This document shows positions 1 to 64,000 of a DNA stretch of 64,000 nucleotides, one piece after another. A program made the translations under genes and the position numbers. The notes under the pieces were generated by a model. The model made no database searches, was not told the origin of the DNA, and worked only from the letters and a program-made list of their open reading frames with translations. The DNA is from Crossaster papposus. Taxonomy: Eukaryota > Echinodermata > Asteroidea > Velatida > Solasteridae. The first letter of the stretch is position 1; every line of letters starts with the position of its first letter. The DNA lies in NCBI GenBank assembly GCA_037893245.1, contig JBAIAA010000094.1, positions 1,178,001-1,242,000 of the forward strand, given 5' to 3'.

Positions 1-1780
1 TTTTTGAACAACGTTGAGGTTCGCAGCTAAGATATAAGTCGAAAAAAATATCCTCATTCGCAGCCACCTTTTCTTATGTGTATGTTTGTACACCTGTATT
101 GCCGCATAGGCCTATGCCGCCAGTGGCCTGACGCATGAGTCTCACGGTTTGGGTTGTTTAGAGTGAGAAGTTTGGCAATATGTTGGCTCAGATGTCGAGC
201 TGGTGAGTGTCTCTTCATTCTCGAACAACGTTGAGGTACGCAGCTCAGATATAAGTCGATAAAATTATCCTCATTCGCAGCCATGTTTTCTTATGTGTAT
301 CTATGTACACGTGTATTGCCGCATTGGCCTATGTCGCCAGTGCCCTGACGCATGAGTCTCACAGTTTAGGTTCTTTCCATTGAGACATTTGGCAATATTT
401 TGGCTCAGATGTCGAGCTGGTGAGTGTCTCTTCATTCTCGAACAACGTTGAGGTTCGCAGTTTAAATATAAGTCGAGAAAATTATCCTCATTCGCAGCCA
501 CCTTTTCTGATGTGTATGTTTGTACACTTGTATTGCCGCATAGGCCTATGCCGTCAGTGCCCTGACGCATGGGTCTCACGGTTTGGTTTTTTTCCAGTGA
601 GAAATTTGGCAATATTTTGGCTCCGATGTTGATCTGGTGAGTGTCTCTTCATTCTCGAACAACGTTGAGGTTCGCGGCTCAGATATAAGTCGAGAAAATT
701 ATCCTCATTCGCAGCCATGTTTTCTTATGTGTATTTATGTACACGTGTATTGGCGCATGGGCCTATGCCCTGACGCACGAGTCTCACAGTTTGGGTTATT
801 TCCATTGAGAAATATGGCAATAATTTGGCTTAGATGTCGAGCTGGTGAGTGTCTCTTCATTCTCGAACAACTTTGAGGTTCGCAGCTAAGATATAAGTCG
901 AGAAAATTATCCTCATTCGCAGCCACCTTTTCTTATGTGTATGTTTGTACACGTGTATTGCCGCATAGGCCTATGCCGCCAGTGGCCTGACGCATGAGTC
1001 TCACGGTTTGGTTTTTTTCCAGTGAGAAGTTTGGCAATATTTTGGCTCAGATGTTGAGCTGGTGAGTTTCTCTTCATTCTCGAACAACGTTGAGGTTCGC
1101 ACCTCAAATATAACTCGAGAAATTTAAGCTCATTCGCAGCCACCTTTTCTGATGTGTATGTTTGTACACGTGTATTGCTGCATAGGCCTATGTCGCCGTG
1201 CCCTGACGCATGAGCCTCACAGTTTGGGTTTTTTCTATTGAGAAATTTAGCAATATTTTGGCTCAGATGTCGAGCTGGTGAGTGTCTCTTCATTCTCGAA
1301 CAACGTTGAGGTTCGCAGCTCAGATATAAGTCGAGAAAATTATCCTCATTCGCAGACATGTTTTCTTATGTGTATCTATGTACACGTGTATTGGCGCATG
1401 GGCCTATGTCGCCAGTGCCCTGACGCACGAGTCTCACAGTTTGGGTTCTTTCCATTGAGAAATTTGGCAATAATTTGGCTCAGATGTCGAGCTGGTGAGT
1501 GTCTCTTCATTCTCGAACAACGTTGAGGTTCGCAGCTCAGATATAAGTCGAGAAAATTATCCTCATTCGCAGCTACCTTTTCTTATGTGTATGTTTGTAC
1601 ATGTGTATTGCCGCATAGGCCTATGTCGACAGTGGCCTGACGCATGAGTCTCACGGTTTGGTTTTTTTTTCAGTGAGAAGTTTGGCAATATTTTGGCTCA
1701 GATGTTGAGCTGGTGAGTGTCTCGTCATTCTCGAACAACGTTGAGGTTATCAGCTCAGATATAAGTCAAGAAAATTATCC

Positions 1781-3313
1781 TCATTCGCAGCCACTTTTTC
1801 TTATGTGTATGTTTGTACACGTGTATTGCCGCATAGGCCTAGGCCGCCAGTGGCCTGACGCATGAGTCTCACAGTTTGGGTTCTTTCCATTGAGAGATTT
1901 GGCAATAGTTTGGCTCAGATGTCGAGCTGGTGAGTGACTCTTCATTCTCGAACAACGTTGAGGTTCGCAGCTCAAATATAAGTCGAGAAAATTATCCTCA
2001 TTCGCAGCCACCTTTTCTGATGTGTATGTTTGTACACTTGTATTGCCGCATAGGCCTATGCCGTCAGTGCCCTGACGCATGGGTCTCACGGTTTGGTTTT
2101 TTTCCAGTGAGAAATTTGGCAATATGTTGGCTCCGATGTCGAGCTGGTGAGTGTTCGTTCATTCTGGAACAACGTTGAGGTTCGCAGCTCAGATATAAGT
2201 CGAGAAAATTATCCTCATTCGCAGCCATGTTTTCTTATGTGTATCTATGTACACGTGTATTGCCGCAATGGCCTAGGTTGCCAGTGCCCTGACGCATGAG
2301 TCTCACAGTTTGGGTTCTTTCCATTGAGAAATTTGGCAATATTTTGGCTCCGATGTCGAGCTGGTGAGTATCTCTTCATTCTCGAACAACGTTGAGGTTC
2401 CCAGCTAAGATTTAAGTCGAAAAAATAATCCTCATTCGCAGCCACTTTTTCTGATGTGTATGTTTGTACACGTGTATTGCCGCATAGGCCTATGCCGCCA
2501 GTGGCCTGACGCAGGAATCTCACAGTTTGGGTTCTTTCCATTGAGAAATTTGGCAATATTTTGTCTAAGATGTCGAGCTGGTGAATGTCTCTTCATTCTC
2601 GAACAACGTTGAGGTTCGCAGCTCAAATATAAGTCGAGAAAATTATCATCATTCGCAGCCACCTTTTCTGATGTGTATGTTTGTACACTTGTATTGCCGC
2701 ATAGGCCTATGCCGTCAGTGCCCTGACGCATGGGTCTCACGGTTTGGTTTTTTTCCAGTGAGAAATTTGGCAAAATGTTGGCTCCGATGTCGAGCTGGTG
2801 AGTGTTCGTTCATTCTGGAACAACGTTGAGGTTCGCAGCTCAGATATAAGTCGAGAAAATTATCCTCATTCGCAGCCATGTTTTCTTATGTGTATCTATG
2901 TACACGTGTATTGCCGCATTGGCCTAGGTCGCCAGTGCCCTGACGCATGAGTCTCACAGTTTGGGTTCTTTCCATTGAGAAATTTGGCAATATTTTGGCT
3001 CAGATGTCGAGCTGATGAGTATCTCTTCATTCTCGAACAACGTTGAGGTTCCCAGCTAAGATTTAAGTCGAAAAAATAATTCTCATTCGCAGCCACTTTT
3101 TCTGATGTGTATGTTTGTACACGTGTATTGCCGCATAGGCCTATGCCGCCAGTGGCCTGACGCAGGAATCTCACAGTTTGGGTTCTTTCCATTGAGAAAT
3201 TTGGCAATATGTTGTCTAAGATGTCGAGCTGGTGAATGTCTCTTCATTCTCGAACAACGTTGAGGTTCGCAGCTCAGATATAAGTCGAGAAAATTATCCT
3301 CATTCGCAGCCAC
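1781..3313. repeat. Higher-order repeat with 651-bp (trimer) spacing
   Basis: Equivalent variant monomers recur at 1930, 2581 and 3232, and others at 2245 and 2896, each 651 bp apart, which is exactly three monomers. The neighbouring stretch continues with 1303- and 1520-bp spacings (3232 to 4535 to 6055), so the unit expands to 6-7 monomers further right. Boundaries are approximate. Confidence 0.7.
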
Positions 3314-6300
3314 CTTTTCTTATGTGTTTGTTTGTACACGTGTATTGCCGCATAGGCCTATGTCGCCAGTGCCCTGACGCATGGGTCTCACGGTTTGGGT
3401 TCTTTCCAGTGGGAAATTTCGCAATATTTTGGATCAAATGTCGAGCTAGTGAGTGTCTCTTCATTCTCAAACAACGTTGAGGTTCGCAGCTCAGATATAA
3501 GTCGAGAAAATTATCCTCATTCGCAGCCCTGTTTTCTTATGTGTATCTATGTACACGTGTATTGGCGCATGGGCCTATGTCGCCAGTGCCCTGGCGCACG
3601 AGTCTCACAGTTTGGGTTCTTTCCATTGAGAAATTTGGCAATAATTTGGCTCAGATGTCGAGCTGGTGAGTATCGCTTCATTCTCGAACAACGTTGAGGT
3701 TCCCAGCTAAGATATAAGTCGAGAAAATAATCCTCATTCGCAGCCACCTTTTCTGATGTGTATGTTTGTACACGTGTATTGCCGCATAGGCCTATGCCGC
3801 CAGTGGCCTGGCGCATGAATCTCACAGTTTGGGTTCTTTCAATTGAGAAATTTCGGCAATATTTTGTCTAAGATGTCGAGCTGGTGAATGTCTCTTCATT
3901 CTCGAACAACGTTGAGGTTCGCAGCTCAGATATAAGTCGAGAAAATTATCCTCATTCGCAGCCACCTTTTCTTATGTGTATGTTTGTACACGTGTATTGC
4001 CGCATAGGCCTATGCCGCCAGTGGCCTGACACATGAGTCTCACGGTTTGGGTTGTTTCCAGTGAGAAGTTTGGCAATATGTTGGCTCAGATGTCGAGCTG
4101 GTGAGTGTCTCTTCATTCTCGAACAACGTTGAGGTTCGCAGCTCAAATATAAGTCGAGAAAATTATCCTCATTCGCAGCCACCTTTTCTGATGTGTATGT
4201 TTGTACACTTGTATTGCCACATAGGCCTAGGTCGCCAGTGCCCTGACGCATGAGTCTCACAGTTTGGGTTCTTTCCATTGAGAAATTTGGCAATATTTTG
4301 GCTCAGATGTCGAGCTGGTGAGTATCTCTTCATTCTCGAACAACGTTGAGGTTCCCAGCTAAGATTTAAGTCGAAAAAATAATCCTCATTCGCAGCCACT
4401 TTTTTTGATGTGTATGTTTGTACACGTGTATTGCCGCATATGCCTATGCCGCCAGTGGCCTGACGCAGGAATCTCACAGTTTGGGTTCTTTCCATTGAGA
4501 AATTTGGCAATATGTTGTCTAAGATGTCGAGCTGGTGAATGTCTCTTCATTCTCGAACAACGTTGAGGTTCGCAGCTCAGATATAAGTCGAGAAAATTAT
4601 CCTCATTCGCAGCCACCTTTTCTTATGTGTTTGTTTGTACACGTGTATTGCCGCATAGGCCTATGTCGCCAGTGCCCTGACGCATGGGTCTCACGGTTTG
4701 GGTTCTTTCCAGTGGGAAATTTCGCAATATTTTGGATCAAATGTCGAGCTGGTGAGTGTCTCTTCATTCTCAAACAACGTTGAGGTTCGCAGCTCAGATA
4801 TAAGTCGAGAAAATTATCCTCATTCGCAGCCCTGTTTTCTTATGTGTATCTATGTACACGTGTATTGGCGCATGGGCCTATGTCGCCAGTGCCCTGGCGC
4901 ACGAGTCTCACAGTTTGGGTTCTTTCCATTGAGAAATTTGGCAATAATTTGGCTCAGATGTCGAGCTGGTGAGTATCGCTTCATTCTCGAACAACGTTGA
5001 GGTTCCCAGCTAAGATATAAGTCGAGAAAATAATCCTCATTCGCAGCCACCTTTTCTGATGTGTATGTTTGTACACGTGTATTGCCGCCTAGGCCTATGC
5101 CGCCAGTGGCCTGGCGCATGAATCTCACAGTTTGGGTTCTTTCCATTGAGACATTTCGGCAATATTTTGTCTAAGATGTCGAGCTGGTGAATGTCTCTTC
5201 ATTCTCGAACAACGTTGAGGTTCGCAGCTCAGATATAAGTCGAGAAACTTATCCTCATTCGCAGCCACCTTTTCTTATGTGTATGTTTGTACACGTGTAT
5301 TGCCGCATAGGCCTATGCCGCCAGTGGCCTGACACATGAGTCTCACGGTTTGGGTTGTTTCCAGTGAGAAGTTTGGCAATATGTTGGCTCAGATGTCGAG
5401 CTGGTGAGTGTCTCTTCATTCTCGAACAACGTTGAGGTTCGCAGCTCAAATATAAGTCGAGAAAATTATCCTCATTCGCAGCCACCTTTTCTGATGTGTA
5501 TGTTTGTACACTTGTATTGCCGCATAGGCCTATGCCGTCAGTGCCCTGACGCATGGGTCTCACGGTTTGGTTTTTTTCCAGTGAGAAATTTGGCAATATG
5601 TTGGCTCCGATGTCGAGCTGGTGAGTGTTCATTCATTCTGGAACAACGTTGAGGTTCGCAGCTCAGATATAAGTCGAGAAAATTATCCTCATTCGCAGCC
5701 ATGTTTTCTTATGTGTATCTATGTACACGTGTATTGCCGCATTGGCCTAGGTCGCCAGTGCCCTGACGCATGAGTCTCACAGTTTGGGTTCTTTCCATTG
5801 AGAAATTTGGCAATATTTTGGCTCAGATGTCGAGCTGGTGAGTATCTCTTCATTCTCGAACAACGTTGAGGTTCCCAGCTAAGATTTAAGTCGAAAAAAT
5901 AATCCTCATTCGCAGCCACTTTTTCTGATGTGTATGTTTGTACACGTGTATTGCCGCATAGGCCTATGCCGCCAGTGGCCTGACGCATGAATCTCACAGT
6001 TTGGGTTCTTTCCATTGAGAAATTTGGCAATATTTTGTCTAAGATGTCGAGCTGGTGAATGTCTCTTCATTCTCGAACAACGTTGAGGTTCGCAGCTCAG
6101 ATATAAGTCGAGAAAATTATCCTCATTCGCAGCCACCTTTTCTTATGTGTTTGTTTGTACACGTGTATTGCCGCATAGGCCTATGTCGCCAGTGCCCTGA
6201 CGCATGGGTCTCACGGTTTGGGTTCTTTCCAGTGGGAAATTTCGCAATATTTTGGATCAAATGTCGAGCTGGTGAGTGTCTTTTCATTCTCAAACAACGT

Positions 6301-7700
6301 TGAGGTTCGCAGCTCAGATATAAGTCGAGAAAATTATCCTCATTCGCAGCCCTGTTTTCTTATGTGTATATATGTACACGTGTATTGGCGCATGGGCCTA
6401 TGTCGCCAGTGCCCTGGCGCACGAGTCTCACAGGTTGGGTTCTTTCCATTAAGAAATTTGGCAATAATTTGGCTCAGATGTCGAGCTGGTGAGTATCGCT
6501 TCATTCTCGAACAACGTTGAGGTTCCCAGCTAAGATATAAGTCGAGAAAATAATCCTCATTCGCAGCCACCTTTTCTGATGTGTATGTTTGTACACGTGT
6601 ATTGCCGCTTAGGCCTATGCCGCCAGTGGCCTGACGCATGAATCTCACAGTTTGGGTTCTTTCCATTGAGAAATGTTAGCAATATTTTGTCTAAGATGTC
6701 GAGCTGGTGAATGTCTCTTCATTCTCGAACAACGTTGAGGTTCGCAGCTCAGATATAAGTCGAGAAAATTATCCTCATTCGCAGCCACCTTTTCTTATGT
6801 GTATGTTTGTACACGTGTATTGGCGCATGGGCCTATGCCCTGACGCACGAGTCTCACAGTTTGGGTTATTTTCCAGTGAGAAGTTTGGCAATATTTTGGC
6901 TCAGATGTCGAGCTGGTGAGTGTCTCTTCATTCTCGAACAACGTTGAGGTTTGCAGCTCAAATATAAGTCGAGAAAATTATCCTCATTCGCAGCCATGTT
7001 TTCTTATGTGTATCTATGTACACGTGTATTGGCGCATGGGCCTACGTCGCCAGTGTCCTGACGCACGAGTCTCACAGTTTGGGTTCTTTCCATTGAGAAA
7101 TTTGGCAATAATTTGGCTCAGATGTCGAGCTGGTGAGTATCGCTTCATTCTCGAACAACGTTGAGGTTCCCAGCTAAGATATAAGTCGAGAAAATAATCC
7201 TCATTCGCAGCCACCTTTTCTGATGTGTATGTTTATACACGTGTATTGCCGCATAGGCCTATGCCGCCAGTGGCCTGACGCATGAATCTCACAGTTTGGG
7301 TTCTTTCCATTGAGAAATTTTGGCAATATTTTGTCTAAGATGTCGAGCTGGTGAATGTCTCTTCAATCTCGAACAACGTTGAGGTTCGCAGCTCAGATAT
7401 AAGTCGAGAAAATTATCCTCATTCGCAGCCACCTTTTCTTATGTGTATGTTTGTACATGTGTATTACCGCATAGGCCTATGCCGCCAGTGGCCTGACACA
7501 TGAGTCTCACGGTTTGGGTTGTTTCCAGTGAGAAGTTTGGCAATATGTTGGCTCAGATGTCGAGCTGGTGAGTGTCTCTTCATTGTCAAACAACGTTGAG
7601 GTACGCAGCTCAGATATAAGTCGAGAAAATTATCCTCATTCGCAGCCATGTTTTCTTATGTGTATCTATGTACACGTGTATTGTCGCATTGGCCTAGGTC
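3232..7700. repeat. Higher-order repeat with 1303- and 1520-bp spacing
   Basis: A distinctive monomer pair, including the variant TTTCGCAATATTTTGGATCAAATG, appears at about 3417, 4720 and 6240. The spacings are 1303 and 1520 bp, corresponding to 6 and 7 monomers. The extra monomer in the second interval is what unequal exchange inside a homogenised array would leave. Edges are approximate. Confidence 0.65.
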
Positions 7701-8136
7701 GCCAGTGCCCTGACGCATGAGTCTCACAGTTTGGGTTCTTTCCATTGAGAAATTTGGCAATATTTTGGCTCAGATGTCGAGCTGGTGAGTATCTCTTCAT
7801 TCTCGAACAACGTTGAGGTTCCCAGCTAAGATTTAAGTCGAGAAAATAATCCTCATTCGCAGCCACTTTTTCTGATGTGTATGTTTGTACACGTGTATTG
7901 CCGCATAGGCCTATGCCGCCAGTGGCCTGACGCAGGAATCTCACAGTTTGGGTTCTTTTCCAGTGAGAAGTTTGGCAATATTTTGGCTCAGATGTCGACC
8001 TGGTGAGTGTCTCTTCATTCTCGAACAACGTTGAGGTTCGCAGCTTAGATATAAGTCGAGAAAATTAACCTCTTTCCTAGCCATGTTTTCTTGTGTGTAT
8101 CTATGTACACGTGTATTGCCGCATAGGCCTATGCCG

Positions 8137-11100
8137 TCAGTGCCCTGACGCATGAGTCTCACAGTTTGGGTTCTTTCCATTGAGAGATTTGGCAATATTT
8201 TGGCTCAGATGTCGAGCTGGTGAGTGTCTCTTCATTCTCGAACAACGTTGAGGTTCGCAGCTCCAATATAAGTCGAGAAAATTGTCATCATTGGCAGCCA
8301 CCTTTTCTGATGTGTATGTTTGTACACGTGTTTTGCCGCATAGGCCTATGCCGTCAGTGCCCTGACGCATGGGTCTCACGGTTTGGGTTTTTTTCCAGTG
8401 AGAAATTTGGCAATATTTTGGATCCGATGTCGAGCTGGTGAGTGTCTCGTCATTCTCGAACAACGTTGAGGTTCTCAGCTCAGATATAAGTCGAGAAAAT
8501 TATCCTCATTCGCAGCCACCTTTTCTCATGTGTATGTTTGTACACGTGTATTGCCGCATAGGCCTATGCCGCCAGTGGCCTGACGCATGAGTCTCACGGT
8601 TTGGGTTTTTTCCAGTGAGAAATTTGGCAATATTTTGGCTCCGATGTCGAGCTGGTGAGTGTCTCGTCATTCTCGAACAACGTTGAGGTTCTCAGCTCAG
8701 ATATAAGTCAAGAAAGATATCCTCATTCGCAGCCACCTTTTCTTATGTGTATGTTTGTACACGTGTATTGCCGCATAGGCCAATGCCGCCAGTGGCCTGA
8801 CGCATGAGTCTCACGGTTTGGGTTTTTTCCAGTGAGAAATTTGGCAATATTTTGGCTCCGATGTCGAGCTGGTGAGTGTCTCGTCATTCTCGAACAACGT
8901 TGAGGTTCCCAGCTAAGATAAAAGTCGAGAAAATAATCCTCATTCGCAGCCACCTTTTCTGATGTGTATGTTTGTACACGTGTATTGCCGCATTGGCCTA
9001 TGCCGCCAGTGCCCTGGCGCATGAGTCTCACAGTTTGGGTTCTTTCTATTGAAAAATTTGGCAATATTTTGGCTCCGATGTTGAGCTGGTAAGTGTCTCT
9101 TCATTCTCGAACAACGTTGAGGTTCGCAGATCAAATATAAGTCGAGAAAATTATCCTCATTCGCAGCCACCTTTTCTGATGTGTATGTTTGTACACTTGT
9201 ATTGCCGCATAGGCCTATGCCGTCAGTGCCCTGACGCATGGGTCTCACGGTTTGGGTTTTTTCCAGTGAGAAATTTGGCAATATTTTGGCTCAGATGTCG
9301 ACCTGGTGAGTGTCTCTTCATTCTCGAACAACGTTGAGGTTCGCAGCTCAGATATAAGTCGAGAAAATTAACCTCTTTCCTAGCCATGTTTTCTTGTGTG
9401 TATCTATGTACACGTGTATTGCCGCATAGGCCTATGCCGTCAGTGCCCTGACGCATGAGTCTCACAGTTTGGGTTCTTTCTATTGAGAAATTTAGCAAAA
9501 TATTTTGGCTCCGATGTCGAGCTGGTGAGTGTCTCTTCATTCTCGAACAACGTTGAGGTTCGCAGCTCAAATATAAGTCGAGAAAATTATCCTCATTCGC
9601 AGCCATGTTTTCTTATGTGTATCTATGTACACGAGTATTGCCGCATTGGCCTAGGTCGCCAGTGCCCTGACGCATGAGTCTCACAGTTTGGGTTCTTTTC
9701 ATTGGGAAATTTTGCAATATTTTGGCTCAGATGTCGAGCTGGTGAGTATTTCTTCATTCTCGAACAACGTTGAGGTTCCCAGCTAAGATAAAAGTCGAGA
9801 AAATAATCCTCATTCGCAGCCACCTTTTCTGATATGTATGTTTGTACACGTGTATTGCCGCATTGGCCTATGCCGCCAGTGCCCTGACGCATGAGTCTCA
9901 CAGTTTGGGTTCTTTCTATTGAAAAATTTGGCAATATTTTGGCTCCGATGTTGAGCTGGTAAGTGTCTCTTCATTCTCGAACAACGTTGAGGTTCGCAGA
10001 TCAAATATAAGTCGAGAAAATTATCCTCATTCGCAGCCACCTTTTCTGATGTGTATGTTTGTACACTTGTATTGCCGCATAGGCCTATGCCGTCAGTGCC
10101 CTGACGCATGGGTCTCACGGTTTGGGTTTTTTCCAGTGAGAAATTTGGCAATATTTTGGCTCAGATGTCGACCTGGTGAGTGTCTCTTCATTCTCGAACA
10201 ACGTTGAGGTTCGCAGCTCAGATATAAGTCGAGAAAATTAACCTCTTTCCTAGCCATGTTTTCTTGTGTGTATCTATGTACACGTGTATTGCCGCATAGG
10301 CCTATGCCGTCAGTGCCCTGACGCATGAGTCTCACAGTTTGGGTTCTTTCCATTGAGAGATTTGGCAATATTTTGGCTCAGATGTCGAGCTGGTGAGTGT
10401 CTCTTCATTCTCGAACAACGTTGAGGTTCGCAGCTCCAATATAAGTCGAGAAAATTGTCATCATTGGCAGCCACCTTTTCTGATGTGTATGTTTGTACAC
10501 GTGTTTTGCCGCATAGGCCTATGCCGTCAGTGCCCTGACGCATGGGTCTCACGGTTTGGGTTTTTTTCCAGTGAGAAATTTGGCAATATTTTGGATCCGA
10601 TGTCGAGCTGGTGAGTGTCTCGTCATTCTCGAACAACGTTGAGGTTCTCAGCTCAGATATAAGTCGAGAAAATTATCCTCATTCGCAGCCACCTTTTCTC
10701 ATGTGTATGTTTGTACACGTGTATTGCCGCATAGGCCTATGCCGCCAGTGGCCTGACGCATGAGTCTCACGGTTTGGGTTTTTTCCAGTGAGAAATTTGG
10801 CAATATTTTGGCTCCGATGTCGAGCTGGTGAGTGTCTCGTCATTCTCGAACAACGTTGAGGTTCTCAGCTCAGATATAAGTCAAGAAAATTATCCTCATT
10901 CGCAGCCACCTTTTCTTATGTGTATGTTTGTACACGTGTATTGCCGCATAGGCCTATGCCGCCAGTGGCCTGACGCATGAGTCTCACGGTTTGGGTTTTT
11001 TCCAGTGAGAAATTTGGCAATATTTTGGCTCCGATGTCGAGCTGGTGAGTGTCTCGTCATTCTCGAACAACGTTGAGGTTCTCAGCTCAGATATAAGTCA

Positions 11101-14100
11101 AGAAAATTATCCTCATTCGCAGCCACCTTTTCTTATGTGTATGTTTGTACACGTGTATTGCCGCATAGGCCTATGCCGCCAATGGCCTGCCGCATGAGTC
11201 TCACAGTTTGGGTTCTTTCTATTGAGAAATTTGGCAATATTTTGGCTCAGATGTTGAGCTGGTGAGTGTCTCTTCATTCTCAAACAACGTTGAGGTTCGC
11301 AGCTCAGATATAAGTCAAGAAAATTATCCTCATTCGCAGCCACCTTTTCTTATGTGTATGTGTGTACACGTGTATTGTCGCATTGGCCTATGCCGCCTGT
11401 GCCCTGACGCATGAGTCTCACAGTTTGGGTTCTTTCTATTGAGAAATTTAGCAAAATATTTTGTTTCCGATGTCGAGCTGGTGAGTGTCTCTTCATTCTC
11501 GAATAACGTTGAGGTTCGCAGCTCAAATATATGTCGAGAAAATTATCCTCATTCGCAGCCATGTTTTCTTATGTGTATCTATGTACACGAGTATTGCCGC
11601 ATTGGACTAGGTCGCCAGTGCCCTGACGCATGAGTCTCACAGTTTGGGTTCTTTTCATTGGGAAATTTTGCAATATTTTGGCTCAGATGTCGAGCTGGTG
11701 AGTATTTCTTCATTCTCGAACAACGTTGAGGTTCCCAGCTAAGATAAAAGTCGAGAAAATAATCCTCATTCGCAGCCACCTTTTCTGATATGTATGTTTG
11801 TACACGTGTATTGCCGCATTGGCCTATGCCGCCAGTGCCCTGACGCATGAGTCTCACAGTTTGGGTTCTTTCTATTGAAAAATTTGGCAATATTTTGGCT
11901 CCGATGTTGAGCTGGTAAGTGTCTCTTCATTCTCGAACAACGTTGAGGTTCGCAGATCAAATATAAGTCGAGAAAATTATCCTCATTCGCAGCCACCTTT
12001 TCTGATGTGTATGTTTGTACACTTGTATTGCCGCATAGGCCTATGCCGTCAGTGCCCTGACGCATGGGTCTCACGGTTTGGGTTTTTTCCAGTGAGAAAT
12101 TTGGCAATATTTTGGCTCAGATGTCGACCTGGTGAGTGTCTCTTCATTCTCGAACAACGTTGAGGTTCGCAGCTCAGATATAAGTCGAGAAAATTAACCT
12201 CTTTCCTAGCCATGTTTTCTTGTGTGTATCTATGTACACGTGTATTGCCGCATAGGCCTATGCCGTCAGTGCCCTGACGCATGAGTCTCACAGTTTGGGT
12301 TCTTTCCATTGAGAGATTTGGCAATATTTTGGCTCAGATGTCGAGCTGGTGAGTGTCTCTTCATTCTCGAACAACGTTGAGGTTCGCAGCTCCAATATAA
12401 GTCGAGAAAATTGTCATCATTGGCAGCCACCTTTTCTGATGTGTATGTTTGTACACGTGTTTTGCCGCATAGGCCTATGCCGTCAGTGCCCTGACGCATG
12501 GGTCTCACGGTTTGGGTTTTTTTCCAGTGAGAAATTTGGCAATATTTTGGATCCGATGTCGAGCTGGTGAGTGTCTCGTCATTCTCGAACAACGTTGAGG
12601 TTCTCAGCTCAGATATAAGTCGAGAAAATTATCCTCATTCGCAGCCACCTTTTCTCATGTGTATGTTTGTACACGTGTATTGCCGCATAGGCCTATGCCG
12701 CCAGTGGCCTGACGCATGAGTCTCACGGTTTGGGTTTTTTCCAGTGAGAAATTTGGCAATATTTTGGCTCCGATGTCGAGCTGGTGAGTGTCTCGTCATT
12801 CTCGAACAACGTTGAGGTTCTCAGCTCAGATATAAGTCAAGAAAATTATCCTCATTCGCAGCCACCTTTTCTTATGTGTATGTTTGTACACGTGTATTGC
12901 CGCATAGGCCTATGCCGCCAGTGGCCTGACGCATGAGTCTCACGGTTTGGGTTTTTTCCAGTGAGAAATTTGGCAATATTTTGGCTCCGATGTCGAGCTG
13001 GTGAGTGTCTCGTCATTCTCGAACAACGTTGAGGTTCTCAGCTCAGATATAAGTCAAGAAAATTATCCTCATTCGCAGCCACCTTTTCTTATGTGTATGT
13101 TTGTACACGTGTATTGCCGCATAGGCCTATGCCGCCAATGGCCTGCCGCATGAGTCTCACAGTTTGGGTTCTTTCTATTGAGAAATTTGGCAATATTTTG
13201 GCTCAGATGTTGAGCTGGTGAGTGTCTCTTCATTCTCAAACAACGTTGAGGTTCGCAGCTCAGATATAAGTCAAGAAAATTATCCTCATTCGCAGCCACC
13301 TTTTCTTATGTGTATGTGTGTACACGTGTATTGTCGCATTGGCCTATGCCGCCTGTGCCCTGACGCATGAGTCTCACAGTTTGGGTTCTTTCTATTGAGA
13401 AATTTAGCAAAATATTTTGTTTCCGATGTCGAGCTGGTGAGTGTCTCTTCATTCTCGAATAACGTTGAGGTTCGCAGCTCAAATATATGTCGAGAAAATT
13501 ATCCTCATTCGCAGCCATGTTTTCTTATGTGTATCTATGTACACGAGTATTGCCGCATTGGACTAGGTCGCCAGTGCCCTGACGCATGAGTCTCACAGTT
13601 TGGGTTCTTTTCATTGGGAAATTTGGCAATATTTTGGCTCAGATGTCGAGCTGGTGAGTATTTCTTCATTCTCGAACAACGTTGAGGTTCCCAGCTAAGA
13701 TAAAAGTCGAGAAAATAATCCTCATTCGCAGCCACCTTTTCTGATGTGTATGTTTGTACACGTGTATTGCCGCATTGGCCTATGCCGCCAGTGCCCTGGC
13801 GCATGAGTCTCACAGTTTGGGTTCTTTCTATTGAAAAATTTGGCAATATTTTGGCTCCGATGTTGAGCTGGTAAGTGTCTCTTCATTCTCGAACAACGTT
13901 GAGGTTCGCAGATCAAATATAAGTCGAGAAAATTATCCTCATTCGCAGCCACCTTTTCTGATGTGTATGTTTGTACACTTGTATTGCCGCATAGGCCTAT
14001 GCCGTCAGTGCCCTGACGCATGGGTCTCACGGTTTGGGTTTTTTCCAGTGAGAAATGTGGCAATATTTTGGCTCAGATGTCGACCTGGTGAGTGTCTCTT

Positions 14101-17100
14101 CATTCTCGAACAACGTTGAGGTTCGCAGCTCAGATATAAGTCGAGAAAATTAACCTCTTTCCTAGCCATGTTTTCTTGTGTGTATCTATGTACACGTGTA
14201 TTGCCGCATAGGCCTATGCCGTCAGTGCCCTGACGCATGAGTCTCACAGTTTGGGTTCTTTCTATTGAGAAATTTAGCAACATATTTTGGCTCCGATGTC
14301 GAGCTGGTGAGTGTCTCTTCATTCTCGAACAACGTTGAGGTTCGCAGCTCAAATATAAGTCGAGAAAATTATCCTCATTCGCAGCCATGTTTTCTTATGT
14401 GTATCTATGTACACGAGTATTGCCGCATTGGCCTAGGTCGCCAGTGCCCTGACGCATGAGTCTCACAGTTTGGGTTCTTTTCATTGGGAAATTTGGCAAT
14501 ATTTTGGCTCAGATGTCGAGCTGGTGAGTATTTCTTCATTCTCGAACAACGTTGAGGTTCCCAGCTAAGATAAAAGTCGAGAAAATAATCCTCATTCGCA
14601 GCCACCTTTTCTGATGTGTATGTTTGTACACGTGTATTTCCGCATTGGCCTATGCCGCCAGTGCCCTGACGCATGGGTCTCACGGTTTGGGTTTTTTCCA
14701 GTGAGAAATTTGGCAATATTTTGGCTCAGATGTCGACCTGGTGAGTGTCTCTTCATTCTCAAACAACGTTGAGGTTCGCAGCTCAGATATAAGTCGAGAA
14801 AATTAACCTCTTTCCTAGCCATGTTTTCTTGTGTGTATCTATGTACACGTGTATTGCCGCATAGGCCTATGCCGTCAGTGCCCTGACGCATGAGTCTCAC
14901 AGTTTGGGTTCTTTCCATTGAGAGATTTGGCAATATTTTGGCTCAGATGTCGAGCTGGTGAGTGTCTCTTCATTCTCGAACAACGTTGAGGTTCGCAGCT
15001 CCAATATAAGTCGAGAAAATTGTCATCATTGGCAGCCACCTTTTCTGATGTGTATGTTTGTACACGTGTTTTGCCGCATAGGCCTATGCCGTCAGTGCCC
15101 TGACGCATGGGTCTCACGGTTTGGGTTTTTTTCCAGTGAGAAATTTGGCAATATTTTGGCTCCGATGTCGAGCTGGTGAGTGTCTCGTCATTCTCGAACA
15201 ACGTTGAGGTTCTCAGCTCAGATATAAGTCGAGAAAATTATCCTCATTCGCAGCCACCTTTTCTTATGTGTATGTTTGTACACGTGTATTGCCGCATAGG
15301 CCTATGCCGCCAGTGGCCTGACGCATGAGTCTTACGGTTTGGGTTTTTTCCAGTGAGAAATTTGGCAATATTTTGGCTTCGATGTCGAGCTGGTGAGTGT
15401 CTCGTCATTCTCGAACAACGTTGAGGTTCTCAGCTCAGATATAAGTCAAGAAAATTATCCTCATTCGCAGCCACCTTTTCTTATGTGTATGTTTGTACAC
15501 GTGTATTGCCGCATAGGCCTATGCCGCCAGTGGCCTGCCGCATGAGTCTCACAGTTTGGGTTCTTTCTATTGAGAAATTTGGCAATATTTTGGCTCAGAT
15601 GTTGAGCTGGTGAGTGTCTCTTCATTCTCAAACAACGTTGAGGTTCGCAGCTCAGATATAAGTCAAGAAAATTATCCTCATTCGCAGCCACCTTTTCTTA
15701 TGTGTATGTGTGTACACGTGTATTGCCGCATTGGCCTATGCCGCCTGTGCCCTGACGCATGAGTCTCACAGTTTGGGTTCTTTCTATTGAGAAATTTAGC
15801 AAAATATTTTGTTTCCGATGTCGAGCTGGTGAGTGTCTCTTCATTCTCGAATAACGTTGAGGTTCGCAGCTCAAATATATGTCGAGAAAATTATCCTCAT
15901 TCGCAGCCATGTTTTCTTATGTGTATCTATGTACACGAGTATTGCCGCATTGGCCTAGGTCGCCAGTGCCCTGACGCATGAGTCTCACAGTTTGGGTTCT
16001 TTTCATTGGGAAATTTGGCAATATTTTGGCTCAGATGTCGAGCTGGTGAGTATTTCTTCATTCTCGAACAACGTTGAGGTTCCCAGCTAAGATAAAAGTC
16101 GAGAAAATAATCCTCATTCGCAGCCACCTTTTCTGATGTGTATGTTTGTACACGTGTATTGCCGCATTGGCCTATGCCGCCAGTGCCCTGACGCATGAGT
16201 CTCACAGTTTGGGTTCTTTCTATTGAAAAAATTGGCAATATTTTGGCTCCGATGTCGAGCTGGTAAGTGTCTCTTCATTCTCGAACAACGTTGAGGTTCG
16301 CAGATCAAATATAAGTCGAGAAAATTATCCTCATTCGCAGCCACCTTTTCTGATGTGTATGTTTGTACACTTGTATTGCCGCATTGGCCTAGGTCGCCAG
16401 TGCCCTGACGCATGAGTCTCACAGTTTGGGTTCTTTTCATTGGGAAATTTGGCAATATTTTGGCTCAGATGTCGAGCTGGTGAGTGTCTCTTCATTCTCG
16501 AACAACGTTGAGGTTCGCAGCTCAGATATAAGTCGAGAAAATTAACCTCTTTCCTAGCCATGTTTTCTTGTGTGTATCTATGTACACGTGTATTGCCGCA
16601 TAGGCCTATGCCGTCAGTGCCCTGACGCATGAGTCTCACAGTTTGGGTTCTTTCTATTGAGAAATTTAGCAAAATATTTTGGCTCCGATGTCGAGCTGGT
16701 GAGTGTCTCTTCATTCTCGAACAACGTTGAGGTTCGCAGCTCAAATATAAGTCGAGAAAATTATCCTCATTCGCAGCCATGTTTTCTTATGTGTATCTAT
16801 GTACACGAGTATTGCCGCATTGGCCTAGGTCGCCAGTGCCCTGACGCATGAGTCTCACAGTTTGGGTTCTTTTCATTGGGAAATTTGGCAATATTTTGGC
16901 TCAGATGTCGAGCTGGTGAGTATTTCTTCATTCTCGAACAACGTTGAGGTTCCCAGCTAAGATAAAAGTCGAGAAAATAATCCTCATTCGCAGCCACCTT
17001 TTCTGATGTGTATGTTTGTACACGTGTATTGCCGCATTGGCCTATGCCGCCAGTGCCCTGACGCATGAGTCTCACAGTTTGGGTTCTTTCTATTGAAATA

Positions 17101-20100
17101 TTTGGCAATATTTTGGCTCCGATGTTGAGCTGGTAAGTGTCTCTTCATTCTCGAACAACGTTGAGGTTCGCAGATCAAATATAAGTCGAGCAAATTATCC
17201 TCATTCGCAGCCACCTTTTCTGATGTGTATGTTTGTACACTTGTATTGCCGCATAGGCCTATGCCGTCAGTGCCCTGACGCATGGGTCTCACGGTTTGGG
17301 TTTTTTCCAGTGAGAAATTTGGCAATATTTTGGCTCAGATGTCGACCTGGTGAGTGTCTCTTCATTCTCGAACAACGTTGAGGTTCGCAGCTCAGATATA
17401 AGTCGAGAAAATTAACCTCTTTCCTAGCCATGTTTTCTTGTGTGTATCTATGTACACGTGTATTGCCGCATAGGCCTATGCCGTCAGTGCCCTGACGCAT
17501 GAGTCTCACAGTTTGGGTTCTTTCCATTGAGAGATTTGGCAATATTTTGGCTCAGATGTCGAGCTGGTGAGTGTCTCTTCATTCTCGAACAACGTTGAGG
17601 TTCGCAGCTCCAATATAAGTCGAGAAAATTGTCATCATTGGCAGCCACCTTTTCTGATGTGTATGTTTGTACACGTGTTTTGCCGCATAGGCCTATGCCG
17701 TCAGTGCCCTGACGCATGGGTCTCACGGTTTGGGTTTTTTTCCAGTGAGAAATTTGGCAATATTTTGGCTCCGATGTCGAGCTGGTGAGTGTCTCGTCAT
17801 TCTCGAACAACGTTGAGGTTCTCAGCTCAGATATAAGTCGAGAAAATTATCCTCATTCGCAGCCACCTTTTCTTATGTGTATGTTTGTACACGTGTATTG
17901 CCGCATAGGCCTATGCCGCCAGTGGCCTGACGCATGAGTCTCACAGTTTGGGTTTTTTTCCAGTGAGAAATTTGTCAATATTTTGGCTCCGATGTCGAGC
18001 TGGTGAGTGTCTCGTCATTCTCGAACAACGTTGAGGTTCTCAGCTCAGATATAAGTCAAGAAAATTATCCTCATTCGCAGCCACCTTTTCTTATGTGTAT
18101 GTGTGTACACGTGTATTGCCGCATTGGCCTATGCCGCCTGTGCCCTGACGCATGAGTCTCACAGTTTGGGTTCTTTCTATTGAGAAATTTAGCAAAATAT
18201 TTTGTTTCCGATGTCGAGCTGGTGAGTGTCTCTTCATTCTCGAATAACGTTGAGGTTCGCAGCTCAAATATATGTCGAGAAAATTATCCTCATTCGCAGC
18301 CATGTTTTCTTATGTGTATCTATGTACACGAGTATTGCCGCATTGGCCTAGGTCGCCAGTGCCCTGACGCATGAGTCTCACAGTTTGGGTTCTTTTCATT
18401 GGGAAATTTGGCAATATTTTGGCTCAGATGTCGAGCTGGTGAGTATTTCTTCATTCTCGAACAACGTTGAGGTTCCCAGCTAAGATAAAAGTCGAGAAAA
18501 TAATCCTCATTCGCAGCCACCTTTTCTGATGTGTATGTTTGTACACGTGTATTGCCGCATTGGCCTATGCCGCCAGTGCCCTGACGCATGAGTCTCACAG
18601 TTTGGGTTCTTTCTATTGAAAAATTTGGCAATATTTTGGCTCCGATGTTGAGCTGGTAAGTGTCTCTTCATTCTCGAACAACGTTGAGGTTCGCAGCTCA
18701 GATATAAGTCGAGAAAATTAACCTCTTTCCTAGCCATGTTTTCTTATGTGTATCTATGTACACGAGTATTGCCGCATTGGCCTAGGTCGCCAGTGCCCTG
18801 ACGCATGAGTCTCACAGTTTGGGTTCTTTTCATTGGGAAATTTGGCAATATTTTGGCTCAGATGTCGAGCTGGTGAGTGTCTCTTCATTCTCGAACAACG
18901 TTGAGGTTCGCAGCTCAGATATAAGTCGAGAAAATTAACCTCTTTCCTAGCCATGTTTTCTTGTGTGTATCTATGTACACGTGTATTGCCGCATAGGCCT
19001 ATGCCGCCAGTGCCCTGACGCATGAGTCTCACAGTTTGGGTTCTTTCTATTGAGAAATTTAGCAAAATATTTTGGCTCCGATGTCGAGCTGGTGAGTGTC
19101 TCTTCATTCTCGAACAACGTTGAGGTTCGCAGCTCAAATATAAGTCGAGAAAATTATCCTCATTCGCAGCCATGTTTTCTTATGTGTATCTATGTACACG
19201 AGTATTGCCGCATTGGCCTAGGTCGCCAGTGCCCTGACGCATGAGTCTCACAGTTTGGGTTCTTTTCATTGGGAAATTTGGCAATATTTTGGCTCAGATG
19301 TCGAGCTGGTGAGTATTTCTTCATTCTCGAACAACGTTGAGGTTCCCAGCTAAGATAAAAGTCGAGAAAATAATCCTCATTCGCAGCCACCTTTTCTGAT
19401 GTGTATGTTTGTACACGTGTATTGCCGCATTGGCCTATGCCGCCAGTGCCCTGACGCATGAGTCTCACAGTTTGGGTTCTTTCTATTGAAATATTTGGCA
19501 ATATTTTGGCTCCGATGTTGAGCTGGTAAGTGTCTCTTCATTCTCGAACAACGTTGAGGTTCGCAGATCAAATATAAGTCGAGCAAATTATCCTCATTCG
19601 CAGCCACCTTTTCTGATGTGTATGTTTGTACACTTGTATTGCCGCATAGGCCTATGCCGTCAGTGCCCTGACGCATGGGTCTCACGGTTTGGGTTTTTTC
19701 CAGTGAGAAATTTGGCAATATTTTGGCTCAGATGTCGACCTGGTGAGTGTCTCTTCATTCTCGAACAACGTTGAGGTTCGCAGCTCAGATATAAGTCGAG
19801 AAAATTAACCTCTTTCCTAGCCATGTTTTCTTGTGTGTATCTATGTACACGTGTATTGCCGCATAGGCCTATGCCGTCAGTGCCCTGACGCATGAGTCTC
19901 ACAGTTTGGGTTCTTTCCATTGAGAGATTTGGCAATATTTTGGCTCAGATGTCGAGCTGGTGAGTGTCTCTTCATTCTCGAACAACGTTGAGGTTCGCAG
20001 CTCCAATATAAGTCGAGAAAATTGTCATCATTGGCAGCCACCTTTTCTGATGTGTATGTTTGTACACGTGTTTTGCCGCATAGGCCTATGCCGTCAGTGC

Positions 20101-21900
20101 CCTGACGCATGGGTCTCACGGTTTGGGTTTTTTTCCAGTGAGAAATTTGGCAATATTTTGGCTCCGATGTCGAGCTGGTGAGTGTCTCGTCATTCTCGAA
20201 CAACGTTGAGGTTCTCAGCTCAGATATAAGTCGAGAAAATTATCCTCATTCGCAGCCACCTTTTCTTATGTGTATGTTTGTACACGTGTATTGCCGCATA
20301 GGCCTATGCCGCCAGTGGCCTGACGCATGAGTCTCACAGTTTGGGTTTTTTTCCAGTGAGAAATTTGTCAATATTTTGGCTCCGATGTCGAGCTGGTGAG
20401 TGTCTCGTCATTCTCGAACAACGTTGAGGTTCTCAGCTCAGATATAAGTCAAGAAAATTATCCTCATTCGCAGCCACCTTTTCTTATGTGTATGTTTGTA
20501 CACGTGTATTGCCGCATAGGCCTATGCCGCCAGTGGCCTGACGCATGAGTCTCACGGTTTGGGTTTTTTCCAGTGAGAAATTTGGCAATATTTTGGCTCC
20601 GATGTCGAGCTGGTGAGTGTCTCCTCATTCTCGAACAACGTTGAGGTTCTCAGCTCAGATATAAGTCAAGAAAATTATCCTCATTCGCAGCCACCTTTTC
20701 TTATGTGTATGTTTGTACACGTGTATTGCCGCATAGGCATATGCCGCCAGTGGCCTGCCGCATGAGTCTCACAGTTTGGGTTCTTTCTATTGATAAATTT
20801 GGCAATATTTTGGCTCAGATGTTGAGCTGGTGAGTGTCTCTTCATTCTCAAACAACGTTGAGGTTCGCAGCTCAGATATAAGTCAAGAAAATTATCCTCA
20901 TTCGCAGCCACCTTTTCTTATGTGTATGTGTGTACACGTGTATTGCCGCATTGGCCTATGCCGCCTGTGCCCTGACGCATGAGTCTCACAGTTTGGGTTC
21001 TTTCTATTGAGAAATTTAGCAAAATATTTTGTTTCCGATGTCGAGCTGGTGAGTGTCTCTTCATTCTCGAATAACGTTGAGGTTCGCAGCTCAAATATAT
21101 GTCGAGAAAATTATCCTCATTCGCAGCCATGTTTTCTTATGTGTATCTATGTACACGAGTATTGCCGCATAGGCCTAGGTCGCCAGTGCCCTGACGCATG
21201 AGTCTCACAGTTTGGGTTCTTTTCATTGGGAAATTTGGCAATATTTTGGCTCAGATGTCGAGCTGGTGAGTATTTCTTCATTCTCGAACAACGTTGAGGT
21301 TCCCAGCTAAGATAAAAGTCGAGAAAATAATCCTCATTCGCAGCCACCTTTTCTGATGTGTATGTTTGTACACGTGTATTGCCGCATTGGCCTATGCCGC
21401 CAGTGCCCTGACGCATGAGTCTCACAGTTTGGGTTCTTTCTATTGAAAAATTTGGCAATATTTTGGCTCCGATGTTGAGCTGGTAAGTGTCTCTTCATTC
21501 TCGAACAACGTTGAGGTTCGCAGATCAAATATAAGTCGAGAAAATTATCCTCATTCGCAGCGACCTTTTCTGATGTGTATGTTTGTACACTTGTATTGCC
21601 GCATAGGCCTATGCCGTCAGTGCCCTGACGCATGGGTCTCACGGTTTGGTTTTTTTCTAGTGAGAAATTTGGCAATATTTTGGCTCAGATGTGGACCTGG
21701 TGAGTGTCTCTTCATTCTCGAACAACGTTGAGGTTCGCAGCTCAGATATAAGTCGAGAAAATTAACCTCTTTCCTAGCCATGTTTTCTTGTGTGTATCTA
21801 TGTACACGTGTATTGCCGCATAGGCCTATGCCGTCAGTGCCCTGACGCATGAGTCTCACAGTTTGGGTTCTTTCCATTGAGAGATTTGGCAATATTTTGG
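8137..21900. repeat. Large higher-order repeats of 9-12 monomers (1956-2609 bp)
   Basis: A marker monomer reading GTCATCATTGGCAGCC with the flanking GTGTTTTGCCGC variant recurs at about 8283, 10456, 12412, 15021, 17630 and 20023. Spacings are 2173, 1956, 2609, 2609 and 2393 bp, i.e. 10, 9, 12, 12 and 11 monomers plus a few bases. The extra bases come from monomers with a small insertion in the TTTAGCAAAATATTTTG variant. The same marker order is kept between repeats, with monomers gained or lost. Confidence 0.7.
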
Positions 21901-22009
21901 CTCAGATGTCGAGCTGGTGAGTATCTCTTCATTCTCGAACAACGTTGAGGTTCGCAGCTCCAATATAAGTCGAGAAAATTGTCATCATTGGCAGCCACCT
22001 TTTCTGATG

Positions 22010-25000
22010 TGTATGTTTGTACACGTGTATTGCCGCATTGGCCTATGCCGCCTGTGCCCTGACGCATGAGTCTCACAGTTTGGGTTCTTTCTATTGAGAA
22101 ATTTAGCAAAATATTTTGTTTCCGATGTCGAGCTGGTGAGTGTCTCTTCATTCTCGAATAACGTTGAGGTTCGCAGCTCAAATATATGTCGAGAAAATTA
22201 TCCTCATTCGCAGCCATGTTTTCTTATGTGTATCTATGTACACGAGTATTGCCGCATAGGCCTAGGTCGCCAGTGCCCTGACGCATGAGTCTCACAGTTT
22301 GGGTTCTTTTCATTGGGAAATTTGGCAATATTTTGGCTCAGATGTCGAGCTGGTGAGTATTTCTTCATTCTCGAACAACGTTGAGGTTCCCAGCTAAGAT
22401 AAAAGTCGAGAAAATAATCCTCATTCGCAGCCACCTTTTCTGATGTGTATGTTTGTACACGTGTATTGCCGCATTGGCCTATGCCGCCAGTGCCCTGACG
22501 CATGAGTCTCACAGTTTGGGTTCTTTCTATTGAAAAATTTGGCAATATTTTGGCTCCGATGTTGAGCTGGTAAGTGTCTCTTCATTCTCGAACAACGTTG
22601 AGGTTCGCAGATCAAATATAAGTCGAGAAAATTATCCTCATTCGCAGCGACCTTTTCTGATGTGTATGTTTGTACACTTGTATTGCCGCATAGGCCTATG
22701 CCGTCAGTGCCCTGACGCATGGGTCTCACGGTTTGGTTTTTTTCTAGTGAGAAATTTGGCAATATTTTGGCTCAGATGTGGACCTGGTGAGTGTCTCTTC
22801 ATTCTCGAACAACGTTGAGGTTCGCAGCTCAGATATAAGTCGAGAAAATTAACCTCTTTCCTAGCCATGTTTTCTTGTGTGTATCTATGTACACGTGTAT
22901 TGCCGCATAGGCCTATGCCGTCAGTGCCCTGACGCATGAGTCTCACAGTTTGGGTTCTTTCCATTGAGAGATTTGGCAATATTTTGGCTCAGATGTCGAG
23001 CTGGTGAGTATCTCTTCATTCTCGAACAACGTTGAGGTTCGCAGCTCCAATATAAGTCGAGAAAATTGTCATCATTGGCAGCCACCTTTTCTGATGTGTA
23101 TGTTTGTACACGTGTTTTGCCGTATAGGCCTATGCCGTCAGTGCCCTGACGCATGGGTCTCACGGTTTGGGTTTTTTTCCAGTGAGAAATTTGGCAATAT
23201 TTTGGCTCCGATGTCGAGCTGGTGAGTGTCTCGTCATTCTCGAACAACGTTGAGGTTCTCAGCTCAGATATAAGTCGAGAAAATTATCCTCATTCGCAGC
23301 CACCTTTTCTTATGTGTATGTTTGTACACGTGTATTGCCGCATAGGCCTATGCCGCCAGTGGCCTGACGCATGAGTCTCACGGTTTGGGATTTTTCCAGT
23401 GAGAAATTTGGCAATATTTTGGCTCCGATGTCGAGCTGGTGAGTGTCTCTTCATTCTCGAACAACGTTGAGGTTCGCAGCTAAGATATAAGTCAAGAAAA
23501 TTATCATCATTCGCAGCCACCTTTTCTTATGTGTATGTTTGTACACGTGTATTGCCGCATTGGCCTATGCCGCCTGTGCCCTGACGCATGAGTCTCACAG
23601 TTTGGGTTCTTTCTATTGAGAAATTTGGCAATATTTTGGCTCAGATGTTGAGCTGGTGAGTGTCTCTTCATTCTCAAACAACGTTGAGGTTCGCAGCTCA
23701 AATATAAGTCGAGAAAATTATCCTCATTCGCAGCCACCTTTTCTGATGTGTATGTTTGTACATGTGTATTGCCGCATTGGCCTATGCCGCCAGTTCCCTG
23801 ACGCATGAGTCTCACGGTTTGGGTTCTTTCTATTGAGAAATTTGGCAATATTTTGGCTCCGATATCGAGCTTGTGAGTGTCTCTTCATTCTCGAACAACG
23901 TTGAGGTTCGCAGCTAAGATATAAGTCAAGAAAATTATCCTCATTCGCAGCCACCTTTTCTTATGTGTATGTTTGTACACGTGTATTGCCGCATTGGCCT
24001 AGGTCGCCAGTGCCCTGACGCATGAGTCTCACAGTTTGGGTTCTTTTCATTGGTAAATTTGGCAATATTTTGGCTCAGATGTCGAGCTGGTGAGTATTTC
24101 TTCATTCTCGAACAACGTTGAGGTTCCCAGCTAAGATAAAAGTCGAGAAAATAATCCTCATTCGCAGCCACCTTTTCTGATGTGTATGTTTGTACACGTG
24201 TATTGCCGCATTGGCCTATGCCGCCAGTGCCCTGACGCATGAGTCTCACAGTTTGGGTTCTTTCTATTGAAAAATTTGGCAATATTTTGGCTCCGATGTT
24301 GAGCTGGTAAGTGTCTCTTCATTCTCGAACAACGTTGAGGTTCGCATATCAAAAATAAGTCGAGAAAATTATCCTCATTCGCAGCCACCTTTTCTGATGT
24401 GTATGTTTGTACACTTGTATTGCCGCATAGGCCTATGCCGTCAGTGCCCTGACGCATGGGTCTCACGGTTTGGGTTTTTTCCAGTGAGAAATTTGGCAAT
24501 ATTTTGGCTCCGATGTCGAGCTGTTGAGTGTCTCGTCATTCTCGAACAACGTTGAGGTTCGCAGCTAAGATATAAGTCAAGAAAATTATCATCATTCGCA
24601 GCCACCTTTTCTTATGTGTATGTTTGTACACGTGTATTGCCGCATTGGCCTATGCCGCCTGTGCCCTGACGCATGAGTCTCACAGTTTGGGTTCTTTCTA
24701 TTGAGAAATTTAGCAAAATATTTTGTTTCCGATGTCGAGCTGGTGAGTGTCTCTTCATTCTCGAATAACGTTGAGGTTCGCAGCTCAAATATATGTCGAG
24801 AAAATTATCCTCATTCGCAGCCATGTTTTCTTATGTGTATCTATGTACACGAGTATTGCCGCATAGGCCTAGGTCGCCAGTGCCCTGACGCATGAGTCTC
24901 ACAGTTTGGGTTCTTTTCATTGGGAAATTTGGCAATATTTTGGCTCAGATGTCGAGCTGGTGAGTATTTCTTCATTCTCGAACAACGTTGAGGTTCCCAG

Positions 25001-27315
25001 CTAAGATAAAAGTCGAGAAAATAATCCTCATTCGCAGCCACCTTTTCTGATGTGTATGTTTGTACACGTGTATTGCCGCATTGGCCTATGCCGCCAGTGC
25101 CCTGACGCATGAGTCTCACAGTTTGGGTTCTTTCTATTGAAAAATTTGGCAATATTTTGGCTCCGATGTTGAGCTGGTAAGTGTCTCTTCATTCTCGAAC
25201 AACGTTGAGGTTCGCAGATCAAATATAAGTCGAGAAAATTATCCTCATTCGCAGCGACCTTTTCTGATGTGTATGTTTGTACACTTGTATTGCCGCATAG
25301 GCCTATGCCGTCAGTGCCCTGACGCATGGGTCTCACGGTTTGGTTTTTTTCTAGTGAGAAATTTGGCAATATTTTGGCTCAGATGTGGACCTGGTGAGTG
25401 TCTCTTCATTCTCGAACAACGTTGAGGTTCGCAGCTCAGATATAAGTCGAGAAAATTAACCTCTTTCCTAGCCATGTTTTCTTGTGTGTATCTATGTACA
25501 CGTGTATTGCCGCATAGGCCTATGCCGTCAGTGCCCTGACGCATGAGTCTCACAGTTTGGGTTCTTTCCATTGAGAGATTTGGCAATATTTTGGCTCAGA
25601 TGTCGAGCTGGTGAGTATCTCTTCATTCTCGAACAACGTTGAGGTTCGCAGCTCCAATATAAGTCGAGAAAATTGTCATCATTGGCAGCCACCTTTTCTG
25701 ATGTGTATGTTTGTACACGTGTTTTGCCGTATAGGCCTATGCCGTTGGTGCCCTGACGCATGGGTCTCACGGTTTGGGTTTTTTTCCAGTGAGAAATTTG
25801 GCAATATTTTGGCTCCGATGTCGAGCTGGTGAGTGTCTCGTCATTCTCGAACAACGTTGAGGTTCTCAGCTCAGATATAAGTCGAGAAAATTATCCTCAT
25901 TCGCAGCCACCTTTTCTTATGTGTATGTTTGTACACGTGTATTGCCGCATAGGCCTATGCCGCCAGTGGCCTGACGCATGAGTCTCACGGTTTGGGATTT
26001 TTCCAGTGAGAAATTTGGCAATATTTTGGCTCCGATGTCGAGCTGGTGAGTGTCTCTTCATTCTCGAACAACGTTGAGGTTCGCAGCTAAGATATAAGTC
26101 AAGAAAATTATCATCATTCGCAGCCACCTTTTCTTATGTGTATGTTTGTACACGTGTATTGCCGCATTGGCCTATGCCGCCTGTGCCCTGACGCATGAGT
26201 CTCACAGTTTGGGTTCTTTCTATTGAGAAATTTGGCAATATTTTGGCTCAGATGTTGAGCTGGTGAGTGTCTCTTCATTCTCAAACAACGTTGAGGTTCG
26301 CAGCTCAAATATAAGTCGAGAAAATTATCCTCATTCGCAGCCACCTTTTCTGATGTGTATGTTTGTACATGTGTATTGCCGCATTGGCCTATGCCGCCAG
26401 TTCCCTGACGCATGAGTCTCACGGTTTGGGTTCTTTCTATTGAGAAATTTGGCAATATTTTGGCTCCGATATCGAGCTTGTGAGTGTCTCTTCATTCTCG
26501 AACAACGTTGAGGTTCGCAGCTAAGATATAAGTCAAGAAAATTATCCTCATTCGCAGCCACCTTTTCTTATGTGTATGTTTGTACACGTGTATTGCCGCA
26601 TTGGCCTAGGTCGCCAGTGCCCTGACGCATGAGTCTCACAGTTTGGGTTCTTTTCATTGGTAAATTTGGCAATATTTTGGCTCAGATGTCGAGCTGGTGA
26701 GTATTTCTTCATTCTCGAACAACGTTGAGGTTCCCAGCTAAGATAAAAGTCGAGAAAATAATCCTCATTCGCAGCCACCTTTTCTGATGTGTATGTTTGT
26801 ACACGTGTATTGCCGCATTGGCCTATGCCGCCAGTGCCCTGACGCATGAGTCTCACAGTTTGGGTTCTTTCTATTGAAAAATTTGGCAATATTTTGGCTC
26901 CGATGTTGAGCTGGTAAGTGTCTCTTCATTCTCGAACAACGTTGAGGTTCGCAGATCAAAAATAAGTCGAGAAAATTATCCTCATTCGCAGCCACCTTTT
27001 CTGATGTGTATGTTTGTACACTTGTATTGCCGCATAGGCCTATGCCGTCAGTGCCCTGACGCATGGGTCTCACGGTTTGGGTTTTTTCCAGTGAGAAATT
27101 TGGCAATATTTTGGCTCCGATGTCGAGCTGTTGAGTGTCTCGTCATTCTCGAACAACGTTGAGGTTCGCAGCTAAGATATAAGTCAAGAAAATTATCATC
27201 ATTCGCAGCCACCTTTTCTTATGTGTATGTTTGTACACGTGTATTGCCGCATTGGCCTATGCCGCCTGTGCCCTGACGCATGAGTCTCACAGTTTGGGTT
27301 CTTTCTATTGAGAAA
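22010..27315. repeat. Tandem duplication of a 2607-bp, 12-monomer block
   Basis: The order of variant monomers from about 22010 to 24708 is repeated from about 24617 to 27315 with a constant offset of 2607 bp. Shared rare variants include the GATATCGAGCTTGTGAG monomer (about 23870 and 26477) and GTATAGGCC in the GTGTTTTGCC monomer. Copies differ by only scattered substitutions, such as GTTGG for GTCAG at about 25744, so the duplication is recent on the scale of the array. Confidence 0.75.
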
Positions 27316-27989
27316 TTTGGCAATATTTTGGCTCAGATGTTGAGCTGGTGAGTGTCTCTTCATTCTCAAACAACGTTGAGGTTCGCAGCTAAGATATAAG
27401 TCAAGAAAATTATCCTCATTCGCAGCCACCTTTTCTTATGTGTATGTTTGTACACGTGTATTGCCGCATTGGACTAGGTCGCCAGTGCCCTGACGCATGA
27501 GTCTCACAGTTTGGGTTCTTTTCATTGGGAAATTTGGCAATATTTTGGCTCAGATGTCGAGCTGGTGAGTATTTCTTCATTCTCGAACAACGTTGAGGTT
27601 CCCAGCTAAGATAAAAGTCGAGAAAATAATCCTCATTCGCAGCCACCTTTTCTGATGTGTATGTTTGTACACGTGTATTGCCGCATTGGCCTATGCCGCC
27701 AGTGCCCTGACGCATGAGTCTCACAGTTTGGGTTCTTTCTATTGAAAAATTTGGCAATATTTTGGCTCCGATGTTGAGCTGGTAAGTGTCTCTTCATTCT
27801 CGAACAACGTTGAGGTTCGCAGATCAAATATAAGTCGAGAAAATTATCCTCATTCGCAGCCACCTTTTCTGATGTGTATGTTTGTACACTTGTATTGCCG
27901 CATAGGCCTATGCCGTCAGTGCCCTGACGCATGGGTCTCACGGTTTGGGTTTTTTCCAGTGAGAAATTTGGCAATATTTTGGCTCCGAT

Positions 27990-30900
27990 GTCGAGCTGGT
28001 GAGTGTCTCTTCATTCTCGAACAACGTTGAGGTTCGCAGCTAAGATATAAGTCAAGAAAATTATCCTCATTCGCAGCCACCTTTTCTTATGTGTATGTTT
28101 GTACACGTGTATTGCCGCATTGGCCTATGCCGCCTGTGCCCTGACGCATGAGTCTCACAGTTTGGGTTCTTTCTATTGAGAAATTTAGCAACATATTTTG
28201 GCTCCGATGTCGAGCTGGTGAGTGTCTCTTCATTCTCGAATAACGTTGAGGTTCGCAGCTCAAATATATGTCGAGAAAATTATCCTCATTCGCAGCCATG
28301 TTTTCTTATGTGTATCTATGTACACGAGTATTGCCGCATTGGCCTAGGTCGCCAGTGCCCTGACGCATGAGTCTCACAGTTTGGGTTCTTTTCATTGGGA
28401 AATTTGGCAATATTTTGGCTCAGATGTCGAGCTGGTGAGTGTCTCTTCATTCTCGAACAACGTTGAGGTTCGCAGCTCAGATATAAGTCGAGAAAATTAA
28501 CCTCTTTCCTAGCCATGTTTTCTTGTGTGTATCTATGTACACGTGTATTGCCGCATAGGCCTATGCCGTCAGTGCCCTGACGCATGAGTCTCACAGTTTG
28601 GGTTCTTTCCATTGAGAGATTTGGCAATATTTTGGCTCAGATGTCGAGCTGGTGAGTGTCTCTTCATTCTCGAACAACGTTGAGGTTCGCAGCTCCAATA
28701 TAAGTCGAGAAAATTGTCATCATTGGCAGCCACCTTTTCTTAGGTGTATCTATGTACACGTGTATTGGCGCATTGGCCTATGCCGCCAGTTCCCTGACGT
28801 ATGAGTCTCACGGTTTGGGTTCTTTCTATTGAAAAATTTGGCAATATTTTGGCTCCGATGTTGAGCTGGTAAGTGTCTCTTCATTCTCGAACAACGTTGA
28901 GGTTCGCAGATCAAATATAAGTCGAGAAAATTATCCTCATTCGCAGCCACCTTTTCTGATGTGTATGTTTGTACACTTGTATTGCCGCATAGGCCTATGC
29001 CGTCAGTGCCCTGACGCATGGGTCTCACGGTTTGGGTTTTTTCCAGTGAGAAATTTGGCAATATTTTGGCTCCGATGTCGAGCTGGTGAGTGTCTCTTCA
29101 TTCTCGAACAACGTTGAGGTTCGCAGCTAAGATATAAGTCAAGAAAATTATCCTCATTCGCAGCCACCTTTTCTTATGTGTATGTTTGTACACGTGTATT
29201 GCCGCATTGGCCTATGCCGCCTGTGCCCTGACGCATGAGTCTCACAGTTTGGGTTCTTTCTATTGAGAAATTTAGCAACATATTTTGGCTCCGATGTCGA
29301 GCTGGTGAGTGTCTCTTCATTCTCGAATAACGTTGAGGTTCGCAGCTCAAATATATGTCGAGAAAATTATCCTCATTCGCAGCCATGTTTTCTTATGTGT
29401 ATCTATGTACACGAGTATTGCCGCATTGGCCTAGGTCGCCAGTGCCCTGACGCATGAGTCTCACAGTTTGGGTTCTTTTCATTGGGAAATTTGGCAATAT
29501 TTTGGCTCAGATGTCGAGCTGGTGAGTGTCTCTTCATTCTCGAACAACGTTGAGGTTCGCAGCTCAGATATAAGTCGAGAAAATTAACCTCTTTCCTAGC
29601 CATGTTTTCTTGTGTGTATCTATGTACACGTGTATTGCCGCATAGGCCTATGCCGTCAGTGCCCTGACGCATGAGTCTCACAGTTTGGGTTCTTTCCATT
29701 GAGAGATTTGGCAATATTTTGGCTCAGATGTCGAGCTGGTGAGTGTCTCTTCATTCTCGAACAACGTTGAGGTTCGCAGCTCCAATATAAGTCGAGAAAA
29801 TTGTCATCATTGGCAGCCACCTTTTCTTAGGTGTATCTATGTACACGTGTATTGGCGCAATGGCCTATGCCGCCAGTTCCCTGACGTATGAGTCTCACGG
29901 TTTGGGTTCTTTCTATTGAGAAATTTGGCAATATTTTGGCTCCGATGTCGAGCTGGTGAGTGTCTCTTCATTCTCGAACAACGTTGAGGTTCGCAGATTA
30001 AATATAAGTCGAGAAAATTATCCTCATTCGCAGCCACCTTTTCTGATGTGTATGTTTGTACACTTGTATTGCCGCATAGGCCTATGCCGTCAGTGCCCTG
30101 ACGCATGGGTCTCACGGTTTGGGTTTTTTCCAGTGAGAAATTTGGCAATATTTTGGCTCCGATGTCGAGCTGGTGAGTGTCTCTTCATTCTCGAACAACG
30201 TTGAGGTTCGCAGCTAAGATATAAGTCAAGAAAATTATCCTCATTCGCAGCCACCTTTTCTTATGTGTATGTTTGTACACGTGTATTGCCGCATTGGCCT
30301 ATGCCGCCTGTGCCCTGACGCATGAGTCTCACAGTTTGGGTTCTTTCTATTGAGAAATTTAGCAACATATTTTGGCTCCGATGTCGAGCTGGTGAGTGTC
30401 TCTTCATTCTCGAATAACGTTGAGGTTCGCAGCTCAAATATATGTCGAGAAAATTATCCTCATTCGCAGCCATGTTTTCTTATGTGTATCTATGTACACG
30501 AGTATTGCCGCATTGGCCTAGGTCGCCAGTGCCCTGACGCATGAGTTTCACAGTTTGGGTTCTTTTCATTGGGAAATTTGGCAATATTTTGGCTCAGATG
30601 TCGAGCTGGTGAGTGTCTCTTTATTCTCGAACAACGTTGAGGTTCGCAGCTCAGATATAAGTCGAGAAAATTAACCTCTTTCCTAGCCATGTTTTCTTGT
30701 GTGTATCTATGTACACGTGTATTGCCGCATAGGCCTATGCCGTCAGTGCCCTGACGCATGAGTCTCACAGTTTGGGTTCTTTCCATTGAGAGATTTGGCA
30801 ATATTTTGGCTCAGATGTCGAGCTGGTGAGTGTCTCTTCATTCTCGAACAACGTTGAGGTTCGCAGCTCCAATATAAGTCGAGAAAATTGTCATCATTGG

Positions 30901-31110
30901 CAGCCACCTTTTCTTAGGTGTATCTATGTACACGTGTATTGGCGCATTGGCCTATGCCGCCAGTTCCCTGACGTATGAGTCTCACGGTTTGGGTTCTTTC
31001 TATTGAGAAATTTGGCAATATTTTGGCTCCGATGTCGAGCTGGTGAGTGTCTCTTCATTCTCGAACAACGTTGAGGTTCGCAGCTAAGATATAAGTCAAG
31101 AAAATTATCC
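27990..31110. repeat. Three copies of a 1087-bp, 5-monomer unit
   Basis: The junction GCAGCCACC in equivalent monomers sits at 28076, 29163 and 30250, exactly 1087 bp apart. The same spacing holds for the TTAGGTGTATC variant at about 28740, 29827 and 30914. The third copy breaks off near 31030, where the next monomer expected in the unit is missing. The three copies are nearly identical. Confidence 0.8.
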
Positions 31111-34100
31111 TCATTCGCAGCCACCTTTTCTTATGTGTATGTTTGTACACGTGTATTGCCGCATTGGCCTATGCCGCCTGTGCCCTGACGCATGAGTCTC
31201 ACAGTTTGGGTTCTTTCTATTGAGAAATTTGGCAATATTTTGGCTCAGTTGTTGAGCTGGTGAGTGTCTCTTCATTCTCAAACAACGTTGAGGTTCGCAG
31301 CTCAAATATAAGTCGAGAAAATTATCCTCATTCGCAGCCATGTTTTCTTATGTGTATCTATGTACACGAGTATTGCCGCATTGGCGTAGGTCGCCAGTGC
31401 CCTGACGCATGAGTCTCACAGTTTGGGTTCTTTTCATTGGGAAATTTGGCAATATTTTGGCTCAGATGTCGAGCTGGTGAGTATTTCTTCATTCTCGAAC
31501 AACGTTGAGGTTCCTAGCTAAGATAAAAGTCGAGAAAATAATCCTCATTCGCAGCCACCTTTTCTGATGTGTATGTTTGTACACGTGTATTGCCGCATTG
31601 GCCTATGCCGCCAGTGCCCTGACGCATGAGTCTCACAGTTTGGGTTCTTTCTATTGAAAAATTTGGCAATATTTTGGCTCCGATGTTGAGCTGGTAAGTG
31701 TCTCTTCATTCTCGAACAACGTTGAGGTTCGCAGATCAAATATAAGTCGAGAAAATTATCCTCATTCGCAGCCACCTTTTCTGATGTGTATGTTTTTAAA
31801 CTTGTATTGCCGCATAGGCCTATGCCGTCAGTGCCCTGACGCATGGGTCTCACGGTTTGGTTTTTTTCCAGTGAGAAATTTGGCAATATTTTGGCTCCGA
31901 TGTCGAGCTGGTGAGTGTCTCTTCATTCTCGAACAACGTTGAGGTTCGCAGCTCAGATATAAGTCAAGAAAATTATCCTCATTCGCAGCCACCTTTTCTT
32001 ATGTGTATGTGTGTACACGTGTATTGCCGCATTGGCCTATGCCGCCTGTGCCCTGACGCATGAGTCTCACAGTTTGGGTTCTTTCTATTGAGAAATTTAG
32101 CAAAATATTTTGTTTCCGATGTCGAGCTGGTGAGTGTCTCTTCATTCTCGAATAACGTTGAGGTTCGCTGCTCAAATATATGTCGAGAAAATTATCCTCA
32201 TTCGTAGCCATGTTTTCTTATGTGTATCTATTGTACACGAGTATTGCCGCATTGGCCTAGGTCGCCAGTGCCCTGACGCATGAGTCTCACAGTTTGGGTT
32301 CTTTTCATTGGGAAATTTGGCAATATTTTGGCTCAGATGTCGAGCTGGTGAGTATTTCTTCATTCTCGAACAACGTTGAGGTTCCCAGCTAAGATACAAG
32401 TCGAGAAAATAATCCTCATTCGCAGCCACCTTTTCTGATGTGTATGTATGTACACGTGTATTGCCGCATTGGCCTATGCCGCCAGTGCCCTGACGCATGA
32501 GTCTCACAGTTTGGGTTCTTTCTATTGAAAACTTTTGCAATATTTTGGCTCCGATGTTGAGCTGGTAAGTGTCTCTTCATTCTCGAACAACGTTGAGGTT
32601 CGCAGCTCAAATATAAGTCGAGAAAATTTTCCTCATTCGCAGCCATGTTTTCTTATGTGTATCTATGTACACGAGTATTGCCGCATTGGCGTAGGTCGCC
32701 AGTGCCCTGACGCATGAGTCTCACAGTTTGGGTTCTTTCTATTGAGAAATTTAGCAAAATATTTTGTTTCCGATGTCGAGCTGGTGAGTGTCTCTTCATT
32801 CTCGAATAACGTTGAGGTTCGCAGCTCAAATATATGTCGAGAAAATTATCCTCATTCGCAGCCATGTTTTCTTATGTGTATCTATGTACACGAGTATTGC
32901 CGCATTGGCCTAGGTCGCCAGTGCCCTGACGCATAAGTCTCACAGTTTGGGTTCTTTTCATTGGGAAATTTGGCAATATTTTGGCTCAGATGTCGAGCTG
33001 GTGAGTATTTCTTCATTCTCGAACAACGTTGAGGTTCCCAGCTAAGATACAAGTCGAGAAAATAATCCTCATTCGCAGCCACCTTTTCTGATGTGTATGT
33101 ATGTACACGTGTATTGCCGCATTGGCCTATGCCGCCAGTGCCCTGACGCATGAGTCTCACAGTTTGGGTTCTTTCTATTGAAAAATTTGGCAATATTTTG
33201 GCTCCGATGTCGAGCTGGTGAGTGTCTCTTCATTCTCGAACAACGTTGAGGTTCGCAGCTCCAATATAAGTCGAGAAAATTGTCATCATTGGCAGCCACC
33301 TTTTCTTAGGTGTATCTATGTACACGTGTATTGGCGCATTGGCCTATGCTGCCAGTGCCCTGACGCATGAGTCTCACAGTTTTGGGTTCTTTCCAGTGAG
33401 AAATTTGGCAATATTTTGGCTCAGATGTCGAGCTGGTGAGTGTCTCTTCATTCTCGAACAACGTTGAGGTTCGCAGCTCCAATATAAGTCGAGAAAATTG
33501 TCATCATTGGCAGCCACCTTTTCTTAGGTGTATCTATGTACACGTGTATTGGCGCATTGGCCTATGCCGCCAGTGCCCTGACGCATGAGTCTCACAGTTT
33601 TGGGTTCTTTCCAGTGAGAAATTTGGCAATATTTTGGCTCAGATGTCGAGCTGGTGAGTGTCTCTTCATTCTCGAGCAACGTTGAGGTTCGCAGCTCAAA
33701 TATAAGTCGAGAAAATTATCCTCATTCGCAGCCACCTTTTCTGATGTGTATGTTTGTACACGTGTATTGCCGCATAGGCCTATGCCGTCAGTGCCCTGAC
33801 GCATGAGTCTCACGGTTTGGGTTCTTTCTATTGAGAAATTTGGCAATATTTTGGCTCCGATGTCGAGCTGGTGAGTGTCTCTTCATTCTCGAACAACGTT
33901 GAGGTTCGCAGCTAAGATATAAGTCAAGAAAATTATCCTCATTCGCAGCCACCTTTTCTTAGGTGTATGTTTGTACATGTGTATTGCCGCATTGGCCTAT
34001 GCCGCCAGTTCCCTGACGCATGAGTCTCACGGTTTGGGTTCTTTCTATTGAGAAATTGGCTATATTTTGGCTCCGATGTCGAGCTGGTGAGTGTCTCTTC

Positions 34101-34989
34101 ATTCTCGAACAACGTTGAGGTTCGCAGCTAAGATATAAGTCAAGAAAATTATCCTCATTCGCAGCCACCTTTTCTTATGTGTATGTTTGTACACGTGTAT
34201 TGCCGCATTGGCCTATGCCGCCTGTGCCCTGACGCATGAGTCTCACAGTTTGGGTTCTTTCTATTGAGAAATGTTGCAAAATATTTTGGCTCCGATGTCC
34301 AGCTGGTGAGTGTCTCTTCATTCTCGAACAACGTTGAGGTTCGCAGCTCAAATATAAGTCGAGAAAATTATCCTCATTCGCAGCCATGTTTTCTTATGTG
34401 TATCTATGTACACGAGTATTGCCGCATTGGCGTAGGTCGCCAGGGCCCCGACGCATGAGTCTCACAGTTTGGGTTCTTTTCATTGGGAAATTTGGCAATA
34501 TTTTGGCTCAGATGTCGAGCTGTTGAGTATTTCTTCATTCTCGAACAACGTTGAGGTTCCCAGCTAAGATAAAAGTCGAGAAAATAATCCTCATTCGCAG
34601 CCACCTTTTCTGATGTGTATGTTTGTACACGTGTATTGCCGCATTGGCCTATGCCGCCAGTGCCCTGACTCATGAGTCTGACAGTTTGGGTTCTTTCTAT
34701 TGAACAATTTGGCAATATTTTGGCTCCGATGTCCAGCTGGTGAGTGTCTCTTCATTCTCGAACAACGTTGAGGTTCGCAGCTCAAATATAAGTCGAGAAA
34801 ATTATCCTCATTCGCAGCCATGTTTTCTTATGTGTATCTATGTACACGAGTATTGCCGCATTGGCGTAGGTCGCCAGGGCCCTGACGCATGAGTCTCACA
34901 GTTTGGGTTCTTTTCATTGGGAAATTTGGCAATATTTTGGCTCAGATGTCGAGCTGGTGAGTATTTCTTCATTCTCGAACAACGTTGAG

Positions 34990-36900
34990 GTTCCCAGCTA
35001 AGATAAAAGTCGAGAAAATAATCCTCATTCGCAGCCACCTTTTCTGATGTGTATGTTTGTACACGTGTATTGCCGCATTGGCCTATGCCGCCAGTGCCCT
35101 GACGCATGAGTCTCACAGTTTGGGTTCTTTCTATTGAAAAATTTGGCAATATTTTGGCTCCGATGTTGAGCTGGTAAGTGTCTCTTCATTCTCGAACAAC
35201 GTTGAGGTTCGCAGATCAAATATAAGTCGAGAAAATTATCCTCATTCGCAGCCACCTTTTCTGATGTGTATGTTTGTAAACTTGTATTGCCGCATAGGCC
35301 TATGCCGTCAGTGCCCTGACGCATGGGTCTCACGGTTTGGTTTTTTTCCAGTGAGAAATTTGGCAATATTTTGGCTCCGATGTCGAGCTGGTGAGTGTCT
35401 CTTCATTCTCGAACAACGTTGAGGTTCGCAGCTCAGATATAAGTCAAGAAAATTATCCTCATTCGCAGCCACCTTTTCTTATGTGTATGTGTGTATACGT
35501 GTATTGCCGCATTGGCCTATGCCGCCTGTGCCCTGACGCATGAGTCTCACAGTTTGGGTTCTTTCTATTGAGAAATTTAGCAAAATATTTTGGCTCCGAT
35601 GTCGAGCTGGTGAGTGTCTCTTCATTCTCGAACAACGTTGAGGTTCGCAGCTCAAATATAAGTCGAGAAAATTATCCTCATTCGCAGCCATGTTTTCTTA
35701 TGTGTATCTATGTACACGAGTATTGCCGCATTGGCCTAGGTCGCCAGTGCCCTGACGCATGAGTCTCACAGTTTGGGTTCTTTTCATTGGGAAATTTGGC
35801 AATATTTTGGCTCAGATGTCGAGCTGGTGAGTATTTCTTCATTCTCGAACAACGTTGAGGTTCCCAGCTAAGATAAAAGTCGAGAAAATAATCCTCATTC
35901 GCAGCCACCTTTTCTGGTGTGTATGTATGTACACGTGTATTGCCGCATTGGCCTATGCCGCCAGTGCCCTGACGCATGAGTCTCACAGTTTGGGTTCTTT
36001 CTATTGAAAAATTTGGCAATATTTTGGCTCCGATGTTGAGCTGGTAAGTGTCTCTTCATTCTCGAACAACGTTGAGGTTCGCAGATCAAATATAAGTCGA
36101 GAAAATTATCCTCATTCGCAGCCACCTTTTCTGATGTGTATGTTTGTAAACTTGTATTGCCGCATAGGCCTATGCCGTCAGTGCCCTGACGCATGGGTCT
36201 CACGGTTTGGTTTTTTTCCAGTGAGAAATTTGGCAATATTTTGGCTCCGATGTCGAGCTGGTGAGTGTCTCTTCATTCTCGAACAACGTTGAGGTTCGCA
36301 GCTCAGATATAAGTCAAGAAAATTATCCTCATTCGCAGCCACCTTTTCTTATGTGTATGTGTGTACACGTGTATTGCCGCATTGGCCTATGCCGCCTGTG
36401 CCCTGACGCATGAGTCTCACAGTTTGGGTTCTTTCTATTGAGAAATTTAGCAAAATATTTTGGCTCCGATGTCGAGCTGGTGAGTGTCTCTTCATTCTCG
36501 AACAACGTTGAGGTTCGCAGCTCAAATATAAGTCGAGAAAATTATCCTCATTCGCAGCCATGTTTTCTTATGTGTATCTATGTACACGAGTATTGCCGCA
36601 TTGGCCTAGGTCGCCAGTGCCCTGACGCATGAGTCTCACAGTTTGGGTTCTTTTCATTGGGAAATTTGGCAATATTTTGGCTCAGATGTCGAGCTGGTGA
36701 GTATTTCTTCATTCTCGAACAACGTTGAGGTTCCCAGCTAAGATAAAAGTCGAGAAAATAATCCTCATTCGCAGCCACCTTTTCTGGTGTGTATGTATGT
36801 ACACGTGTATTGCCGCATTGGCCTATGCCGCCAGTGCCCTGACGCATGAGTCTCACAGTTTGGGTTCTTTCTATTGAAAAATTTGGCAATATTTTGGCTC
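34990..36900. repeat. Tandem duplication of an 870-bp, 4-monomer unit
   Basis: Marker monomers at 35025, 35479 and 35708 recur at 35895, 36349 and 36578, always 870 bp apart. Shared rare variants include GTTTGTAAACTTGTATTG (about 35273 and 36143) and TTCTGGTGTGTATG in the following monomers. Edges are approximate. Confidence 0.7.
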
Positions 36901-38040
36901 CGATGTCGAGCTGGTGAGTGTCTCGTCATTCTCGAACAACGTTGAGGTTCTCAGCTCAGATATAAGTCAAGAAAATTATCCTCATTCGCAGCCACCGTTT
37001 CTTATGTGTATGTTTGTACACGTGTATTGCCGCATAGGCCTATGCCGCCAGTGGCCTGACGCATGAGTCTCACGGTTTGGGTTTTTTCCAGTGAGAAATT
37101 TGGCAATATTTTGGCTCCGATGTCGAGCTGGTGAGTGTCTCGTCATTCTCGAACAACGTTGAGGTTCTCAGCTCAGATATAAGTCAAGAAAATTATCCTC
37201 ATTCGCAGCCACCTTTTCTTATGTGTATGTTTGTACACGTGTATTGCCGCATAGGCCTATTCCGCCAGTGGCCTGCCGCATGAGTCTCACAGTTTGGGTT
37301 CTTTCTATTGAGAAATTTGGCAATATTTTGGCTCAGATGTTGAGCTGGTGAGTGTCTCTTCATTCTCAAACAACGTTGAGGTTCGCAGCTCAAATATAAG
37401 TCGAGAAAATTATCCTCATTCGCAGCCACCTTTTCTGATGTGTATGTTAGTACATGTGTATTGCCGCATTGGCCTATGCCGCCAGTTCCCTGACGCATGA
37501 GTCTCACGGTTTGGGTTCTTTCTATTGAGAAATGTTGGCAATATTTTGGCTCCGATGTCGAGCTGGTGAGTGTCTCTTCATTCTCGAACAACGTTGAGGT
37601 TCGCAGTTAAGATATAAGTCAAGAAAATTATCCTCATTCGCAGCCACATTTTCTTATGTGTATGTTTGTACACGTGTATTGCCGCATTGGCCTATGCCGC
37701 CTGTGCCCTGACGCATGAGTCTCACAGTTTGGGTTCTTTCTATTGAGAAATTTGGCAATATTTTGGCTCAGATGTTGAGCTGGTGAGTGTCTCTTCATTC
37801 TCAAACAACGTTGAGGTTCGCAGCTCAAATATAAGTCGAGAAAATTATCCTCATTCGCAGCCACCTTTTCTGATGTGTATGTTTGTACATGTGTATTGCC
37901 GCATTGGCCTATGCCGCCAGTTCCCTGACGCATGAGTCTCACGGTTTGGGTTCTTTCTATTGAGAAATTTGGCTATATTTTGGCTCCGATGTCGAGCTGG
38001 TGAGTGTCTCTTCATTCTCGAACAACGTTGAGGTTCGCAG

Positions 38041-39342
38041 CTAAGATATAAGTCAAGACAATTATCCTCATTCGCAGCCACCTTTTCTTATGTGTATGTT
38101 TGTACACGTGTATTGCCGCATTGGCCTATGCCGCCTGTGCCCTGACGCATGAGTCTCACAGTTTGGGTTCTTTCTATTGAGAAATTTAGCAAAATATTTT
38201 GGCTCCGATGTCGAGCTGGTGAGTGTCTCTTCATTCTCGAACAACGTTGAGGTTCGCAGCTCAAATATAAGTCGAGAAAATTATCCTCATTCGCAGCCAT
38301 GTTTTCTTATGTGTATCTATGTACACGAGTATTGCCGCATTGGCGTAGGTCGCCAGTGCCCTGACGCATGAGTCTCACAGTTTGGGTTCTTTTCATTGGG
38401 AAATTTGGCAATATTTTGGCTCAGATGTCGAGCTGGTGAGTATTTCTTCATTCTCGATCAACGTTGAGGTTCCCAGCTAAGATAAAAGTCGAGAAAATAA
38501 TCCTCATTCGCAGCCACCTTTTCTGATGTGTATGTTTGTACACGTGTATTGCCGCATTGGCCTATGCCGCCAGTGCCCTGACGCATGAGTCTCACAGTTT
38601 GGGTTCTTTCTATTGAAAAATTTGGCAATATTTTGGCTCCGATGTTGAGCTGGTAAGTGTCTCTTCATTCTCGAACAACGTTGAGGTTCGCAGCTAAGAT
38701 ATAAGTCAAGACAATTATCCTCATTCGCAGCCACCTTTTCTTATGTGTATGTTTGTACACGTGTATTGCCGCATTGGCCTATACCGCCTGTGCCCTGACG
38801 CATGAGTCTCACAGTTTGGGTTCTTTCTATTGAGAAATTTAGCAAAATATTTTGGCTCCGATGTCGAGCTGGTGAGTGTCTCTTCATTCTCGAACAACGT
38901 TGAGGTTCGCAGCTCAAATATAAGTCGAGAAAATTATCCTCATTCGCAGCCATGTTTTCTTATGTGTATCTATGTACACGAGTATTGCCGCATTGGCGTA
39001 GGTCGCCAGTGCCCTGACGCATGAGTCTCACAGTTTGGGTTCTTTTCATTGGGAAATTTGGCAATATTTTGGCTCAGATGTCGAGCTGGTGAGTATTTCT
39101 TCATTCTCGATCAACGTTGAGGTTCCCAGCTAAGATAAAAGTCGAGAAAATAATCCTCATTCGCAGCCACCTTTTCTGATGTGTATGTTTGTACACGTGT
39201 ATTGCCGCATTGGCCTATGCCGCCAGTGCCCTGACGCATGAGTCTCACAGTTTGGGTTCTTTCTATTGAAAAATTTGGCAATATTTTGGCTCCGATGTTG
39301 AGCTGGTAAGTGTCTCTTCATTCTCGAACAACGTTGAGGTTC
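38041..39342. repeat. Tandem duplication of a 653-bp, 3-monomer unit
   Basis: The rare variant AAGTCAAGACAATTATCC occurs at about 38049 and 38702, and the monomers that follow keep the same order with a 653-bp offset. The copies diverge at about 38689/39342, where one reads GCAGCTAAG and the other GCAGATCAAA. Confidence 0.75.
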
Positions 39343-42300
39343 GCAGATCAAATATAAGTCGAGAAAATTATCCTCATTCGCAGCCACCTTTTCTGATGTG
39401 TATGTTTGTACACTTGTATTGCCGCATAGGCCTATGCCGTCAGTGCCCTGACGCATGGGTCTCACGGTTTGGGTTTTTTCCAGTGGGAAATTTGGCAATA
39501 TTTTGGCTCAGATGTCGACCTGGTGAGTGTCTCTTCATTCTCGAACAACGTTGAGGTTCGCAGCTCAGATATAAGTCGAGAAAATTAACCTCTTTCCTAG
39601 CCATGTTTTCTTGTGTGTATCTATGTACACGTGTATTGCCGCATAGGCCTATGCCGTCAGTGCCATGACGCATGAGTCTCACAGTTTGGGTTCTTTCCAT
39701 TGAGAGATTTGGCAATATTTTGGCTCAGATGTCGAGCTGGTGAGTGTCTCTTCATTCTCGAACAACGTTGAGGTTCGCAGCTCCAATATAAGTCGAGCAA
39801 ATTGTCATCATTGGCAGCCACCTTTTCTTAGGTGTATCTATGTACACGTGTATTGGCGCATTGGCCTATGCCGCCAGTGCAATGACGCATGAGTCTCACA
39901 GTTTTGGGTTCTTTCCAGTGAGAAATTTGGCAATATTTTGGCTCAGATGTCGAGCTGGTGAGTGTCTCTTCATTCTCGAGCAACGTTGAGGTTCGCAGCT
40001 CAAATATAAGTCGAGAAAATTATCCTCATTCGCAGCCACCTTTTCTGATGTGTATGTTTGTACACGTGTATTGCCGCATAGGCCTATGCCGTCAGTGCCC
40101 TGACGCATGGGTCTCACGGTTTGGGTTTTTTTCCAGTGAGAAATTTGGCAATATTTTGGCTCCGATGTCGAGCTGGTGAGTGTCTCGTCATTCTCGAACA
40201 ACGTTGAGGTTCTCAGCTCAGATATAAGTCGAGAAAATTATCCTCATTCGCAGCCACCTTTTCTTATGTGTATGTTTGTACACGTGTATTGCCGCATAGG
40301 CCTATGCCGCCAGTGGCCTGACGCATGAGTCTCACGGTTTGGGTTTTTTCCAGTGAGAAATTTGGCAATATTTTGGCTCCGATGTCGAGCTGGTGAGTGT
40401 CTCGTCATTCTCGAACAACGTTGAGGTTCTCAGCTCAGATATAAGTCAAGAAAATTATCCTCATTCGCAGCCACATTTTCTTATGTGTATGTTTGTACGC
40501 GTGTATTGCCGCATAGGCCTATGCCGCCAGTGGCCTGACGCATGAGTCTCACGGTTTGGGTTTTTTCCAGTGAGAAATTTGGCAATATTTTGGCTCCGAT
40601 GTCGAGCTGGTGAGTGTCTCGTCATTCTCGAACAACGTTGAGGTTCTCAGCTCAGATATAAGTCAAGAAAATTATCCTCATTCGCAGCCACCTTTTCTGA
40701 TGTGTATGTTTGTACACGTGTATTGCCGCATTGGCCTATGCCGCCAGTGCCCTGACGCATGAGTCTCACAGTTTGGGTTCTTTCTATTGAAAAATTTGGC
40801 AATATTTTGGCTCCGATGTTGAGCTGGTAAGTGTCTCTTCATTCTCGAACAACGTTGAGGTTCGCAGATCAAATATAAGTCGAGAAAATTATCCTCATTC
40901 GCAGCCACCTTTTCTGATGTGTATGTTTGTACACTTGTATTGCCGCATAGGCCTATGCCGTCAGTGCCCTGACGCATGGGTCTCACGGTTTGGGTTTTTT
41001 CCAGTGGGAAATTTGGCAATATTTTGGCTCAGATGTCGACCTGGTGAGTGTCTCTTCATTCTCGAACAACGTTGAGGTTCGCAGCTCAGATATAAGTCGA
41101 GAAAATTAACCTCTTTCCTAGCCATGTTTTCTTGTGTGTATCTATGTACACGTGTATTGCCGCATAGGCCTATGCCGTCAGTGCCATGACGCATGAGTCT
41201 CACAGTTTGGGTTCTTTCCATTGAGAGATTTGGCAATATTTTGGCTCAGATGTCGAGCTGGTGAGTGTCTCTTCATTCTCGAACAACGTTGAGGTTCGCA
41301 GCTCCAATATAAGTCGAGCAAATTGTCATCATTGGCAGCCACCTTTTCTTAGGTGTATCTATGTACACGTGTATTGGCGCATTGGCCTATGCCGCCAGTG
41401 CAATGACGCATGAGTCTCACAGTTTTGGGTTCTTTCCAGTGAGAAATTTGGCAATATTTTGGCTCAGATGTCGAGCTGGTGAGTGTCTCTTCATTCTCGA
41501 GCAACGTTGAGGTTCGCAGCTCAAATATAAGTCGAGAAAATTATCCTCATTCGCAGCCACCTTTTCTGATGTGTATGTTTGTACACGTGTATTGCCGCAT
41601 AGGCCTATGCCGCCAGTGGCCTGACGCATGAGTCTCACGGTTTGGGTTTTTTCCAGTGAGAAATTTGGCAATATTTTGGCTCCGATGTTGAGCTGGTGAG
41701 TGTCTCGTCATTCTCGAACAACGTTGAGGTTCTCAGCTCAGATATAAGTCAAGAAAATTATCCTCATTCGCAGCCACATTTTCTTATGTGTATGTTTGTA
41801 CGCGTGTATTGCCGCATAGGCCTATGCCGCCAGTGGCCTGACGCATGAGTCTCACGGTTTGGGTTTTTTCCAGTGAGAAATTTGGCAATATTTTGGCTCC
41901 GATGTCGAGCTGGTGAGTGTCTCGTCATTCTCGAACAACGTTGAGGTTCTCAGCTCAGATATAAGTCAAGAAAATTATCCTCATTCGCAGCCACCTTTTC
42001 TGATGTGTATGTTTGTACACGTGTATTGCCGCATTGGCCTATGCCGCCAGTGCCCTGACGCATGAGTCTCACAGTTTGGGTTCTTTCTATTGAAAAATTT
42101 GGCAATATTTTGGCTCCGATGTTGAGCTGGTAAGTGTCTCTTCATTCTCGAACAACGTTGAGGTTCGCAGATCAAATATAAGTCGAGAAAATTATCCTCA
42201 TTCGCAGCCACCTTTTCTGATGTGTATGTTTGTACACTTGTATTGCCGCATAGGCCTATGCCGTCAGTGCCCTGACGCATGGGTCTCACGGTTTGGGTTT

Positions 42301-43116
42301 TTTCCAGTGGGAAATTTGGCAATATTTTGGCTCAGATGTCGACCTGGTGAGTGTCTCTTCATTCTCGAACAACGTTGAGGTTCGCAGCTCAGATATAAGT
42401 CGAGAAAATTAACCTCTTTCCTAGCCATGTTTTCTTGTGTGTATCTATGTACACGTGTATTGCCGCATAGGCCTATGCCGTCAGTGCCATGACGCATGAG
42501 TCTCACAGTTTGGGTTCTTTCCATTGAGAGATTTGGCAATATTTTGGCTCAGATGTCGAGCTGGTGAGTGTCTCTTCATTCTCGAACAACGTTGAGGTTC
42601 GCAGCTCCAATATAAGTCGAGCAAATTGTCATCATTGGCAGCCACCTTTTCTTAGGTGTATCTATGTACACGTGTATTGGCGCATTGGCCTATGCCGCCA
42701 GTGCAATGACGCATGAGTCTCACAGTTTTGGGTTCTTTCCAGTGAGAAATTTGGCAATATTTTGGCTCAGATGTCGAGCTGGTGAGTGTCTCTTCATTCT
42801 CGAGCAACGTTGAGGTTCGCAGCTCAAATATAAGTCGAGAAAATTATCCTCATTCGCAGCCACCTTTTCTGATGTGTATGTTTGTACACGTGTATTGCCG
42901 CATAGGCCTATGCCGTCAGTGCCCTGACGCATGGGTCTCACGGTTTGGGTTTTTTTCCAGTGAGAAATTTGGCAATATTTTGGCTCCGATGTCGAGCTGG
43001 TGAGTGTCTCGTCATTCTCGAACAACGTTGAGGTTCTCAGCTCAGATATAAGTCGAGAAAATTATCCTCATTCGCAGCCACCTTTTCTTATGTGTATGTT
43101 TGTACACGTGTATTGC
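39157..43116. repeat. Three higher-order units (1521 and 1303 bp) next to the island
   Basis: Equivalent monomers occur at 39157, 40678 and 41981, and at 39440, 40961 and 42264. The 1521-bp unit has 7 monomers and the 1303-bp unit has 6, one monomer having been lost. The segment 39958-40292 matches 42782-43116 with a constant offset of 2824 bp. This provides the uninterrupted counterpart of the sequence into which the island inserted. Confidence 0.8.
40201..40417. repeat. Representative satellite monomer with three dyads and a splice-like segment
   Basis: This copy is exactly 217 bp and shows the elements shared by most monomers. There are three perfect palindromes: CAACGTTG (40199-40206), TACACGTGTA with a CACGTG core (40279-40288), and GCATAGGCCTATGC (40294-40307). 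The last two are only 5 bp apart. Downstream, a pyrimidine run ending in CAG (40344-40353) is followed 39 nt later by CTG|GTGAGT (40390-40398), which imitates an acceptor and a strong donor. I counted 12 CpG dinucleotides. This monomer also contains the paralogous empty site of the island insertion, at 40292-40294. Confidence 0.9.
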
Positions 43117-43119
43117 GTG
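43114..43119 (+). repeat. Left copy of a 6-bp direct repeat at the island border
   Basis: TGCGTG spans the left junction: its first three bases belong to the satellite and the last three to the island. The matching copy is at 51922-51927. Six bases is short enough for chance, so this is only a candidate core site. Confidence 0.4.
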
Positions 43120-43167
43120 TACATGTCAATACCGCAAATGGAGGGCTTTAATGTAAGTACACACTCA

Positions 43168-43209
43168 CATACTGAGGACACCTTGCAAACCGAGCGCGTC
43201 CTCGGTATG
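43168..43209. repeat. Inverted repeat just inside the left border
   Basis: CATACTGAGGACAC (43168-43181) and GCGTCCTCGGTATG (43196-43209) are inverted copies matching at 12 of 14 positions with a 14-bp spacer. A nested ACCGAG/CTCGGT pair lies within. The TGAGGACAC core recurs in inverted orientation near the right border (about 51825-51835), with weaker forms at about 51863-51871 and 51894-51900. It may therefore be a protein-binding repeat of the element. Confidence 0.5.
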
Positions 43210-43673
43210 AAATATTGTGAAAAATGGCACTTTCGTGGCCGTTTTTGACTGTTGGTTAAATATCAAAGCGTTTGGGAGGAGTCCTCGGTTGACGCATAAG
43301 ACCTGACGTGAGGCAGTATGCACATTTTTTTCCCCGTCAAAAAAAACGCAAACGGGATTACTCTGAATGGCATAGCGCCCTCCGTTGGTTGCGCGTGTGA
43401 AAATGACGTAAATGTAAACATGTATGTACAATTACATGTGTACATACATGACAACATACTCGTTTAGACATGTCTTAACTATTATAACGTTGTTTTGGCC
43501 TAAGTGCATATTGTAGTTTATGCGAAGACGTGGTCATTTGCAGCTAGCTAGGTGTACTACCATGGAGCTGGAATAAATGGTAAGTAGAGATATTGTATTT
43601 GGAAGCTTGCATGTTACTCGCTATGTATGACTATGAGTATGACTGAGTATGAATGTAGCAGAGTATGACATAC
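43210..43673. other. Non-coding left part of the island
   Basis: No credible coding exon was seen here. The notable structure is a perfect 12-bp inverted repeat, CATGTATGTACA (43419-43430) and TGTACATACATG (43439-43450), around an 8-bp loop. Short TATGA-rich direct repetitions run from about 43624 to 43669. Confidence 0.5.
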
Positions 43674-44240
43674 CCGTCATCTGGGGTGACTTTGATAGTT
43701 TTTGGCACTTCTGATATCTTTTGAGTAGGATAAATGGGGTTTTCACCCTTGATTCTTTCAACTAATAACAATGTGCCTCTTGGCTATCAATAGACCAAAT
43801 CATTTCTTCATCAGATTGTGTTTTCATATTTTTTTTAAAACCACAACAAAATATCAAAGTCACCCCGTTGTCGGGGTGACATTGATAACCAATGAATAAA
43901 GCCTATGTTATCAAATTAACCCTCTTATTGGGGTGACTTTGATAATTTTAATTCGTTTTAAAAAAACACAAGCTACAAAACTATTCAAACAATACAAATA
44001 TTTGGGTTTTCTGATAACTTTAATGGTTTGATAGCCCCTCGACCCAGCCTTCCGTTTATAGACCCGTGGCATGATTGTTACGGTACATCAGAGCTCAATC
44101 AGTATCTGCGAAGACAGAAAAGACAAATACTATCATAAAAACACAACTACACAGAGTTTTGGACACTTTGTTGTTCAATTTTGACATTCGGGGTGATTTA
44201 TCAAAGTCACACTGAGTATCAAAGTCACCCCAGATGACGG
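43674..44240. mobile_element. 567-bp MITE-like element with 24-bp perfect terminal inverted repeats
   Basis: The first 24 bases (43674-43697, starting CCGTCATCTGGGG) are the exact reverse complement of the last 24 (44217-44240). The core GGGGTGACTTTGATA is repeated internally: inverted at 43852-43866, direct with one change at 43873-43887, direct at 43930-43944, and partly at 44190-44210. The 43852/43873 pair forms a hairpin. There is no coding capacity. TATGAC occurs on both sides (43664-43669 and 44243-44248), but not directly adjacent and in a TATGA-rich setting, so a target duplication is not proven. The superfamily is not recognised. Confidence 0.75.
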
Positions 44241-44449
44241 TATATGACGTGCTCATTTACGTTGTAATGTAATTTTTAGTTAAATGGCCTCGATCTCTTA
44301 CTCTAGTCTATAGGATGATATGGGAAGTGAATATGCCTAATTTCAGAATAATATAGAAGTTATAACCAAATTTAACTGCTTTATTTTGCCAACGCAAGCA
44401 TGAGTTGTTGAGCACCGTGCGAACAAGAAATAGTTAATTGTAGTTATTG

Positions 44450-44864
44450 TATAAATAATAAAACAAATAAGTAGCCACAATTATTAATATTTAATTGTAT
44501 AAGCCAATTTGGTATTCCAACTGCACATGCGCACATTTTCCCTTGACGATTTTTCTTTCGATATAAACATTTCATCGATTGCGTGCAAAAGCATAGCGGG
44601 GTACCAGCAAATTTCAAGAGATCGTCGTGTTTTAAAGTTACTAAGTAACATATTTTTGTTTACGTTTTGGTGTTTTCAGCCGCTTTGTGTGGCCAAACTT
44701 TTGTTCGAACAAATATTATTTTTTTTTTTCGATTTCACAAGAAAATGTAAAAAATGCGGATTTGGTTACCGCGTCCCCCATAGCCTTGTGTGCATTTGTC
44801 TGCCGTGTTTGTATCACTTGACCTCCTTGAGAAAAATTGTTGAATCTTGTTGTGCACATGCGCA
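44450..44864 (+). promoter_or_regulatory. Possible promoter region with TATA-like and NRF1-like motifs
   Basis: A TATAAATA sequence lies at 44450-44457. The 11-mer GCACATGCGCA occurs twice, at 44523-44533 and 44854-44864. It is one base from the core of the NRF1 consensus (TGCGCATGCGCA), a factor that binds many animal promoters. Both sites are upstream of the first coding exon at 44962, the second only about 100 bp away. The position fits a promoter, but no transcription start can be fixed from sequence. The 129-codon open frame across this region shows no recognisable protein features and is not called. Confidence 0.35.
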
Positions 44865-44961
44865 GTCGGAACTCCAAAGTGGCTTATTATCAGTTTAATG
44901 GTATATTGTTGTTGTATTGTTGTGTAGTCTAGGTGTGGCTGACAGAACTACCATAACAAAC

Positions 44962-45088
44962 ATGAAACGAAGTAGTCGTCTTGATGGAACCTTGACAAAT
45001 CACCAGCATCATGAAGGGGAGAACGTAATCGCACTGTGGCCTCCAGATTCATCATGGTATCCTGCCGTAATAATCTCCTTCACCAAAG
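44962..45088 (+). CDS. Coding exon 1: N-terminus and first half of a Tudor-like domain
   Basis: The exon encodes 42 residues plus one base. After a basic, Ser/Thr-rich start it contains GENVIALWPPDSSWYPAVI, with the spacing of small hydrophobic and aromatic residues typical of Tudor/agenet-like folds, which often bind methylated histone tails or arginines. It ends CACCAAAG|GTAAGT, a strong donor, in phase 1. Upstream the frame stays open back to about 44917, where TGTAG and TCTAG could serve as acceptors, so a 5' non-coding exon is possible. Confidence 0.7.
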
Positions 45089-48000
45089 GTAAGTGCGGAG
45101 CCTCTAAAAGGACATATGACGAAAACAAATGGAATGCCCTCGTAATTTGTGGGTTCACGTTAACGTGAACCCACATTAGGGTTGTGGGTTCCGTAGGTAA
45201 GAAATGTAATCCATAATGTAGAATCCCATTTGTTACACATAAATTAAGACAGCTGTATACCCTCTTACATCCCCCCATGACATGTACCACATGTAAATAA
45301 ACAATGCCATTTTTCCTAAACTTGATTCCTCCCCCCCCCCCCCTTTCAGAACCAAAAATATATATGATCTGTAAACAACAAATACTTTTCAACATTCCAC
45401 TCCCAATTGCATGTAATCTCTTTAAAGTTTAATTAGTTGAATTTGTGGCTTTCTTATCAGGAAAGTACTGCGTCCGATACACTGATGGTGTGACACGCTG
45501 CCTATTTGAGCACCAGGTGAGAAAATTACCATAGAATGCATTAATTAAAAACAGACAGGTTAGGAAGAATACCAATGAAATGCGTAATTCTTCCAAATAG
45601 GCACTTGGGGAGACAAACTAGCGTAATTTTTTAGGTAATAAGGAGACAGTGGCACTTAGGGAGACATTTTAGTGTCTCCCTAAGTGCCTTAGAAGTCTTA
45701 GAAGTCATATAATGAATGCACATGACACAAATTCTCATTTGAATTACATATCTTTTTATGAAGAGGATAAATACCGGTATGTCGTCAGTTAAGTTGCACA
45801 TCAAGGGCGAATGTTGTTGCTTGTGATGGTGTTAAAATAGATAGTATATTTTATAGATAACACAAAGAAATTGTTATTTGTTTAAAATTAAATGTGATTT
45901 TGATTTGATTTCTATGCCAGGTGGCCCATCCGAGTTTCTTGAATCCGCACTTAAATGGTTCAGACAGTCTACAAAGCAGTTCCATTTGGGATGATGGCCC
46001 ACAGGCTGATTCTGGTACAGAACCTGCCGTTTGTACTGCCCCATATGAGGTAATTCACACACACTCAACTTGTTTTCAGAACCCAAATATTCACTCTGGG
46101 TGCCCAGAAGCCAGAAACAAATTTATAAATCAAGTGTTTTTTTGGCAAGCACCCCCCCCCCTTTCACCCCCCCCCCCCCCACCCCACCCCACACCCCACC
46201 CCTCCCACCCCTACTCCCAACTCCCTCTCCTTTAGAGGGTCAACTAGTCCGAGGCAATTAGGCATATGCGTCTACCCCGAAAGAAAATAACAGTGGTGTT
46301 TTGGTTTTTTTCCACTCGTTCTAAATCATAAACGTTTTCTGCATCCGGCAACATAGAAAGTAGTAAGATTTTGATTCATTAGTGAACTTGTTTTCTGAAC
46401 CCTATCAAATATTCACTGTGGGTGCCCAGAAGCCAGAAACAAATTTGTAAATAAAGTGTTTTTGGCAAGCACCATCCCCCCCCCCCCCCCCCCCCACACA
46501 CACCCACCCCTCCCCCACACACCCACCCCTCCCCTCGCCCTCCCACCCCTCCCCAAAGAAATTGTTATTTGTTTAAAATTAAATGTGATTTTGATTTGAT
46601 TTCTATGCCAGGTGGCCCATCCGAGTTTCTTGAATCCGCACTTGAATGGTTCAGACAGTCTACAAAGCAGTTCCATTTGGGATGATGGCCCACAGGCTGA
46701 TTCTGGTAGAGGACCTGCCGTTTGTACTGCTCCATATGAGGTAATTCACACACACTCAACTTGTTTTCAGAACCCAAATATTCACTCTGGGTGCCCAGAA
46801 GCCAGAAACAAATTTATAAATCAAGTGTTTTTTTGGCAAGCACCCCCCCCCCTTTCACCCCCCCCCCCCCCCCACCCCACCCCACACCCCACCCCTCCCA
46901 CCCCTACTCCCAACTCCCTCTCCTTTAGAGGGTCAACTAGTCCGAGGCAATTAGGCATATGCGTCTACCCCGAAAGAAAATAACAGTGGTGTTTTGGTTT
47001 TTTTCCACTCGTTCTAAATCATAAACGTTTTCTGCATCCGGCAACATAGAAAGTAGTAAGATTTTGATTCATTAGTGAACTTGTTTTCTGAACCCTATCA
47101 AATATTCACTGTGGGTGCCCAGAAGCCAGAAACAAATTTGTAAATAAAGTGTTTTTGGCAAGCACCATCCCCCCCCCCCCCCCCACACACACCCACCCCT
47201 CCCCCACACACCCACCCCTCCCCTCGCCCTCCCACCCCTCCCCAAAGAAATTGTTATTTGTTTAAAATTAAATGTGATTTTGATTTGATTTCTATGCCAG
47301 GTGGCCCATCCGAGTTTCTTGAATCCGCACTTGAATGGTTCAGACAGTCTACAAAGCAGTTCCATTTGGGATGATGGCCCACAGGCTGATTCTGGTAGAG
47401 GACCTGCCGTTTGTACTGCTCCATATGAGGTAATTCACACACACTCAACTTGTTTTCAGAACCCAAATATTCACTCTGGGTGCCCAGAAGCCAGAAACAA
47501 ATTTATAAATCAAGTGTTTTTTTTGCAAGCACCCCCCCCCCTTTCACCCCCCCCCCCCCCCACCCCACCCCACACCCCACCCCTCCCACCCCTACTCCCA
47601 ACTCCCTCTCCTTTAGAGGGTCAACTAGTCCGAGGCAATTAGGCATATGCGTCTACCCCGAAAGAAAATAACAGTGGTGTTTTGGTTTTTTTCCACTCGT
47701 TCTAAATCATAAACGTTTTCTGCATCCGGCAACATAGAAAGTAGTAAGATTTTGATTCATTAGTGAACTTGTTTTCTGAACCCTATCAAATATTCACTGT
47801 GGGTGCCCAGAAGCCAGAAACAAATTTGTAAATAAAGTGTTTTTGGCAAGCACCATCCCCCCCCCCCCCCCCCCCCCACACACACCCACCCCTCCCCCAC
47901 ACACCCACCCCTCCCCTCGCCCTCCCACCCCTCCCCAAAGAAATTGTTATTTGTTTAAAATTAAATGTGATTTTGATTTGATTTCTATGCCAGGTGGCCC

Positions 48001-51000
48001 ATCCGAGTTTCTTGAATCCGCACTTAAATGGTTCAGACAGTCTACAAAGCAGTTCCATTTGGGATGATGGCCCACAGGCTGATTCTGGTACAGAACCTGC
48101 CGTTTGTACTGCTCCATATGAGGTAATTCACACACACTCAACTTGTTTTCAGAACCCAAATATTCACTCTGGGTGCCCAGAAGCCAGAAACAAATTTATA
48201 AATCAATTGTTTTTTTTGCAAGCACCCCCCCCCCCTTTCACCCCCCCCCCCCCACCCCACCCCACACCCCACCCCTCCCACCCCTACTCCCAACTCCCTC
48301 TCCTTTAGAGGGTCAACTAGTCCGAGGCAATTAGGCATATGCGTCTACCCCGAAAGAAAATAACAGTGGTGTTTTGGTTTTTTTCCACTCGTTCTAAATC
48401 ATAAACGTTTTCTGCATCCGGCAACATAGAAAGTAGTAAGATTTTGATTCATTAGTGAACTTGTTTTCTGAACCCTATCAAATATTCACTGTGGGTGCCC
48501 AGAAGCCAGAAACAAATTTGTAAATAAAGTGTTTTTGGCAAGCACCATCCCCCCCCCCCCCCCCCCACACACACCCACCCCTCCCCCACACACCCACCCC
48601 TCCCCTCGCCCTCCCACCCCTCCCCAAAGAAATTGTTATTTGTTTAAAATTAAATGTGATTTTGATTTGATTTCTATGCCAGGTGGCCCATCCGAGTTTC
48701 TTGAATCCGCACTTAAATGGTTCAGACAGTCTACAAAGCAGTTCCATTTGGGATGATGGCCCACAGGCTGATTCTGGTAGAGGACCTGCCGTTTGTACTG
48801 CTCCATATGAAGCCTCAAGTGCCGAGTCACAGAGATCATCAACCGAGGCTACTGAGACCGGTCACATAACGGTCATGGAGACCAGCAATGAAAGTGGGCA
48901 CAGGAAATGGGACAAGAAACACTTTTGCTTTTTCTGTGAAGTACCTCAATCTAAGTTGCCCCGTCATCTCCAGTCATGTCACAAAGAAGAGAGCGAAGTT
49001 GTAGAGATTGCGTCTGAGACCAACCCAAGTGCCCGTAAGATACTTCTGTGGAAAATCCGCAATGTTGGTAATCATAGGCACAATTGCCAAGTCCTTCGGA
49101 AAGGCCGGGGTGCACTTATTGTAGGATATAGGCCTAATCATAAGGTATCTCCACATGCATACGGACCGTGCATATATTGTTATGGCTATTATGTGCGAAG
49201 TGATCTCTGGCGTCACCAGTGCCCACTGAAACCTGCACTCCCTGCACACTCGCATGGTAGCACTACCACAACTCCTCTGCGTAGATGTGTTGCTCACAAG
49301 AGTGATTTGTTAAAGCCTCCACCTGTCGGTGTGTCTTTCCAGTTGAACCAGGTTCTTATTCCGATGAAGAGAGATGAGGTGACTCTGCTGGCCAAGAATG
49401 ACACTTTGATTGTGGAAGTAGCCAAGCGGGAATACGCGAAACTCGGGCACGATGTAGATCAACATGGCTACATCCGAAACAAGATACGGGAATTGGGTCG
49501 TCTTGTCATACAACTCCGCAAGAATACACACCAACCAAATGCATCACTTGAATTATTTGTCCACCCCCACTACCTGAATGATATCATCAAGGCTATTCAC
49601 GGTATTGCTGGCTTTAATGAAGACAAGCAGTTGTATGATGTTCCGTCTCTAGCTTTAAAGATTGGACATTCCATCAAGAAGTGTGCACTCATACTTAAAG
49701 GAAATGCTCTAGAGTCTGGCCAAAAGCAAAAAGCCCAACACGCTGAAGAATTTCTGCAGTTGTGCGAACTGACCTGGCGAGACCGTGTATCCACCCATGC
49801 ACACAGAACACTGTACCAAGGAAAGCGCAACCAACCTCAAATTCTGCCGACAAATGCTGATGTTGTGAAAATGTCGGCGTTCCTCCATGAAGCTGGCAAC
49901 AGAGAAGTGGAACTTGTCCAGGATGCTCGGGGCGAACAAATTGGACCAGCTTGGAAGAGATTGAATGAAGTCGCACTGTGCCACCTTATTATGTTCAACC
50001 GCAGAAGGCAAGGGGAGGTATCAAAAATGAAACTAGAAGACTTTCAGAAGCACACAACAGCTAGTGTGAACGGGGAATGCCTGCTGACTGATCTTGAACG
50101 GCATCTGTGCAAGATGTTCAGAGTTGTCGAAATAGTTGGCAAGAGGGGTCGAACTGTTCCTGTGCTTCTCAGCAATGAGGTGGTGGCGTGGTTGAGTGCT
50201 CTGATTGCGAAGAGAAATGAAGCTGGAGTCGCCCACGACAACACCTACTTGTTTGCACGATGTTCTTATGGAGGTACAGGTCATATAAGAGGATGTGACT
50301 GTATAAGATTGTACGCAGACATGGCGGGCCTTGACAATGCTGCCAGCATCCGGTCTACAAAACTTCGTAAGCACGTGGCAACCGCATCGCAAATTCTTGC
50401 CTTGAAGGAACATCCACTTGAAACACTTGCAAACTTCATGGGTCATGATTTGCGTGTCCATCGTGAATACTACCAGTTGCCAGATACTGTGCAGAGGGTC
50501 ACCAAACTTTCTAGACTTTTTCTCAGCTTGGAGAGGGGAAACTTGCCTTCCCAGCAGGGCAAATCCCTGGATGAACTGCATGTCACTGGTGGTAAGGACA
50601 CAGTTGTTTTAAATTATTTACTCAACAGCAAAAGAAAGACATTAATTATTGCTTTTGTTGAAAAATATTTGATCAGTAATTACTATTCACTAATACATCT
50701 TCAACAGCGAAAGAAATGCAAGAAATAACATTTTGTTATCAGTTCACAATATATGATAACAAATGGTATACGTGTTTGTGTGCATTTCTTTTGCTATTGC
50801 TCCTGCATTACAGAACAAGAAAGAGAAATAGAGAAAAATTAGAAAGAAACAGACCACAGAAATTTGACAAGAGTTGAGTCCACTTTTCTGAATTTACATG
50901 CAGGACAACAACCAACTGTCGGGTATGTGTGCATTAATCTAACAAAAACTGCTCTTTGTGACTTGCAGAAGGCTTCACTAGTGACGAGGAAAGCGATAAC

Positions 51001-51691
51001 AGCAGTGACAATTCCTGTGATGTGCCCAGTGAAAACAGTAAGTTTAGGCTTTTATGTGTCTGTATTTTAACCAGTTCGCGCCGGATGACGTATATAAACG
51101 CAAAAATTTTCCAAAATTCAAAACGAATGACGCATAAACCTGCCAAGTTCAAGTTCGGAAATGTATGTCAGCAGCGCGCAAGGCCGGAAATGCGTGGGTG
51201 TGCTTCCCGGCACTATCAGCCTGAACCCGCTTCAGATCGAGTTTCGTAAAAAATAATCCCGCCCGTGGGCTTGGCGATGTTAAAATAATCCCGGCGCAAA
51301 CTGGTTAAGTCGGGCTGTCTTTAAAAAAACAATTGTCTGTCTGTCCATTTGTTTGTTCATCTGGCTATCGGGCTGTCTGAATTAAAAGTGCCTAAATATC
51401 TGTGTTTGATATCGACTTGTTTCCTATTTGACATTAGGTACTCGACAGGCTCCTATCAGTGTTCCATCTGGAAGTCTGGCATCTCTGAACAACTCGAGAC
51501 GAGTGAAACGTCGTCCCTGGACTGCCGAGGAGAAGGGAGACGTTACGAAGGGTTTGCAGAAATTCTTTCTGCTGAAGAAGCTTCCTGGCAAACGAGACAT
51601 CGAAACATCCTGTCTTGTGGCACTGCAGACACGAAGCTGGAGGAACATCAAAGACTTTTGTCGGAACAAAATGAAGCTTCATCAAAGCTAA
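44962..51691 (+). CDS. Multidomain tyrosine-recombinase gene (Tudor-like, amplified linker, zinc fingers, recombinase, SANT-like)
   Basis: My exon model is 44962-45088, 45461-45516, 45921-46049, 46612-46740, 47301-47429, 47994-48122, 48683-50591, 50969-51037 and 51438-51691. Every junction has GT and AG, and reading phases agree throughout. This gives 976 residues, or 804 without the four cassette exons. The order is Tudor-like module, 43-residue repeats, two Cys/His zinc-finger-like motifs, tyrosine recombinase core, acidic linker and Myb/SANT-like C-terminus. Such enzymes cut and rejoin DNA through a tyrosine, which would move the island. The Tudor and SANT modules suggest chromatin or DNA contacts. 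ATG 44962 is the first in-frame ATG and has A at -3. No AATAAA was seen between the stop codon and the satellite, so the 3' end is unclear. The protein could instead be a domesticated host factor. No frameshift or internal stop is visible. Confidence 0.75.
45148..45175. repeat. Perfect 28-bp palindrome in intron 1
   Basis: GTGGGTTCACGTT (45149-45161) is followed at once by its exact reverse complement (45162-45174). One more T/A pair extends the dyad to 28 bp with no spacer. It lies 60 bp after the exon 1 donor. It could form a cruciform or bind a dimeric factor. No partner copy was seen in the window. Confidence 0.85.
45331..45346. repeat. Poly-C tract in intron 1
   Basis: A run of about 15 cytosines lies between TGATTC and TTTCAG. 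It is a smaller relative of the long C-rich tracts in the cassette introns. TTTCAG at its end looks like an acceptor, but no plausible exon follows. Confidence 0.7.
45461..45516 (+). CDS. Coding exon 2: second half of the Tudor-like domain
   Basis: TTCTTATCAG precedes the exon and GTGAGA follows it. The 56 nt complete the split glycine and encode GKYCVRYTDGVTRCLFEHQ, the second half of a Tudor-like barrel, where the aromatic and the Asp-Gly turn are characteristic. The reading joins exon 1 without a stop and ends in phase 0, matching the phase of the cassette exons and of the large exon. Confidence 0.7.
45600..45688. mobile_element. ~90-bp inverted-repeat element in intron 2 (micro-MITE candidate)
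   Basis: GGCACTTGGGGAGACA (45600-45615) opens the segment, and its near-perfect reverse complement TGTCTCCCTAAGTGCC closes it (45673-45688). A second forward copy, GGCACTTAGGGAGACA (45651-45666), pairs perfectly with the closing copy over 16 bp across a 6-bp loop. The terminal inverted pair suggests a tiny non-autonomous element, and the internal pair a strong hairpin. No clear target duplication was seen. Confidence 0.5.
45921..46049 (+). CDS. Cassette exon, copy 1 (43 residues, phase 0-0)
   Basis: TTTCTATGCCAG precedes this exon and GAG|GTAATT follows. The 129 nt are open and encode a Ser/Asn/Asp-rich segment starting VAHPSFLNPHLNGSDS and ending TAPYE. The exact multiple of three and the phase 0 ends mean that inclusion or skipping keeps the frame. 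This copy reads GTEP where copies 2, 3 and 5 read GRGP. No known domain is recognised; a flexible linker is likely. Confidence 0.55.
46150..46220. repeat. C-rich low-complexity tract, repeated in every cassette intron
   Basis: Runs of 9-17 cytosines separated by single A or T bases fill 46150-46220 and 46487-46556. They recur in the later units at about 46842, 47168, 47530, 47857, 48225 and 48548. The complementary strand is G-run rich, so i-motif or G-quadruplex formation is plausible. Such tracts are prone to slippage and to assembly error. Confidence 0.8.
46612..46740 (+). CDS. Cassette exon, copy 2
   Basis: Same acceptor (TGCCAG) and donor (GAG|GTAATT) as copy 1, and the same 43-residue frame. 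It carries the GRGP variant and a synonymous TTG leucine codon shared with copy 3. Confidence 0.55.
47301..47429 (+). CDS. Cassette exon, copy 3
   Basis: This exon matches copy 2, including the GRGP and TTG variants, with intact splice sites on both sides. Confidence 0.55.
47994..48122 (+). CDS. Cassette exon, copy 4
   Basis: Intact acceptor and donor. It shares the GTEP and TTA variants with copy 1. The alternating variant pattern (1 and 4 alike, 2 and 3 alike, 5 mixed) suggests more than one round of unequal exchange. Confidence 0.55.
48683..50591 (+). CDS. Large coding exon: zinc-finger-like motifs and tyrosine recombinase core
   Basis: The exon starts after TGCCAG with the fifth copy of the 43-residue module, then runs on for 636 codons plus one base to the donor ACTGGTG|GTAAGG. 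Numbering from its first codon, a Cys/His motif spans residues 82-100 (C82, C85, H95, H100) and a second spans 163-180 (C163, C166, H178, C180). The C-terminal half (about 390-610) reads as a tyrosine recombinase. FNRRRQGEV supplies the first arginine (R442), GKRGRTVPV the beta-hairpin lysine (K487), STKLRKH the second arginine (R562), NFMGH the histidine (H588) and HREYY the nucleophile (Y597 or Y596). The usual His of the HxxR motif is Thr559. The middle region (210-390) is helical-looking and may be the core-binding domain. The frame would read on to a stop at 50728 if the intron were retained. Confidence 0.88.
50592..50968 (+). other. Intron between the recombinase exon and the acidic exon
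   Basis: It begins GTAAGG and ends CTTGCAG, is AT-rich and contains a purine-rich stretch (about 50817-50865). The recombinase frame stays open for 45 codons into it, but composition changes abruptly at the donor and the extension looks non-coding. Confidence 0.65.
50969..51037 (+). CDS. Coding exon: acidic linker
   Basis: This 69-nt exon lies between CTTGCAG and GTAAGT. In the phase set by the large exon it encodes EGFTSDEESDNSSDNSCDVP and a few further residues, an acidic, serine-rich linker, and ends in phase 1. The alternative phases give no sensible product, and the phase match on both sides supports the exon. Confidence 0.7.
51071..51304. mobile_element. piggyBac-like MITE (234 bp) in the last intron
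   Basis: The ends CCAGTTCGCGCCGG (51071-51084) and CCGGCGCAAACTGG (51291-51304) are inverted repeats matching at 13 of 14 positions. TTAA lies directly outside both ends (51067-51070 and 51305-51308), the target duplication typical of piggyBac elements. There is no coding capacity. AAATAATCCCG occurs twice inside. The element sits wholly within an intron and does not disturb the splice sites. Confidence 0.8.
51438..51691 (+). CDS. Terminal coding exon: Myb/SANT-like domain
   Basis: ACATTAG precedes the exon, and phase 1 joins the acidic exon to give a serine. After a short Ser/Pro linker it encodes RRPWTAEEKGDVTKGLQKFF, then LPGKRDIETSC and RSWRNIKDFCRNKM, ending at TAA. The pattern of WTAEE, spaced hydrophobics and a second tryptophan followed by a basic helix matches Myb/SANT-like DNA-binding folds. 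From memory, a similar tail follows the recombinase in many fish and invertebrate proteins of this family. It would provide DNA or chromatin binding. Confidence 0.75.
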
Positions 51692-51926
51692 GCAGGGTGT
51701 TTCGTCAGTTCACATACATGTACGGATGCGTCAGAGTACTTGACTATTTAGAATTTGCAATCGCAATGATGACTTTAGAATGCACATCAATATGAAACCA
51801 ATGGACAACCAGCAATTTAGTGTAGTGTCCTCACTTTGATAGGTGTAATTCACACACACTCAAGTGTCCTCCATTGGATAGAATGACAAGTATGCCCTCA
51901 GTGTGGTAGTGTCTACATGTATGCGT
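51692..51926. other. 3' untranslated or terminal region of the island
   Basis: No gene was seen. It contains the 19-mer GTAATTCACACACACTCAA (51845-51863), identical to the start of each cassette intron. It also has three GTCCTC/GCCCTCA-type motifs that are inverted relative to the left border, and TACATGT close to the right junction. No AATAAA polyadenylation signal was found. Confidence 0.6.
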
Positions 51927-51927
51927 G
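51922..51927 (+). repeat. Right copy of a 6-bp direct repeat at the island border
   Basis: TGCGTG recurs here, its last G being the first base of the resumed satellite palindrome. It lies inside ATGC-GT-GCAT (51921-51930), a small dyad across the junction. Confidence 0.4.
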
Positions 51928-52589
51928 CATAGGCCTATGCCGCCAGTGGCCTGACGCATGAGTCTCACGGTTTGGGTTTTTTCCAGTGAGAAATTTGGCA
52001 ATATTTTGGCTCCGATGTCGAGCTGGTGAGTGTCTCGTCATTCTCGAACAACGTTGAGGTTCTCAGCTCAGATATAAGTCAAGAAAATTATCCTCATTCG
52101 CAGCCACCTTTTCTTATGTGTATGTTTGTACGCGTGTATTGCCGCATAGGCCTATGCCGCCAGTGGCCTGACGCATGAGTCTCACGGTTTGGGTTTTTTC
52201 CAGTGAGAAATTTGGCAATATTTTGGCTCCGATGTCGAGCTGGTGAGTGTCTCGTCATTCTCGAACAACGTTGAGGTTCTCAGCTCAGATATAAGTCAAG
52301 AAAATTATCCTCATTCGCAGCCACCTTTTCTGATGTGTATGTTTGTACACGTGTATTGCCGCATAGGCCTATGCCGCCAGTGGCCTGCCGCATGAGTCTC
52401 ACAGTTTGGGTTCTTTCTATTGAGACATTTGGTAATATTTTGGCTCAGATGTTGAGCTGGTGAGTGTCTCTTCATTCTCAAACAACGTTGAGGTTCGCAG
52501 CTCAAATATAAGTCGAGAAAATTATCCTCATTCGCAGCCACCTTTTCTGATGTGTATGTTTGTACATGTGTATTGCCGCATTGGCCTAT

Positions 52590-52605
52590 GCCGCCAGAAA
52601 TTTGG
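52590..52605. repeat. Deletion junction inside a satellite monomer
   Basis: GCCGCCAG runs straight into AAATTTGGC. The distance between successive GGTGAG landmarks (52459 to 52632) is 173 bp instead of 217, so 44 bp are missing. A 2-bp AG microhomology lies at the join. Confidence 0.8.
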
Positions 52606-54138
52606 CAATATTTTGGCTCCGATGTCGAGCTGGTGAGTGTCTCGTCATTCTCGAACAACGTTGAGGTTCTCAGCTCAGATATAAGTCAAGAAAATTATCC
52701 TCATTCGCAGCCACCTTTTCTTATGTGTATGTTTGTACACGTGTATTGCCGCATAGGCCTATGCCGCCAGTGGCCTGCCGCATGAGTCTCACAGTTTGGG
52801 TTCTTTCTATTGAGAAATTTGGCAATATTTTGGCTCAGATGTTGAGCTGGTGAGTGTCTCTTCATTCTCAAACAACGTTGAGGTTCGCAGCTCAAATATA
52901 AGTCGAGAAAATTATCCTCATTCGCAGCCACCTTTTCTGATGTGTATGTTTGTACACTTGTATTGCCGCATAGGCCTATGCCGTCAGTGCCCTGACGCAT
53001 GGGTCTCACGGTTTGGGGTTTTTCCAGTGAGAAATTTGGCAATATTTTGGCTCAGATGTCGACCTGGTGAGTGTCTCTTCATTCTCGAACAACGTTGAGG
53101 TTTGCAGCTCAGATATAAGTCGAGAAAATTAACCTCATTCCTAGCCATGTTTTCTTGTGTGTATCTATGTACACGTGCATTGCCGCATAGGCCTATGCCG
53201 TCAGTGCCCTGACGCATGAGTCTCACAGTTTGGGTTCTTTCCATTGAGAGATTTGGCAATATTTTGGCTCAGATGTCGAGCTGGTGAGTGTCTCTTCATT
53301 CTCGAACAACGTTGAGGTTCGCAGCTCCAATATAAGTCGAGAAAATTGTCATCATTGGCAGCCACCTTTTCTTAGGTGTATCTAAGTACACGTGTATTGG
53401 CGCATTGGCCTATGCCGCCAGTGCCCTGACGCATGAGTCTCACAGTTTTGGGTTTTTTCCATTGAGAAATTTGGCAATATTTTGGCTCAGATGTCGAGTT
53501 GGTGAGTGTCTCTTCATTCTCGAGCAACGTTGAGGTTTGCAGCTCAAATATAAGTCGAGAAAATTATCCTCATTCGCAGCCACCTTTTCTGATGTGTATG
53601 TTTGTACACGTGTATTGCCGCATAGGCCTATGCCGTCAGTGCCCTGACGCATGGGTCTCACGGTTTTGTTTTTTTTCCATTGAGAAATTTGGCAATATTT
53701 TGGCTCCGATGTCGAGCTGGTGAGTGTCTCGTCATTCTCGAACAACGTTGAGGTTCTCAGCTCAGATATAAGTCAAGAAAATTATCCTCATTCGCAGCCA
53801 CCTTTTCTTATGTGTATGTTTGTACACGTGTATTGCCGCATAGGCCTATGCCGCCAGTGGCCTGACGCATGAGTCTCACGGTTTGGGTTTTTTCCAGTGA
53901 GTAATTTGGCAATATTTTGGCTCCGATGTCGAGCTGGTGAGTGTCTCGTCATTCTCGAACAACGTTGAGGTTCTCAGCTCAGATATAAGTCAAGAAAATT
54001 ATCCTCATTCGCAGCCACCTTTTCTTATGTGTATGTCTGTACACGTGTATTGCCGCATAGGCCTATGCCGCCAGTGGCCTGCCGCATGAGTCTCACAGTT
54101 TGGGTTCTTTCTATTGAGAAATTTGGCAATATTTTGGC

Positions 54139-56742
54139 TCAGATGTTGAGCTGGGGAGTGTCTCTTCATTCTCAAACAACGTTGAGGTTCGCAGCTGAAA
54201 TATAAGTCGAGAAAATTATCCTCATTCGCAGCCACCTTTTCTGATGAGTATGTTTGTACATGTGTATTGCCGCATTGGCCTATGCCGCCAGTTCCCTGAC
54301 GCATGAGTCTCACGGTTTGGGTTTTTTCTAGTGAGAAATTTGGCAATATTTTGGCTCAGATGTCGAGCTGGTGAGTGTCTCTTCATTCTCGAACAACGTT
54401 GAGGTTCGCAGCCCAGATATAAGTCGAGAAAATTATCCTCATTCGCAGCCATGTTTCCTTTTGTGTTTCTATGTACACGTGTATTGCCGCATTGGCCTAT
54501 GCCGCCAGTTCCCTGACGCATGAGTCTCACAGTTTGGGTTCTTTCTATTGAGAAATTTGGCAATATTTTGGCTCCGATGTCGAGCTGGTGAGTGTCTCTT
54601 CATTATCGAACAACGTTGAGGTTCGCAGCGCAAATATAAGTCGAGAAAATTATCCTCATTCGCAGCCATGTTTTCTTATGTGTATCTATGTACACGAGTA
54701 TTGCCGCATTGGCCTAGGTCGCCAGTGCCCTGACGCATGAGTCTCACAGTTTGGGTTCTTTTCATTGGGAAATTTGGCAATATTTTGGCTCAGATGTCGA
54801 GCTGGTGAGTATTTCTTCATTCTCGAACAACGTTGAGGTTCCCAGCTAAGATAAAAGTCGAGAAAATAATCCTCATTCGCAGCCACCTTTTCTGATGTGT
54901 ATGTTTGTACACGTGTATTGCCGCATTGGCCTATGCCGCCAGTGCCCTGACGCATGAGTCTCACAGTTTGGGTTCTTTCTCTTGAAAAATTTGGCAATAT
55001 TTTGGCTCCGATGTTGAGCTGGTGAGTGTCTCTTCATTCTCGAACAACGTTGAGGTTCGCAGATCAAATATAAGTCGAGAAAATTATCCTCATTCGCAGC
55101 CACCTTTTCTGATGTGTATGTTTGTACACTTGTATTGCCGCATAGGCCTATGCCGTCAGTGCCCTGACGCATGGGTCTCACGGTTTGGGGTTTTTCCAGT
55201 GAGAAATTTGGCAATATTTTGGCTCAGATGTCGACCTGGTGAGTGTCTCTTCATTCTCGAACAACGTTGAGGTTCGCAGCTCAGATATAAGTCGAGAAAA
55301 TTAACCTCATTCCTAGCCATGTTTTCTTGTGTGTATCTATGTACACGTGTATTGCCGCATAGGCCTATGCCGTCAGTGCCCTGACGCATGAGTCTCACAG
55401 TTTGGGTTCTTTCCATTGAGAGATTTGGCAATATTTTGGCTCAGATGTTGAGCTGGTGAGTGTCTCTTCATTCTCAAACAACGTTGAGGTTCGCAGCTCA
55501 AATATAAGTCGAGAAAATTATCCTCATTCGCAGCCACCTTTTCTGATGAGTATGTTTGTACATGTGTATTGCCGCATTGGCCTATGCCGCCAGTTCCCTG
55601 ACGCATGAGTCTCACGGTTTGGGTTTTTTCTAGTGAGAAATTTGGCAATATTTTGGCTCAGATGTCGAGCTGGTGAGTGTCTCTTCATTCTCGAACAACG
55701 TTGAGGTTCGCAGCCCAGATATAAGTCGAGAAAATTATCCTCATTCGCAGCCATGTTTCCTTTTGTGTTTCTATGTACACGTGTATTGCCGCATTGGCCT
55801 ATGCCGCCAGTTCCCTGACGCATGAGTCTCACAGTTTGGGTTCTTTCTATTGAGAAATTTGGCAATATTTTGGCTCCGATGTCGAGCTGGTGAGTGTCTC
55901 TTCATTATCGAACAACGTTGAGGTTCGCAGCGCAAATATAAGTCGAGAAAATTATCCTCATTCGCAGCCATGTTTTCTTATGTGTATCTATGTACACGAG
56001 TATTGCCGCATTGGCCTAGGTCGCCAGTGCCCTGACGCATGAGTCTCACAGTTTGGGTTCTTTTCATTGGGAAATTTGGCAATATTTTGGCTCAGATGTC
56101 GAGCTGGTGAGTATTTCTTCATTCTCGAACAACGTTGAGGTTCCCAGCTAAGATAAAAGTCGAGAAAATAATCCTCATTCGCAGCCACCTTTTCTGATGT
56201 GTATGTTTGTACACGTGTATTGCCGCATTGGCCTATGCCGCCAGTGCCCTGACGCATGAGTCTCACAGTTTGGGTTCTTTCTCTTGAAAAATTTGGCAAT
56301 ATTTTGGCTCCGATGTTGAGCTGGTGAGTGTCTCTTCATTCTCGAACAACGTTGAGGTTCGCAGATCAAATATAAGTCGAGAAAATTATCCTCATTCGCA
56401 GCCACCTTTTCTGATGTGTATGTTTGTACACTTGTATTGCCGCATAGGCCTATGCCGTCAGTGCCCTGACGCATGGGTCTCACGGTTTGGGGTTTTTCCA
56501 GTGAGAAATTTGGCAATATTTTGGCTCAGATGTCGACCTGGTGAGTGTCTCTTCATTCTCGAACAACGTTGAGGTTCGCAGCTCAGATATAAGTCGAGAA
56601 AATTAACCTCATTCCTAGCCATGTTTTCTTGTGTGTATCTATGTACACGTGTATTGCCGCATAGGCCTATGCCGTCAGTGCCCTGACGCATGAGTCTCAC
56701 AGTTTGGGTTCTTTCCATTGAGAGATTTGGCAATATTTTGGC
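54139..56742. repeat. Tandem duplication of a 1302-bp, 6-monomer unit
   Basis: Positions 54222, 54469, 54686 and 55156 have equivalents at 55524, 55771, 55988 and 56458, each exactly 1302 bp (6 x 217) away. Rare shared variants include CATGTTTCCTTTTGTGTTTC and TTCTTTCTCTTGAAAAATT. Copies end at about 55440 and 56742, where TGTTGAGC becomes TGTCGAGC. Confidence 0.8.
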
Positions 56743-59700
56743 TCAGATGTCGAGCTGGTGAGTGTCTCTTCATTCTCGAACAACGTTGAGGTTCGCAGCT
56801 CCAATATAAGTCGAGAAAATTGTCATCATTGGCAGCCACCTTTTCTTAGGTGTATCTATGTACACGTGTATTGGCGCATTGGCCTATGCCGCCAGTGCCC
56901 TGACGCATGAGTCTCACAGTTTTGGGTTTTTTCCATTGAGAAATTTGGCAATATTTTGGCTCAGATGTCGAGCTGGTGAGTGTCTCTTCATTCTCGAGCA
57001 ACGTTGAGGTTCGCAGCTCAAATATAAGTCGAGAAAATTATCCTCATTCGCAGCCACCTTTTCTGATGTGTATGTTTGTACACGTGTATTGCCGAATAGG
57101 CCTATGCCGTCAGTGCCCTGACGCATGGGTCTCACGGTTTTGGTTTTTTTCCAGTGAGAAATTTGGCAATATTTTGGCTCCGATGTCGAGCTGGTGAGTG
57201 TCTCGTCATTCTCGAACAACGTTGAGGTTCTCAGCTCAGATATAAGTCGAGAAAATTATCCTCATTCGCAGCCACCTTTTCTTATGTGTATGTTTGTACA
57301 CGTGTATTGCCGCATAGGCCTATGCCGCCAGTGGCCTGACGCATGAGTCTCACGGTTTGGGTTTTTTCCAGTGAGTAATTTGGCAATATTTTGGCTCCGA
57401 TGTCGAGTTGGTGAGTGTCTCGTCATTCTCGAACAACGTTGAGGTTCTCAGCTCAGATATAAGTCAAGAAAATTATCCTCATTCGCGGCCACCTTTTCTT
57501 ATGTGTATGTTTGTACACGTGTATTGCCGCATAGGCCTATGCCGCCAGTGGCCTGCCGCATGAGTCTCACAGTTTGGGTTCTTTCTATTGAGAAATTTGG
57601 CAATATTTTGGCTCAGATGTTGAGCTGGTGAGTGTCTCTTCATTCTCAAACAACGTTGAGGTTCGCAGCTCAAATATAAGTCGAGAAAATTATCCTCATT
57701 CGCAGCCACCTTTTCTGATATCTATGTTTGTACATGTGTATTGTCGCATTGGCCTATGCCGCCAGTTCCCTGACGCATGAGTCTCACGGTTTGGTTTTTT
57801 TCTAGTGAGAAATTTGGCAATATTTTGGCTCAGATGTCGAGCTGGTGAGGGTTCCTTCATTCTCGAACAAAGTTGAGGTTCGCAGCCCAGATATAAGTCG
57901 AGAAAATTATCCTCATTCGCAGCCACCTTTTCTGATGTGTATGTTTGTACACTTGTATTGCCGCATAGGCCTATGCCGTCAGTGCCCTGACGCATGGGTC
58001 TCACGGTTTGGGGTTTTTCCAGTGAGAAATTTGGCAATATTTTGGCTCAGATGTCGACCTGGTGAGTGTCTCTTCATTCTCGAACAACGTTGAGGTTCGC
58101 AGCTCAGATATAAGTCGAGAAAATTAACCTCATTCCTAGCCATGTTTTCTTGTGTGTATCTATGTACACGTGTATTGCCGCATAGGCCTATGCCGTCAGT
58201 GCCCTGACGCATGAGTCTCACAGTTTGGGTTCTTTCCATTGAGAGATTTGGCAATATTTTGGCTCAGATGTCGAGCTGGTGAGTGTCTCTTCATTCTCGA
58301 ACAACGTTGAGGTTCGCAGCTCCAATATAAGTCGAGAAAATTGTCATCATTGGCAGCCACCTTTTCTTAGGTGTATCTATGTACACGTGTATTGGCGCAT
58401 TGGCCTATGCCGCCAGTGCCCTGACGCATGAGTCTCACAGTTTTGGGTTTTTTCCATTGAGAAATTTGGCAATATTTTGGCTCAGATGTCGAGCTGGTGA
58501 GTGTCTCTTCATTCTCGAGCAACGTTGAGGTTCGCAGCTCAAATATAAGTCGAGAAAATTATCCTCATTCGCAGCCACCTTTTCTGATGTGTATGTTTGT
58601 ACACGTGTATTGCCGAATAGGCCTATGCCGTCAGTGCCCTGACGCATGGGTCTCACGGTTTTGGTTTTTTTCCAGTGAGAAATTTGGCAATATTTTGGCT
58701 CCGATGTCGAGCTGGTGAGTGTCTCGTCATTCTCGAACAACGTTGAGGTTCTCAGCTCAGATATAAGTCGAGAAAATTATCCTCATTCGCAGCCACCTTT
58801 TCTTATGTGTATGTTTGTACACGTGTATTGCCGCATAGGCCTATGCCGCCAGTGGCCTGACGCATGAGTCTCACGGTTTGGGTTTTTTCCAGTGAGTAAT
58901 TTGGCAATATTTTGGCTCCGATGTCGAGTTGGTGAGTGTCTCGTCATTCTCGAACAACGTTGAGGTTTTCAGCTCAGATATAAGTCAAGAAAATTATCCT
59001 CATTCGCGGCCACCTTTTCTTATGTGTATGTTTTTTTATACACGTGTATTGCCGCATAGGCCTATGCCGCCAGTGGCCTGCCGCATGAGTCTCACAGTTT
59101 GGGTTCTTTCTATTGAGAAATTTGGCAATATTTTGGCTCAGATGTTGAGCTGGTGAGTGTCTCTTCATTCTCAAACAACGTTGAGGTTCGCAGCTCAAAT
59201 ATAAGTCGAGAAAATTATCCTCATTCGCAGCCACCTTTTCTGATATCTATGTTTGTACATGTGTATTGTCGCATTGGCCTATGCCGCCAGTTCCCTGACG
59301 CATGAGTCTCACGGTTTGGTTTTTTTCTAGTGAGAAATTTGGCAATATTTTGGCTCAGATGTCGAGCTGGTGAGGGTTCCTTCATTCTCGAACAAAGTTG
59401 AGGTTCGCAGCCCAGATATAAGTCGAGAAAATTATCCTCATTCGCAGCCATGTTTCCTTGTGTGTTTCTATGTACACGTGTATTGCCGCATTGGCCTATG
59501 CCGCCAGTTCCCTGACGCATGAGTCTCACAGTTTGGGTTTTTTCTATTGAGAAATTTGGCAATATTTTGGCTCAGATGTCGAGCTGGTGAGTGTCTCTTC
59601 ATTCTCGAACAACGTTGAGGTTCGCAGCTAAGATATAAGTCGAGAAAATTATCCTCATTCGCAGCCACCTTTTCTTATGTGTATGTTTGTACACGTGTAT

Positions 59701-62700
59701 TGCCGCATTGGCCTATGACGCCAGTGCCCTGACACATGAGTCTCACAGTTTGGGTTCTTTCTATTGAGAAATTTGGCAATATTTTGGCTCCGATGTCGAG
59801 CTGGTGAGTGTCTCTTCATTCTCGAACAACGTTGAGGTTCGCCGCTAAGATATAAGTCAAGAAAATAATCCTCATTCGCAGCCACCTTTTCTTATGTGTA
59901 TGTTTGTACACGTGTATTGCCGCATTGGCCTATTCCGTCAGTGCCCTGACGCATGAGTCTCACAGTTTGGTTTTTTTCCAGTGAGAAATTTGGCAATATT
60001 TTGGCTCAGATGTCGAGCTGGTGAGTGTCTCTTCATTCTCAAACAACGTTGAGGTTCGCAGCTCAAATATAAGTCGAGAAAATTATCCTCATTCGCAGCC
60101 ACCTTTTCTGATGAGTATGTTTGTACATGTGTATTGCCGCATTGGCCTATGCCGCCAGTTCCCTGACGCATGAGTCTCACGGTTTGGGTTTTTTCTAGTG
60201 AGAAATTTGGCAATATTTTGGCTCAGATGTCGAGCTGGTGAGTGTCTCTTCATTCTCGAACAACGTTGAGTTTCGCAGCCCAGATATAAGTCGAGAAAAT
60301 TATCCTCATTCGCAGCCATGTTTCCTGTTGTGTTTCTATGTACACGTGTATTGCCGCATTGGCCTATGCCGCCAGTTCCCTGACGCATGAGTCTCACAGT
60401 TTGGGTTCTTTCTATTGAGAAATTTGGCAATATTTTGGCTCCGATGTCGAGCTGGTGAGTGTCTCTTCATTATCGAACAACGTTGAGGTTCGCAGCGCAA
60501 ATATAAGTCGAGAAAATTATCCTCATTCGCAGCCATGTTTTCTTATGTGTATCTATGTACACGAGTATTGCCGCATTGGCCTAGGTCGCCAGTGCCCTGA
60601 CGCATGAGTCTCACAGTTTGGGTTCTTTTCATTGGGAAATTTGGCAATATTTTGGCTCAGATGTCGAGCTGGTGAGTATTTCTTCATTCTCGAACAACGT
60701 TGAGGTTCCCAGCTAAGATAAAAGTCGAGAAAATAATCCTCATTCGCAGCCACCTTTTCTGATGTGTATGTTTGTACACGTGTATTGCCGCATTGGCCTA
60801 TGCCGCCAGTGCCCTGACGCATGAGTCTCACAGTTTGGGTTCTTTCTCTTGAAAAATTTGGCAATATTTTGGCTCCGATGTTGAGCTGGTGAGTGTCTCT
60901 TCATTCTCGAACAACGTTGAGGTTCGCAGATCAAATATAAGTCGAGAAAATTATCCTCATTCGCAGCCACCTTTTCTGATGTGTATGTTTGTACACTTGT
61001 ATTGCCGCATAGGCCTATGCCGTCAGTGCCCTGACGCATGGGTCTCACGGTTTGGGGTTTTTCCAGTGAGAAATTTGGCAATATTTTGGCTCAGATGTCG
61101 ACCTGGTGAGTGTCTCTTCATTCTCGAACAACGTTGAGGTTCGCAGCTCAGATATAAGTCGAGAAAATTAACCTCATTCCTAGCCATGTTTTCTTGTGTG
61201 TATCTATGTACACGTGTATTGCCGCATAGGCCTATGCCGTCAGTGCCCTGACGCATGAGTCTCACAGTTTGGGTTCTTTCCATTGAGAGATTTGGCAATA
61301 TTTTGGCTCAGATGTCGAGCTGGTGAGTGTCTCTTCATTCTCGAACAACGTTGAGGTTCGCAGCTCCAATATAAGTCGAGAAAATTGTCATCATTGGCAG
61401 CCACCTTTTCTTAGGTGTATCTATGTACACGTGTATTGGCGCATTGGCCTATGCCGCCAGTGCCCTGACGCATGAGTCTCACAGTTTTGGGTTTTTTCCA
61501 TTGAGAAATTTGGCAATATTTTGGCTCAGATGTCGAGCTGGTGAGTGTCTCTTCATTCTCGAGCAACGTTGAGGTTCGCAGCTCAAATATAAGTCGAGAA
61601 AATTATCCTCATTCGCAGCCACCTTTTCTGATGTGTATGTTTGTACACGTGTATTGCCGAATAGGCCTATGCCGTCAGTGCCCTGACGCATGGGTCTCAC
61701 GGTTTTGGTTTTTTTCCAGTGAGAAATTTGGCAATATTTTGGCTCCGATGTCGAGCTGGTGAGTGTCTCGTCATTCTCGAACAACGTTGAGGTTCTCAGC
61801 TCAGATATAAGTCGAGAAAATTATCCTCATTCGCAGCCACCTTTTCTTATGTGTATGTTTGTACACATGTATTGCCGCATAGGCCTATGCCGCCAGTGGC
61901 CTGACGCATGAGTCTCACGGTTTGGGTTTTTTCCAGTGAGTAATTTGGCAATATTTTGGCTCCGATGTCGAGTTGGTGAGTGTCTCGTCATTCTCGAACA
62001 ACGTTGAGGTTCTCAGCTCAGATATAAGTCAAGAAAATTATCCTCATTCGCGGCCACCTTTTCTTATGTGTATGTTTGTACACGTGTATTGCCGCATAGG
62101 CCTATGCCGCCAGTGGCCTGTCGCATGAGTCTCACAGTTTGGGTTCTTTCTATTGAGAAATTTGGCAATATTTTGGCTCAGATGTTGAGCTGGTGAGTGT
62201 CTCTTCATTCTCAAACAACGTTGAGGTTCGCAGCTCAAATATAAGTCGAGAAAATTATCCTCATTCGCAGCCACCTTTTCTGATGTCTATGTTTGTACAT
62301 GTGTATTGCCGCATTGGCCTATGCCGCCAGTTCCCTGACGCATGAGTCTCACGGTTTGGGTTTTTTCTAGTGAGAAATTTGGCAATATTTTGGCTCAGAT
62401 GTCGAGCTGGTGAGGGTTCCTTCATTCTCGAACAAAGTTGAGGTTCGCAGCCCAGATATAAGTCGAGAAAATTATCCTCATTCGCAGCCATGTTTCCTTG
62501 TGTGTTTCTATGTACACGTGTATTGCCGCATTGGCCTATGCCGCCAGTTCCCTGACGCATGAGTCTCACAGTTTGGGTTTTTTCTATTGAGAAATTTGGC
62601 AATATTTTGGCTCAGATGTCGAGCTGGTGAGTGTCTCTTCATTCTCGAACAACGTTGAGGTTCGCAGCTAAGATATAAGTCGAGAAAATTATCCTCATTC

Positions 62701-63560
62701 GCAGCCACCTTTTCTTATGTGTATGTTTGTACACGTGTATTGCCGCATTGGCCTATGACGCCAGTGCCCTGACACATGAGTCTCACAGTTTGGGTTCTTT
62801 CTATTGAGAAATTTGGCAATATTTTGGCTCCGATGTCGAGCTGGTGAGTGTCTCTTCATTCTCGAACAACGTTGAGGTTCGCCGCTAAGATATAAGTCAA
62901 GAAAATAATCCTCATTCGCAGCCACCTTTTCTTATGTGTATGTTTGTACACGTGTATTGCCGCATTGGCCTATTCCGTCAGTGCCCTGACGCATGAGTCT
63001 CACAGTTTGGTTTTTTTCCAGTGAGAAATTTGGCAATATTTTGGCTCAGATGTCGAGCTGGTGAGTGTCTCTTCATTCTCGAACAAAGTTGAGGTTCGCA
63101 GCTCAGATATAAGTCGAGGAAATTGTCATCATTCGCAGCCACCTTTTCTTAGGTGTATCTATGTACACGTGTATTGGCGCATTGGCCTATGCCGCCAGTG
63201 CCCTGACGCATGAGTCTCACAGTTTTGGGTTTTTTCCATTGAGAAATTTCGCAATATTTTGGCTCAGATGTCGAGCTGGTGAGTGTCTCTTCATTCTCGA
63301 GCAACGTTGAGGTTCGCAGCTCAAATATAAGTCGAGAAAATTATCCTCATTCGCAGCCACCTTTTCTGATGTGTATGTTTGTACACGTGTATTGCCGCAT
63401 AGGCCTATGCCGTCAGTGCCCTGACGCATGGGTCTCACGGTTTTGGTTTTTTTCCAGTGAGAAATTTGGAAATATTTTGGCTCCGATGTCGAGCTGGTGA
63501 GTGTCTCGTCATTCTCGAACAACGTTGAGGTTCTCAGCTCAGATATAAGTCGAGAAAATT
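56743..63560. repeat. Higher-order units of 1521 and about 3040 bp in the right arm
   Basis: The marker monomer with the GTATTGCCGAATAGG variant lies at about 57090, 58611 and 61655, giving spacings of 1521 and 3044 bp. A second set at 59468 and 59655 recurs at 62508 and 62695, 3040 bp later. Part of the 54139-56742 unit is repeated again from about 60089. Borders are approximate. Confidence 0.65.
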
Positions 63561-63632
63561 ATCCTCATTCGCAGCCACCTTTTCTTATGTGTATGTTTGT
63601 AAAAGTGTATTGCCGCATAGGCCTATGCCGCC

Positions 63633-63654
63633 AGTGGCGCATGAGTGGCGCATG
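63633..63654. repeat. 11-bp tandem duplication in a satellite monomer
   Basis: AGTGGCGCATG occurs twice in direct succession, where other monomers read AGTGGCCTGACGCATG. The same monomer has lost its CACGTG core (GTAAAAGTG at about 63600). Confidence 0.8.
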
Positions 63655-64000
63655 AGTCTCACGGTTTGGGTTTTTTCTAGTGAGAAATTTGGCAATATTT
63701 TGGCTCAGATGTCGAGCTGGTGAGTGTCTCTTCATTCTCGAACAAAGTTGGGGTTCGCAGCCCAGATATAAGTCGAGAAAATTATCCTCATTCGCAGCCA
63801 TGTTTCCTTGTGTGTTTCTATGTACACGTGTATTGCCGCATTGGCCTATGCCGCCAGTTCCCTGACGCATGAGTCTCACAGTTTGGGTTCTTTCTATTGA
63901 GAAATTTGGCAATATTTTAGCTCAGATGTCGAGCTGGTGAGTGTCTCTTCATTCTCGAACAACGTTGAGGTTCGCAGCTAAGATATAAGTCGAGAACATT

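Follow-up and report, generated by a model that had tools for sequence, protein, structure and literature searches.

Among transposons, a choice of chromatin is known mainly for retroelements, for example those whose integrases carry chromodomains. SETMAR, a mariner transposase with a SET domain, is one primate gene, and KMT5A/SET8 is a histone H4 K20 methyltransferase. In bacteria, Tn916 and Tn1549 exchange a 6-bp “coupling sequence” with their target, and a match to the target is not needed. Cryptons use a tyrosine recombinase as transposon enzyme, with animals among their hosts, and a circular intermediate has been proposed for them. For animal Cryptons, one description states that a C-terminal domain is lacking and reports finding no terminal repeats (PMC3212892). 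Here, analysis of a locus in Crossaster papposus yielded a finding larger than the first observation made on it: a young transposon with readable ends, from a family that also has members with a KMT5A-like SET domain. The element is very probably a young and recently active DNA transposon with a single spliced Tudor-recombinase gene, inserted with a mismatched spacer. As in Cryptons, the enzyme is a tyrosine recombinase in an animal host, no reverse transcriptase was found in the ORFs scanned, and a circular intermediate is proposed, the copy studied having a 6-bp repeat at both ends; unlike animal Cryptons as described there, the element combines inverted arms and a C-terminal domain with zinc fingers and a Tudor module, and in most of the junction pairs read its 6-bp spacer is not the same on the two sides.

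The window, that is, the whole 64,000-nt stretch of contig JBAIAA010000094.1 that was analyzed (coordinates below are positions in it), is a single 217-bp satellite array with one interrupting block (TRF). The element splits one satellite monomer and the register is kept, with anchors 9026 bp apart against the 217-bp period. Copy comparison set the element bounds at 43114-51927, with the TGCGTG hexamer counted at both ends, for a length of ~8.8 kb here:

1..43113, + strand, left-flank 217-bp satellite array, copies match 81% (TRF)
43114..43119, + strand, left-junction 6-bp spacer, TGCGTG in the window copy
43120..43126, + strand, left terminal arm TACATGT (copy comparison)
43674..44240, no strand, MITE-like insert bounded by inverted repeats, upstream of the gene (inverted-repeat pair I2)
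51067..51308, no strand, MITE-like insert bounded by inverted repeats, in the last intron (inverted-repeat pair I11)
51915..51921, + strand, right terminal arm ACATGTA (copy comparison)
51922..51927, + strand, right-junction 6-bp spacer TGCGTG, the same hexamer in 54/61 complete right ends
51928..64000, + strand, right-flank 217-bp satellite array, register same as in the left flank

Eight further ORFs of the element were scanned, including both of the others of at least 150 aa and part of the shorter frames. They held no transposon or virus family and no reverse transcriptase, a gene that DIRS and Ngaro elements carry. A 71-aa ORF of the element matched CART at 0.0011, below the cut-off. The Rfam scan gave no match, and NCBIfam gave nothing useful.

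Copies were sought in the same genome (1.02 Gb), and the 65 scored matches, window copy included, are the best of 1696 candidates. These best 65 are 99-100% identical over 685 aa, full length and without stops, and 8 of the best-matching copies, again including that of the window, show 0-2 differences per 2055 nt; because the 65 are the best matches, older copies would stay unseen. The exact left-end 22-mer occurs 353 times in the genome, compared with 0 for its reversed control. A complete right end is present in 61 of 64 right flanks (L046, L048, and L059 were dropped, and L004, which stops at a contig end, lies outside the 64), and differing DNA follows directly after the spacer; independent insertions number fewer than 61, because nine ends have the same flank (segment X, below) and other flanks recur. 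The arm at these ends is ACATGTA (ACATGTG in three), and the spacer is TGCGTG in 54, TGTGTG in 4, TACATG in 2, and TGCGGG in 1. Such near-identical copies, with exact termini at unrelated flanks, bear out the earlier claim of a mobile integrating element.

The copies show exact ends, with 7-bp inverted arms (ACATGTA/TACATGT) flanking a 6-bp spacer, and the joined ends read ACATGTA-TGCGTG-TACATGT. One right end (L052) runs into the left end of another copy and forms exactly the predicted circle junction. An estimate of how often inverted arms would arise by chance at the joined ends (p 0.013 with a broad control, 7e-5 with a strict one) was superseded by the copy comparison. In viral contigs, the circle-junction pattern had 0 matches, and the recombinase pattern matched 54 times with no relative confirmed. 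Direct repeats of 4-6 bp at the termini are a Crypton feature. Both junctions were read for 22 copies: TGCGTG stands at both in 4, including the window copy; 16 pair a different left hexamer with TGCGTG at the right junction, and the remaining 2 combine a left TGCGTG with a variant right hexamer. Within the satellite, 6 of the 7 copies with both junctions read carry the satellite's own TTGCCG at the left junction, opposite TGCGTG at the right one, and TGCGTG is absent from the + strand of the window satellite. The left hexamer thus comes from the target in satellite copies, and probably does so at other insertion sites. The left junction of the window copy, TGCGTG plus one extra T, would fit the repair of a mismatched spacer.

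A satellite hexamer on the left with TGCGTG on the right is the coupling-sequence pattern and therefore suggests a circle intermediate. The likeness to Tn916 and Tn1549 lies in a 6-bp spacer that is swapped with the site, needs no match, and goes with relaxed target choice; those elements are bacterial and conjugative, whereas this one has an animal host, a spliced gene, and chromatin modules. At 19 distinct target sites, the right arm resembled TACATGT (4.00/7 versus 1.84 in the control, 0/5000 draws) and the left arm resembled ACATGTA (2.79 versus 1.85, p 0.0004). Copies insert at a degenerate DNA site similar in sequence to the arms of the element, and the spacer need not match. By this scheme, the recombinase would join the element ends and excise a circle, whose arm-spacer-arm site would pair with a degenerate target site; strand exchange would then proceed across the mismatched 6-bp spacer, by analogy with the Tn916 and Tn1549 integrases. 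The zinc fingers and tail may help to bind the element ends, and the Tudor module, with a pocket matching the H4K20me2 type, could hold the complex on methylated nucleosomes. Since crossover site and spacer exchange are readable from the assembly in many near-identical copies, Tn916-like mismatched-spacer integration in an animal becomes directly testable, and the recombinase is a candidate enzyme for DNA insertion at loosely defined targets.

GT-AG introns and matching phases join all exons into 977 codons before the stop, with the frame open. At the level of sequence, this confirms a single spliced gene predicted to encode a Tudor module, two zinc fingers, a tyrosine recombinase, and a C-terminal domain:

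44962..45088, + strand, exon 1, N-terminal half of the Tudor module with W26 and Y33 of the cage
45461..45516, + strand, exon 2, C-terminal half of the Tudor module with Y49 and D51 of the cage
45921..46049, + strand, linker exon copy 1, 129 nt, phase 0-0
46612..46740, + strand, linker exon copy 2
47301..47429, + strand, linker exon copy 3
47994..48122, + strand, linker exon copy 4
48683..50591, + strand, large exon with linker copy five, two zinc fingers, and the recombinase
48926..48982, + strand, zinc finger 1, C-x2-C-x9-H-x4-H, every ligand in 82/82 rows with letters
49169..49222, + strand, zinc finger 2, C-x2-C-x11-H-x-C, every ligand in 82/82 rows with letters
49388..50527, + strand, tyrosine recombinase, core-binding and catalytic domains (model residues 236-615)
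50000..50473, + strand, span of the catalytic residues (alignment)
50000-50002 (R), 50141-50143 (K), 50366-50368 (R), 50444-50446 (H), and 50471-50473 (Y), + strand, catalytic residues
50969..51037, + strand, exon 5, acidic linker
51438..51691, + strand, last exon, conserved C-terminal domain, stop TAA; Myb/SANT-like by motif alone

The sole Pfam match of the large exon was Phage_integrase. The complete-looking recombinase core reported in the first-pass annotation held up in the structure search, which recovered both the core-binding and the catalytic domain, with XerH as the best fold match and the Tn1549 integrase structures 6en2 and 6emz among those listed. Among rows with letters, the catalytic residues are conserved in 82/82 (R), 79/82 (K), 81/82 (R), 83/83 (H), and 81/81 (Y), and in the sequence alignment the first position of HxxR is Thr, not the usual His, in 80/82. 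Less of the proposed SANT-like tail stood. A C-terminal domain is indeed conserved in 31/146 rows, with motif likeness, and the structure model of P0006, an annotated protein of the limpet Patella caerulea, has three helices in its tail; Pfam, however, found no SANT or Myb family in 17 tails, and c-Myb was matched in the PDB at an E value of 1.4 only. The tail is accordingly termed SANT-like by resemblance only. The union of a Tudor-like reader with a tyrosine recombinase in one gene, also claimed at first, agrees with the splice phases and recurs in relatives: P0006 has the same order (Tudor, zinc fingers, recombinase, tail), and P0140 of Patella vulgata has C2H2 fingers followed by a Tudor module and a recombinase cut short.

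The spliced N-terminus matched several Tudor families in Pfam, all under their cut-offs. Against the PDB, the window Tudor matched PHF20L1 (E 9e-5), and a profile of three Tudors (window, P0006, and P0140) matched PHF20L1 at 2.3e-6, SMN at 6.6e-6, PHF20 (3qii) at 7.3e-5, and LBR at 2.4e-4, with the first non-Tudor chains at 2e-3. The Tudor-like module first proposed for exons 1-2 is supported by these profile matches; in the P0006 structure model this part, built on a thin alignment, has a pLDDT under 40 and shows no confident Tudor. When the Tudor part was searched by itself, none of the 13 candidates matched at E up to 10. The best solved match of the profile is 21ED, the second Tudor domain of PHF20L1. 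This domain is reported to favour H4K20me2 peptides and to have a pocket of W97, Y103, F120, and D122; with nucleosomes, the tandem Tudors are reported to show DNA binding and to discriminate no longer by methylation (PMC13285377). Residues W26, Y33, Y49, and D51 of the window protein align in sequence with those four, so that W, Y, an aromatic residue, and D are common to both, and all three Tudors found retain the pocket for methyl-lysine (W, Y, Y, and D). PHF20L1 has a tandem Tudor pair in a chromatin regulator, whereas here one Tudor sits on a recombinase. The module is probably a reader of a histone mark of the H4K20me2 type; given the behavior of the PHF20L1 tandem Tudors on nucleosomes, a DNA-binding role is equally open.

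Two homologue searches (120 matches listed of 234, and 61 matches) gave a family of 145 proteins. Its named members come from what we take, from the species names, to be echinoderms, molluscs, a hemichordate, and a fish, and the named protein closest to that of the window, among the matches listed, belongs to Acanthaster planci (77%, with 61% of the query covered). A SET domain lies near the N-terminus in 13/145 family proteins. For the three SET modules tested (P0024, P0118, and P0127), the closest solved relative was KMT5A (E values of 5e-17, 1e-18, and 3e-20), but here the module is fused to a recombinase; the window gene is without SET, and the Tudor occupies that end instead. A tree was built from 144 of the 146 rows (13 SET and 2 Tudor; P0140 does not appear in it). 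A clade of 16 rows (SH-aLRT 100) unites the window protein with P0006 and a member from Asterias; it showed no SET, and the SET rows branch in other parts of the tree. Because many rows are single-exon fragments, an absence of SET or Tudor carries little weight, and either module may have come first. As in SETMAR, a SET domain is joined to a DNA-transposon enzyme, but SETMAR is a single primate gene with a mariner transposase, whereas here the enzyme is a tyrosine recombinase and the family is a dispersed invertebrate one.

With a KMT5A-like SET in some members and a Tudor here, one tyrosine recombinase family, as a DNA transposon enzyme family, has a probable writer or a probable reader for the same histone residue. 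Tentatively, the family may have captured both sides of one histone mark, as a KMT5A-like H4K20 writer or an H4K20me2-type Tudor reader; by writing or reading H4K20 methylation, the elements would select or label the sites at which the circle integrates, and would so amount to a Tn916 of eukaryotes equipped with its own chromatin targeting. In the literature searched (outside Repbase and subscription journals), no tyrosine recombinase paired with SET8 or KMT5A was found, and the matches listed held, in title or opening of the abstract, no account of a Crypton-type element with SET, histone methyltransferase, Tudor, or SANT and no such element described for satellite DNA or echinoderms.

The first-pass annotation had also suggested targeting of a chromatin state, such as that of the satellite, but a contig-matched control did not support a preference for the satellite. 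The 217-bp satellite contains 16/61 right ends, 15 of them at one monomer position, and 3/20 random points on element-bearing contigs are satellite as well (Fisher p 0.24). A satellite 18-mer occurs 53,638 times in the genome (control 0), which at the window's word density suggests ~15 Mb of satellite, or ~1.5% of the genome; against that share 16/61 would be a strong excess, with the caveats that word density differs between arrays and that the 65 copies were selected as the closest to one that itself lies in satellite. We hypothesize that the Tudor may nonetheless drive a choice of chromatin state. There is close to an even chance, however, that DNA sequence alone directs targeting and that the Tudor serves DNA or nucleosome affinity, element transcription, or evasion of silencing, an explanation that accepts the transposon and differs in the targeting step alone. 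It accords with the resemblance of target arms to element arms, with the DNA binding reported for PHF20L1 Tudors on nucleosomes (PMC13285377), and with the location of most insertions (45/61) outside the satellite; it accounts less well for a methyl-lysine pocket whose W, Y, Y, and D persist in three Tudors and for a KMT5A-type SET near the N-terminus of other members. A role of H4K20 methylation in transposon targeting becomes directly testable with this family.

A second explanation, which we judge unlikely, holds that the 8.8-kb element is a short form, and that the complete form adds the ~5.2-kb segment X to give an integrating, replicating circle. Segment X lies between tandem copies, and the one X read has Rep-like and SF3-helicase-like reading frames. 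It starts with TGCGTG-TACATGT and ends in GGGTGCGTG before the TACATGTC of the next copy, parts of it share 81-93% identity with the linker repeat unit, and the same beginning of X follows 9/61 right ends. The matches to REP_ORF2-G2P (0.013) and Parvo_NS1 (0.005) are nevertheless weak, both below the Pfam cut-offs, X was read once, and 52/61 complete right ends are without X at that junction.

It is very unlikely that exons 1-2 are chance open frames or part of another gene. The gene model was built from sequence, and the window protein's own Tudor matches fall under the Pfam cut-offs; against such a separation, the splice phases fit and the annotated limpet protein has Tudor, recombinase, and tail in one chain. 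Moreover, among 23 left stretches, exon 1 and its GT donor are identical over 127 nt in all 20 that span exon 1, the window's included (L011 stops after 114 identical bases, and two stop earlier), and exon 2 is identical at 56/56 positions in 17 stretches and at 55/56 in 2, the remaining 4 stopping before it. Identity or near identity of exons 1-2 across copies indicates that the Tudor exons travel with the element. A domesticated host gene sitting by chance in the satellite, to which the open frame, the introns, and an architecture common to other animals might have pointed, is scarcely credible when no fewer than 65 nearly identical copies and 353 left ends are present, their termini exact and their flanks unrelated, and was dropped for the window copy once genomic copies were compared.

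Within the transposon gene, the linker exons form a tandem repeat with 689-693 bp spacing; all four are 129 nt long with phase 0-0, and the start of the large exon is a fifth copy. Of 84 family N-termini that reach 100 aa, counting that of the window protein, 33 contain exact repeats of at least 10 aa, compared with 0 after shuffling. In P0140, the N-terminal repeat falls in the C2H2 fingers.

The unit formed by an intron and the 129-nt linker exon of the recombinase gene is a recent tandem duplication, and the same 19-nt sequence (GTAATTCACACACACTCAA) follows each of its four copies and is present again in the 3′ region of the element (51845-51863). Two further stretches inside the element, each bounded by inverted repeats, look like nested MITEs.

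43674-44240, inverted-repeat-bounded, MITE-like insert inside the element
45863-48924, tandemly duplicated intron and 129-nt exon
51067-51308, inverted-repeat-bounded, MITE-like insert inside the element
L089 (genomic copy; G000:C130:4508100-4513500), segment X, ~5.2 kb between two tandem element copies

Pieces of segment X, in the one X read, were 81 to 93% identical to the linker repeat unit, and the same X start was reached by 9 of the 61 complete right ends compared. The minus strand of X in L089 contains reading frames of 260 and 250 amino acids, with two weak Pfam matches below the cut-offs: REP_ORF2-G2P (0.013), a replication initiator, and a helicase of the Parvo_NS1 type (0.005). Beyond five other right ends (L038, L057, L058, L063, and L071), short GT-rich stretches that differ among the copies precede a common flank (GTTTGTTTTTGATTGAAATAG...). 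This flank may be one more target that is itself repeated, or the locus may have been duplicated.

Across the family alignment of recombinases (A4), threonine occupies the histidine position of the HxxR motif in 80 of 82 rows, and the remaining catalytic residues are nearly invariant. The family also includes a third kind of N-terminal module, an OTU cysteine-protease domain at residues 47 to 137 of the homolog P0109 (E = 5e-8).
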